Source of the DNA: a virus
IMG/VR virus record: IMGVR_UViG_3300028393_000176
Location: 1-36,709 of that record
DNA length: 36,709 bases
Strand: one strand, 5' to 3'
Shown here: positions 1 to 36,709 of the stretch, one piece after another
Layout of the letters: each line of letters starts with the position of its first letter
Numbering within the stretch: position 1 is the stretch's first letter
Program-made: the position numbers and the translations under genes
Notes under the pieces: generated by a model
The model's input: the letters and a program-made list of their open reading frames with translations, nothing else
Databases searched by the model: none
What the model was told of the DNA's origin: nothing

Positions 1-126
1 CTAATACGATACCAGGCGCTCACGGCGCTAAAGGAACGATTGCCTTTTGATTCGGAAATTTCCAAGATTTTTCCTGGAAAAATTAAAGAAAAAATGGAAA
101 AAATTCTAGAAAAAAATGGAATTAAT
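1..126. repeat. Terminal direct repeat (contig-end overlap) with 36572-36697
   Basis: Bases 1-126 are identical to 36572-36697. Position 127 is T here and A at 36698; the next six bases agree, then the copies diverge. The length is close to a common assembler k-mer, so the simplest reading is a circular or circularly permuted genome cut inside the initiator gene. A true short terminal repeat cannot be excluded. Confidence 0.9.
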
Positions 127-1035
127 TTGGAATTTATTGCAAAAAAAGTTCTAGAAGATTTCGAAAATATTCAAATAAAAAGGGAAAATAATCGGATAAA
201 AAAAGCAGATGAAAGGAAAAAAAATCGGATAAAAAATGAAGAAAATTTGGAAAAAGAATCGAAAAAAAATGAAAATAATTTGGAAAAAAAAGTGATCGAT
301 TTGAGCTCAGATTCAAAGTTTGTCCCTATGGACGTCGCTAACGAAATACATGGTGACGTCACCAACAACGAACAAGGTGACGTCACCGATTTATTACATG
401 GTGACGTCACCAAAAAAGAAATAGGGACGTCACGCTCTAGAGAAGAGAAGAGAAGAGAAGAGGAGATAAGACAAGATGTATTAAATACAAAAGAGAAATT
501 ATTAGAACCACCACCAAACCTCCTCCAAACTGACGTTGTCGTTGGTGGTGGTTTTTCAAAATTTAATTTTGAAGAAAACAAGGGCAATAAGAAGCCGTTA
601 CCGGCGGACTGGGAGGAAACCGTTTGCCGGTATGTGGAAATCGAGAATGATCGGAGAGCCGCGACTACAAACCCCGTTAGGTCAAAACCCGCACTTATAA
701 ACGACCTAAAAAATCAAATATCAAAGGGCAATCCTCACAAAAACATTTTGCCGAATCCAGACAAGTTTTTTGAAATTCAATTTCTGGTAAATGAACACGA
801 GTCAGCAATGGCAAAGGCCGCGAAAAAATCAGACAAAGACGCGGCTTTTAGTATGTACAAGCGGATGTATGCCGCAGAAAAAAGAACCGTTTATGAGGCC
901 GTAGGTAAACTACTTCCAGATTATGACGGGGAATTTGAATATGGCTTTTGGGCACCATACGAGCCGTTTTTCATAACGGTTATAAAAGATCTATTTGGCG
1001 AAGAATTTTCACAAATGAAAGGGGCTTTATCTTGA
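1..1035 (+). CDS. Replication initiator-like protein (C-terminal 344 aa; gene begins at 36503 across the circular junction)
   Basis: The frame is open from base 1 and joins 36503-36571, giving a 367-aa protein. The N-terminus (TNEEIGRLIRY) resembles the winged-helix start of phage replisome-organiser proteins. Next comes a Lys/Glu/Asn-rich low-complexity stretch (window residues about 20-100), then GDVT repeats encoded by DNA palindromes, a GA-rich stretch, and a more conserved-looking C-terminal domain with several Trp/Tyr/Phe. An initiator whose middle holds iterons next to an A-rich tract is the layout of lambda O. It lies downstream of the recombination genes and 3 nt into the start of parA. 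The specific family is not recognised; the initiator role is inferred from architecture and position. The TTG at 40 is an internal codon, not the true start. Confidence 0.62.
   Translation, partial: LIRYQALTALKERLPFDSEISKIFPGKIKEKMEKILEKNGINLEFIAKKVLEDFENIQIKRENNRIKKADERKKNRIKNEENLEKESKKNENNLEKKVIDLSSDSKFVPMDVANEIHGDVTNNEQGDVTDLLHGDVTKKEIGTSRSREEKRREEEIRQDVLNTKEKLLEPPPNLLQTDVVVGGGFSKFNFEENKGNKKPLPADWEETVCRYVEIENDRRAATTNPVRSKPALINDLKNQISKGNPHKNILPNPDKFFEIQFLVNEHESAMAKAAKKSDKDAAFSMYKRMYAAEKRTVYEAVGKLLPDYDGEFEYGFWAPYEPFFITVIKDLFGEEFSQMKGALS
60..300. other. A-rich tract, candidate DNA unwinding element
   Basis: The plus strand is dominated by A runs separated by short GG or TC interruptions. Short repeats occur: AATCGGATAAAAAA appears twice, and variants of AATTTGGAAAAA appear several times. 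It directly precedes the iteron array and is translated as a Lys/Glu/Asn-rich linker. By analogy with lambdoid and plasmid origins it is a candidate melting region; this is inference. Confidence 0.5.
326..436. repeat. Iteron array, candidate replication origin
   Basis: Three perfect palindromes GGTGACGTCACC lie at 352-363, 376-387 and 400-411. Degenerate copies occur at 330-337 (GGACGTCG) and 424-434 (GGGACGTCACG). The ACGTC cores start at 332, 356, 380, 404 and 427, a 24, 24, 24, 23 bp spacing. The repeat is in phase with translation, giving an 8-residue GDVT-type peptide repeat. Iterons inside an initiator gene next to an A-rich tract fit an origin. A centromere for the ParA/RHH pair encoded downstream is the main alternative. 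Confidence 0.75.
506..556 (+). repeat. Intragenic 12-bp perfect stem-loop followed by a T run
   Basis: AACCACCACCAA (506-517) pairs perfectly with TTGGTGGTGGTT (542-553) around a 24-nt loop, and T continues to 556. On RNA this looks like an intrinsic terminator, yet the initiator frame reads straight through it (PPP ... VVVGGG). It may be a structural element of the origin, an attenuator limiting initiator expression, or a primer-RNA terminator. Confidence 0.5.
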
Positions 1036-1721
1036 ACGTAACGGCCAATAAAGAGAAAAAATGCAGGGTAATATCACTTCTGAATCCAAAGGGAGGCGTG
1101 GGTAAGTCCACGATAGCAATTAACCTGTCATACTCGATGACAAAGTATGGGTTGAAGGTATTGTTGATTGATTCCGACCCGCAGGGGACCGTGATGGATT
1201 GGCATGTGGAGAGCGGCGGTGACCTTCTTCCGATCGTCAGCATGACAAAGCTAACGATTGCTCATGATGTTCGTAGAGAATTATCAAACTACGACTACAT
1301 CATTATCGACGGACCTGGGCGGACATCGGAATTAAATGGATTGATATTGTCGGTTTCGGACTTGGTCTTAATTCCGGTCCAGCCGTCCCCCGCAGACATC
1401 AAGGCCGCTAGACGCCTAGTCAATACAATTCACTCACTACGGATCGAATTAGATACCACTCAGCCGATGGCTGCGTTCGTAGTGAGCATGGAGGACAAGA
1501 CCACCGAGATATCAAAACGAGCTGATGCCATGATTATCGAGAAAAATTACAACTTGCCCATTCTAGAGGCCCGAACCGCCGATCGGATTTCCTATGTCCT
1601 GTCGTACGAGCAAGGTAAAACCGTATTTCATAGGGATGACCTGGATGCAAAAAATGAGATGGGGGCGATAGCCATGGAAGTTATTGAGATTTTTGAAAAG
1701 GAGACCGATGATGAAAAGTAA
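1032..1721 (+). CDS. parA: ParA/Soj-family partition ATPase
   Basis: This is a deviant Walker ATPase that would segregate the phage genome as a plasmid. The P-loop KGGVGKST is at residues 20-27, the A' motif LLIDSDPQG follows, and Walker B is IIIDGPG. At 229 aa without an N-terminal HTH domain it fits the short type Ib ParA group, whose partners are usually ribbon-helix-helix proteins, as found next. The frame extends upstream to an ATG at 948, but the TTG at 1032 is preferred: it overlaps the initiator stop and has GAAAGGGG about 7 nt upstream. It is translationally coupled to the initiator and to the RHH gene. Confidence 0.88.
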   Translation: MNVTANKEKKCRVISLLNPKGGVGKSTIAINLSYSMTKYGLKVLLIDSDPQGTVMDWHVESGGDLLPIVSMTKLTIAHDVRRELSNYDYIIIDGPGRTSELNGLILSVSDLVLIPVQPSPADIKAARRLVNTIHSLRIELDTTQPMAAFVVSMEDKTTEISKRADAMIIEKNYNLPILEARTADRISYVLSYEQGKTVFHRDDLDAKNEMGAIAMEVIEIFEKETDDEK

Positions 1722-1899
1722 ATCGAGCCATGAATTAACTAAAGTTGATGTCCACCCGCTTAACGTTAGGGTTCCGTCAGATATATTTTTTGAGTACAAA
1801 TCGCTATTAGCGAAGCAACGAAAAAATATAAAAGAGGAGATCATTTCCCATTTGTTAATGTACATAAAAGAAAATTCAGAAAGGCCAGAAAATGAATGA
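1711..1899 (+). CDS. Ribbon-helix-helix protein, likely ParA partner
   Basis: A 62-aa basic protein. A short beta strand (PLNVRVPSDIF) is followed by two helices (residues about 25-55), the layout of CopG/ParG/omega-type DNA binders. A partner of this fold next to a short ParA forms a type Ib segregation module in which the RHH protein binds the centromere and often represses the operon. The start overlaps parA by 11 nt. AAGGAG at 1698-1703 sits 7 nt before this ATG; the ATG at 1708 is also possible. The fold call is from pattern, not a search. Confidence 0.7.
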   Translation: MKSKSSHELTKVDVHPLNVRVPSDIFFEYKSLLAKQRKNIKEEIISHLLMYIKENSERPENE

Positions 1900-2078
1900 A
1901 AAAAATTAAACGGACTGACTTCTTTCATGGGGAAAAAGTCACCGTTCTTAGTTGGAAAGTGTCAGGAAAAGGCGAATTTATGTCCGAGGTAAATGCTGGC
2001 CTTAAGGTGAAAATCAATGGCGTCATCTCGACGGTCCCAGACAACTGCGTAATTCGAGAAGTAGAGGGTAAGAAATGA
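1896..2078 (+). CDS. Small hypothetical protein (60 aa)
   Basis: This gene is not recognised. It starts with an ATGA overlap on the RHH stop and ends with an ATGA overlap on the phosphoesterase start, so it is surely co-translated. The sequence alternates hydrophobic and charged residues (KVTVLSWKV, LKVKINGVIS), suggesting a small beta-barrel or SH3-like fold. No membrane segment or catalytic motif is visible. Confidence 0.6.
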   Translation: MKKIKRTDFFHGEKVTVLSWKVSGKGEFMSEVNAGLKVKINGVISTVPDNCVIREVEGKK

Positions 2079-2662
2079 CAATCTACATCACTACGGACAC
2101 CCACTTTAACCACGCAAAAATATTTGACTATTGCGATAGGCCTTTGGATTTCCAAGAAAAATTAAAATCGGGATTCTCTAGGCTAACCGAAGACGATACG
2201 TTGATTCATCTTGGGGACATTTGTATTGGCCAAGATGCCGCCATGCACTCGGAATTCATCGTCCCGATCAAGGCCAAAAAGATTCTAATCAGAGGCAACC
2301 ACGATAAAAAAAGTGCCTTTTGGTATGAATCTAATGGCTGGGATTTCGTATGTAATTCAATGGAGTCAATGTACTTCGGGGTTAAGGTCTTATTTTCCCA
2401 TAAGCCTAGAGCGTGGGATGGAATTTTTGACATAAATATTCACGGGCACCTCCATGATCTAGGGCATCGTCCAGGGGAACGCGGTACGCGGATAAATCAC
2501 CTTATCAGCCTAGAGTTCATGGGGTATGAACTCATAAGCCTAAAATCGATTCTAGAGCCTATTAAGGCGGCAATGAATGAATATAAACTTGATCAAAAGT
2601 TTACTCAGTACAACGCAAACGATTTACCCGTAAATTTACACGCTCAGGAGCTTATGGGATGA
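2075..2662 (+). CDS. Calcineurin-like metallophosphoesterase
   Basis: A 195-aa protein with the full metal-ligand set of the family: DTH (D8, H10), GD (D48), GNHD (residues 74-77), H109 in FSHKP, and HGHLH (residues 123-127). It would hydrolyse a phosphomonoester or phosphodiester with a two-metal centre; the substrate cannot be told from sequence. Phage enzymes of this group are often small stand-alone proteins like this one. It is coupled by ATGA overlaps to both neighbours in the par operon. Confidence 0.88.
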   Translation: MTIYITTDTHFNHAKIFDYCDRPLDFQEKLKSGFSRLTEDDTLIHLGDICIGQDAAMHSEFIVPIKAKKILIRGNHDKKSAFWYESNGWDFVCNSMESMYFGVKVLFSHKPRAWDGIFDINIHGHLHDLGHRPGERGTRINHLISLEFMGYELISLKSILEPIKAAMNEYKLDQKFTQYNANDLPVNLHAQELMG

Positions 2663-2823
2663 CCGAATTTAAATACCATGGTCTTGTATTGTTCGGTGTA
2701 ACTCTTGGGTATTTCAGTGCTGCCGTACACCACGCGTCTATTGGTGGCTATATCAGATTCGTCATTTTTTATATTTTGGGGTCCATTTTCTGGAAGTTTG
2801 TTTATAAATGGGAAAATGGATGA
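2659..2823 (+). CDS. Small membrane protein (54 aa)
   Basis: The frame begins with an ATGA overlap on the phosphoesterase stop and ends at TGA 2821-2823. Two hydrophobic segments are visible, about residues 8-24 (LVLFGVTLGYF) and 30-46 (FVIFYILGSIFW), with a Lys-containing C-terminus. It is probably an inner-membrane protein with two crossings. Function is unknown. Confidence 0.55.
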   Translation: MTEFKYHGLVLFGVTLGYFSAAVHHASIGGYIRFVIFYILGSIFWKFVYKWENG

Positions 2824-2853
2824 CCGCAAACAAGATGCGCCGGGAGGATTATT

Positions 2854-3152
2854 TTGACGAAATTAATCGAGTTCGTAGTCCAAGGAATTCCGGTTCCCTA
2901 CGTAAGGACGACGCAAAAGCAAAAGTACACAAGCGTCCAGTTCAAGCGCTATCAAGAATATGCCGAATTGGTTCGCATGGCGTTCATCAAGGCCCATTCG
3001 AAATACAAGTTGATATCCGGGGGAAGTGCCGCGCCGATATCGACAATGTCCTTAAGGGCGTACTCGATGCCCTCAACGGAGTCGCGTACACGGACGACAA
3101 ACAATGCACCCGCGCAACGGTCCAGCTATATCCGGGTTCGAGTCATTTTTAA
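2854..3152 (+). pseudogene. RusA-like Holliday junction resolvase, split by a frameshift
   Basis: The N-terminal half reads from TTG 2854 (GGGAGG 6 nt upstream) and carries the RusA-like start VQGIPVPYVRTTQKQ followed by a Tyr/Arg helix. The C-terminal half lies in another frame and holds the family signature ADIDNVLKGVLDALNG followed by TDDKQ, with the catalytic Asp residues, ending at 3152. The switch falls near 2990-3000. One extra G in the AAGGCCC at 2989-2995 would fuse the halves into a normal protein of about 100 aa. No convincing -1 slippery heptamer is seen. It is therefore either an assembly/sequencing indel or a recently broken gene. RusA resolves recombination junctions and would fit the Bet/Exo system. 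Confidence 0.68.
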
Positions 3153-3165
3153 CGAGGTTTTATAA

Positions 3166-3732
3166 ATGCGACTAACCGATGATTTTGGATTTTTTGACGA
3201 GATTGATGTGATTAACAGAAGAGAGTATCTAGCCAAATTTGTCCAAGAATCCAACATGATCGAAGGTATCTCCATAGTTCACCCTGAACACATTACGGCT
3301 ACCGAGAAATTTCTCAAGACGAAGAAGTTGACTATCGTCCAGATATTGAAACTAGCTAAAATATTGCAGGAGGGATCTGGGCCAGGACTTTGTCCAATTG
3401 AGCTTAGGGATAAAACTGGGATGAATGTCTACGTGGGAGACTCCGAGCCGCCGCCGGGCGGTCCCAAGCTCGTGAAGAGGTTAAAAACATTTTTAAAACA
3501 ATTGAACAACAAAAACATGACGTCTTATGATTCGCATTTGGTGTATGAATATTTACACCCATTAACCGATTGCAATGGCCGTACAGGACGGGCTATTTGG
3601 CTTTGGCTTAGATCCCGAGAGCTGGCTAGATTGCCGTCGAAGCATCTTTTTTTACAGTCGTTCTACTACCAGACTCTTATAAGCAATAGCAAGCTAATCG
3701 ACTTCGCCAATAAATTAAATTCCAATGACTGA
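3166..3732 (+). CDS. Fic-domain protein with N-terminal inhibitory motif
   Basis: A 188-aa protein. The Fic active-site signature appears as HPLTDCNGRTGR in the C-terminal half, with the catalytic His, the acidic Asp and both Arg in place; the usual Gly before NGR is Cys. Near residue 32, SNMIEG matches the (S/T)xxxE(G/N) inhibitory helix, which in class II Fic proteins blocks ATP binding through its Glu. The predicted activity is AMP transfer to a protein target, held off until the helix is released. GAGG lies 8 nt before the ATG. The target could be a host protein or a plasmid-maintenance partner; neither is shown here. Confidence 0.85.
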   Translation: MRLTDDFGFFDEIDVINRREYLAKFVQESNMIEGISIVHPEHITATEKFLKTKKLTIVQILKLAKILQEGSGPGLCPIELRDKTGMNVYVGDSEPPPGGPKLVKRLKTFLKQLNNKNMTSYDSHLVYEYLHPLTDCNGRTGRAIWLWLRSRELARLPSKHLFLQSFYYQTLISNSKLIDFANKLNSND

Positions 3733-4033
3733 CAAATACATTTTAAATGGGCGCAACGTCGTCCCCGCAGAAGACCTCATTACATGGGCGAAATGGATGG
3801 AAACCGCCGACCGCCAGATAGCCTTTACTCGCCTTGATGATTGCGAGATTTCAACCGTGTTTTTAGGTCTAAATTTCTCGCTTCTCAACCCGTCTCAACC
3901 CCTACTGTTTGAATCTATGATATTTGGTGGAAACAATGACGGGTACCTACGTTTGTATCTGAACATTGACGATGCCGAGTTGGGACACAAGCAAATCGTG
4001 GCGGGGATCAAGCTGGGACTTCTAGAAACATGA
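3725..4033 (+). CDS. Hypothetical phage protein (102 aa)
   Basis: It overlaps the end of the Fic gene by 8 nt. The core (DCEISTVFLGLNFS, then LLFESMIFGG and a late GHKQIV) resembles a family of small phage proteins of unknown function seen in many genomes. No catalytic or membrane motif is evident. Confidence 0.65.
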   Translation: MTDKYILNGRNVVPAEDLITWAKWMETADRQIAFTRLDDCEISTVFLGLNFSLLNPSQPLLFESMIFGGNNDGYLRLYLNIDDAELGHKQIVAGIKLGLLET

Positions 4034-4045
4034 TTGTGTTTTAAT

Positions 4046-4276
4046 ATGGACTCAAACGAATTCCGAATGGCGGTTATTCACTGTGTCAACTGGGTCGGTG
4101 CCAAGGAAGCAATAGACGAAGCCGCCATCTATATAGACCTAGCAAATAAACGAATTATGGAATCAGATTCAATATGGCTTCCTGAAGCTGTTCCCATTCA
4201 AGAACAGGTTGAGACAATCCCGAACTCACAGCATCCTGAAAGTCTGGTTGAAGCTCCGAATGCCAATCACAGCTGA
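4046..4276 (+). CDS. Hypothetical protein (76 aa), last gene of the par/Fic operon
   Basis: It is unrecognised: a helical N-terminal half followed by a Pro/Glu-rich tail. The frame can begin at a TTG (4034) directly after the previous stop, but the ATG at 4046 is chosen. No clear ribosome binding site is visible. Its 3' end overlaps the 3' end of the convergent late operon by 10 nt, so no intergenic terminator separates the two transcription units. Confidence 0.5.
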   Translation: MDSNEFRMAVIHCVNWVGAKEAIDEAAIYIDLANKRIMESDSIWLPEAVPIQEQVETIPNSQHPESLVEAPNANHS

Positions 4277-4638
4277 GTTTCGACATCTTTAAGAATCTGG
4301 TTCATCGCCGATACCGAATCATCTACTAAACGTCCAGCCCATGAGGTTGGAACAATAGGGCAGCACTTCTGAATATATTTTATCGCCAATAACCGTTTTT
4401 CAGAGCCTAACTTATCTGGAAATTTTGCCTCAATCCACCGAATCACGCGCCGGGCGGCCTCTTTTTCGTCAGGTGTCGTTAGCCTAGACCTCAGATAGAA
4501 CAGGATTGGCCCTTCAATGGACATAATAGACGATCTTAGTTTGTCCGCGATAAGAAATGTGGTTAAGCTGACACTCGCGACTTTAAGGGCAAATGGATGG
4601 CCTAGTATAAATCCGACGACGTTCTGTAAAAATTGCAA
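4267..4638 (-). CDS. Putative holin (LL-H-type-like)
   Basis: A 123-aa protein with an N-terminal hydrophobic segment (residues about 15-32, LKVASVSLTTFLIADKL). A charged helical C-terminal half has the pattern of LL-H-type holins: KFPDKLGSEKR, a hydrophobic AIKYI, and a final LVDDSVSAMN. It would form membrane lesions releasing the lysis enzyme. It is the last gene of the late operon, next to a peptidoglycan-active candidate. Assignment rests on pattern and position. Confidence 0.5.
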   Translation of the reverse strand: MQFLQNVVGFILGHPFALKVASVSLTTFLIADKLRSSIMSIEGPILFYLRSRLTTPDEKEAARRVIRWIEAKFPDKLGSEKRLLAIKYIQKCCPIVPTSWAGRLVDDSVSAMNQILKDVETQL

Positions 4639-4655
4639 TAGAGACTCCCTTTTTT

Positions 4656-5069
4656 TTAGGCCAGTCTAACAACAACGTCAATTAATTTAAAACGATTTAA
4701 AAGAAGGTTCATTGTGTAATAAAATTCAGCGTCCGGCGTCTGAAGCCCAACGCATCCCAATGTCCCTGGAACATTCCCATCCCCATGAATTCCAATCCCT
4801 GATCTTGTCGTCTGAAATTTCGGAATCAATGCCATGAACCACGGGAATGAGTCTCGCTTGTATGCGACATTCTCGGACGTATCAGGAAGGCGGCTAATGG
4901 TGGTCGATTTCCATTTGCCTAATGGTAACGGCCCCAGCCCCCACCCACCGGATTTAAATGGCCATGAGGCGAATAATAAATCGCCGACCAACAGATTAAC
5001 GACGCCTTCCGCCAACTTGGCCTTTGGGCCATCGGAAATTTTCTTTATGACGACCTCAAGAATAATCAT
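4656..5069 (-). CDS. L,D-transpeptidase (YkuD)-like enzyme, candidate lysis or cell-wall protein
   Basis: A 137-aa protein whose C-terminal half holds GIGIHGDGNVPGTLGCVGLQ (residues 91-110), giving a His95...Cys106 pair in the H...G-x-GC(I/V) arrangement of YkuD-type cysteine enzymes. Upstream, GPLPLGKW fits the substrate-loop region of that fold. The start overlaps the preceding coiled-coil membrane gene by ATGA. No signal peptide is visible, so it would need the holin to reach the wall. Lying in the lysis cassette where an endolysin is expected, it may be the lysin itself. Confidence 0.65.
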   Translation of the reverse strand: MIILEVVIKKISDGPKAKLAEGVVNLLVGDLLFASWPFKSGGWGLGPLPLGKWKSTTISRLPDTSENVAYKRDSFPWFMALIPKFQTTRSGIGIHGDGNVPGTLGCVGLQTPDAEFYYTMNLLLNRFKLIDVVVRLA

Positions 5070-5296
5070 TTTTTAAGCCATAAGCTTATTATGATCCCGA
5101 TTACACCGACCAGAATCCCAATTAGCCAGCTCCGTGATTGTAACTGCCACGCATGGAGAGTCGCGGAAAGATCATCTAGCTTACCCATAAAAACTTGATG
5201 AGCATCTATAGCCCCCTTTAAGTCTGAATCATGGCCCGAAACACGTACCTCCAACACTGCTACACGCCCCTCCATAGAGGCCGGAATAGGCGCCAT
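5066..5296 (-). CDS. XhlA-like coiled-coil membrane protein of the lysis cassette
   Basis: A 76-aa protein with a hydrophilic heptad-like N-terminal part (residues about 8-52) and one C-terminal transmembrane segment (WLIGILVGVIGIIISLWL) ending in Lys-Lys. That is the layout of XhlA/hemolysin-type small phage lysis proteins. It sits between the fibre gene and the YkuD-like gene with 1-4 nt overlaps. Confidence 0.55.
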   Translation of the reverse strand: MAPIPASMEGRVAVLEVRVSGHDSDLKGAIDAHQVFMGKLDDLSATLHAWQLQSRSWLIGILVGVIGIIISLWLKK

Positions 5297-6291
5297 TATT
5301 CGTTTGTCCCTGGAAGCATATACACGGAAAGTGAAGATGTATTTGTTAACCCCATAGCCAAATCCAATGTACCTCCGGAATTCTGATATCCGAAAACCGT
5401 AAAATAGTCTCCAGCGGTAAGTCGTCTAATTACATTGATAGACTGCGTCGTATATTGGCCACTTACAACCGGCAAACAAGTGGATTCACCTCCCCATATC
5501 CCAGACCCATTAAGCTGCATATATAGACGTCGATACCCTCCTGCCGCCCACTGCCACGTCGCATACATATTGATTAGATACCACCCAGTTTTTGATATCG
5601 TAATTCTTCCCGTATTTACGGAAGTCGAATGGAGTGACCCAGAATCCCAATATTCACTATTAAATGTGATTAAAGTTCCTGTTGAGTCGGCAAATGTCTG
5701 AGATGCCGAATTATAAACACTGCATGATGGCTGCGTGCTCAAAGTCAATGTCTGTGCGATATTAACATCGGCAAAAGTATTATTTGCCTCGTTCAAATCC
5801 GATAAAATTAAAGATGTCGACGAAATCGCATATCCGATTGGCTTTGCGTAGGTCGCGGGCTTTGAAAGAGTAATGGCTCCGTTGGTATCTAGGTAATATG
5901 TTTCCCCATCGTCCAATCCAGAAAATGAGTCATATTGAGTCCTCGTGACATTGGCCGTTTCATTAATTAAAACAGTTGATACCACTATTCCTAGGAAATT
6001 TTTAATCCCAGCGGCGGTTGCGCTTGTGGTTTTGTATGCCTTATTACCAGATACCCGGACACAATTCCCTGCGGTTAAATTCTCACCGGCGATAATAGCT
6101 ACATTTGATCCAGGAAACCCCGTACAGTTTGATATATCTGCTACCAACGTATCAGCCACAATATCCCCAAAAGTGACATCGTAATCGGTAGTAAAGAAAC
6201 TGATTATCTGGTCGATATTCGAGTTCCAATCGACGCCATTGAGCAATGTCCCCGTGTATCGTGATAAGTCTGACAGGCTTGGCGTGGACAT
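5296..6291 (-). CDS. Tail fibre or receptor-binding protein with C1q-like C-terminus
   Basis: A 331-aa protein. The N-terminus (SDLSRYTGTLLNGVDWNSNI) looks like a short virion-anchoring region. The middle is Gly/Thr/Ser-rich beta sequence. The C-terminal 150 residues carry a C1q/TNF-like jelly-roll pattern (FNSEYWDSG, GWYLINMYATW, RRLYMQLN, AGDYFTVFGYQNSGG). It probably trimerises and contacts the host surface. It lies between the ejection proteins and lysis genes, as host-recognition genes often do. Confidence 0.6.
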   Translation of the reverse strand: MSTPSLSDLSRYTGTLLNGVDWNSNIDQIISFFTTDYDVTFGDIVADTLVADISNCTGFPGSNVAIIAGENLTAGNCVRVSGNKAYKTTSATAAGIKNFLGIVVSTVLINETANVTRTQYDSFSGLDDGETYYLDTNGAITLSKPATYAKPIGYAISSTSLILSDLNEANNTFADVNIAQTLTLSTQPSCSVYNSASQTFADSTGTLITFNSEYWDSGSLHSTSVNTGRITISKTGWYLINMYATWQWAAGGYRRLYMQLNGSGIWGGESTCLPVVSGQYTTQSINVIRRLTAGDYFTVFGYQNSGGTLDLAMGLTNTSSLSVYMLPGTNE

Positions 6292-8555
6292 TATTTTTTC
6301 CTCCTGCTCATAAATGCGTCGTATGGATTTGGGATAAGTTCGGCGGACTGGGTTCTTGTGGCTAATGGAGGGGCAAGTCTTTTGATTAACTCACCGACCG
6401 GCTGGCCCACTTTGTTTAACCCGGAAGAAATCGCTGGCAATCGCTGAATCCCTGCGGCCATAAGTCGGGGAGACATAATTGGGGCAACCGCGCCTCCCGT
6501 CTTTGAAAGGATTGCTACTCTAGCAAGGTTTCCAAAGCCTTCTCCGCTCCCTGAGCCACCTCCCTTGCCGGGAAGCTTCTTTTGAAACGCTTCGGCTATG
6601 TTTTGATCCATAACGGGATCAATGAATTTTTGATCTGGGGCTCTGGCTTGCAATTCGTCCAAATTTCCCAAAACTTCGGGGGTCTGCGATTCGTATCGAG
6701 AAAGAATACTACGGCCACCTTTTTGGTTAGCTAGCCCTGAAAGCTTATCAATAAAATTCTTCTCGTCGATTACTGATTGATGTAGCTGCGGAATGTCTGT
6801 CTCTGTCGGTAGGTGTTTTTGTGGAAGGAATTCATTTGGCATTTTCGGCTTGCTATTTTCAAGAATCCGCATGCCCGAAAGATCATCGAATTGCTCTAAT
6901 GCAGCTACTTCCCGAGGATTTAGCTTCCCAGCATGATATTTTGAAATAATCGACGCCATTGACTTGTCGCTTACATTTCCACCAATCGCAGTTTGAAGGT
7001 CTTTCACGACACTCATAGAGTCATTGGCCTGAGCCAACTCTGGTGATATTTCCCTGACTTTTTCATTTAGGAAATTACGGACATCCTTTAAATGGAATTC
7101 TCCGCGCCCAGTGATGTCGTTAATTTGATGCTTTGGCCCATATTGTACAAAATCATCGATTTTAGAAATAAGGGAGTCCATTCTCGCTACGGATATAGGC
7201 AAATTAACTTCTTTTATACCTGCCGAGTCTAGGTTAACCCCATTAGGTCCAAATCCAAGAAGTTTGTCCACTTCACCCTGAGAAATGACTTTCCCGGTCG
7301 AATCAACAAACGCTTTTTTCCCCGAAAGTTCCGAATGTAAGTTGTCCAGAAAATTCAATTCTTTATTTGATAAATGGCTTGCCTTCCCCGATGGGTCGAC
7401 TATCGTGACGTCATTAATCTTGTTTTTTACAAAGTCAGCCGCAGATTTAGAAGTTTCTGGAGAAACAAGATTGTTCTTTGCAGACTTAATCAATCCCTGC
7501 TCTGCGGCACCTACATTAGCCCCGGCATCCGATTGCAACTTTTTGAATGAAGATAATGCCATCGCACCAGCATTGTTGAAAATCGATCGATTTTCGGCGG
7601 CTACTCTTTCAGCCTCTTTTTTAGTTAGGCCCTGCGTATCAATGATAGCTTGTCGGTTCGCCGCATTCGCTGCACTTATCGAGTTTTTATTTCCGGCCTT
7701 CGTTTCCGAAACAGACCGGGAATAATCAGAAAGCTTGGTATCCAACTTTGATTTTTCTGCGTTGTAGATATTTTGAGCCGTCGAAGCTGCCTCGTCATAA
7801 ATCTGTGTTGGATGTTCCCAGCCTGGAGGGAATACAGATTTTCCGGCAAATTCACGCTCGACGGCGGTCTTCATTTTTGGGATACCGACGCCTGAGCCAA
7901 CGGCGGCTGTGTCCCTCAATAATCCAGGTATGAAACTAGCTAGTTTCCCCGCCAGGCCAATACCTCCGGCGGTAGTTCCAGCTATAAGCCCTTCCTTAGT
8001 ACCTTCTCCAACAGCCTGCCCTAGTGGCTGGCCATTTATAAGTCCTTTGGCAGTAGCCGAGCCTCCAGATATCGCAAAATTCGACAATATTTGTTTTAAC
8101 AGGTTACCTTCTGGAGCTACGGCATATGGGACAGATTCAGCCAATGCAGAGGCGGCTAATCTTGGGTTTTGTGCGGATGCGTTAGCCGCAATAGGGGCCA
8201 TAGCTGGACCAGTCCCGCCAAGTCCCTCCAGCATGGCCTTTATTCTCGTAGCGGGAGATACCTTAGCCGGAGTTTCTGTCCTTTCATTATTTCCACCTAT
8301 CAAATCCATTAGCCCAGAAATAAAGCCCGTCGATTCCTTCGGCGCTGTTGGTGCTCCAATAGACGCGACCTTATATCCTGGCCCGGCGTCTGTGGAAACC
8401 TGCGAGTTACCAGATTCTGTATCGACAACGTCTTTATATTGGCCAGGATTATGGCTGACAATGCTTTGACCAAGCTCGGCATCATCCATATCGTCATACA
8501 ACCCAGGATGCTTGTCCCGAACCATTTTCCCTACATCCGAAACGGTTCGCGTCAT
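6291..8555 (-). CDS. Large internal virion / DNA-ejection protein (754 aa)
   Basis: The N-terminus contains two DP-type repeats (HPGLYDDMDDAELG and NPGQYKDVVD), a motif common at the start of podovirus internal virion proteins. Residues about 100-220 are Ala/Gly-rich and partly hydrophobic; 250-560 are strongly helical and charged; the C-terminus is Gly/Pro-rich and ends in basic residues. Size, composition and position after the tail genes match P22 gp16/gp20-type ejection proteins. No lytic transglycosylase motif was found. Confidence 0.6.
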   Translation of the reverse strand: MTRTVSDVGKMVRDKHPGLYDDMDDAELGQSIVSHNPGQYKDVVDTESGNSQVSTDAGPGYKVASIGAPTAPKESTGFISGLMDLIGGNNERTETPAKVSPATRIKAMLEGLGGTGPAMAPIAANASAQNPRLAASALAESVPYAVAPEGNLLKQILSNFAISGGSATAKGLINGQPLGQAVGEGTKEGLIAGTTAGGIGLAGKLASFIPGLLRDTAAVGSGVGIPKMKTAVEREFAGKSVFPPGWEHPTQIYDEAASTAQNIYNAEKSKLDTKLSDYSRSVSETKAGNKNSISAANAANRQAIIDTQGLTKKEAERVAAENRSIFNNAGAMALSSFKKLQSDAGANVGAAEQGLIKSAKNNLVSPETSKSAADFVKNKINDVTIVDPSGKASHLSNKELNFLDNLHSELSGKKAFVDSTGKVISQGEVDKLLGFGPNGVNLDSAGIKEVNLPISVARMDSLISKIDDFVQYGPKHQINDITGRGEFHLKDVRNFLNEKVREISPELAQANDSMSVVKDLQTAIGGNVSDKSMASIISKYHAGKLNPREVAALEQFDDLSGMRILENSKPKMPNEFLPQKHLPTETDIPQLHQSVIDEKNFIDKLSGLANQKGGRSILSRYESQTPEVLGNLDELQARAPDQKFIDPVMDQNIAEAFQKKLPGKGGGSGSGEGFGNLARVAILSKTGGAVAPIMSPRLMAAGIQRLPAISSGLNKVGQPVGELIKRLAPPLATRTQSAELIPNPYDAFMSRRKK

Positions 8556-10144
8556 TTATTTTTACCCAATTTATGCCGAGCGCCAGCCGGGTCATTTTTA
8601 TCGTTCCATCCTTCGGGCGGTGTAGGCGTTGCCGTCTTAGGCAACTTGGAATTATAGGTATCTAGATAATTCCCGACAGCATTGGCATCGGCGTTTGGAT
8701 GCAGGTTCAAAAATCTTGAATTCGCACCGGCTATCAAGTTTTTCTGATTTTTTAATGCGCCTTTAACATACACATTTGTTAAATCATTTATTGCCGCCTG
8801 ATTAGCCTTAGACCATTTGCTGGAAAGTCTAGTTTCCATCTCTTGTTCCCACTTACTAACTAAGTCTTGACGCCCCCCGAATGCCATTAACAGTGCCGCA
8901 GAACGAGTCGTATCCCCCTCCATTGCCTTTAATGCAGTCTTTACAGCTACTTCTGATGCAGCATTTGTTAATAGGCCTCGTATATTTTGTGCCGCATTCA
9001 ATGCCTTATTTGCGTTTATGTAATCCGGTGTGGATTGAATTTCATGTCCGATTGCGGTGAGGTCAGCGTTTTCTTTAGCTGTATAATTCTGCCCACCGCG
9101 TTTACCACCTCCAGATAGATTCCCTGATTTTGTATTGAGGACTTGGTCTTCGCCCTCTGGGCTTTTTGACAAAGTGAAACTACCTGGGGCATTAGAATCT
9201 CCCTCTATTTTTTGGAACCTTTGCGTTGCTTCGTTAAAAAACTCATAATTACTGGAGTTCCCATGCATAAGTTCTTTTATTTGGGCATCATGTGGAATTT
9301 GGACGTCGGTCGGTTTTTTTATAAGCTCCCCAGTACGCTTATCGTATGAGCCTAATCTCGTTATTGGCCCGTCCGTATATGCCCTGGGCGCAAATGTCTG
9401 TTCCCCAGTTTGATTCAATGCCTTCCCAAGCTCATGCCCAGCCGTCAAAAGCACTTTTGAGTTATCCCTATTCTTTTTATCTGCGGCATCTTGATATTGA
9501 GCCTCTTTGCTCAATTGATCCAGCCCAGATCCCAGTATTTCTGGACGTCGCAATGCTGCCCCGAGTATTAGCCGACCCTGCCCACTGGCGGCATATTGGC
9601 CAATATTTTTTATGGCATCCAATAATCCGGCACCTATGTCCTTACCACCGGACGCAGTTTTAGATCCACCGCCTAGTAACTGACCGAACGAACCAAGAAC
9701 ATCCCCGAGATCCGTTGGCTTTTGGGCTGTCGCCTGAGTTGATAACCTAGCCATAAGGTCCTGGGCATTTTTCTTGTAGTCAAAGCCGCCATCTGTGGGA
9801 ACCGCGTCATTTGTCGGTTTGTTTAAATCTTGTTTTATTGGCCCCTGCTTCTCAAGCTCAAGAACCTTATTCATAGCATCCTTTTTCGAGTCTTGAATGC
9901 TTGGCGTATTTGATTCTGCAATTGATTGAGTAAGTGCCCCGGTAGACGGCGGCGCTGATGGCGTGGCTGGCCCAAGCGTATTTATGAAATTCCCGATTGC
10001 ATCAAGTGGATTTGATGTTGGAGTGGGTGACGATGGAGGTGCTGAAGTTGCAAGGCTCTTTATTAATTCAGGGATATTCTCAAGCGGATCATAGCCACCA
10101 TTTCCGAAATTTACGGCATAGGGGCTTCTGGAATTACCGAGCAT
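8552..10144 (-). CDS. Internal virion / DNA-ejection protein (about 530 aa)
   Basis: The N-terminal third is Pro/Ser/Thr-rich and disordered; the rest is helical with Ala/Lys/Gln-rich segments (ALNAAQNIRGLLTNAASEVA). It ends with an ATGA overlap into the 754-aa gene. The frame extends to 10219, but that would overlap the upstream gene by 86 nt. The ATG at 10144 gives an 11-nt overlap; 10177 is a further option. Function is inferred from position. Confidence 0.55.
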   Translation of the reverse strand: MLGNSRSPYAVNFGNGGYDPLENIPELIKSLATSAPPSSPTPTSNPLDAIGNFINTLGPATPSAPPSTGALTQSIAESNTPSIQDSKKDAMNKVLELEKQGPIKQDLNKPTNDAVPTDGGFDYKKNAQDLMARLSTQATAQKPTDLGDVLGSFGQLLGGGSKTASGGKDIGAGLLDAIKNIGQYAASGQGRLILGAALRRPEILGSGLDQLSKEAQYQDAADKKNRDNSKVLLTAGHELGKALNQTGEQTFAPRAYTDGPITRLGSYDKRTGELIKKPTDVQIPHDAQIKELMHGNSSNYEFFNEATQRFQKIEGDSNAPGSFTLSKSPEGEDQVLNTKSGNLSGGGKRGGQNYTAKENADLTAIGHEIQSTPDYINANKALNAAQNIRGLLTNAASEVAVKTALKAMEGDTTRSAALLMAFGGRQDLVSKWEQEMETRLSSKWSKANQAAINDLTNVYVKGALKNQKNLIAGANSRFLNLHPNADANAVGNYLDTYNSKLPKTATPTPPEGWNDKNDPAGARHKLGKNK

Positions 10145-10679
10145 AACCGGTGTTTCCAGTTTGCGCCTTTCCGGCATAGTATCCGGCCTTCTCAGATGCT
10201 CGTTTGGTTGCGTCGTCATACGCTAGTTGATTCACGTTATATCCGAGTTGTTTGTTCAATTCTCCAGAGCTTCGATTCGCTAATGTAGCGGCTTGGCCAC
10301 CCCTGACGCCCTGTTGAGCCAAGTTTAAATTGACTTGTCCTCGTTGAGCGTTTTGAGCCTCGGTTGACTGGTTTGCGATGTCTGACTTTAGCTGCGTCAA
10401 CTCGGGAGGAGGTGCGGAAACAGAATTCAAAAATCCAGCTTCCCCTTCACCAGAAAGCTGCTTATTCCGATCCAATGAAGCATTTAATTGCTCCATGGCT
10501 CTGTCATAGGCGGTCTTAGCTGTATCGGTTTGATATTGTTGCCCTTGGAGCGTTTGCTCTTGTTGAAATTTCTGCGTTTGGTCCAACGCCTTTTGTTGTT
10601 GAGCCATTTGCTCACGGGAAAGATCCGCTTGGCTTACTCTATTTTCTCTGGCAATACTGTCTTCGTTAGAGCCGCCCAT
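10134..10679 (-). CDS. Gln-rich coiled-coil virion protein (181 aa)
   Basis: A long Gln/Ala-rich helix (residues about 15-75, QMAQQQKALDQTQKF) is followed by more helix with conserved-looking GQVNLNLAQQGVRGG and a Gly/Ala/Tyr C-terminus. It resembles small ejection proteins such as P22 gp7 in size and place. Start and stop overlap the neighbours. Confidence 0.55.
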   Translation of the reverse strand: MGGSNEDSIARENRVSQADLSREQMAQQQKALDQTQKFQQEQTLQGQQYQTDTAKTAYDRAMEQLNASLDRNKQLSGEGEAGFLNSVSAPPPELTQLKSDIANQSTEAQNAQRGQVNLNLAQQGVRGGQAATLANRSSGELNKQLGYNVNQLAYDDATKRASEKAGYYAGKAQTGNTGYAR

Positions 10680-11035
10680 TATTGTTGCCCACCAGATGAT
10701 TGCCCACCAGATGGTTGCCCACCAAAGGCCTTCATATATTCATCATAGGCACTTTTAACTTTTGGCGCAGAATCGGATACTGCCCCCATTGATTTTGCGA
10801 TACTTATAGGGTCCTTCAAATCAGTTCCTGCTATTGTCTTTTTGGCCTTGTAAATATCATTCGCAGAACCAGCAACTTTACCCGCTGTATTGAGGCCATC
10901 AATTACCCCAGGAGCTGATGAGGCTATGGTGTCATAAGCCCCCTGAGCTACTGCTGGGGCTGTTTCGGCGGCGGCAGTACCCACCGATGCCGCAGTATTT
11001 CCGATCGCTTCCAACGCCGCTGGGATTGCCTCCAT
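10679..11035 (-). CDS. Ala-rich small virion protein (118 aa)
   Basis: The protein is Ala/Gly/Ser-rich with amphipathic or weakly hydrophobic stretches and ends in GGQPSGGQSSGGQQ, encoded by a 15-bp DNA repeat. It starts right after the previous stop and overlaps the next gene by 1 nt. The nature of the tail suggests a flexible linker to a virion partner. The family is not recognised. Confidence 0.5.
   Translation of the reverse strand: MEAIPAALEAIGNTAASVGTAAAETAPAVAQGAYDTIASSAPGVIDGLNTAGKVAGSANDIYKAKKTIAGTDLKDPISIAKSMGAVSDSAPKVKSAYDEYMKAFGGQPSGGQSSGGQQ
10685..10724. repeat. 15-bp tandem repeat encoding a GGQ(P/S)S tail
   Basis: TTGCCCACCA recurs at 10685, 10700 and 10715 with a 15-bp period. 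In the minus-strand gene it encodes the GGQPS/GGQSS repeat at the protein C-terminus. Copy number is likely to vary between relatives. Confidence 0.8.
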
Positions 11036-11449
11036 TTAAATCGCCCTCCGTCTCATAAAAAAGATAAACGGATCGACGACTTCGGATGACGTACAAAGGG
11101 ACTTTCCGAAAGTGACCATGATCGTATTTTTTAATGCTGCGCGGTAAACAATTTCTTTACATCCGCGATATGCTCGCATGGCCATTTTCATCAGCACTGA
11201 CGGTGATAAAGCCTTTGAAAAAGCCTCCAGTATGACGCAAAGGCCATTTGCATCGCGCCAGTAAATCAAGACGGCTTTTAACGAGCCCCCATCAAAATGG
11301 AGTTCTTTCTCAAACGTGGCGCATAAGTCCTTCAACCGATTCCTGATAAAGGATTTCATGTCGTCGGTAAAATCATAATAGGGTTCATGACACTCTATAT
11401 ATAGCGCGAACATTTCGTCGTCTATTCCTTGTTTTTCACTGTTTGCCAT
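11036..11449 (-). CDS. Hypothetical virion or tail-assembly protein (137 aa)
   Basis: A mixed alpha/beta sequence with several Tyr, Phe and Cys and a basic end (FFMRRRAI). It overlaps the tail nozzle gene by 28 nt if ATG 11449 is used; the ATG at 11413, after an AAGGA, would avoid the overlap. There are hints of an acetyltransferase-like organisation (hydrophobic strand KAVLIYW, then LCVILEA), but no diagnostic motif. Confidence 0.5.
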   Translation of the reverse strand: MANSEKQGIDDEMFALYIECHEPYYDFTDDMKSFIRNRLKDLCATFEKELHFDGGSLKAVLIYWRDANGLCVILEAFSKALSPSVLMKMAMRAYRGCKEIVYRAALKNTIMVTFGKSLCTSSEVVDPFIFFMRRRAI

Positions 11450-13221
11450 AATATTTTGAATCCTCTAAAAAATGTTCGTCCTTTGGTCTGACGGATCGTG
11501 TATTGAATCCATCGCCCCCATAAATTCACATGCACGACGCGGTAGTCTTCGGTGTTCTGCCCTACCTCATAATCCTGGTATGTGAAGTACTGGCTATCAA
11601 AGAATCCGCCCTTTAAAGGGACCGTGTATGTGAGCTTGTGCTGTTCCTCCCCATCGATTACAAGAGATATATCCACGGAGTCGTCGCCGCCCATTACAAA
11701 GAATGCGAAGAAGTCCTGCATATACCGGACCTCATTACTAGCCAGCAACTGGCCTCCCTGAACGATCGAAGAGACCTCTTCGTCTCGGTACTGGATGGAT
11801 ACATAGAACTGATCAATTATCCCGTCCGCAGCCTGCCCCGAATACAAAAAGTTGTTGATCACTGCAAAGCAATTCCAGTTTGGCGAATATGAATCAGTCG
11901 CAATCTGATAAATGGCCCAGCCTTTTACACGGATGTCATAAATCAGAATGATGGTGCCCAATATGATGTGGTACTTGTAGTCGTAAAATATCGCACTGAC
12001 ATTGGTCTGCGGCGTGACGTAATAGTCCATGATTGGGCGGATCGGCTGGCTCAAGTTATCCGCCTGAAGGTTATCCAACGAAGTCGACACTGGTTGGGCA
12101 AAGTTGCCATTGAAAAGGCGGATATCGTTTAACGTGGACAGGAACATCACTCCGCCGGGGAAATCGCCTTGTACGGGAACTTTGACCATTGAATAGCCAT
12201 TCAAAACACCCACGTTTGACCTGGTTGAGGAAAGGGTTGGGGTCGCGGTCGAGACGTCCATTACATAGACGGCTTTTTTTGAACCGATGACGACCTTTGC
12301 ATAATCCAGACTAAGGCCAGTTAATGGGGTCCCGTCGTTATCGATATTTGATACATTCTCAAAATTCCCGTTATCAAAAACCTCAATTTCCGAATCCGTC
12401 ACCCATGCTTGCGTCGGGTAGAGTGGGTCACCAAGACCGATTAAACGCTCAAATGAGACTTCGATGAACTTTACCCTTGGGCATTCATTGTTTATTGCTG
12501 GTATAGCTGCCCCAAGACTCCCATCCGCAACATTATCGACATAGGTCAAAGTTGTGTTATCCCCAACGATTGCGAGAAGAAAAAGTGACGTCCCCCCGGC
12601 AATTGTCCGATATATCTTTCTTCCTGTAGTCCCGGCATATCCTATCGGCAAAGTGAGTTCCATCTGAGAGTTAACCACCGTGATCGAATTCGATACGGTC
12701 CCAATCACTTCTTCTCCACCGGCAGTCACGTAGGTCATCGCATAATAATAGGCCCCATTTAAATTGCCGGACGACCCAGAATCGGCAGCATAAGGGGCTC
12801 CCATTTGAGCAACAAGCGTCCCGTCAAACCGAATAGGGTAGTCGAGCCCATTTACGATAAATAACTGGTCATTGAGTACACCGAAGTCACATTTACCCGG
12901 CGTCATCCCTGTATAGATGGCCGTTGGGGTAGCGTTTATCCAGTCCTTATATAAAGTCCCGTTAACGACTGCGATTGATACGCTTTGCGGGACATTTTGA
13001 GCGTTCAAATAGGCGAATTCAAAAATTCCATCGACATCGTGAGCTGTATTAAAATCAGCTTCCATTTCTGGCATTAGGATTTTGTCTGCCCCGACAATGG
13101 AGTCGTAGTTTACATTGACGGCATTCAGCAAATACTCGGGACCAATAAACTTGGAACCGACGTCATTTCGCATCCCCTTGAATTGAACCTGGACGCCGGT
13201 CCATCCAGTCGATAGGTTCAT
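11422..13221 (-). CDS. Tail nozzle / stabilisation protein (P22 gp10-like)
   Basis: A 599-aa beta-rich protein with repeated Gly-turns, typical of beta-propeller nozzle proteins in short-tailed phages. The N-terminus (GWTGVQVQFKGMRNDVG) introduces a series of strands with motifs such as FGVLNDQLFIVNGLDYPIRF and GAYYYAMTYVTAGGEE. It starts by ATGA overlap on the adaptor gene, the same order as gp4-gp10 in P22-like phages. It would extend the neck and close the DNA channel. Confidence 0.65.
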   Translation of the reverse strand: MNLSTGWTGVQVQFKGMRNDVGSKFIGPEYLLNAVNVNYDSIVGADKILMPEMEADFNTAHDVDGIFEFAYLNAQNVPQSVSIAVVNGTLYKDWINATPTAIYTGMTPGKCDFGVLNDQLFIVNGLDYPIRFDGTLVAQMGAPYAADSGSSGNLNGAYYYAMTYVTAGGEEVIGTVSNSITVVNSQMELTLPIGYAGTTGRKIYRTIAGGTSLFLLAIVGDNTTLTYVDNVADGSLGAAIPAINNECPRVKFIEVSFERLIGLGDPLYPTQAWVTDSEIEVFDNGNFENVSNIDNDGTPLTGLSLDYAKVVIGSKKAVYVMDVSTATPTLSSTRSNVGVLNGYSMVKVPVQGDFPGGVMFLSTLNDIRLFNGNFAQPVSTSLDNLQADNLSQPIRPIMDYYVTPQTNVSAIFYDYKYHIILGTIILIYDIRVKGWAIYQIATDSYSPNWNCFAVINNFLYSGQAADGIIDQFYVSIQYRDEEVSSIVQGGQLLASNEVRYMQDFFAFFVMGGDDSVDISLVIDGEEQHKLTYTVPLKGGFFDSQYFTYQDYEVGQNTEDYRVVHVNLWGRWIQYTIRQTKGRTFFRGFKILWQTVKNKE

Positions 13222-14144
13222 GTCAAATAGATTCCGGGGTTGTTCGTCTCAAAGAAAATCGGGTTTCGGATATCGCCGTTAGGATTGATCATTTTTCGAC
13301 CGCGTCGAACCTGGGCCTTCGCCATAACTAACGCTTCAGCGAAAGTTTTGTCGTAAACCGCCGTTCTGATGGGGTCAATTTTTGCGAGTAGGACCGATGC
13401 GGTGTACGACGTGATGATTTCCATGTGTTCATCGCAGACTTCCATCTCCATATCGAGAGTTTTTTGAGAGATAACATTGTTGATTACCGGAATTCGGAAA
13501 TGGCGCTTGTAGTAGTAAACCCAAAAGTTATTTTCCTTCACTTCCGATCCAATAGAATGAGACACGGCGGTGGTATCCTGAACGCCACGTTCGCACCCAT
13601 AAAAAACGTTGTCGGACATACTGAGATACCCTATTTTTTCGTCACCGATTTGGATAAATCCGCTAAATTGAAGGAAATTCGAAGCATCATCCACTTCAAT
13701 GGTGGTGGACTCGGATGTTATCGCCTTTGTCAGCGTCGTCGTCTGAAATGATGACACGTCGGTTGGGTAAACAATGAGCTTGTTTTGCCATGCGACAATC
13801 CAGCGCGGAACGCCCTTCCATTGATATTGGAATGCCGCCTCTGCGGGGTTTAAATTGACCACATCGAGCATATATTTTATTCCTTGGACCCATACCATAA
13901 TGAACCGGTATGTTTTGGCCCTTAACGCCAATGGGGGGGCGTCTATAGTGTGTTCATTGGTATCAAGGCATTTGGAATAAAATCCCTCTAAGGCCTGGGT
14001 CTCAGCGGCATAGCGATCGAGCCCAAACATTAATTGCTGAACTATGTTGTTGTTATTGAAAAGCGTATTGATTGCTTTGCCTGATAAGTCATCAAGCGTA
14101 GACGTGGCAAACCGGATTCGTTCAATACACTCTCTAACGAGCAT
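13218..14144 (-). CDS. Neck/adaptor-type protein with an inserted beta module
   Basis: A 308-aa protein. The N- and C-terminal parts are helical and look like a podovirus portal-adaptor. Residues about 128-200 form a separate beta module (STTIEVDDASNF, IGDEKIGY, GCERGVQDTTAVSHSIGSEV) of a kind found inserted in many phage structural proteins. It sits between the decoration genes and the nozzle gene. Adaptor function is inferred from position. Confidence 0.5.
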   Translation of the reverse strand: MLVRECIERIRFATSTLDDLSGKAINTLFNNNNIVQQLMFGLDRYAAETQALEGFYSKCLDTNEHTIDAPPLALRAKTYRFIMVWVQGIKYMLDVVNLNPAEAAFQYQWKGVPRWIVAWQNKLIVYPTDVSSFQTTTLTKAITSESTTIEVDDASNFLQFSGFIQIGDEKIGYLSMSDNVFYGCERGVQDTTAVSHSIGSEVKENNFWVYYYKRHFRIPVINNVISQKTLDMEMEVCDEHMEIITSYTASVLLAKIDPIRTAVYDKTFAEALVMAKAQVRRGRKMINPNGDIRNPIFFETNNPGIYLT

Positions 14145-14638
14145 TAATCAGTCCCCAGTATCCACATCTGGAATGTGGTGTCAGAAGCGGACCCTGTGAG
14201 CTTAAAACTCCCCGCAGATGCAACCGATATTTCTGAGGAATAAATGAATGTTTGTGCTTGGCCCGGAGAAATAATCATATAATCCGAGGTGGTGTGCCAT
14301 GTGAATAGATTCTGGGATGCTGCGGCACCCAATATCAGGTTGTTTGATGCGTGGGAATTGTAGATTACCAAGGCCTTAAGATAAGAGAGATCCCCATCAT
14401 TGTTTCGAACGATTTGGGTGGAATATCCTGTCCCCGATTGATTATCAATTGCGTTAAGGTTGAATGTGAATACTGTGGTCCCCACGGAGCCATCAACAGA
14501 GAAAACAATATCGTCCTCGTCAATATCTAGGGTACCGATTGCAGTTGGAACCTCTTGGACCTGGATGACCGTTCCCGTTGTGGTGTCCGCTTCCTCGGTG
14601 ATATTAAATAATACGCCAGCATTGCCATAAACTGTCAT
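14144..14638 (-). CDS. Hypothetical beta-rich virion protein (164 aa)
   Basis: It is Thr/Ser/Asp-rich beta sequence with no membrane or catalytic motif. The ATG at 14638 forms an ATGA overlap with the preceding stop and has GGGG just upstream, so it is preferred to the one at 14650. It ends 1 nt into the adaptor gene. It is probably a capsid decoration or neck component. Confidence 0.55.
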   Translation of the reverse strand: MTVYGNAGVLFNITEEADTTTGTVIQVQEVPTAIGTLDIDEDDIVFSVDGSVGTTVFTFNLNAIDNQSGTGYSTQIVRNNDGDLSYLKALVIYNSHASNNLILGAAASQNLFTWHTTSDYMIISPGQAQTFIYSSEISVASAGSFKLTGSASDTTFQMWILGTD

Positions 14639-14976
14639 GATTGACCCCACACAAAAGAATTGAAATCGGCGTCGTCTTCGCCGTCGTTTTGAACCTCAAT
14701 AGAATCTATCGATCCCAGAAGAATGAACTCGCCCGTTATCGTGAATTGGTTGCCGCTGTTTATTTTGCAGTTGAGCGTTTCCGTTGTTGAAATTCGAATC
14801 CCTGTGATCGTAGGAATGCGGCTCAAATCGACTGTGTACCAATTAGAATCGGCGGCGACAGTAGACTCACTTTTAGATACAATCGCAAAATCCGCATCTA
14901 TCTCAAATGAGACTTCGGTCAAAACATCGCTGGCCGCATTTAATTCATATTGAATGCCTTGGAATAGTGCTTGCAT
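14635..14976 (-). CDS. Hypothetical virion protein (113 aa)
   Basis: A helical start (MQALFQGIQYELNAASDV) is followed by beta strands ending in SFVWGQS. The ATG at 14976 overlaps the previous stop by 1 nt; the longer frame to 15018 would run 43 nt into the upstream gene. Its tail resembles an internal stretch (DVDLLVWGD) of the upstream 231-aa protein, so the two may be distant relatives. Confidence 0.55.
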   Translation of the reverse strand: MQALFQGIQYELNAASDVLTEVSFEIDADFAIVSKSESTVAADSNWYTVDLSRIPTITGIRISTTETLNCKINSGNQFTITGEFILLGSIDSIEVQNDGEDDADFNSFVWGQS

Positions 14977-15671
14977 TAGCCTGCCGTCCAGACGCCGGAG
15001 CCGCTTGTCACTAGCCATCCGGTGGCCGTTCCAGTCACGTATATGATTGAGCCCGGAGTGTATGATTCGAAATAGCCATTTAAGGTACTTGTTTGGGCAA
15101 ACCCCGTGATTGTCGTATCCCCGACGCAGTAGAATCGAATCCCGTGGGCATTCTCAATTTCGAAGCCATAAATTAGCCCCCGTTTTAATGGCGGCAATAT
15201 GACATAACCAAGAACTGAAAGTCCTTGATTAGTGACCAGAATTCCAGATTGTGCCGCGCTCAAATAATATGGATTTGAGGCGCTTACATCGATTCCGTCG
15301 CCCCATACCAAAAGATCGACATCCACATCGACATCGCTTGAGCTTTTGAATTGAAGTGCTGGAAACGAACCTGTAAGGATTACTGATGAGTTCATCAAAA
15401 ATTCGTCAGATTCGCTATCAACCCGAAGATACACGGGTGCTGATGCGTCTAGCCTCATTGCAGTCGAGGCCTTTGCGTCGCCTAGTGGAAGAACCCCGGA
15501 CAACACTTGATACATCGCCACCGAGCGCCAGACGCTTCCCGGTGGGATTATCAGTGATTGTTTTGAATAAAAAGAGAAATCGGAGATCGCCGAAAATGAT
15601 TCATCCGTTAGGATGTCTGAACTTTCGGAGACCTCTAATTGATCAACGTCGAACTTGACTCGCTTTGCCAC
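14976..15671 (-). CDS. Virion decoration/fibre-like protein (231 aa)
   Basis: It uses a GTG start overlapping the stop of the S74 fibre gene. The first 120 residues are beta-rich. The C-terminal 90 residues (LVTNQG, LIYGFEIENAHGIRF, GDTTITG, then a late GWLVTSGSGVWTAG) match the C-terminal part of the 127-aa protein at 16943-17326, showing a shared module. Such G-W...G-x-W endings occur in phage head-fibre and tail-fibre tips. Confidence 0.55.
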   Translation of the reverse strand: MAKRVKFDVDQLEVSESSDILTDESFSAISDFSFYSKQSLIIPPGSVWRSVAMYQVLSGVLPLGDAKASTAMRLDASAPVYLRVDSESDEFLMNSSVILTGSFPALQFKSSSDVDVDVDLLVWGDGIDVSASNPYYLSAAQSGILVTNQGLSVLGYVILPPLKRGLIYGFEIENAHGIRFYCVGDTTITGFAQTSTLNGYFESYTPGSIIYVTGTATGWLVTSGSGVWTAG

Positions 15672-16933
15672 TATTCAAGACGTTTTTCCAAGGCGGTCAA
15701 TCGCTCATCTAGCTGCTGGATTGCCCGGATTACAAGGGCTGATGTTTGACCCGTGTTAATCTGTTTTAGGTTTTTAACACAAAGTTTTCCAATCTTGGTA
15801 TCGCCAGAAGTTACCTTTACATCGTTTGGAAACACCTTTTCGTATTCTTGAGCGATGAACCCATATTGTTTTTGACCAACGGGGAACTTGTAATATGCAC
15901 AAGCTTCTTTATTGTATTCAAACTCGCGAACGCGAAGATTATTTAGAATTCCGAGGCCGTCGTCCAAGTCTTGAATATTGGTTTTTACACGTTCATCTGA
16001 AATAACGGTCCATAAGCCACCAACTCCCGGCTTCGCTGCGTCGTCAGTCGAGACTTGAAGAAGATGCGTAGCATTTGTTAAGCCAATGCCAACATTTCCA
16101 GACGAGTCAATCCTCATTCTTTCTGAAGGTGTTGCTGTAGACGTAGTTACACTCCTAGTTAGAAATACAATTGCGCCGTTCGTCCCACCCGAATTAGATG
16201 TCTCTACATAGCCGATATTAGCTGGCTGAACATCGGTTGCACCACTTCCTACAAAACCGAACCCAATCAATCTGTATGTGTTTATTCCACTTTCCCCCCC
16301 CCCAATTGCCAAATGAGTGGTTGCTTTTGTGATATTTATCGTGGCCGTACCCGCGATTTGAAGAGTTGAATACGGGGTAGTTGTTCCAATCCCCAGGCGT
16401 GGGGTAGATGTTAACGTCATTTTTGGAGTAGTTAAGGTCCCACCAGTTGAGAAAAATAGAGGGCCTCCATTTAAGGAACTCTCTCCAATCGACCACTGAG
16501 GGGTTCCGTTCTCTTGAATTTTAAGCCAAGCATCCGATCCTGATGCCGAATCTACCGTTAAAACTGCCGTCCCTGATGAGGCCTGGATATACGCCTGAGG
16601 TGATGCTGATCGGATATTAAAAACTGTTGAGGGGGTCGGCGTTCCAACGCCGATGCGGTGATTTGTTGCATCTACTTGAAGAGTGTTGGTATCAAATACG
16701 ACATCGCCTGTAAAATTGCCCGTGACGGCATTTATCCCATTAGTAATGGATATCCGTTGACCTGTTAATTGCCCGGAAAGATTTCCCGTAACGGCTGAAA
16801 ATCCTTTTGTATAACTTGCGGTCACTGCCCCAGGAGGAAGGTTGCTGCCATTAGCGGTAAATGGTCCATAATACATTTGAGCGAACAATGGCGTTGCCAA
16901 GATTAGAAATAATGCAGATAGTATTTTTTTCAT
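15671..16933 (-). CDS. Fibre protein with Sec signal peptide and S74 intramolecular chaperone
   Basis: A 420-aa protein. Residues 1-19 (MKKILSALFLILATPLFAQ) form a textbook signal peptide with an LFA-Q cleavage site. The middle contains fibre repeats of the GIGTTTP/VGTPTP kind. The C-terminal 109 residues, from SDERVKTNI (residue 312) through QYGFIAQEYEKVFP to a coiled-coil end (LDERLTALEKRLE), are a peptidase-S74 chaperone domain. That domain folds a trimeric beta-fibre and then cleaves itself off. A signal peptide is unusual for a cytoplasmically assembled phage fibre and suggests the gene came from a bacterial surface protein. Confidence 0.8.
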   Translation of the reverse strand: MKKILSALFLILATPLFAQMYYGPFTANGSNLPPGAVTASYTKGFSAVTGNLSGQLTGQRISITNGINAVTGNFTGDVVFDTNTLQVDATNHRIGVGTPTPSTVFNIRSASPQAYIQASSGTAVLTVDSASGSDAWLKIQENGTPQWSIGESSLNGGPLFFSTGGTLTTPKMTLTSTPRLGIGTTTPYSTLQIAGTATINITKATTHLAIGGGESGINTYRLIGFGFVGSGATDVQPANIGYVETSNSGGTNGAIVFLTRSVTTSTATPSERMRIDSSGNVGIGLTNATHLLQVSTDDAAKPGVGGLWTVISDERVKTNIQDLDDGLGILNNLRVREFEYNKEACAYYKFPVGQKQYGFIAQEYEKVFPNDVKVTSGDTKIGKLCVKNLKQINTGQTSALVIRAIQQLDERLTALEKRLE

Positions 16934-16942
16934 AAAATTCCT

Positions 16943-17326
16943 TTAGTTAGGCGTCCAAATTCCGGCACCGGCATAACAAATCCATTCAGTAGCATTAATT
17001 GCTGTCATCCATAGGACTGAGCCAATAGATGATGACGTGATATACCCGGCAACCGACGTGACTTGGTCACCGGTACGAATCGTGTCTCCTGCACTTGCAA
17101 TGGCCCTCATGCCGTCGCCATCCTGGATCGCAAATCCATAGGTAAGTCCGGCAGAAGCAGTAGGGAGGTCAACATAAACCTCAGCCGTAGCTCCTTCGTT
17201 GGTGATTAATGACCCTGTCTGTGTTGTCAAAAGAACATAATGGGAGCCCGATCCGCTCGTGACGGCAATGACGGAAATCCGAGATCCCGAACTTGAAGAT
17301 CCTCCAAATGGTGCGAGTGTAGGCAT
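16943..17326 (-). CDS. Small decoration/fibre-tip protein (127 aa)
   Basis: A Gly/Ser-rich N-terminus is followed by the module LITNEGATAEVYVDLP, LTYGFAIQDGDGMRA, GDTI, and a final WICYAGAGIWTPN. The same pattern ends the 231-aa protein at 14976-15671, so these are paralogues or share a fused domain. It is probably exposed on the virion. Confidence 0.55.
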   Translation of the reverse strand: MPTLAPFGGSSSSGSRISVIAVTSGSGSHYVLLTTQTGSLITNEGATAEVYVDLPTASAGLTYGFAIQDGDGMRAIASAGDTIRTGDQVTSVAGYITSSSIGSVLWMTAINATEWICYAGAGIWTPN

Positions 17327-17327
17327 G

Positions 17328-17699
17328 TTATTTCACCAAAATTTCATAGTCGGAGTTACCACCGACTCGTGTTAATCGGATTTTCTTAAATCCGATCCAT
17401 GAATCCAAATTCAATATGGCGGTATCTCTAACGCTGATTTCATCGCCATAAGTTGTTCCATCGATAGACATTGCGACGGTAAATTTGACCGACGATGTAA
17501 AGTTTTGGATATACCCGGAGCTGCCAACGCGTCCAAGGTCCGTATATACATCCAACACAACCGGTGTAGTGCCTGTATCAACCGAACCCGAATAGAACTT
17601 ATACGCCGCAGTGTTTCCGACAGCATTAATCGTTAACCCAATTGGCTTCCCGTAGGTATCTGACTGATTTCGAATATTCTGCGACGTAATGTTGCTCAT
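17328..17699 (-). CDS. Hypothetical capsid-associated beta protein (123 aa)
   Basis: Beta strands separated by Gly/Ser turns, ending in a Lys/Arg-rich hairpin (FKKIRLTRVGG). It starts by ATGA overlap on the previous gene and is separated by 1 nt from the next. It is likely a head decoration protein by position, two to three genes after the coat. Confidence 0.5.
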   Translation of the reverse strand: MSNITSQNIRNQSDTYGKPIGLTINAVGNTAAYKFYSGSVDTGTTPVVLDVYTDLGRVGSSGYIQNFTSSVKFTVAMSIDGTTYGDEISVRDTAILNLDSWIGFKKIRLTRVGGNSDYEILVK

Positions 17700-17938
17700 A
17701 CGCCAGTTGCCTGCCAGGTACCTGTTTGATTTGCGGTGGTGGTAATGGTTACCGTCCCACCTGAGATCACGGAGACGGTCGAAGGCGTTGACGTAGCAAC
17801 GCTCACTGAAAACGTATCAACGATGGTCAGCCCCGTAGTGATGGCCCCGCCGGTATCACCGGCGGTACTCGCATAAGTCCCAAACACATGCTTTTTATTC
17901 CCGAAAACGTCATATTTCTTCGTATATGAGAATGCCAT
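17696..17938 (-). CDS. Hypothetical small virion protein (80 aa)
   Basis: An N-terminal basic/aromatic stretch (FSYTKKYDVFGNKKH) is followed by a Thr/Ser/Val-rich beta region. No known motif is present. It lies 9 nt after the 178-aa gene and overlaps the next gene by 4 nt. Confidence 0.5.
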   Translation of the reverse strand: MAFSYTKKYDVFGNKKHVFGTYASTAGDTGGAITTGLTIVDTFSVSVATSTPSTVSVISGGTVTITTTANQTGTWQATGV

Positions 17939-17947
17939 TAACTTGGC

Positions 17948-18484
17948 CTAACTCGCACTTACTAAAGCGGTACGGTAGTCAGAGAATAAAATAACGCTTG
18001 CGGTTCCGGCACCGGACAAAGCGCCGACCTGGATAGCCACACTCTTTGCGCTGAAAGCAGTGGAACTAGATGTCCCATCAACGATCAATGTGGTGCCGGC
18101 GTTCAGTAATTTGAGGTAATCGCCAGCGACGTGTGTCTCGTTGGCTAGTTTTGAAATACATTGACCAAAAATTTGAACGAACCCATAGTATCCAGAAGTA
18201 AAGGCCACTTGAGGGATACAGACCGTCACCCCTGATGCAAGAGTTGCGGGAGCTGCCGTGACAAACTCGCTACCACTCGTATTGATGCCAACAACCGTAT
18301 AGGGCTGATATTGGGTCAGGGTTGTATGCGATTTAACATACATGAAACGTTTGATCGCATTTGGATTATCGGAATCCACCATATGGTAAACCATTCCCAA
18401 CGGATACGCTGGGTTTTTTGCCGATGTAGGGACCGTTAAATCATTTTCATAAATTGAATTTGGACTATAAATTGGAAAACTCAT
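17948..18484 (-). CDS. Head decoration-like protein (178 aa)
   Basis: It lies immediately downstream of the coat gene. The middle (TVVGINTSGSEFVTAAP, YGFVQIFGQC, AGDYLKLLNAG) follows the pattern of small beta-barrel proteins that carry a G-x-VQ-x-x-G strand and decorate capsids. Purine-rich RBS sequence (AAAGGACGAAGAC) precedes the ATG. Confidence 0.5.
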   Translation of the reverse strand: MSFPIYSPNSIYENDLTVPTSAKNPAYPLGMVYHMVDSDNPNAIKRFMYVKSHTTLTQYQPYTVVGINTSGSEFVTAAPATLASGVTVCIPQVAFTSGYYGFVQIFGQCISKLANETHVAGDYLKLLNAGTTLIVDGTSSSTAFSAKSVAIQVGALSGAGTASVILFSDYRTALVSAS

Positions 18485-18499
18485 TGTCTTCGTCCTTTC

Positions 18500-19480
18500 T
18501 TAAGAAGTTAGAGCGGTCGCGACGGCGTTTACTCGTCGGTTTTCGCAATACAGGTTTCCAACGTGATAAGTTGTCGCGACTGAAATTGGCTGATTCGGGA
18601 TCGTTTGAACTGAATCGAGTGGCGATTTTTTTCCAGACCAGAATCCAAATCGGCATCCGAAGTGCATGGACGCAGAAGATAGGATGTAGAGGTAATTTGA
18701 CGGTGAGTAGTAATCGATGACCCAAGGAATCCCATCCACTTCGATCCCTTTGAATCCAGACTTGACCATTTCCTCGGACATGAACCGTTGTTGAACTTGC
18801 AACTGGGTTTTGTACCGTGATTGAATGTTCGCTTTGGACAGCATCAAATCGATATCGTAAGAACTTACCAATTCGTTGTCGGCGGGCTGCTGATTAACGA
18901 CTTCATAAAGTGAAGCGAGAAGGCCTGAAATAACGTCGTAGGAAACTACCGTATTGGTGCTGTCCACTTGAGGATACCAAGTTGCATAATCGGTGTTATT
19001 GATACCGGCGTACGCAGTTCCTGAAGCTCCGAAAATATCGCCAAATCCGTTGATCGCCATGTTCGAAGTAGTTCCAGAGCCATAAAGGGCACTTGAAATT
19101 GTTCGGACCATAGTGGACTGGGAAACGTTTTTCTTGACTACAGCCAAATCCGCGATTGCGTTAGGACTGTTATCGGTTGCCGCAATGTCGTTTAGCGTCA
19201 AAACCGCGCTAGATACGAACTTTTTATAGGTCAACTGCCCGTATACCAATTCTTGGTTTGGGTTGTTTGAAATTACGTCGGTCGATCCATCGATCCACCC
19301 TTGGGCGGCGTTATCAAGAATATTGACCGGGAATTGGAAGGTTAAGTTACCTCCATTAAAGGGCTTAGACCGTTTTTTAACGAGTTTGTTTAAAAGCGCA
19401 TTTGACCGAGCTAGGGCGTCGGGGATGTCTTTCATCAACTCAGTTTGCGTTACCGCTAAAATATCATTGTTGACTGGCAT
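18500..19480 (-). CDS. Major capsid protein
   Basis: A 326-aa protein directly after the scaffold. It has a helical N-terminal arm (ILAVTQTELMKDIPDALARS), an E-loop-like region (GGNLTFQFPVNI), a long spine-helix region (LKSDIMLS-type: SSYDIDLMLSKANIQSRYK), and a C-terminal beta domain (GFKGIEVDGIPWVIDYYSPS). This order is typical of HK97-fold coats of short-tailed phages. AAGGAAT precedes the ATG. Position between scaffold and decoration genes makes the assignment firm. Confidence 0.82.
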   Translation of the reverse strand: MPVNNDILAVTQTELMKDIPDALARSNALLNKLVKKRSKPFNGGNLTFQFPVNILDNAAQGWIDGSTDVISNNPNQELVYGQLTYKKFVSSAVLTLNDIAATDNSPNAIADLAVVKKNVSQSTMVRTISSALYGSGTTSNMAINGFGDIFGASGTAYAGINNTDYATWYPQVDSTNTVVSYDVISGLLASLYEVVNQQPADNELVSSYDIDLMLSKANIQSRYKTQLQVQQRFMSEEMVKSGFKGIEVDGIPWVIDYYSPSNYLYILSSASMHFGCRFGFWSGKKSPLDSVQTIPNQPISVATTYHVGNLYCENRRVNAVATALTS

Positions 19481-19494
19481 TTTTTATTCCTTTC

Positions 19495-20286
19495 TTACTT
19501 CGTGAGCATTCGGGCGATTTGATCTCGATACGATTCGGGCTTTGCATTGGGTTGACGGGACTGGGACGGCGCAATGGCCCGAGCTTTATTGCCTTGAATC
19601 GTTTTTGCTGTGTTCACCGAAGACTGTCGTTGTGCATTTTTTACAACGGCATCCATGGCAAATTTAGAGAAAATGGCCCCCATGTGTTGGGGTGGGATAT
19701 TGTTGGTTTTGCAGTAGGTCAAAAACTCGCGTTGGTCATATTCGACCCCATACTTCTTGGAGATTGAATCAATCCCCGCCAATTCGGAGTGAATGACGTT
19801 CGTTTGCTTTTCCAACTCTTGCGCCCGCTCCATTTCCTGAAATTTTTTATCTACCGCATCAGCTCTTTCGAGTTTCGATATCATTTCAGGCGGAAGATCC
19901 CCATATTTAACTCGGCGTTGCTCGGCGGCTACCTTTTCCAGGTTCTCCATGAGGGCAGTCTGATAAGCCGGATTGGATTCAAAAAACTCAACCAACTGCT
20001 TAACTTGAGAAAGGCTTCCGACTTCTCCTTCGAGTGTCGACAGCTTAGACTCGTAATCAGTAACCTTTTGCTTGTACTCGCCATGTTCCTTTTGAAGCGT
20101 CGGGAGGCTTTTCTCGACATTAAGGAACGATCGATACATTGCATGGGGATCGCGGTTCCATTCCGTTTCAAATCGAGGATCTTGATCATAGGTTTGAGAT
20201 TCCGTTTCTATAGCGGCATTGGGCTCGACCGATTGATCGATATCCATGTCTTCCGTAGCTGATTCTTGTTCGAATTCGTTTTCCAT
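19495..20286 (-). CDS. Capsid scaffolding protein
   Basis: A 263-aa acidic, highly helical protein. It has an acidic disordered N-terminus, a long coiled coil (residues about 50-165, LQKEHGEYKQKVTDYESKL), and a basic Gln/Arg-rich C-terminus (RAIAPSQSRQPNAK). That is the usual scaffold plan, with the basic end binding the coat. It lies between the portal-side genes and the coat gene. AAGGAA lies just before the ATG. Confidence 0.75.
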   Translation of the reverse strand: MENEFEQESATEDMDIDQSVEPNAAIETESQTYDQDPRFETEWNRDPHAMYRSFLNVEKSLPTLQKEHGEYKQKVTDYESKLSTLEGEVGSLSQVKQLVEFFESNPAYQTALMENLEKVAAEQRRVKYGDLPPEMISKLERADAVDKKFQEMERAQELEKQTNVIHSELAGIDSISKKYGVEYDQREFLTYCKTNNIPPQHMGAIFSKFAMDAVVKNAQRQSSVNTAKTIQGNKARAIAPSQSRQPNAKPESYRDQIARMLTK

Positions 20287-20295
20287 GAGGTTCCT

Positions 20296-20583
20296 TTACT
20301 TGAAATTGACCTTGATCTTGGCGGAGGGTGCGCCTTTCGGGGCATTTATCGGCATAGACTCCGCGCCCATTGGCCCAGCATCATCTTGTGGTGCGCCAAG
20401 GCACTCATCGATCGACTTCATCGCGCCATTAACGTCCCCACTCGAAAGCATGGCCTTAATCTCGGAAAGCTTGCCTTTTAGGTAGTCGGCTTCGCCACCT
20501 TCGGACTCGCCGCCCATATCTGGGGCTGCGCCCATTCCGGGATCTTGTCCAAAATTGATTTTAATTTTTCCTTGGTCGTCCAC
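20296..20583 (-). CDS. Hypothetical assembly protein (95 aa)
   Basis: It is Gly/Met/Pro-rich with one helix (YLKGKLSEIKAMLSSGDVNGA) and a basic end. The frame could start at 20667, but that would overlap the upstream gene by 107 nt. The GTG at 20583 has an excellent AGGAGGAG about 9 nt upstream and overlaps by 23 nt, so it is chosen. Placed before the scaffold, it may assist prohead assembly. Confidence 0.6.
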   Translation of the reverse strand: MDDQGKIKINFGQDPGMGAAPDMGGESEGGEADYLKGKLSEIKAMLSSGDVNGAMKSIDECLGAPQDDAGPMGAESMPINAPKGAPSAKIKVNFK

Positions 20584-20893
20584 GTTTAATTTCTCCTCCT
20601 GGTTCCTGCGAAACATCCTCAACCACTGGCGAAGAGACTTTGGGCTCTTCGGATTCTTCCAACTCATCGGGAGCCTCCACTATTTTCTGGAATACCGATG
20701 CGATTGGGTCTATTGCCTTCAGCTCCACAAAAATTCGATCCAAAAATTCCTCTTGGATCACAAAAAGTGCTCCAGCAAAACTGATCTTGTATTCAGTGAA
20801 TTTTTTTCCCTGTCCGCCGGGGTAAACTCCGACGATTTCCGCAAAATCGGACTGATCCGTGTTGATCCTGAACTTATTTCCTGCTGTATACAT
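20561..20893 (-). CDS. Hypothetical protein (110 aa)
   Basis: The N-terminal half is a compact beta-rich domain (KFTEYKISFAGALFVIQEEF). The C-terminal part is acidic, then ends in a basic AT-hook-like GRPRKN. No clear Shine-Dalgarno precedes the ATG. An inverted repeat AATCTA-N8-TAGATT lies about 10 nt upstream of the ATG. It sits between portal and scaffold. The family is not recognised. Confidence 0.55.
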   Translation of the reverse strand: MYTAGNKFRINTDQSDFAEIVGVYPGGQGKKFTEYKISFAGALFVIQEEFLDRIFVELKAIDPIASVFQKIVEAPDELEESEEPKVSSPVVEDVSQEPGGEIKRGRPRKN

Positions 20894-20954
20894 GCAGGGT
20901 AAGCTAATCTACTTGTAAATAGATTTCATTTCGGCATTTTTCAGTGACGTTTAT

Positions 20955-22955
20955 TTATTGCGGTGGTGGAACCGGTAATGGCGGCGCGGATGGGTCTAAT
21001 TCCGGCGGCAAAAGGCTGTTTTTTTGCAGAAGTTCTGCTTGCGCCGGTACCGGAAGGTCCGTATATGCCATGGTGATCTTTTCGATCGGTGGCGTAGGCG
21101 GTGGAAGCTGACCCATTTCCTCCTGGTCTTTTTCCATACGGTCTAAAATCCCTCGAATATTGGGGAAATCGAGATTCTCGAGCAATATTTCGCGGGAAAG
21201 CATGGACGTTGGTGGCCCGAAGACGCCGGACTTATAAAGGTCCATGGTAAGGGCGGCGATTGCGCCGCGAGAGCGGGGGAGATTTCGCCCGGTACTGACT
21301 TCGCACTCGAATTCGGTAAGGGAAAGATCCCCCTTTATTTCTTTTACGACTTTTAGCGTCTGGTCGGGACCTTCGCCCTTTTGAAGCTGGAGTTGCTGGA
21401 TATTCCCCTCTTGGCCGTCTTGGGGCGGCGTGAATGATAGGAAGTCTTTCCCGTTAGTCATTCGGATAATTCGGGGGATGTTGTAAAACTGTTGAGCCAC
21501 CATGATCGCGTAGTTCGAGATATCGACCAGATATTGATAGTAGACCGCCTGGATCTCGCGGATGGACGTCATAGGGCTTTCATTGAGGCTATCTACCATC
21601 TTGGCGCTGCTGACATTTTCCTTAGACTGGCCGGAAATCATCATGTCGTTAACACGGCCAATTTCTTTCGCTTCAGCTTTCAACTGTGCGACCAGATCGG
21701 TGAGGTTGCGGATCTCGGAGAGTGTGTTGTTGGTCAAAATGATCGGTTGCCGGGCTGGCAAAACGCCAGTCTCTACAATAGTGATTAGTTTATTCACGAA
21801 CTCGTTTTCGCTGGTAATGCCAGCTAATTCGTCGATTAAAATCGTTGAAATGTACCCACCAACAAGAAGCTGAATGCGGCGGTAGGCGCGATTGATCCGG
21901 TCTTGAACCGGGATCAGCTTCTCAACGTCGCCTTGTCCCCAGATGTCATCGGTTGGATAAAGGTTTGCGGTAACAATCGGTATTCCTGTTGGGATCTCAA
22001 TAGGCTTGTCTTCAAAAATGAGGTTGTCCCCGGCGAATATGATGACCCGACCATAAGGGTAGCGAAATCCGATTCGTTCTTTTTCAGCGATTTCCGCCCC
22101 GCTATCCCCTTGGCCGGGAATAAACGTGGAATCATCCCGGAGGTAACATTCTAGAACCTCGACACTTTCGGACATACTCACTAGGTTGGGATTATTCGAA
22201 ATATAGACTTGGGCGGCGGAGACATCGTTTTTGTAGGTCACGACGTTATTGGACTGATCCATCATGTCGGACCCGCTTTTTTCGGCCTGAGTCTTCATGA
22301 GTTTATCGATATCTTCGATACGGTCGGGGTAGCGGCGTTTTAGGGTGATTGCGCTGTAACGGTTCTTTAAAATGACATAGTTACACTCGGCGATCGTCCG
22401 GGCGGCGGGATCAGGGAAAAAATTTTTAGGGTCGATCAAATCAATCTTGACCTCACCAATCCCCTGTAGCTGATCTTGGTCCCAGGAGACACGCCCAATC
22501 ATGATGCCAAACATCTCAACGCTGCGGATCGACTCGCGTCCAAACTGCTCAAACTTGTTGACCCGTTTGATGTGATCAAGAATATCGTTCATGACATCGG
22601 AAATCGCCTGGATCTGAGTAAGGGCATTGAGATCCGCCATGGCCCCAATAACGGCATTAACGGATGTGGTTATCTCTGAATCAAGAGTGAGGCTTGTTTT
22701 GGTCTCAACAATCGGATTGATAATGTTGTACGAGTCTTTTGTGCTGGCGGAACCCTGGACGCCATTGCCCTGGCTATCCCCGTTTTTGTACCTCCCAAGA
22801 TAATACTGGGCGCAGGTTTTTAATCGGTCCTTGGGTTGCTTCTCAGTAGCAATCGAGTAAAGTTTACGGCAATGCTCAACGAGGGCCTTATCATCGGTCT
22901 TTTGTTGATTCTTTGAATCTGGCTGATCCGATTGACCGGTTGGCATACCTAACAT
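20955..22955 (-). CDS. Portal protein
   Basis: A 666-aa protein of the size of P22-type portals. Typical features are the N-terminal helical wing (KALVEHCRKLYSIATEK), the stem/crown motif region with IDLIDPKNFFPDPAARTI, the Trp-containing TDDIWGQGDVEKLIPVQD, and a long helix with the NRAYRRIQL start. The C-terminus is Pro-rich (PPLPVPPPQ). It forms the dodecameric DNA gate at the packaging vertex and docks the terminase. No Shine-Dalgarno is seen; a promoter-like -10 box is 7 nt before the ATG. Confidence 0.85.
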   Translation of the reverse strand: MLGMPTGQSDQPDSKNQQKTDDKALVEHCRKLYSIATEKQPKDRLKTCAQYYLGRYKNGDSQGNGVQGSASTKDSYNIINPIVETKTSLTLDSEITTSVNAVIGAMADLNALTQIQAISDVMNDILDHIKRVNKFEQFGRESIRSVEMFGIMIGRVSWDQDQLQGIGEVKIDLIDPKNFFPDPAARTIAECNYVILKNRYSAITLKRRYPDRIEDIDKLMKTQAEKSGSDMMDQSNNVVTYKNDVSAAQVYISNNPNLVSMSESVEVLECYLRDDSTFIPGQGDSGAEIAEKERIGFRYPYGRVIIFAGDNLIFEDKPIEIPTGIPIVTANLYPTDDIWGQGDVEKLIPVQDRINRAYRRIQLLVGGYISTILIDELAGITSENEFVNKLITIVETGVLPARQPIILTNNTLSEIRNLTDLVAQLKAEAKEIGRVNDMMISGQSKENVSSAKMVDSLNESPMTSIREIQAVYYQYLVDISNYAIMVAQQFYNIPRIIRMTNGKDFLSFTPPQDGQEGNIQQLQLQKGEGPDQTLKVVKEIKGDLSLTEFECEVSTGRNLPRSRGAIAALTMDLYKSGVFGPPTSMLSREILLENLDFPNIRGILDRMEKDQEEMGQLPPPTPPIEKITMAYTDLPVPAQAELLQKNSLLPPELDPSAPPLPVPPPQ

Positions 22956-22962
22956 TGGGGCT

Positions 22963-22992
22963 ATTTAAGTGATCGCAAGCCCCCATTGTCAT
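22963..22992 (-). promoter_or_regulatory. Possible promoter for the portal gene
   Basis: On the minus strand ATGACA (-35, 22987-22992) and TTAAAT (-10, 22963-22968) are 18 nt apart, with 7 nt from the -10 to the portal ATG. A GGGGCT/AGCCCC inverted repeat (22957-22962, 22980-22985) brackets the -10. The match is moderate. Confidence 0.35.
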
Positions 22993-23003
22993 TTCTGTTT
23001 TTT

Positions 23004-23432
23004 TCACCAACGACCCTGACCAGTATGTGCAAGATATGCACCTACTGAATTGCGGACATTAATACGGAGGCGCTCGTCACTCTCTTTTTCAAGTCGAGCC
23101 CTATGATGATCCGCCTCCTGTGAAATCTCTTTTTCAGACGCCCAGATTTTCCCATTCTCACGGGCGTAGTTTTCAAGTTCCTTTCGAGAATGTACCACCT
23201 TCCCGCCACCAGGTAATCCCGGCTCAAAATATTCGTGCATGGGCGGAATAAAATTAAATGATCGTCCAGACGCCGTAACATTTTCCCGGTACACCCGAAG
23301 TCGATACCATTCCATGAGTGTCGGGCAGTTATAGCAGACAAGCTTATAATCCCCGCCAGCGGTAAAAAGTTCCTCGGTAGTCGCCCCACAACTGGGGCAT
23401 TTAAAAAATACCAAATGCTGATGAGGTGCCAT
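23004..23432 (-). CDS. Zn-ribbon protein (142 aa)
   Basis: Residues about 12-36 hold two Cys pairs, CPSCG and CYNCP, spaced like an FmdB-type zinc ribbon. The rest is charged and helical (RARLEKESDERLRINVRN) and ends in GQGRW. It overlaps the 196-aa gene by 1 nt. Similar small Zn-ribbon proteins occur between terminase and portal genes; the role is unknown. Confidence 0.6.
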   Translation of the reverse strand: MAPHQHLVFFKCPSCGATTEELFTAGGDYKLVCYNCPTLMEWYRLRVYRENVTASGRSFNFIPPMHEYFEPGLPGGGKVVHSRKELENYARENGKIWASEKEISQEADHHRARLEKESDERLRINVRNSVGAYLAHTGQGRW

Positions 23433-24022
23433 TAGATTGCTACCCTTGACCTGATCGCCGTGACATAAAACTTCTTCAGCTTATCCCGAATGTGAATGTC
23501 CTTAATCCGGCCATGGGCGTAACTGTGAGCGGTTGTCGCCTCCACCTTAAACTCTTCCTGAATGTGTTTAAGCAAAAGCCCACTCTGGATATAAAGCTGC
23601 ATAAGCTCCTCGTCAGTGATGTGGTCAATAAACTTCGACGTAAAATGAAAATCAAAGTCACTCGCCATCTTGGAAATGCGATTCTCAATCTGGACCATAC
23701 GCTGGTGTACCCGTGTCAACTCATTGAGTATCGTAACCGGAGACGTCTTTTTGTTTATTTGCTCAAATAATTCTTTACTGGTTTCCACCTTTCTTTCAAT
23801 GTTGGTCACAAGCTCCCCAAACTCAGCCCTCATAATCTTGGCGGCAGCAATGCCACCAATCGACTCCACATGTTCCTTGATGTTCTCTAAAAACGTAGCC
23901 TGGAAGTCATTAATTTTCTTCTCAGCCGATTCCTTCTCTGACTTCAATTCCCCTAGCAGGGACTCTACCGAAGCCCGTACCATCGTCTTAATTCTGATCT
24001 CGTCTTGAGGGCTAAAACTCAT
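23432..24022 (-). CDS. Coiled-coil protein next to terminase (196 aa)
   Basis: The N-terminal two thirds is a long coiled coil. The C-terminal 60 residues (ITDEELMQLYIQSGLLLKH, then VEATTAHSYAHGRIKDI) look like a helix-turn-helix domain. The ATG at 24022 makes an ATGA overlap with the terminase stop; ATG 24037 is an alternative. A DNA-binding coiled-coil protein beside TerL could act as small terminase or packaging factor, but this is inference. Confidence 0.55.
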   Translation of the reverse strand: MSFSPQDEIRIKTMVRASVESLLGELKSEKESAEKKINDFQATFLENIKEHVESIGGIAAAKIMRAEFGELVTNIERKVETSKELFEQINKKTSPVTILNELTRVHQRMVQIENRISKMASDFDFHFTSKFIDHITDEELMQLYIQSGLLLKHIQEEFKVEATTAHSYAHGRIKDIHIRDKLKKFYVTAIRSRVAI

Positions 24023-25305
24023 CCTTGATTCTCCCATTCTTGCTTATTCGGCATGACCAACATTTTCTCTAATCGCTTACCTGATGTGTCTAGCTTCGGA
24101 TCACTGCTTGTCAGGTCCTCTAAAAAACAAATCAGGTAGAGCATGGCGTCTATCGCGTGATTGTCCTTGTCTTGTGGCTTCTCATCGAGGTTCTTCTCGT
24201 CCCCCAGCCTCATTTTCTTCCAGTGGTAGTTCCGTATCTCCCGAATCAATTCGACGCAGTTCCGCGTGATAAACAGCCTCCCAGTCTTAAATAACCAATT
24301 AACGTGAGCGATGTTTCGAGTTTCGTCCTTGTTTGATTCGAGTAGCGGCACTCCCTCAGCTTCTAGGTCTTGCCAGACGGATTTCCCATCACGGTCCGGT
24401 CGCTTCGTCGAGAAGTCGTATACCACGAGCTTTTTGCCGTGACGCTTGCTTGCGGTCGCTATCTGTTGAACTGATTGTTCTTTTTCGTACCATTCATCAT
24501 AAATAATGACGTTGCCGTCAAAATCTTTCAACCCCCACACAAATGCCGCTGGGTTTCTGAATCCGTAATCCCCACCAATAGCGTCTCTCATGCCCATCTC
24601 AGGCACGAATGCGTCCACCACATGCTCAGAGTCTTTAAACGTCGAAAAGACCATAAGTTCATGAGAACCCCATTCCCCGAACATCTTTGAAGCGAGCTGA
24701 GACTCACTGTAGTTGGCTATCAGGTTAGGGATAAACTGCGGGTTGTACTTGTCTAAGAATGCCCTGTTATCAAGCGTTGAGACCTGGATATAGAAGATAT
24801 TGGAAGGTAGCGGATTGTCGATATAGCGCGTCTTTGCCCAACACTGGGCAGGGTTACCTTCCGTTATTAAAATTTTCTTCTTTAACGTTGATTTACCACG
24901 CTGTCTTCCGAAAATTTCTTTGAATAGGGCCTCTGGTATCTGCTCCGCTTGGGATATCACGATGACGTCTATGTTGCCTCCTAGGATCTTCTCAGGCTGG
25001 TCAAAGGCCCTGAAGCGTATAAGTGAGCCGTTTGGGAAGTGCATTTCTTTGGGCTGGATCTTGTGGACGTAGCCATTGCCCCCAAATAGCTCGTTAAAGT
25101 CGGATATGATCGTGTCGTCTAGCTGAGTGTATGTTTCCCTGATTACGGTGATCTTGACGCCTTTGTACTGTTCGCAGATTTGGAATATGGCTAATAGTAC
25201 GGTCATGGTCTTGCCGGAACCGTACCCTCCCCATATTGAGAATTCGTCATAGGGGCTGTCGAGATTTACTGTGCCATCGTCATTAAAGATTGCTTCCCAA
25301 AACAT
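24019..25305 (-). CDS. terL: Terminase large subunit
   Basis: A 428-aa packaging motor. Walker A is GGYGSGKT (residues 26-33), an adenine/C-motif-type region is RETYTQL, and Walker B is IDVIVISQAEQ (residues 112-122). The C-terminal RNase-H-like nuclease begins with GGDYGFRNPAAFVWG and includes IIYDEWYEKEQS and late DNHAIDAMLYL acidic residues. It cuts concatemers and pumps DNA into the prohead. It is preceded by two or three small genes, one of which is probably the small subunit. Confidence 0.92.
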   Translation of the reverse strand: MFWEAIFNDDGTVNLDSPYDEFSIWGGYGSGKTMTVLLAIFQICEQYKGVKITVIRETYTQLDDTIISDFNELFGGNGYVHKIQPKEMHFPNGSLIRFRAFDQPEKILGGNIDVIVISQAEQIPEALFKEIFGRQRGKSTLKKKILITEGNPAQCWAKTRYIDNPLPSNIFYIQVSTLDNRAFLDKYNPQFIPNLIANYSESQLASKMFGEWGSHELMVFSTFKDSEHVVDAFVPEMGMRDAIGGDYGFRNPAAFVWGLKDFDGNVIIYDEWYEKEQSVQQIATASKRHGKKLVVYDFSTKRPDRDGKSVWQDLEAEGVPLLESNKDETRNIAHVNWLFKTGRLFITRNCVELIREIRNYHWKKMRLGDEKNLDEKPQDKDNHAIDAMLYLICFLEDLTSSDPKLDTSGKRLEKMLVMPNKQEWENQG

Positions 25306-25367
25306 GGTTAACTTTGGGTTTAATTCGACGTCAGAGACTTCAGGTTCCTGGTGTTCGGTAAGCGTAT

Positions 25368-25583
25368 TTAACCCCTAGATAACCAATCGTTTTCTTGGTC
25401 TACCGCCTGGAATGGGTTGGTGGGCTGAGACGGTGTCTTGGGCTTTGTGAGACGTATTGCGGCGATAGGGTCTGCGTTGTTTCGCGAGAAGTGAGTTATC
25501 CGCATAATGAACATTACGACACCGCAGACGTATAGGGCGTTGACTGCGAGTAGTAGGACTGCGAGTAGTAGGGTTGTGATCAT
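25368..25583 (-). CDS. Small membrane protein (71 aa)
   Basis: The N-terminal 30 residues are a hydrophobic segment (TTLLLAVLLLAVNALYVCGVVMFIM), followed by a basic, Pro/Gln-rich cytoplasmic-type tail. It starts with an ATGA overlap. The 5' part of the DNA contains a short direct repeat (ACTGCGAGTAGTAGG twice, 25543-25571). Function is unknown. Confidence 0.5.
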   Translation of the reverse strand: MITTLLLAVLLLAVNALYVCGVVMFIMRITHFSRNNADPIAAIRLTKPKTPSQPTNPFQAVDQENDWLSRG

Positions 25584-25885
25584 GAGCGGGGAATCCCAAA
25601 GAAGTCGGCGACTAGCGATACCGTGTTGTTATAGTCGTAACTGATTCGGTCAATCGTGGATAAGCATAAGGCCCGGACTATTGCGTTGCCTTCTGAAGCG
25701 TCTAGGGATGCCAGGGAGCCCGACACTATCAGCCTCTGGGCAATTCTTCGCAAGTCATAGGACCGATACAATTCAGTATTGGCGGTTGATAATAGGGCCT
25801 CAATTACGATGTCCCCTAGGATCAATGGCTTGCCCGCTGACGGGATATCTACGGCCAATGACCCGTTGAATTTTGCTAGCGTCAT
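25580..25885 (-). CDS. Hypothetical protein (101 aa)
   Basis: A compact alpha/beta protein without recognisable motifs (ILGDIVIEALLSTANTELY and YDLRRIAQRLIVSG are its most distinctive parts). It is coupled by 4-nt overlaps to both neighbours ahead of the terminase gene. Confidence 0.5.
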   Translation of the reverse strand: MTLAKFNGSLAVDIPSAGKPLILGDIVIEALLSTANTELYRSYDLRRIAQRLIVSGSLASLDASEGNAIVRALCLSTIDRISYDYNNTVSLVADFFGIPRS

Positions 25886-26211
25886 TCCTTGGGGGCCTTT
25901 GCTGATACAAGCGCTTTAAGCGCCTTGTCGGGGTCTTTGGACAGTAACACCCGCAAGGTTTTCTTTGCGTCGCCTGGGATGAATTCCTCGTCTAGTTCCC
26001 CGCCTAACTGCACACGTAGGTTGGCCGCTTTTATCCGGGCTTCCCAGTCTGGCACTATGACGATCCCGTGTTCTCTGGAGTGGATATTCTTTTCAGCCTT
26101 GAGGGCTTCTGAGATGGTCTCAACGACTTCCTCGAATGGGATCAGTTTGCGGATCATCCGCGCCGCCGAGGTTTTTAAATCCTGATCGTCCACTGGCAGT
26201 AATTCGCTCAT
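25882..26211 (-). CDS. First gene of late operon, candidate terminase small subunit (109 aa)
   Basis: An all-helical, acidic protein. The stretch VPDWEARIKAANLRVQLGGE resembles sequences in small phage packaging proteins. Its place at the head of the late operon, two genes before TerL, fits TerS. The frame allows TTG 26217, but ATG 26211 is chosen. No Shine-Dalgarno is visible; a promoter-like sequence ends 6 nt before this ATG, so translation may be leaderless. Confidence 0.5.
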   Translation of the reverse strand: MSELLPVDDQDLKTSAARMIRKLIPFEEVVETISEALKAEKNIHSREHGIVIVPDWEARIKAANLRVQLGGELDEEFIPGDAKKTLRVLLSKDPDKALKALVSAKAPKE

Positions 26212-26217
26212 GGCCAA

Positions 26218-26246
26218 ACGTTAACTTTTAATTAAACCAAAGTCAA
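26218..26246 (-). promoter_or_regulatory. Candidate late-operon promoter
   Basis: Minus strand: TTGACT (26241-26246), 17-nt AT-rich spacer, TAACGT (26218-26223), then 6 nt to ATG 26211. The -35 is good and the -10 weak, as expected for an activated late promoter. Confidence 0.4.
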
Positions 26247-26267
26247 ACGTGCCTAAATTCTATGTCG

Positions 26268-26283
26268 CATAATAACTATTATG
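26268..26283. promoter_or_regulatory. Perfect palindrome CATAATAACTATTATG, candidate operator
   Basis: The 7-bp arms CATAATA and TATTATG around AC lie about 22 bp upstream of the candidate late -35. This suits an activator or repressor site controlling the late operon. Confidence 0.45.
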
Positions 26284-26507
26284 TGAAAACGCCCCTATAT
26301 CGAGCGTATTCGATGCTTATTTTGGCAATAGTTGACGTGTCGTATTGGGGGCAGATTCGGGCGTGGCTGGCGGTGTAAAAAACCCCCTACCCCCCTTATT
26401 GCAATGTTGTTGCGTTTGAGAGGGCTCATTTTTCTCTAATCCCAAAACCCGATACTACTCACAAATTCATCCCAAACCAATAAACCAAAATGGGGCCCCG
26501 ATCGTCC

Positions 26508-26672
26508 TCAATCCACACTCGAAACAATAACCCCCTGTTTAATCGCCTCAGCAAGCCCATTAACGAGCCTGTAAGGCCTCACAAAACAAATACCCTGATC
26601 AGGATCAAAGCAAACCTTCGGTTGGTTAAAACCGGTGGTTAAAACATGCGACTGGGTATCAATATCGTTCAT
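26508..26672 (-). CDS. Small hypothetical protein (54 aa)
   Basis: The frame runs from ATG 26670-26672 to TGA 26508-26510. The sequence has KVCFDPDQGICFVRPYRLV followed by an amphipathic helix (LAEAIKQGVIVSS). It is not recognised. There is no Shine-Dalgarno, but a promoter with the -10 seven nt before the ATG and a palindrome over the start support it as a real, perhaps leaderless, regulatory gene. The remaining intergenic DNA (26284-26507) holds only two C-runs (26383-26395) and no convincing gene. Confidence 0.5.
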   Translation of the reverse strand: MNDIDTQSHVLTTGFNQPKVCFDPDQGICFVRPYRLVNGLAEAIKQGVIVSSVD

Positions 26673-26709
26673 AATGATCATTATCCCGCGTCTACGCGCC
26701 CGCGTCTAC
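26671..26709 (-). promoter_or_regulatory. Promoter with palindrome and direct repeats for the 54-aa gene
   Basis: Minus strand: TAGACG (26703-26708), 17 nt, GATAAT (26680-26685), 7 nt to ATG. ATAATGATCATTAT (26671-26684) is a perfect palindrome over the -10/start. CCCGCGTCTAC occurs twice (26685-26695, 26699-26709) across the -35. These look like two operator types. Confidence 0.5.
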
Positions 26710-26806
26710 TGTATTCAGACTACGTAACTGTGCCCTGGTGGTGGTTTTTAAAATATTAAATTCCATAGGATTAAACATTCCTCAATAGCCCATTTCTTAA
26801 TTTCAA

Positions 26807-26971
26807 TCATTTAGGAACATAGACGTATACACGTTGGATACGTGCCCTTCTAAGGTACGAGTTTAACGCGGATACAGGTACGCCCATATGATTGGCGATA
26901 TCCACCTGTAGCCAACCGAGATTGAGCCAGGCGATTATCTGATCCCGGTTCCATTTAATTTTAGGTTTCAT
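26807..26971 (-). CDS. Small helix-turn-helix regulator (54 aa)
   Basis: The protein MKPKIKWNRDQIIAWLNLGW... contains an HTH of the form WLQVDIANHMGVPVSALNSY followed by a basic end (LRRARIQRVYVYVPK). The frame can be extended to 27079, but the promoter places the transcription start at the ATG of 26971. It is transcribed divergently from the early operon and controlled by an inverted repeat over its -35, so autoregulation and control of early genes are likely. It is a possible lysis/maintenance switch protein. Confidence 0.7.
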   Translation of the reverse strand: MKPKIKWNRDQIIAWLNLGWLQVDIANHMGVPVSALNSYLRRARIQRVYVYVPK

Positions 26972-26978
26972 ATTCGAG

Positions 26979-27007
26979 ACTATATTTAATTGACGTGTTC
27001 CCGTCAA
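26979..27007 (-). promoter_or_regulatory. Promoter/operator of the small HTH regulator
   Basis: Minus strand: TTGACG (27002-27007), 17-nt spacer, TATAGT (26979-26984), then 7 nt to the ATG. TTGACG-N6-CGTCAA (26990-27007) is a perfect inverted repeat over the -35. Part of it, TTGACGTGT, recurs at 26332-26340 near the late promoter. Confidence 0.65.
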
Positions 27008-27029
27008 TGCATTGAAATAATACCATGTG

Positions 27030-27035
27030 TATAAT
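27030..27035 (+). promoter_or_regulatory. Consensus -10 box of the divergent early promoter
   Basis: TATAAT at 27030-27035 is a perfect -10 for the plus-strand early operon starting at 27096. No good -35 lies 16-18 nt upstream, so the promoter may need an activator or a phage-modified polymerase. Confidence 0.4.
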
Positions 27036-27095
27036 ACGTCAGATTGGGGTATATTAATGGGGTAGGAAAATTTAATCAAATGAGGTTTTGAGAAA

Positions 27096-27293
27096 ATGAA
27101 TAGTGTGAATGATCTTTTGTTTGGAATGGCCGGGATATTTATGTTCGGGGTCGTGATTCTTTCAAGTTTAGGGGCACCATTTTCGACCGCCTGTCAGTTC
27201 GGGATAGTGTTGGTTCCAGTCGTTTGGATAGTCGTTTCTGGATGTCTATTTTTGGCTAAAGAATTTGAAGCTCGAACACAAAGGGGCAATTAA
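27096..27293 (+). CDS. Small membrane protein, first early gene (65 aa)
   Basis: Two hydrophobic segments (residues about 10-27 and 35-54, FGIVLVPVVWIVVSGCLFL) end in a charged tail (KEFEARTQRGN). It is probably a two-pass inner-membrane protein. First position in the early operon suggests a role in takeover or superinfection exclusion, which is speculative. GAGG lies about 11 nt upstream of the ATG. Confidence 0.6.
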   Translation: MNSVNDLLFGMAGIFMFGVVILSSLGAPFSTACQFGIVLVPVVWIVVSGCLFLAKEFEARTQRGN

Positions 27294-27294
27294 T

Positions 27295-27537
27295 ATGCAA
27301 CACAAACACGCAATCGAAGTTAAATATCTAGGCCCAACGTACTCATGCGGCTCACGATTAAAGGTCACGTCCCGCCGATTTAATCAGTCTCTGACTTTCG
27401 GTGTCGACTATACGACCACGGACCTATCAGAGATGGCGGCGCGTGAGCTTGCCCGCCTAGGCTTCACCTTCGACACCTACGCAGAAACCAAGGCCGGATA
27501 TGTGATCCTAGTAAACGAGTTTAAGGGGCTTAAATAA
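27295..27537 (+). CDS. Hypothetical early protein (80 aa)
   Basis: It begins MQHKHAIEVKYLGPTYSCGS, then basic and beta-rich sequence (RLKVTSRRFNQSLTF) and a C-terminal helix. AAAGGGG 8 nt before ATG 27295 decides the start, even though the frame is open further upstream. It resembles small phage proteins of unknown function that bind nucleic acid or host factors. Confidence 0.6.
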   Translation: MQHKHAIEVKYLGPTYSCGSRLKVTSRRFNQSLTFGVDYTTTDLSEMAARELARLGFTFDTYAETKAGYVILVNEFKGLK

Positions 27538-27725
27538 TGAAAATGACATTTGAGGCCAACGTGGATGGGACATTCTCTATCGATTATGACACGGCAGTTG
27601 ACTTGCTTGATTGGTATGAGGAAGCGTCAGAGTGTACCGACTACAAAATATCGGTTAGGCGTGATTTTAAGGCTAGGGCCACGGCAATTAGAAAAACTTT
27701 AGACCAATATGAGGAACAAAAATGA
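27537..27725 (+). CDS. Hypothetical early protein (62 aa)
   Basis: A beta hairpin start (MTFEANVDGTFSIDYDTA) and an acidic/basic helical end (ARATAIRKTLDQYEEQK). It is joined to both neighbours by 1-4 nt overlaps. No known motif. Confidence 0.55.
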   Translation: MKMTFEANVDGTFSIDYDTAVDLLDWYEEASECTDYKISVRRDFKARATAIRKTLDQYEEQK

Positions 27726-27913
27726 AACTAACTATAAATATTGAATTGGGGAATTCTGCATTTGAGGATAATCGATTTGAATTAGATGAAATGTTGGCCA
27801 AAATATCAGGCCAAGCCAAGGCTTTTTGTGGGGATAATTCAGGGTGGGGGGTTCACAACATGGGAATAATCGACTCAAACGGCAACGGCGTAGGAACGTG
27901 GGAAATAAAATGA
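27722..27913 (+). CDS. Hypothetical early protein (63 aa)
   Basis: An acidic protein with a final beta segment (GVHNMGIIDSNGNGVGTWEIK). It starts by ATGA overlap with the 62-aa gene and ends by ATGA overlap on the next. The family is not recognised. Confidence 0.55.
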   Translation: MKLTINIELGNSAFEDNRFELDEMLAKISGQAKAFCGDNSGWGVHNMGIIDSNGNGVGTWEIK

Positions 27914-28140
27914 AGTGGTACACGGCAAAGTTGACGCCAACTAACGGGTCAACTTGGCTTTTGTTGCAATCGTTCCCAGATAAACAAACGGCCATTTTGA
28001 CAGCACTCCGCGCCGCAAAAAAATGGAAACCACGACCAAGTTCCATTGAATGTAAGATAACCGAACACGCTATAGCCGAAGCCCAGTACATAGAAACCGA
28101 AGTTTATGCAGAAACAATCAAGAAAAGGACTAAAAAATGA
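27910..28140 (+). CDS. Hypothetical early protein (76 aa)
   Basis: It begins MKWYTAKLTPTNGSTWLLLQ, followed by an Ala/Lys-rich helix and a Lys-rich tail (IKKRTKK). The open frame reaches back to 27844, but the ATGA overlap at 27910 is the natural start. No function can be assigned. Confidence 0.55.
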   Translation: MKWYTAKLTPTNGSTWLLLQSFPDKQTAILTALRAAKKWKPRPSSIECKITEHAIAEAQYIETEVYAETIKKRTKK

Positions 28141-28304
28141 TATTCACAATGCAATTTGAGATACCCGAAGAAGAAACCCAAAACTACCAAGAATTTATTG
28201 AGATGGTTTTGACTGAGACGCGAATAAAAGTAGATGAGGGGTTAAATGAGGGGGTTTGCCGAGACATAAACGGCAATACTATAGGGGACTTTTATGTTGG
28301 ATAA
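28137..28304 (+). CDS. Small acidic early protein (55 aa)
   Basis: It starts by ATGA overlap with the 76-aa gene and ends 10 nt into the next. The sequence is Glu-rich (FEIPEEETQNYQEFIEMV) with a C-terminal RDINGNTIGDFYVG beta hairpin. Acidic small early proteins are often inhibitors of host enzymes or DNA mimics; that is only a possibility here. Confidence 0.55.
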   Translation: MIFTMQFEIPEEETQNYQEFIEMVLTETRIKVDEGLNEGVCRDINGNTIGDFYVG

Positions 28305-28617
28305 AATTAGCTACTCAGCCGAGCCAATCCAAACCGGTGAAATTATCACGGGCATGATCCCGCCAGCCCACAAATTACAGTTAGAACGCGAAGCGGGGTT
28401 GGGTATCAAATATTTTAAACTATCAGATATAGAAGGGTCCGAATATTTTAAATCTACCGACTTAAAAAAGGCCGCCATCCAATGGGCACGCATGATTTAT
28501 GGCCGGTCGGCGTCGGTTCACTGGTTAACCGATTGCCAATTTCAGGTACTTGTTGAGCTTAAAGGCGGGCAGATATTGCCAATTAACAGAATCATTAAAA
28601 TAGAGGTGACGGAATGA
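28294..28617 (+). CDS. Hypothetical early protein (107 aa)
   Basis: An alpha/beta protein with a central aromatic/basic helix (DLKKAAIQWARMIYG) and a C-terminal strand pair (FQVLVELKGGQILPI). It overlaps the neighbours by 11 and 4 nt. It is not recognised. Confidence 0.55.
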   Translation: MLDKISYSAEPIQTGEIITGMIPPAHKLQLEREAGLGIKYFKLSDIEGSEYFKSTDLKKAAIQWARMIYGRSASVHWLTDCQFQVLVELKGGQILPINRIIKIEVTE

Positions 28618-28835
28618 CCGATGAAACAATGCCACAAGAAAAACCCCAATACTGGATATTCACGTTTATGGGGAGCCAGCGGGGGCTATCCGACAAGTTC
28701 ATGGAAATTTACGGTACATATTCAAGCGCAAGGGGGGTGATGGAGGACATGTTCGGGGAAAAATGGGCCTTTCAGTACGAATCAAAAGAGGCCGCGGGGG
28801 TTACAAAATACGAGTTAACGGAGTTGAGTTTATGA
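28614..28835 (+). CDS. Hypothetical early protein (73 aa)
   Basis: The pattern PQYWIFTFMGSQRGLSDKFM with a following amphipathic helix (SSARGVMEDMFGEKWAF) suggests a small alpha/beta fold. A similar layout occurs in small phage early proteins of unknown role. It is coupled by ATGA overlaps. Confidence 0.55.
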   Translation: MTDETMPQEKPQYWIFTFMGSQRGLSDKFMEIYGTYSSARGVMEDMFGEKWAFQYESKEAAGVTKYELTELSL

Positions 28836-29098
28836 AAATACAAGTGATCCCAATATCGGAAAGACTCGAAGCAATCGAGCGGGTCGCCTGGAAGCGTCAC
28901 ACAAGAATTTTTGACGCCCTAATGTCTACCCGTACAGTCCCACTACACAAGGCCATCGAATGCGCGGATAAACACGTTTTAAAATATCTCGATCACATTA
29001 TGGGCAAATTAAAGGCAGACAACGCATCCAAAAACACCATTGCGTATGTTCAGGGCCTTATCGCTGGCTATTCATTAAAATTACAAGGGAAAAACTAA
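28832..29098 (+). CDS. Hypothetical helical early protein (88 aa)
   Basis: It begins MKIQVIPISERLEAIERVAW and is almost wholly helical and basic. The frame is open back to 28763, but the ATGA overlap at 28832 marks the start. No known family. Confidence 0.5.
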   Translation: MKIQVIPISERLEAIERVAWKRHTRIFDALMSTRTVPLHKAIECADKHVLKYLDHIMGKLKADNASKNTIAYVQGLIAGYSLKLQGKN

Positions 29099-29664
29099 TG
29101 AAAACCTATCTCAAAACAACCGAAACCGGCGCAACTGACGATTATCCCTATGGACGGCTCAAATGCCGGGCCACGTTTAAAGTCGAATTTAATCCAAAAC
29201 GGGGTTTCCGGTCCGTATTCCAGACGATAAACCCAAAAACGCAACGCCAAAACGCACCTAAAAAAGGAACCTATTCGCCAATCATGGTGGTACTTAAAAA
29301 TGACGATGGCCAATTTAAATTCCTCACCAAATTATTCCATGGGTTCCAGTCGATCAACGTTCATTCCGCCTGGATGGCAACCAATTTTTATTTATTCACC
29401 CCCGAAGAAATTGAGTATATTTACTTCCACATGGTTTGCGTAATTCGGGCAGAAGCAAAAGGAATGTGTGATTATTGTGGGGCCAATGCCGACGGCGTGA
29501 TAGACGTCGTGGGGGCCACGGTAAAGATTCTTGTCAACGCGATAAAGTCCGGCAAAAACGTATTTGACCAAATAAAAATAGACATCGAGGCGCTCGAAGC
29601 GCTGAAGGTTCCAGACTTTAATCCGTTTACGATAACAGAATACAAAATGATTGGAGCCAGCTAA
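29098..29664 (+). CDS. Hypothetical early protein with one Cys pair (188 aa)
   Basis: The N-terminal half is basic and beta-rich (GRLKCRATFKVEFNPKRGF). The middle has GFQSINVHSAWMATNFYLF, then MCDYCGANADG with a CDYC pair, and a helical C-terminus. A single CxxC is not enough for a zinc ribbon unless it dimerises. It is the largest gene of the early operon; function unknown. Confidence 0.55.
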   Translation: MKTYLKTTETGATDDYPYGRLKCRATFKVEFNPKRGFRSVFQTINPKTQRQNAPKKGTYSPIMVVLKNDDGQFKFLTKLFHGFQSINVHSAWMATNFYLFTPEEIEYIYFHMVCVIRAEAKGMCDYCGANADGVIDVVGATVKILVNAIKSGKNVFDQIKIDIEALEALKVPDFNPFTITEYKMIGAS

Positions 29665-29990
29665 TGGCAACAATTAGAGAGTGGCTGACAAAAAAAGGTT
29701 TCGACTTCGAAAAAGGCGAAATTATTTATCATTACGTCGGGCTAGGCCAAACCCCCGGATGGAGCGAGGCTAGGTCTAGGCGAAAAATAAAAGCGTCTAG
29801 CAAGGTTTTAGACTTTGAATTTGATCGCGGTTTCGGTGGACCAAAATGTCCGAGATTTATAGCAGAGGATGATAATAGGATTTACTTTCCAGCGCAGTAC
29901 GACGGGGCAACTTGGTTGCAGATAATTCACAAAGATATGACAAAATACCTGCATGACGATATCGAAACGCCATATCCGGGAGGCGGCTAA
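29664..29990 (+). CDS. Hypothetical early protein (108 aa)
   Basis: It starts MATIREWLTKKGFDFEKGEI and contains aromatic, basic beta sequence ending in YPGGG. It shares the preceding stop by 1 nt overlap. No motif recognised. Confidence 0.5.
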   Translation: MATIREWLTKKGFDFEKGEIIYHYVGLGQTPGWSEARSRRKIKASSKVLDFEFDRGFGGPKCPRFIAEDDNRIYFPAQYDGATWLQIIHKDMTKYLHDDIETPYPGGG

Positions 29991-29991
29991 T

Positions 29992-30240
29992 ATGCCACAA
30001 ATCACATTCAAAAAAGACGCCGTTATGGCCATGCTAGAAAAAGCCGCAAAAGCAATTTCTCAAAAAAAACTAGCCGAAAAAATGGGGATATCAAACTCAT
30101 TTTTAAACGACGTGTTGCAAGGACGTCGAAACATAACCTCCAAGATCCTAGACCACATGGGCATGGAATCCGAAACAATCTACAAATTGAAAGAAGGAAA
30201 AGGGCCACTGCAATGGCTCAACACGATAGAGCCGAGCTAG
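29992..30240 (+). CDS. Cro/C1-type HTH regulator (82 aa)
   Basis: The helix-turn-helix AISQKKLAEKMGISNSFLND with following LQGRRNITSKILDHMG matches the XRE/Cro family, in which the second helix recognises DNA. The ATG at 29992 directly follows the previous stop; an open frame reaches upstream to 29953 within the preceding gene. Within the early operon it could be the Cro-like antagonist of the divergent regulator at 26807-26971. Target sites are unknown. Confidence 0.8.
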   Translation: MPQITFKKDAVMAMLEKAAKAISQKKLAEKMGISNSFLNDVLQGRRNITSKILDHMGMESETIYKLKEGKGPLQWLNTIEPS

Positions 30241-30461
30241 CGAATACTATCCGAAAGGTGATTCATGACCATTTAAAAAACTCGGGGGAGGACTTTAGCA
30301 CAGCGATAGCCGAAGTCTCTTTTGCGCTATGTCTCTCTCTGGGCCATATAATTTCCTCATCACAGGCCAACCGCGAAGGAATGGCAGAGGCCTACAAAAA
30401 TACGATATTAGACGCCGCCAACGCCGCTCAAAAAAAATGGGATGAAAAAAAAATGGACTAA
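30213..30461 (+). CDS. Hypothetical helical early protein (82 aa)
   Basis: It overlaps the Cro-like gene by 28 nt. The sequence is all-helical (ELANTIRKVIHDHLKNSG, then SFALCLSLGHIISSSQ) and ends in Lys-rich KKWDEKKMD. Not recognised. Confidence 0.55.
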   Translation: MAQHDRAELANTIRKVIHDHLKNSGEDFSTAIAEVSFALCLSLGHIISSSQANREGMAEAYKNTILDAANAAQKKWDEKKMD

Positions 30462-30467
30462 TTGCAA

Positions 30468-30824
30468 ATGATCTACGATATCAACCTAATACACCCAATC
30501 ACAAAGGCCCGCATTCTACTAGACGCGCCTCACCAAATGCGGGGTGGAACGTACCAGGTTGGGGGGTCTTACGAGGCCCATTTGAATATCACGTACAACT
30601 ACGGGATGTATTACTACGCCTGCATGGGAGAAAATGGAATACGCACTATATATGGCATGACCGGAGCCGAGAGTATCCCAATCCTAAAAAAATGCGCTGA
30701 CGAACTAGGGGATGACACAGACCCCAATTACTGGAAGCCGACAGAGGGAAACGCAAAGGCTGGATTGCTTCAAATTATCGCAATCGCTCAAATGCGACCG
30801 GACTGCGTATGGGACGGGGATTGA
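30468..30824 (+). CDS. Last early protein (118 aa), unknown
   Basis: A beta-rich N-terminal half with many Tyr (AHLNITYNYGMYYYACM) and a helical C-terminus (NYWKPTEGNAKAGLLQIIAI). A TTG at 30462 is open in frame, but ATG 30468 is used. It resembles a widespread phage protein family of unknown function with the NITYN motif and a W-x-P-T helix. Confidence 0.6.
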   Translation: MIYDINLIHPITKARILLDAPHQMRGGTYQVGGSYEAHLNITYNYGMYYYACMGENGIRTIYGMTGAESIPILKKCADELGDDTDPNYWKPTEGNAKAGLLQIIAIAQMRPDCVWDGD

Positions 30825-30866
30825 TGTAAATCTACACCACGACAAGCTTGGAGTAATATTACACAC

Positions 30867-30911
30867 AAAAAAACCGGCCCAAAATGCGCTTGAATCAGAG
30901 GCGTGGCCGGT
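30867..30911 (-). terminator. Intrinsic terminator of the tRNA islet
   Basis: Minus strand: ACCGGCC (905-911 region) pairs with GGCCGGT, followed by seven U (30867-30873). The loop is about 25 nt. It lies 13 nt beyond the irregular tRNA gene and ends the minus-strand islet. Confidence 0.7.
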
Positions 30912-30924
30912 AAGTTCAGCGTGA

Positions 30925-31001
30925 TGACTCTGGTGGGATTCGAACCTCACACATTCCGGCCATAAAGTGCGACCGGGTTCTACCATTGGAATTACAGAGC
31001 C
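30925..31001 (-). tRNA. Irregular tRNA-like gene, anticodon unresolved
   Basis: The acceptor arms GGCTCTG/CAGAGTC (one G-T), a D arm ATTC-CAATGGTA-GAAC and a T loop TTCGAAT are clear. But the T stem has a bulged A. The anticodon arm is either a 9-nt loop on 5 bp or a 7-bp stem with the loop CACTTTA, which lacks U33. Total length to the discriminator is 77 nt, four longer than a class I tRNA. CCA is not encoded. It may be a degenerate tRNA, a tRNA with an expanded anticodon loop, or a sequence error. Confidence 0.6.
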
Positions 31002-31022
31002 ATCACTTATTGAGTATATCGC

Positions 31023-31098
31023 GTCTCAAATATCGCGCCGTTACCGGACTCCGGCAACCGTTGTTTTTCCCGATATATAGTGAGACACATCGGGAAAA
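31023..31098. repeat. Nested inverted repeats between tRNA-like gene and micro-ORFs
   Basis: TTTTCCCGAT (31065-31074) pairs with ATCGGGAAAA (31089-31098), a perfect 10-bp stem with a 14-nt loop. GTCTCA (31023-31028) also pairs with TGAGAC (31081-31086). A compact hairpin GTT-CCGG/CCGG-AAC lies at 31040-31058 with a T run (31064-31068) that could terminate plus-strand transcription. Confidence 0.45.
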
Positions 31099-31121
31099 CT
31101 AAATTTTATCAAAAGAAAATA

Positions 31122-31223
31122 TCAAATAGCAAGAATTGGCGGGGGTGGTTTTTCTATGGTGACCTGCCCCACCGAGTTAATAGCGTCAATCAAAGCGCAA
31201 CCGGCCTTATAATCACGAGTCAT
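31122..31223 (-). CDS. Micro-ORF in the tRNA islet (33 aa)
   Basis: It encodes MTRDYKAGCALIDAINSVGQ then VTIEKPPPPILAI. AGGA sits 5 nt before the ATG (within TAGGAATTCATG), right after the stop of the 34-aa ORF, so the two look co-translated. Coding status is uncertain because of size. Confidence 0.4.
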   Translation of the reverse strand: MTRDYKAGCALIDAINSVGQVTIEKPPPPILAI

Positions 31224-31229
31224 GAATTC

Positions 31230-31334
31230 CTATAGATAGGCACGCGCTTTTTTGATGGCTTCCGCCTCTCTTTCGGCTCGTCCATTTGGGTTATATCCAT
31301 ACAATTCTGTATTTTTAATCTTTAAATGTTTCAT
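31230..31334 (-). CDS. Micro-ORF in the tRNA islet (34 aa)
   Basis: It encodes MKHLKIKNTELYGYNPNGRA followed by an Ala/Glu/Lys helix (EREAEAIKKARAYL). It lies 18 nt after tRNA-Tyr on the same strand, just before the 33-aa ORF. No strong Shine-Dalgarno is seen. Confidence 0.35.
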   Translation of the reverse strand: MKHLKIKNTELYGYNPNGRAEREAEAIKKARAYL

Positions 31335-31352
31335 ATAAATACGACAAAAACT

Positions 31353-31438
31353 TGGTGGGCGCGGATAGATTCGAACTATCGAAGCGCGAACGCGACAGAT
31401 TTACAGTCTGGCGGCTTTGACCACTCACCAACACGCCC
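31353..31438 (-). tRNA. tRNA-Tyr(GUA)
   Basis: A class II tRNA of 86 nt. The acceptor is GGGCGTG/CGCGCCC with an encoded ACCA end, the anticodon loop is CTGTAAA (anticodon GTA), there is a long variable arm (CGCGTTCGCG), and the T arm is GATAG-TTCGAAT-CTATC. All arms pair normally. It reads TAC/TAT codons. Phages often carry such tRNAs to support late translation. Confidence 0.93.
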
Positions 31439-31573
31439 TTATGGGGCCAGTCCGGGCAACAAGGGGGAGTTTTTCGGACCGGCTATGGTATTATCTCAGA
31501 AAATTAAACGTAATGAAATGGTTGAACAATTCCGTTAATCGACATTTTAGGAAATTCACTTGTCTTTTATGCG

Positions 31574-31774
31574 TTGACCGATAGAAATATACGGTTCCGC
31601 GTTGAGTTGACATCCCACGCATGGCTGAATTCCGTAAAAATGGAATTCCTAGACTACGCGTCAGCACTTGAGCAATACCGGGCAATAACGCTGATCGGCA
31701 AACAACGAAAAAGAATCATTATCCAATATGGTCATGGTGATGAATATATCATCGCCAAAGAGATTAAAAAATAA
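31574..31774 (+). CDS. Hypothetical protein (66 aa), TTG start
   Basis: A coherent small alpha/beta sequence (RFRVELTSHAWLNSVKMEFL, then RKRIIIQYGHGDEYIIAKEI). The only upstream start in frame is TTG 31574, without a clear ribosome binding site. A 23-aa frame with a CLLC pair (31513-31584) overlaps its start. The gene is moderately supported. Confidence 0.45.
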   Translation: MTDRNIRFRVELTSHAWLNSVKMEFLDYASALEQYRAITLIGKQRKRIIIQYGHGDEYIIAKEIKK

Positions 31775-31816
31775 GCCTATCGAAACCATATTGTTGACGC
31801 CAACGAAATGGTGAAA

Positions 31817-31853
31817 ATGACATCTTGAAAATGTCACGAAACGTGACTATACT
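31817..31853 (+). promoter_or_regulatory. Strong promoter with two overlapping palindromes
   Basis: TTGAAA (31825-31830), 17-nt spacer, TATACT (31848-31853), then 6 nt to ATG 31860. GTCACG-AAA-CGTGAC (31833-31847) is a perfect palindrome filling the spacer. TGACAT-N7-ATGTCA (31818-31823, 31831-31836) overlaps it and the -35. This is a compact operator. Confidence 0.75.
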
Positions 31854-31859
31854 ACGCTC

Positions 31860-32018
31860 ATGAATGGTTTGAAAAACGCCGAACGAATAACGACGATTAT
31901 CACGATGGCATCCCAAGGCGCGACGCTGACGGACACCGCAAAAAAGCTAGGGATTGCCCGTGAAACACTATCACGCTGGATCGCAAGGAACATGCCGACA
32001 TGGAAAGCGACAAAATGA
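31860..32018 (+). CDS. Small HTH protein, first gene of the recombination operon (52 aa)
   Basis: The helix-turn-helix TLTDTAKKLGIARETLSRWI (residues about 23-42) resembles homeodomain-like resolvase/transposase HTH units. The ATG coincides with the predicted transcription start, so the mRNA should be leaderless. The palindromes over its promoter are natural binding sites, implying autoregulation and control of the helicase-Bet-Exo-initiator operon. It ends by overlap with the helicase start. Confidence 0.68.
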   Translation: MNGLKNAERITTIITMASQGATLTDTAKKLGIARETLSRWIARNMPTWKATK

Positions 32019-34003
32019 AGCTCCGACGACACCAACAAGAGTTTTCCGACTGGTGCGATGAAATACTCGCTGGAAAAAACACAACCACAAAATGCCTTCT
32101 TCATGTGACTCCAGGCGGCGGGAAAAGCTTGATCCCCAAAATATTGTGGGACAAGCTAAGCGACACAAATATCCAATACGTTGTTTGGTTCGTACCAAGA
32201 AAAATTTTGCGATCGCAAGGGATGGAAAATTTCACAGAAAACCACTCCAGAATCATTTGCGCCTGTTACCAATTATCAGAATCTGAGTTAGAAGAAATTT
32301 TCGACGAAATTCGTAGCAATAGATATGCCATCGTTATGGACGAATTCCACCATTTGTCCGCAGGCGGCGCATGGGGCGAAAAGATCAAGAAGTTGATAGA
32401 CGGTGCTAAATTCCAAATATTTATGACTGGAACCATTGAACGCGGCGACTATGAGCCAATTCTAGGTATGGAATACAAAAAAACGCTTCACGGGAATCAT
32501 TTAGATGTCTCGAATATGAAATATATCCGCTACTCAATCGACGATGCATTAGAGGAAAGGGCCATACGCCCGCTTAAATTTCACAAGTACGACGGTGAAT
32601 CCGTTTGGATGGACAAATCAGGAAAATCGACACGGTCAAAGATATCTGAAAATGACTCACGAGCATTAAAAACCGCCCTATCAACCGGTTTCTCAAAGAG
32701 AATTATAGGGGAATGCGTGGATCACTGGGCCATTAAAACAAAAAAGCGTGGGGGCAAAATCTTGGTAATTGCGCCCAACATAAAAATAGCCAACGAATAT
32801 TTCGATGAAATTAGCCAAAAATACATTTTAAGGGTTGCAATCGCAACGACTGACAACTCAAACGCTCATTCGGTAATCAATCAATTCAAGCGCAATGATG
32901 ACCACGTCTTGATAACCGTCGGCATGGCATACGAGGGGCTGGATATCCCTCGAATAACGCACGTTTTATGCCTCACTCATATCCGCAGTGCTCCATGGCT
33001 AATGCAGGCCATGAGCCGAGCAAACCGGAGAAACGAACATACAAAGTCGGATTTCGGATATATATTCTGCCCATCAGACGATCTTATCGATTCAGCAATC
33101 GGATACATTACCGGACATCAAGACAGCTTTTATGCTCGAATGGACGCAGTCATAACCGCAGGGGCTTCCGGGGCTTCCGGGGCTTCCGGGGCTTCCGGGG
33201 CTTCCGGGGCTTCCGGGGCTTCCGACAATTATAACTTCGACTGGGAGCCAGTAGAGTCAAATTTGATTAAAATTCGCGGGGAATATGCGCTTGTCGATTG
33301 GGATATGCACCGATCAAATTTCCAAAAACAACTGATCGATAACCCACGGCTACAAATAAAGGAATACTGCGAACAATATAACTTAATTTATCAAACCGCC
33401 GTTTCTCATATAAAAAATAACCCAAGACGACATGATTGGGCATCACTCCAAAAAGAATTTGACGACGGTCAACTAGATCTACGTGAATTCTCGAAATCCA
33501 AGGGGATCTCATTTGATTTAACACGCAAGAATATCGTGGGGGCATTAAAAAAACTGCAAGAAATAAATATGCGCCATACAATTATTTTGATCGAAGAGTG
33601 GCTGTCCGTGAGGGGTACAATTACGCGAGCTGACTTTTCAAAATCAAAAGGGCTGACTTGCGGCGGACTTCAACACCATTTAACCAAATATAATCATCAT
33701 TTCGGTGCAGTAAAGAGCAAAAAAAATCTATCAAAGTCCAAAGAATTTATGCAAAAGCTTCATGAACTGAGAGAAGCGGGGCATTCTTTAAAGCAGATAT
33801 CTGAAGAAATGGGGATTTCATTTGATTACACACAAAGGTTACTGAGACGAATTAGAAAGAACGTAGCAACAACGCCGGGCGGGGAGGGCCTTCCCGGTGT
33901 TGTTGGTGTGGTCATAGAAAGAAGCAGAGACATAGGCCATTTTAGGGAATTGGCGACCACCCCAAGACAGACAACAAAAAGAAAGGCGGTTAAAGTTTCA
34001 TAG
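32015..34003 (+). CDS. SF2 (DEAD/DEAH-like) helicase with Gly-Ala-Ser linker and tandem HTH-like repeats
   Basis: Starting at MKLRRHQ (ATGA overlap with the HTH gene; ATG 32000 is an alternative), the protein has Walker A TPGGGKS, motif II DEFH, motif III MTGT, motif V VGMAYEGLDIPRITHVL and motif VI QAMSRANR. These form a full RecQ/Res-like ATPase core (residues about 1-370). A seven-fold Gly-Ala-Ser linker follows. The C-terminal part has at least four HTH-like units: LQIKEYCEQYNLIYQTAVSHI, DLREFSKSKGISFDLTRKNI, TRADFSKSKGLTCGGLQHHL and SLKQISEEMGISFDYTQRLL. It could unwind DNA at the origin or during recombination, with the repeats reading specific DNA. Confidence 0.82.
   Translation: MKLRRHQQEFSDWCDEILAGKNTTTKCLLHVTPGGGKSLIPKILWDKLSDTNIQYVVWFVPRKILRSQGMENFTENHSRIICACYQLSESELEEIFDEIRSNRYAIVMDEFHHLSAGGAWGEKIKKLIDGAKFQIFMTGTIERGDYEPILGMEYKKTLHGNHLDVSNMKYIRYSIDDALEERAIRPLKFHKYDGESVWMDKSGKSTRSKISENDSRALKTALSTGFSKRIIGECVDHWAIKTKKRGGKILVIAPNIKIANEYFDEISQKYILRVAIATTDNSNAHSVINQFKRNDDHVLITVGMAYEGLDIPRITHVLCLTHIRSAPWLMQAMSRANRRNEHTKSDFGYIFCPSDDLIDSAIGYITGHQDSFYARMDAVITAGASGASGASGASGASGASGASDNYNFDWEPVESNLIKIRGEYALVDWDMHRSNFQKQLIDNPRLQIKEYCEQYNLIYQTAVSHIKNNPRRHDWASLQKEFDDGQLDLREFSKSKGISFDLTRKNIVGALKKLQEINMRHTIILIEEWLSVRGTITRADFSKSKGLTCGGLQHHLTKYNHHFGAVKSKKNLSKSKEFMQKLHELREAGHSLKQISEEMGISFDYTQRLLRRIRKNVATTPGGEGLPGVVGVVIERSRDIGHFRELATTPRQTTKRKAVKVS
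33161..33223. repeat. Seven tandem copies of GGGGCTTCC
   Basis: The 9-bp unit GGGGCTTCC is repeated exactly seven times, encoding Gly-Ala-Ser each time. It links the helicase core to the HTH region. Perfect identity suggests recent slipped-strand expansion and phase-preserving copy-number change. Confidence 0.95.
33867..33905 (+). repeat. 13-bp stem-loop near the helicase 3' end
   Basis: CAACAACGCCGGG (33867-33879) pairs with CCCGGTGTTGTTG (33893-33905), one G-T pair, around a 13-nt GC-rich loop. It encodes the Thr/Gly/Pro-rich link between the HTH region and the C-terminal basic tail. There is no T run. Confidence 0.55.
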
Positions 34004-34011
34004 ATTTAAAC

Positions 34012-34044
34012 AAAAAAAAAGCCCCGGGGGCAAACCCGAGGCTT
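34012..34044 (-). terminator. Terminator-like hairpin oriented on the minus strand
   Basis: AAGCCTCGGG pairs with CCCGGGGCTT (one mismatch) across a GC-rich loop, followed on the minus strand by nine U (complement of 34012-34020). On the plus strand the U tract is missing. There is no minus-strand gene to its right, so it may block antisense transcription. Confidence 0.5.
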
Positions 34045-34067
34045 AAAACAAATGAGGTAACGACATT

Positions 34068-34232
34068 ATGATAGAAAACCCATGGATTGTCACGTTTTTG
34101 TTGCAATCCAATCCGATCGATGACGCATTCGACCAAGCCGCCAATATGATTTACGGCGATAACCCACGCCCAAAGCTGACAAGTGAAGCTCAAAAAATGG
34201 TTCATTCCATCATAGGCGCATCTCAGTGGTAG
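34068..34232 (+). CDS. Small hypothetical protein (54 aa)
   Basis: It encodes MIENPWIVTFLLQSNPIDDA, then DQAANMIYGDNPRPKLTSEA and QKMVHSIIGASQW. GAGGT lies 9 nt before the ATG. It is mostly helical, unrecognised, and lies 64 nt after the helicase. Confidence 0.6.
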   Translation: MIENPWIVTFLLQSNPIDDAFDQAANMIYGDNPRPKLTSEAQKMVHSIIGASQW

Positions 34233-34275
34233 GCGAAATGGTAGGAACCCCCAATATTACGATTTTGTCAGTCCG

Positions 34276-34584
34276 ATGATTTATAGGGATTGGCTTGTCA
34301 AGAAACTGAGCGCCGAACCGAAGGAATGCGCCGAATTTATACGTGCGGCGGCTACGAAGTACGCCAAGGATTTAAATGACGCCGTATTCTTTATGGCGGT
34401 ACATTCCGTTTGGCGGGCATTGAGCAAGAAGACGGCATTTAATTTATGCCACTATCTCTCACACATTCAATTGAAATGCTTCTCATGTGGGGAGGAGGTT
34501 AACTTTTCGTCAATGATTGGTAATAAGTTAACAATATACCCATTCCCATGTGGTAAATGCGAGGCTATACTCAATGAATGCTAG
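34276..34584 (+). CDS. Zinc-finger-like protein (102 aa)
   Basis: The N-terminal 65 residues are helical (WLVKKLSAEPKECAEFIRAA). The C-terminal part holds CFSCGEE and CGKCEA, a four-Cys zinc ribbon, ending ILNEC. Such proteins often bind nucleic acid or act as adaptors. The start overlaps a 12-aa leader frame (MVGTPNITILSVR, 34239-34280) by ATGA, possibly translationally coupled. Confidence 0.58.
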   Translation: MIYRDWLVKKLSAEPKECAEFIRAAATKYAKDLNDAVFFMAVHSVWRALSKKTAFNLCHYLSHIQLKCFSCGEEVNFSSMIGNKLTIYPFPCGKCEAILNEC

Positions 34585-34715
34585 GAGGCACGACCACCAC
34601 ATATTTTGAATGCACCGAGTGTGGGCGATTGGTAAATATCGACGCCCACACTGGCCAATCTATGTGTAAGACTTGCGCCGATGATTTGGTATCAAACTTC
34701 AGGCGACGCCAATAA
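34578..34715 (+). CDS. Small Zn-ribbon protein (45 aa)
   Basis: It starts 7 nt before the end of the previous gene. Two Cys pairs, CTECG and CKTCA, form a zinc ribbon, followed by a basic end (NFRRRQ). It lies 14 nt before the Bet gene. This is the second zinc-ribbon gene in a row; both may serve replication or recombination. Confidence 0.58.
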   Translation: MLGGTTTTYFECTECGRLVNIDAHTGQSMCKTCADDLVSNFRRRQ

Positions 34716-34729
34716 AAAAAGGGACCAAT

Positions 34730-35617
34730 ATGACTGATCTTGAAGTACACGACCGACTTAAACTGGATAAGGAAACCGTCAAAAAACTTCTATGCGAAAA
34801 GGCCTCTGACGGAGAAATCGCCTTATTCCTTGAGCTATGCAAAGCGAGGAATATAAACCCGTTCATAAAAGAGGCGTATCTCGTAAAATACGATGCGACA
34901 AAACCGGCTCAAATAGTGACATCCAAAGAATATTTTTTGCGCCGCGCCGGTGAGCATCCTTCATACGAAGGTTTTGAAGCTGGGATAGTGGTCGAGGATA
35001 AGGGGGATATCCTTTATCGCCAGGGGAGCATACTTCTCGAAGGCCAAAAACTGATAGGCGGCTGGGCGCTTGTTTATAGAAATGGCCGCAAGCCAACCCG
35101 ATCCGAGATAAGTCGGTCGGAATTCGACAAGAAACAATCAAATTGGGTCACAATGCCGGGCTTAATGTGTCGGAAGGTGGCAATTGTCTCGGCATTAAGA
35201 GAAGGCTTCCCGGACGAATTTAACGGACTAGTCGATGAAGCTGAAATGGGTGTAATTGAAGCGTCTTCGCGGGTAGTTCAAAAAGAGACCGACTTTTTTA
35301 CTGAAAAATTGACGGAAGTAACTGAATCTATGGACATAGTTAGCGATAAAATAAAGCCCGTCGTGGACAATTTTGATTTCGAAGTTCTTAAAAAGGTAAT
35401 CGACGGGTACACCTTCGAAGAATTTACCACAAAGGCCCCGGACTTTTTCATAAAAATAAAGCCAAATATTAGCGACGACGACTATGCCGAGCTTCATTTT
35501 CATTCAAAATGCCGGTGGGAGAGCTTGAAACCAAAGCCAAAGCCGACGGCGCGGGTATTCGGTCCAATGGATAGCCTAGGGGACATACTTGAAAAAGCCG
35601 ACCTATCGCCAGAGTAA
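34730..35617 (+). CDS. bet: Bet/RecT-type single-strand annealing recombinase
   Basis: A 295-aa protein with the Bet family signature in the N-terminal half: FLELCKARNINPFIKEAYL, VSKEYFLRRA, EGFEAGIVV, LIGGWALVYR, and MCRKVAIVSALREGFPDEF. It anneals complementary single strands at recombination ends. The C-terminal 100 residues are acidic and probably contact SSB or the exonuclease. AAGGGA lies 6 nt before ATG. The exonuclease gene overlaps its end, the classic Exo-Bet pairing. Confidence 0.92.
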   Translation: MTDLEVHDRLKLDKETVKKLLCEKASDGEIALFLELCKARNINPFIKEAYLVKYDATKPAQIVTSKEYFLRRAGEHPSYEGFEAGIVVEDKGDILYRQGSILLEGQKLIGGWALVYRNGRKPTRSEISRSEFDKKQSNWVTMPGLMCRKVAIVSALREGFPDEFNGLVDEAEMGVIEASSRVVQKETDFFTEKLTEVTESMDIVSDKIKPVVDNFDFEVLKKVIDGYTFEEFTTKAPDFFIKIKPNISDDDYAELHFHSKCRWESLKPKPKPTARVFGPMDSLGDILEKADLSPE

Positions 35618-36356
35618 CATAGCCAATTATTTCGAATGCCCCCATCGGTTCCACTTGAGCCGCCACCACGACATGCCCACATCGGATGCTATGGAGGAGG
35701 GGCGCTTATTCGAGGCTATTGTCTTAGGCGCTAAGGATGAGGAAGAAAAAAAGGCCCTCTTTGGAAGGAAAACAAAAAAAACGATCGATAGCTATACGCG
35801 ATCGGCTGACATGGTCCGCCAGTTATTTGACTTAGCGGACATTGGTGTCGGGCTAGATTCCTACGTGACAATGGTGTGGGAATCAGAGGAATACATTCTT
35901 CAGGGAGAAGCAGATTTTATTGGGTACCTAAGAATTTATGGGAAACGGTATAAATCAATCGCGGATCTAAAATTCACGGGCTCGATAACCAGGGTATGGA
36001 TGGACAAGACAAGGAAGTCCCAGTTTCTCCAGTCCGCCGTTTATCAGTATCTACACTATATGAACTCCGGAGAGCTACTACCGTTCACGTACATCGTCGT
36101 CGAAAATCTAAAGTCACTCCCGATGGGGGCCAAGCCCATCATAAAGATCTACATCATAAAGCCCAATATGGAGGCGCTTAACTGGGTTGAGTCACTGGTA
36201 CAAGCGATACATGAAGACTCCGACCTACGACCCAATTTAGAGGTCTGTGAGGATGGCCCGTTTAAGTCCCGATGCAAATACCTGATCCACTGCGCCCATG
36301 GTCGTAAATTAATCGAGACACCGGTAGAGGTGGACTTCATGAGCCTGATGGAATAG
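35589..36356 (+). CDS. PD-(D/E)XK exonuclease, Cas4/AddB-like (Bet partner)
   Basis: A 255-aa protein with a TTG start preceded by AGGGGA, 29 nt inside bet. The nuclease core has GEADF (D109), ADLKF (D126, K128) and the helix QSAVYQY (Q148). Cys17 in ECPHRF plus Cys220, Cys229 and Cys235 near the C-terminus could hold a 4Fe-4S cluster as in Cas4 and AddB, with the last two Cys separated by five residues. It would resect DNA ends to feed Bet. Confidence 0.82.
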   Translation: MKKPTYRQSNIANYFECPHRFHLSRHHDMPTSDAMEEGRLFEAIVLGAKDEEEKKALFGRKTKKTIDSYTRSADMVRQLFDLADIGVGLDSYVTMVWESEEYILQGEADFIGYLRIYGKRYKSIADLKFTGSITRVWMDKTRKSQFLQSAVYQYLHYMNSGELLPFTYIVVENLKSLPMGAKPIIKIYIIKPNMEALNWVESLVQAIHEDSDLRPNLEVCEDGPFKSRCKYLIHCAHGRKLIETPVEVDFMSLME

Positions 36357-36357
36357 A

Positions 36358-36384
36358 ATTCAATAATTCAATAATTCATGAATT
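36358..36384. repeat. AT-rich 8-bp direct repeat and palindrome before the initiator
   Basis: ATTCAATA occurs twice in tandem (36358-36373), then ATTCATGAATT (36374-36384), containing the palindrome AATTCATGAATT. It lies just after the nuclease stop and before the initiator operon start, so it may be a regulatory or melting element. Confidence 0.4.
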
Positions 36385-36412
36385 AAATAAACCGAATGAG
36401 GATGCGGCAAAA

Positions 36413-36502
36413 ATGGAGAATATTTTAATATTGGTAATAACGGCGCGGTGTATATTCACCGGCGTCGATCGGCATATCGCAATTGGATTGAGCCCCAACT
36501 AA
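36413..36502 (+). CDS. Leader peptide-like ORF (29 aa) before the initiator
   Basis: It encodes MENILILVITARCIFTGVDR then HIAIGLSPN, with a hydrophobic start. GAGGA is about 10 nt upstream. Its stop abuts the initiator ATG with no gap, so it may couple translation of the initiator, which lacks its own clear ribosome binding site. Confidence 0.4.
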   Translation: MENILILVITARCIFTGVDRHIAIGLSPN

Positions 36503-36706
36503 ATGGACTGGTTTAAAATCAAGGTTACTCACGTACTTTGTAGTCCGCTTACGAATGAGGAAATTGGTCGGCTAATACGATACCAGGCGCTCACGGCGCT
36601 AAAGGAACGATTGCCTTTTGATTCGGAAATTTCCAAGATTTTTCCTGGAAAAATTAAAGAAAAAATGGAAAAAATTCTAGAAAAAAATGGAATTAATATG
36701 GAATAA
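36503..36706 (+). CDS. Replication initiator, N-terminal part (continues at base 1 of the window)
   Basis: The first 23 codons (36503-36571) precede the terminal repeat and join base 1 in frame. The frame ends in the window at NGINME-stop because the last 12 bases differ from the start copy (NGINLEFIAKK). The N-terminus MDWFKIKVTHVLCSPLTNEE resembles the beginning of phage replication organisers. The true gene is the joined 367-aa frame; the truncated end is probably a contig-end artefact or a minor variant. Confidence 0.65.
   Translation: MDWFKIKVTHVLCSPLTNEEIGRLIRYQALTALKERLPFDSEISKIFPGKIKEKMEKILEKNGINME
36572..36697. repeat. Second copy of the terminal overlap
   Basis: This is identical to 1-126. 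Beyond it the window continues ATGGAATAAAAT, which differs from the start copy and introduces a stop in the initiator frame. Confidence 0.9.
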
Positions 36707-36709
36707 AAT

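Follow-up and report, generated by a model that had tools for sequence, protein, structure and literature searches.

What might a row of evenly spaced, ACGT-centred palindromes be doing in the middle of a phage gene? The question is raised by the window analysed here, a virus record taken at its full length of 36,709 bases, in which such an array lies within the coding sequence directly upstream of parA. We find that the array is most likely this phage's replication origin, of the lambda O type, as judged from its sequence and from comparison with related loci.

The genome and the array

The last 138 bases of the record (36572-36709) copy bases 1-138: the first 126 are identical, the four mismatches fall from base 127 onwards, and the genome is probably circular in the assembly. 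Because the ends overlap, we place the start of the putative initiator gene at the ATG at 36503, from where it crosses the ends and stops at 1035 (Table 1). RecT and a weakly matching PDDEXK nuclease are encoded directly 5' of this gene and ParA directly 3' of it, while the minus strand carries the structural genes (terminase, portal, major head protein and tail fibre); together these point to a tailed-phage genome with a plasmid-like partition gene. Pfam and PHROG searches with the 62-residue ORF that follows parA returned no family match. Cumulative GC skew leaves the site of the array unmarked and peaks at 3-4 kb, which is a zone of convergent transcription; it is no test of an origin here.

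Table 1. Features of the window around the palindrome array
Feature	Position	Strand	Basis or remark
Putative initiator gene, 5' piece (ATG, MDWFKIKV...)	36503..36571	+	ORF list, terminal overlap, L010 alignment from first residue; continues at position 1
Remainder of putative initiator gene, probable remote homologue of phage replication-initiation proteins	1..1035	+	L010 (E 1.7e-6), L010-L011 match, profile comparison
Degenerate first site	331..336		Only GACGTC core left; repeat finding
Iteron, perfect palindrome GGTGACGTCACC (two GTGACG half-sites)	352..363		Sequence, shuffles
Iteron, perfect palindrome GGTGACGTCACC	376..387		Sequence, shuffles
Iteron, perfect palindrome GGTGACGTCACC	400..411		Sequence, shuffles
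Degenerate last site AGGGACGTCACG	423..434		One half-site intact, CGTCAC at 428
Purine-rich pentamer tract, AGAGA repeated; proposed opening/loading zone	437..466	+	Lag-5 score, relatives' layout
parA (P0002), directly after initiator gene	1032-1721		PF13614 4.3e-25, phrog_164 9.5e-44
62-residue ORF, after parA	1711-1899		ORF list
Phosphoesterase gene, 3' of partition genes	2075-2662		phrog_547, E 1.3e-27

A first-pass annotation had described three perfect palindromes and two degenerate copies, and this description was borne out: the exact copies of GGTGACGTCACC start at 352, 376 and 400, with no further copy in the record, and the degenerate ones at 331 and 423. The same annotation had called the 24-bp phasing exact. 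With ACGTC cores at 332, 356, 380, 404 and 427, the first three intervals are indeed 24 bp and the last is 23. Perfect 12-bp palindromes number 13 in the whole record, three of them being the array copies. When synonymous codons were reshuffled within the gene, at least three ACGT-centred 8-bp palindromes appeared in 301-500 in 1 of 2000 trials, and two pairs at 24-bp spacing in 0 of 2000.

The array is flanked, as had also been proposed, by an A-rich tract (75-300, 58% A) and a purine run (437-480, 52% A and 34% G) with its AGAGA repeat. The lag-5 repeat score of the pentamer tract is 26 of 30, the best of 200 synonymous shuffles reaching 24, and a fold check of 437..466 gave no self-structure. 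Just 3' of the tract, still within the putative initiator gene, there is a hairpin at 506-557 with a 12-bp stem (ACCACCACCAA pairing with TTGGTGGTGGT) followed by a T run. The fold of 500-560 beats 200 of 200 shuffles (z -3.2), and the hairpin may be a terminator-like or a single-strand hairpin element.

Loci sharing the paired palindrome

Viral contigs were scanned for pairs of GTGACGTCAC sites separated by 22-28 bp. This gave 18 loci; of two control palindromes matched in composition, one gave 3 loci, on two contigs, and the other 0. At eight of the 18 (L004, L005, L008, L011, L014, L018, L019 and L021) the gene that contains the array has a match among the replication-initiation, helicase-loader or primosomal PHROG families; L010, which has no PHROG match, is a ninth candidate. 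No ORF longer than 80 residues covers the array at three others (L009, L012 and L020), two of which, L012 and L020, have in common a pair of TTTCGTGACGTCACGAA sites 26 bp apart.

The same scan of genome contigs gave 104 stretches, many of them in high-GC genomes or off ORFs. We examined 80 of these and ran PHROG on seven picked by hand, a choice that yields no rate; four gave clear replication-initiation matches, one a weak match, one a helicase and one none. Even 21-bp arrays of GTGACGTCAC, with up to eight copies (L051), were seen in Chitinophagaceae, Odoribacteraceae and Binatia genomes (L039, L050, L051, L061, L062 and L109), mostly without a long ORF over them. A TrwC relaxase match was found for one of 18 ORFs in alignment A1, presumably, from its length and place, L017:2883-8159, a frame with GTGACGTCAC-type sites; such sites may occur in mobilisation genes too.

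Kinship of the window protein

With its two ends joined, the window protein has no Pfam or PHROG family match beyond chance level, and searches of viral contigs and phage records confirmed no direct relative. Its kinship was reached only through the DNA pattern. The sole direct homologue found is the protein of L010 (33% identity over P0001 residues 3-146, E 1.7e-6; 29% identity in the alignment with the joined protein). For this L010 protein (P0003) the search of viral contigs returned only its own contig, that of phage records two matches at E 0.8, and that of plasmids none. The L010 gene has TGACGTCA at 24-bp steps, and two such 24-bp pairs arise in 1 of 2000 synonymous shuffles. The two linkers have GDVT in common, encoded by the sites themselves, and little else is alike. 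The first-pass annotation had proposed that loss of the palindromes through synonymous variation among relatives would refute its view. In the only direct homologue found they are retained, at 24-bp steps. The pentamer tract of L010 is within chance (score 19, shuffle maximum 21), and the structure modelled for its protein is of low quality (pLDDT 64) and lacks a wing.

The first 48 residues of L010 match L011, which belongs to a PHROG replication-initiation family (blastp 8e-7, a single comparison), and a two-sequence profile set against the family profile gave E 1.4e-4 with a probability of only 53. The chain leading from the window protein through L010 to L011 and its family, which suggests that the window gene encodes an initiator, is the weakest link of our argument.

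Sites, spacing and tandem tracts in relatives of the initiators

A first set of relatives was collected by searching with the N-terminal part of four initiators, disregarding the array, which gave 60 loci. Removing six duplicates, three short sequences and four loci selected by palindrome left 47 genes; counts of half-sites and tracts used 51, those last four included. This set over-samples proteins with A/M at the two positions discussed below, since one of the two search patterns took in motif residues just before the linker. For a second set (80 loci) the query sequence stopped ahead of the motif.

In the 180-nt linkers of the 47 genes there are 41 ACGT-centred 8-bp palindromes, whereas synonymous shuffling predicts 4.6 (maximum 13 in 200 shuffles); outside the linker there are five in the domain and one in the C-terminal part. 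The sites are mostly GNNACGTNNC, and each phage mostly repeats one NN. Dominant half-sites summed over the 51 genes come to 244, whereas 100 shuffles average 92.6 and reach 106 at most. Between adjacent half-sites of the same type the distance is mostly 4 bp, when they form a palindrome, or 11-12 bp, when they point the same way, a spacing count that, like the frame counts below, takes in related genes; the 24 bp of the window is two steps of this 11-12-bp lattice. In 50 of the 51 relatives the best 5- or 6-bp tandem tract is downstream of the sites, a position counted without a null. The tract is T-poor on the coding strand (on average 3.5 T per 36 nt). It outscores all shuffles of the gene in which it lies in 19 of 51 cases, and their 95th percentile in 29 of 51. 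Our computations show selection of the sites at the DNA level, the lattice on which they lie and the order of sites followed by tract.

Other palindromes are enriched as well. CGCG-centred ones show a linker excess (20 against 4.5 expected, maximum 11), often as CGCGCG runs (L161-L220), and GCGC-centred (13, maximum 12) and CATG-centred ones (7, maximum 6) a slight one; these excesses are unexplained and fall outside what our model accounts for. Whole-genome searches were thin, with matches in 2 of 299, 8 of 296, 5 of 299 and 2 of 398 genomes, and GTSAC density in 17 loci from three of them gave weak signs only. One locus from a genome of the phylum of Lacticaseibacillus (L154) matches PF09681 at 2.3e-50 and has overlapping GTAACGTTAC palindromes; L155-L158 were left out of this comparison.

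The pattern could also be a by-product of protein sequence, the peptide GDVT being what is selected. The three window copies do lie in one frame, all encoding GDVT, and across 109 genes all 19 copies of GTAACGTTAC share a frame, as do 15 of the 17 copies of GGAACGTTCC. However, in the same genes GTGACGTCAC is read as DVT in 16 cases and as VTS in eight, its third frame being closed by TGA, and GAAACGTTTC occurs in all three frames (7, 11 and 31). Copies even differ in frame within one gene in 9 of 27 multi-palindrome genes. Moreover, the palindromes are lost on synonymous shuffling and the linker is of low confidence in the structural model, so we consider this explanation scarcely credible. 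If it holds, the site pattern also shows one DNA stretch under two codes, writing a loose peptide linker and a predicted binding array in more than one frame.

A second alternative is that the sites are operators serving autoregulation: the initiator, or some other regulator, would bind there and govern how its own operon is transcribed, with no part in starting replication. The DNA-binding protein and its sites would share one gene, such binding would look alike in all the tests made here, and the hairpin with its T run lies inside the gene. On the other hand, in most relatives the sites are placed mid-gene, in the linker and beside a tandem tract, a layout resembling the lambda and Tuc2009 origins. 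Regulation as the sole role of the sites is in our view unlikely; origin and operator roles could both apply at once.

The first-pass annotation had also offered the array as a centromere for a ParA/RHH pair. In that case the small protein encoded after parA, which the annotation took for an RHH protein, would bind the array, and ParA would partition the phage as a plasmid. ParA/RHH centromeres typically consist of short repeats in even phase close to parA, and here parA and the 62-residue ORF lie directly 3' of the array gene. The small protein has no family match, which leaves its RHH identity to the view of that annotation. Comparison of loci speaks against this proposal: ACGT palindromes clustered within 60 bp were present at none of 13 loci with ParA relatives (12 of them informative, as L022 starts inside parA), and a ParA homologue was present at none of 78 loci with the array or an initiator (18 and 60, four contigs being in both), whose flanks span a few kb and would miss a remoter parA. 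The type of site in relatives also follows residues of the initiator, as set out below. We regard a centromere as a distinctly improbable reading and favour an origin.

Two protein residues predict the type of site

Site types in the relatives include GTGACGTCAC, GAAACGTTTC, GTAACGTTAC and GCAACGTTGC. Labels were assigned to the genes solely from the DNA that lies 3' of the protein motif S-D-S-S-x-E-R-y, since the motif's own codons may contribute to a half-site (GAAACG, for instance, can arise from V-K-R). Even so, selection at the DNA level may favour the V of T/V proteins where the frame writes VKRF; for the residues T, A and N we saw no comparable explanation.

In a training set of 42 labelled genes, two residues corresponded to the half-site as follows: A/M to GTGACG (9 of 9), T/V to GAAACG (13 of 14, the exception having GGAACG), N or K/V to GTAACG (5 of 5), A or K/T to GTGACG (4 of 4) and T or S/S to GCAACG (2 of 2), with eight of the 42 genes outside the classes of the rule. 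When the rule was fixed, the 80 loci of the second set were already listed and their sequences had yet to be analysed. Of these loci, 15 were already in training, ten were duplicates and two had no motif; among the 53 genes kept, 23 went unscored (18 without a clear leading type, five without a prediction). The rule was right in 28 of the 30 genes scored, compared with a mean of 18.06 and a maximum of 26 in 10,000 label shufflings. The hits comprise 22 GAAACG and six GTAACG genes, and only these two classes are confirmed. Both misses have another half-site in the lead: GTTACG in L240, an A/M protein with a DPT insertion, and GGAACG in L255, a T/V protein. GCAACG was never scored, and GTGACG, the class of the window, was scored once, in the missed L240, so for GTGACG the rule rests on the training set. 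In the alignment the window protein has N and I at the two positions and L010 has K and K, both outside the rule; perhaps the window gene represents a branch in which other residues read GTGACG.

Might the association simply reflect kinship among the proteins? In the 77 labelled genes of both sets, pairs with the same residues had a common site type in 45 of 59 cases below 30% domain identity and in 44 of 49 at 60% or more, whereas for pairs with different residues the counts were 33 of 374 and 2 of 36; these pairs are not mutually independent, and the motif of L172 was read differently in two runs. For 6 of 77 genes the type agreed with that of the nearest gene differing in the residues, and for 58 of 71 with that of the remotest gene having them in common. 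The identity-binned counts argue that kinship does not explain the association, while a test of independent pairs on the domain tree, which is poorly resolved, gave only one or two supported pairs. The counts at 60% identity or more also bear on the idea that a host factor targets the sites, or that they are a restriction-modification signal shared by many hosts. Pairs of GTGACGTCAC do recur across different phages and hosts, as that idea would have it, but the site type varies by phage and tracks the phage's own protein, which makes a host target very improbable.

In an AlphaFold model of the L164 protein (mean pLDDT 78.8), a winged helix comes first, then a helix at 92-106, and after that a linker modelled with low confidence, which is encoded by the site-bearing DNA. 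Helix 92-106 holds both residues of the code and an arginine invariant in 51 of 51 aligned sequences. The simplest reading of the model is that this helix contacts the half-site. Since the two residues predict the type of site, the initiator is the putative binder, as it would be in a lambda-type origin.

None of the named phages examined confirms the rule. Acinetobacter phage Silvergun contradicts it, being T/V with GTAACG leading 3 to 2; Bradyrhizobium phage ppBjS10J-1 is outside it; and the linkers of Pseudomonas phages D14H and PP9W, with one hybrid GTAACGTTTC and a tract, have too few sites to score. L303 and L304 were left out of this scoring. In both D14H and PP9W the family member comes before dnaB, with the repressor and early regulatory genes on its other side; D14H lists it as 'putative DNA replication protein O', PP9W as a hypothetical protein.

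A model for the array

Taken as an origin, the array suggests the following model. The window gene would make an initiator which, as in the relatives, would have an N-terminal winged helix and then a basic helix. The basic helix would read GTGACG-like half-sites in the DNA that encodes the protein's own linker, and in the window each GTGACGTCAC palindrome consists of two such half-sites back to back, the palindromes following one another at 24 bp. As 24 bp is two steps of the lattice, one face of the DNA could accommodate several initiators in a row. Several copies on the 11-12-bp lattice would then form a nucleoprotein complex, as O does in lambda, and the bound initiators might open the DNA or load the helicase at the strand-asymmetric pentamer tract just downstream. 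Binding, opening, helicase loading and origin function are all inferred here. The earlier description of origin-like iterons inside an initiator gene agrees with what the relatives show, namely such sites in initiator linkers, with the function a prediction.

Beyond this phage, the evidence tips modestly towards a widespread class of phage origin in the linker DNA of winged-helix initiators. Such origins would combine GNNACGTNNC sites, spaced on an 11-12-bp lattice, with a tract of pentamers or hexamers downstream, and their specificity would be set by two residues one helical turn apart after the wing (A/M for GTGACG, T/V for GAAACG, N or K/V for GTAACG, T or S/S for GCAACG). An ACGT-core site class common to diverse phage initiators, a two-residue code and a tandem tract as frequent partner appear to be new: neither the site class nor the code was found in the full-text literature searched, which left preprints and most subscription papers outside.

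To our knowledge, the origins of most sequenced phages are unmapped. If the pattern holds, the position of the origin, its binding site and the specificity of the initiator could be predicted from sequence for many phages, and natural matched pairs of initiator and site would be available for studying how protein-DNA specificity changes. The compatibility of co-infecting phages would likewise become predictable.

Comparison with known systems

Phage_rep_org_N (PF09681) matches 13 of the 51 proteins in the relatives' alignment A6 at E 0.01, whereas the joined window protein and that of L010 have no match to it at E up to 1. Foldseek with the family model gave nothing at E 0.001 or better; its ten best matches (E 0.012-0.059) included 4pta, 4pt7 and 5kbj, which we take to be plasmid RepA initiator structures, together with MarR-like repressors. 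In structural alignments the DnaD N-terminal domain reached Z 7.8, Z values near 8 being common, and the best match in a sequence profile search of the PDB had E 0.14. As these scores are in the range of common winged helices, kinship of the family with RepA or DnaD is a mere possibility.

The phage sites and those of eukaryotic bZIP proteins are both presumably read by a basic helix. GTGACGTCAC is the CRE motif, a bZIP site with an ACGT core (PMC4555227). The coincidence suggests no kinship between bZIP proteins and phage initiators and would at most be convergence.

Origins within initiator genes are already known from lambda, where the O gene has mid-gene sites, each an imperfect inverted repeat, that are bound by the O product and adjoined by an AT-rich region (PMC7466680). 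The palindromic unit had been thought unusual for an origin of this kind; that view does not hold, as the lambda iterons are themselves imperfect inverted repeats (PMC7466680). The window array resembles lambda and Stx phages in having repeated inverted-repeat sites inside a coding region, and the A-rich stretch (75-300) and the purine tract (437-466) beside it are candidates for an easily opened region. It differs in that sites in the window and its relatives are ACGT-cored, those of the relatives lying on an 11-12-bp lattice, in that the downstream tract is a T-poor pentamer or hexamer tandem repeat rather than plainly AT-rich, and in that the window protein matches no O family.

Neither Tuc2009 nor TP901-1 rep has GNNACGTNNC palindromes, and the linker repeats of Tuc2009 are of another sequence. 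Nevertheless, the lactococcal Tuc2009 rep is annotated 'contains origin of replication', and its linker, read by eye, consists of direct repeats followed by a 5-bp tandem tract. Thus, on this reading by eye, it is the layout and not the site that our family has in common with an origin located by others.

Follow-up and report, generated by a model that had tools for sequence, protein, structure and literature searches.

The window analysed here is the whole stretch of DNA filed as a linear molecule under the IMG/VR virus record IMGVR_UViG_3300028393_000176 and comprises 36,709 bases. A direct repeat of 133 nt is common to its two ends (positions 1-133 and 36572-36704, 132 of 133 positions identical), and for this reason the genome is probably complete, with a length of about 36.57 kb. 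The final bases of the record resemble an assembly end. The gene of interest lies on the plus strand (32015-34003) and encodes a helicase in which an SF2 core is followed by a Gly-Ala-Ser linker and a C-terminus of HTH-like units. The longest ATG frame runs uninterrupted from 32000 to 34003 (667 aa), and residue numbers are counted here from 32000. The start at 32015, already chosen in the first-pass annotation and giving 662 aa, is the more probable one, because it overlaps the stop of an upstream HTH ORF as ATGA and because the relatives start at the same place, with N-termini of the form M-(K/I)-L-R-(R/K)-H-Q.

The upstream ORF (31860-32018, plus strand) encodes a 52-aa HTH protein that matches HTH_23 at 6e-7. 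Its ATG is found 7 nt past a -10 hexamer, and the gene possibly gives rise to a leaderless, autoregulated mRNA. Upstream of the operon and inside its promoter, the interval 31818-31853 (plus strand) contains two overlapping palindromes, TGACAT-N7-ATGTCA and GTCACG-AAA-CGTGAC, which occupy with positions 31818-31847 the spacer of a sigma-70-like promoter (TTGAAA-17-TATACT) and look like an operator, as for a repressor. The location of these palindromes just upstream of the gene would fit an HTH array that serves transcription, binding them or other operators and regulating the operon. We regard such a role as very unlikely, since small palindromes suit a dimeric repressor, the units of the array are non-identical tandem repeats and two separate HTH proteins, encoded at 31860 and 29953, are better candidates. 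Two hairpins were noticed at the other end of the gene: a strong one at 33866-33906 (stem of 13 pairs, z -4.1), within the last part of the coding sequence and past the HTH array, and a terminator-like one at 34019-34044, just past the gene, which has its run of T on the minus strand, where it serves no obvious gene. Further downstream and on the same strand as the helicase gene, a RecT-family single-strand annealing protein is encoded at 34730-35617 (matches at 1.9e-34 and 4e-56), followed by a PD-(D/E)XK nuclease at 35589-36356 (plus strand; match at 1.5e-4 and a weak exonuclease PHROG), which is likely the exonuclease partner of RecT.

The SF2 core named in the first-pass annotation is confirmed. 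It occupies residues 6-380 (32015-33139, plus strand), matches ResIII at 5e-14 and Helicase_C at 1e-10, and contains all the expected motifs: I (37-43), Ia (65-71), II (DEFH, 114-117), III (143-145), IV (254-259), V (307-315) and VI (336-344). By these motifs, placed in two RecA-like domains, the protein is classed as an SF2 helicase/translocase, with its fold taken from homology. Matches in PADLOC are to generic helicases only, and a defence-system identity was rejected on that account. Modelling of the fold was carried out on a relative, L012, which is 29% identical to the window protein over the full length, using an alignment of 59 sequences. The model reached a mean pLDDT of 87 and showed a C-terminal domain of three helices. 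In a PDB fold search with this model, covering mainly residues 1-429, the nearest solved fold was E. coli RadD (YejH), an accessory motor of recombination (Z 26.3 over 341 residues, 18% identity), followed by the duplex-DNA motors XPB, Mfd and, of the Snf2 type, INO80. Transferred by homology, these results predict a RadD/XPB-like fold for the core of the window protein. The protein itself is no RadD, because it is devoid of the RadD zinc fingers: RadD carries two of them, with four cysteines each, after its RecA-like domains (PMC9049331), whereas the nine cysteines of the window protein (19, 32, 87, 89, 239, 324, 357, 457 and 554) are scattered and include no zinc-finger set. RadD speeds RecA strand exchange and on its own shows no helicase activity (PMC8887467).

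A collection of 123 homologous helicases was assembled from 39 virus-contig loci, 80 genome loci and four plasmid genes. They belong to an unnamed, phrog_16-like 'DNA helicase' family, are 27-40% identical to the window protein over the core, and come from phages, plasmids and chromosomes; their sources include Azospirillum and other Alphaproteobacteria, Nitrospirota, cyanobacteria and spirochaetes. The C-termini of almost all follow one plan: a low-complexity, often glycine-rich linker, then an I-x-P-L-x-S strand and then a domain of about 65 residues with the consensus LR-x2-I ... N-x-E-I ... FGK-x-R-x2-MT-x2-EL ... YP. At a threshold of E<1e-3, 118 of the 123 relatives are recognised by a profile of the domain; this profile was built from 32 of them, and the figure of 118 is therefore partly by construction, which does not apply to the contrast with the window protein, where the profile finds no match. 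The five relatives not matched comprise two that run off their contigs (L055 and L069), one with an early stop (L063) and two divergent ones (L040 and L043). The domain, an example of which is encoded at L012:6300-6545, has no clear relative in Pfam or the PDB and merits a name. Conversely, a profile of the HTH units matches none of the 123 relatives at E<0.1. Other variations were seen within the family. An HNH-like domain is fused ahead of the core in L045 (PHROG HNH at 6e-10) and L049, and also in L019 and L041, which are cyanobacterial and in some cases phage proteins, and one phage contig contains two adjacent ORFs of the helicase family (L036:4995-9248).

In a tree of the core, the window protein is nested in a domain-bearing clade, within nodes of 51, 53 and 54 tips with supports of 91, 95 and 88, whereas its finer placement, on a long branch, has supports of 16-71. 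Two outgroup helicases also show the domain match (L139 at 8.6e-6 for the domain, L137 at 3e-4 for the whole protein). Because the window protein is nested among domain-bearing relatives and the outgroups carry the domain as well, the simplest reading of these sequences is that the ancestral domain was lost and the HTH array gained, probably a replacement rather than an independent gain. The first-pass annotation knew no standard family with this arrangement, and a helicase core with several HTH units is indeed absent from the 123 relatives. Scans that detect close relatives only found no HTH-array relative in virus contigs, searched with the full protein or its C-terminus, or in genome contigs, searched with the C-terminus, and the window is the only genome known to carry the architecture, so that conservation lends it no backing. 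Scanning with RecT for sister phages returned nothing, and scans with the portal protein and TerL retrieved the same or related phages, on contigs that stop short of the helicase.

The linker preceding the array is encoded by seven 9-bp direct repeats, GGGGCTTCC (7.1 perfect copies; 33161-33224, plus strand), which give (ASG)6 at residues 389-406, in agreement with the Gly-Ala-Ser linker described initially. An additional frame at 32968-33234 with RGFRGF repeats was discounted, as it arises from the 9-bp repeat. Directly after the linker, the segment NFDWEPVESNLIKIRG (33230-33277, plus strand) is the counterpart of the I-x-P-L-x-S strand of the relatives, and the strand appears in the model of one of them. 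Residues P417, S420, N421 and R426 are invariant in the alignment, and the PVESN-x4-R of the window protein aligns with PLESN-x4-R of plasmid helicases. This strand is the last recognisable feature of the family ahead of the replaced part and, since it has been retained, the exchange starts past residue 427, beyond the 9-bp repeats. The same evidence bears on whether the gene could be an assembly chimera or a decayed gene, in which the 9-bp repeat would mark the join between a helicase and an HTH gene of foreign origin. Seven perfect repeats are prone to misassembly, and no second contig covers the helicase gene, as a search with its exact 24-mers found none. Against an artefact, the family P-x-E-S-N strand lies beyond the repeats, which argues against an assembly join there, the frame continues uninterrupted for 258 codons past them, and three further contigs are in agreement with the window across portions of 10958-27498 or nearby. 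An artefact of this kind is thus hardly credible. Short tandem repeats of 15 bp are also found in the late region, at 10685-10724 and 25542-25572.

The C-terminus comprises about 260 residues and is basic (net charge +13, pI 10.1). Four HTH-like units had been reported in it, and they can be recognised as unit 1 (residues 430-478; 33287-33433), unit 2 (479-522, with EFSKSKGIS; 33434-33565), unit 3 (523-572, with DFSKSKGLT; 33566-33715) and unit 4 (573-626, ISEEMGISFDYTQRLLRR; 33716-33877), all on the plus strand and centred on residues 451-472, 492-514, 541-563 and 595-617. The evidence differs between them. The best gap-free self-match within the C-terminal 260 residues joins units 2 and 4 over 44 aa with a score of 53, against a mean of 27.1 (sd 3.5) and a maximum of 42 in 300 shuffled sequences. 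The internal repeat is therefore real and significantly beyond chance. Other self-matches score 38 (unit 2 with unit 3) and 24 (unit 1 with unit 2). In the libraries, unit 1 matches small-terminase PHROGs at 3.3e-6 and 5.2e-5, and unit 4, with a net charge of +6, matches HTH_23 at 4.6e-4 and several HTH PHROGs, among them phrog_3855 at 1.5e-4, whereas no HTH family there is hit by unit 2 or unit 3. Unit 3 is the weak member, recognised only through its similarity to unit 2 in the repeat comparison and through predicted helices. The pattern EFSKSKG(I/L)S, initially thought to be common to all four units, is restricted to unit 2 (EFSKSKGIS at 496) and unit 3 (DFSKSKGLT at 545); unit 1 has EYCEQYNLI and unit 4 has QISEEMGIS at this place. 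Fold prediction of the C-terminus, the check that the first-pass annotation had proposed, gave from the single sequence an all-helical, low-confidence model (pLDDT 40, rising to 51-63 over unit 4). Its helices fall at the positions expected from the units, but the model is too uncertain to speak for or against them. A profile of the four units, searched against PDB sequences, found the HTH of IscR at E 0.12, which is suggestive only. At the nucleotide level, a 23-nt stretch common to units 2 and 4 is 87% identical, and units 3 and 4 may be copies that arose within the helicase gene. As judged from these similarities, HTH units of this protein very probably bind DNA, and binding by all four of them is supported but not proven.

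The origin of the array was indicated by a tblastn search of the C-terminus against 7.3 Gb of plasmids, which found a protein of Vibrio phage-plasmids at 1e-5, aligned over 169 residues. The gene of this protein is located directly upstream of a terminase gene, the position that pacA occupies in P1. An E. coli P1-like protein, named PacA in its record, is 40% identical over 42 residues. The pairwise match between the C-terminus and PacA reached 6e-13 with the order of the HTHs kept, and pairwise scores against four PacA proteins were 91-132, compared with shuffle maxima of 48-62. A profile restricted to four PacA N-termini, with the window protein left out, hits unit 1 at 1.5e-12. Among 200 shuffled versions of the C-terminus the best value was 0.5, and no helicase relative matches. 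With unit 1 omitted, units 2-4 alone still outscore every one of 500 shuffles in the comparison with two of these PacA proteins, whereas for V. campbellii PacA and the P1-like PacA the 500 shuffles gave no support to a match with units 2-4. In the phage collection, the C-terminus retrieved weak matches only, among them PacA of phage D6; the match in Pseudomonas phage 16Q falls between annotated genes. By homology, then, unit 1 is classed as an HTH of the PacA type, that is, of the P1-type pacase or small terminase, and unit 2, which aligns with the second HTH of the Vibrio phage-plasmid PacA, probably corresponds to it. Because the tandem N-terminal HTHs of PacA have a homologue in unit 1 and, with weaker evidence, in unit 2, it is reasonable to infer, by analogy with PacA, that the array binds in a sequence-specific, site-directed manner. 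HTHs of small terminases may also act in oligomer contacts. The P1 pac site lies within pacA and contains seven hexamer repeats, which are bound by PacA and PacB (PMC10028697); the N-terminal HTHs of PacA presumably do the pac-site binding.

This kinship, together with the fact that the PacA profile recognises no small terminase elsewhere in the window, could mean that the array recognises a pac site and that the motor helps the terminase or serves to clear DNA where the cut is made. Such a packaging role has very little to recommend it given the position of the gene, which belongs to an early module with RecT and is separated by 7 kb from the large terminase (24022-25305), encoded on the opposite strand. 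In addition, P1-type pac hexamers (TGATCR) form no cluster in the window, where 37 sites are scattered with at most two in 170 bp, and small ORFs near the large terminase could represent a diverged small subunit. More probable is a general DNA-holding clamp with little sequence preference, which would raise processivity or the binding of branched DNA. Winged-helix domains act as such a clamp in RecQ-type helicases, the C-terminus is very basic, RadD and XPB, whose folds come closest, engage DNA by its structure and not by its sequence, and the array replaces a small domain of nearly all relatives that may itself contact DNA. However, PacA-type HTHs come from a site-recognising protein (PMC10028697), four HTHs in a row exceed what a clamp needs and the array is unique to the phage of the window, all of which makes us consider the clamp an unlikely, though serious, alternative.

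The genomic context was also informative with regard to replication. The ORFs scanned, including every ORF of at least 300 aa, gave no match to DnaB, DnaC, primase or polymerase, a result that is to be read as an absence of match, as several long ORFs match nothing. The window helicase shows no DnaB family domain and matches ResIII and Helicase_C instead. One ParA-like ORF has a primase/helicase PHROG match at 0.005, far weaker than its ParA match at 1e-43. As far as the scans reach, the initial statement that the phage has no DnaB-like helicase or loader holds; many phages without a DnaB of their own rely on host DnaB. The ParA-like ATPase gene (948-1721) and a RusA-like gene are placed on the other side of the contig ends from the helicase region, and a weak Fic/DOC match is present at 3166-3732. 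The ParA-like gene adjoins a gene that runs from 36503 across the contig ends to 1035, within which three perfect GGTGACGTCACC palindromes (352-411, spacing 24 bp) form iterons. As in the case of lambda O, the gene may encode an initiator and the iterons may be a candidate origin; having a ParA-like gene beside it suggests a phage-plasmid lifestyle.

The first-pass annotation had proposed on these grounds a sequence-directed replicative or origin-melting helicase taking the place of DnaB, in effect a phage UL9. The lack of a recognised DnaB or loader in an apparently complete genome and the precedent of UL9 speak for this idea. As a replicative helicase standing in for DnaB, however, the protein does not fit: its predicted fold is that of a RadD/XPB/Mfd/Snf2-type SF2 motor and not of a DnaB-type replicative ring, and the three GGTGACGTCACC iterons lie inside a separate early gene (36503-1035) whose product would be a likelier initiator, as lambda O is. 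Its neighbours are recombination genes, as are those of the relatives, which in phages adjoin SbcC-like, VRR-NUC-like, RusA-like and SSB genes. We therefore judge the replacement of DnaB quite unlikely. The two targets suggested for the array, the iterons and the palindromes at 31817, are doubtful as well, because the former are inside another gene and the latter sit in a promoter spacer like the operator of a repressor. By analogy with the P1 pac site in pacA, the target of the array could even lie inside its own gene, for example in the seven 9-bp repeats.

Taking these observations together, the reading that we favour, with a probability of about one half, is a RadD/XPB-like motor that a PacA-type HTH array keeps attached to phage DNA and that acts in recombination-linked replication. 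The array would bind a specific stretch of phage DNA, and the flexible Gly-Ala-Ser linker would let the ATP-driven core act on duplex or branched DNA beside the bound site. The product of the motor, whether melted DNA, remodelled DNA or an intermediate of strand exchange, would feed the RecT protein and the nuclease encoded downstream, and the outcome would be recombination-linked replication of a genome without a recognised replicative helicase. We infer the sequence specificity, the site, a helicase as opposed to a translocase action and the role in replication or recombination. The sequences point clearly to a domain exchange, in which the standard tail of a widespread phage motor was probably swapped for units of the kind with which a packaging protein reads DNA. 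They also bring to notice a C-terminal domain, conserved and unnamed, in more than 100 phage and plasmid helicases. If the array is site-specific, the protein would be a compact, testable example of the conversion of a general DNA motor into one directed by sequence.

Besides RadD, three known systems are comparable to the window protein. With its helicase family it shares TPGGGKS, DE-x-HH, V-x-MAYEG-L-D, HIRS-x-PW, the low-complexity linker and the I-x-P-L-x-S strand; it differs in carrying four HTH units instead of the conserved C-terminal three-helix domain. With PacA it shares a homologous unit 1 and the order of units 1 and 2, which corresponds to the pair of HTHs at the N-terminus of Vibrio PacA. 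In contrast to the window protein, PacA lacks a helicase core and has a C-terminal body of another kind, and as a small terminase it is encoded directly upstream of the large terminase. The third system is herpes simplex UL9, in which an SF2 core is followed by a C-terminal, site-specific DNA-binding part that targets the motor and works at an origin (PMC12543377). The likeness would be that of a functional analogue: the reading head of UL9 has another fold, with an RVKNL motif, and no homology between the C-termini is claimed. It can be speculated that the window protein is the bacterial-virus counterpart of UL9, an SF2 motor with a captured PacA-type module for pac recognition, so that packaging and replication or recombination share one mode of reading DNA; this wider proposal is tentative, and we hold it to be unlikely. 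Should the array turn out to be site-specific, the protein would nevertheless offer a phage parallel of the herpes origin-binding helicase.
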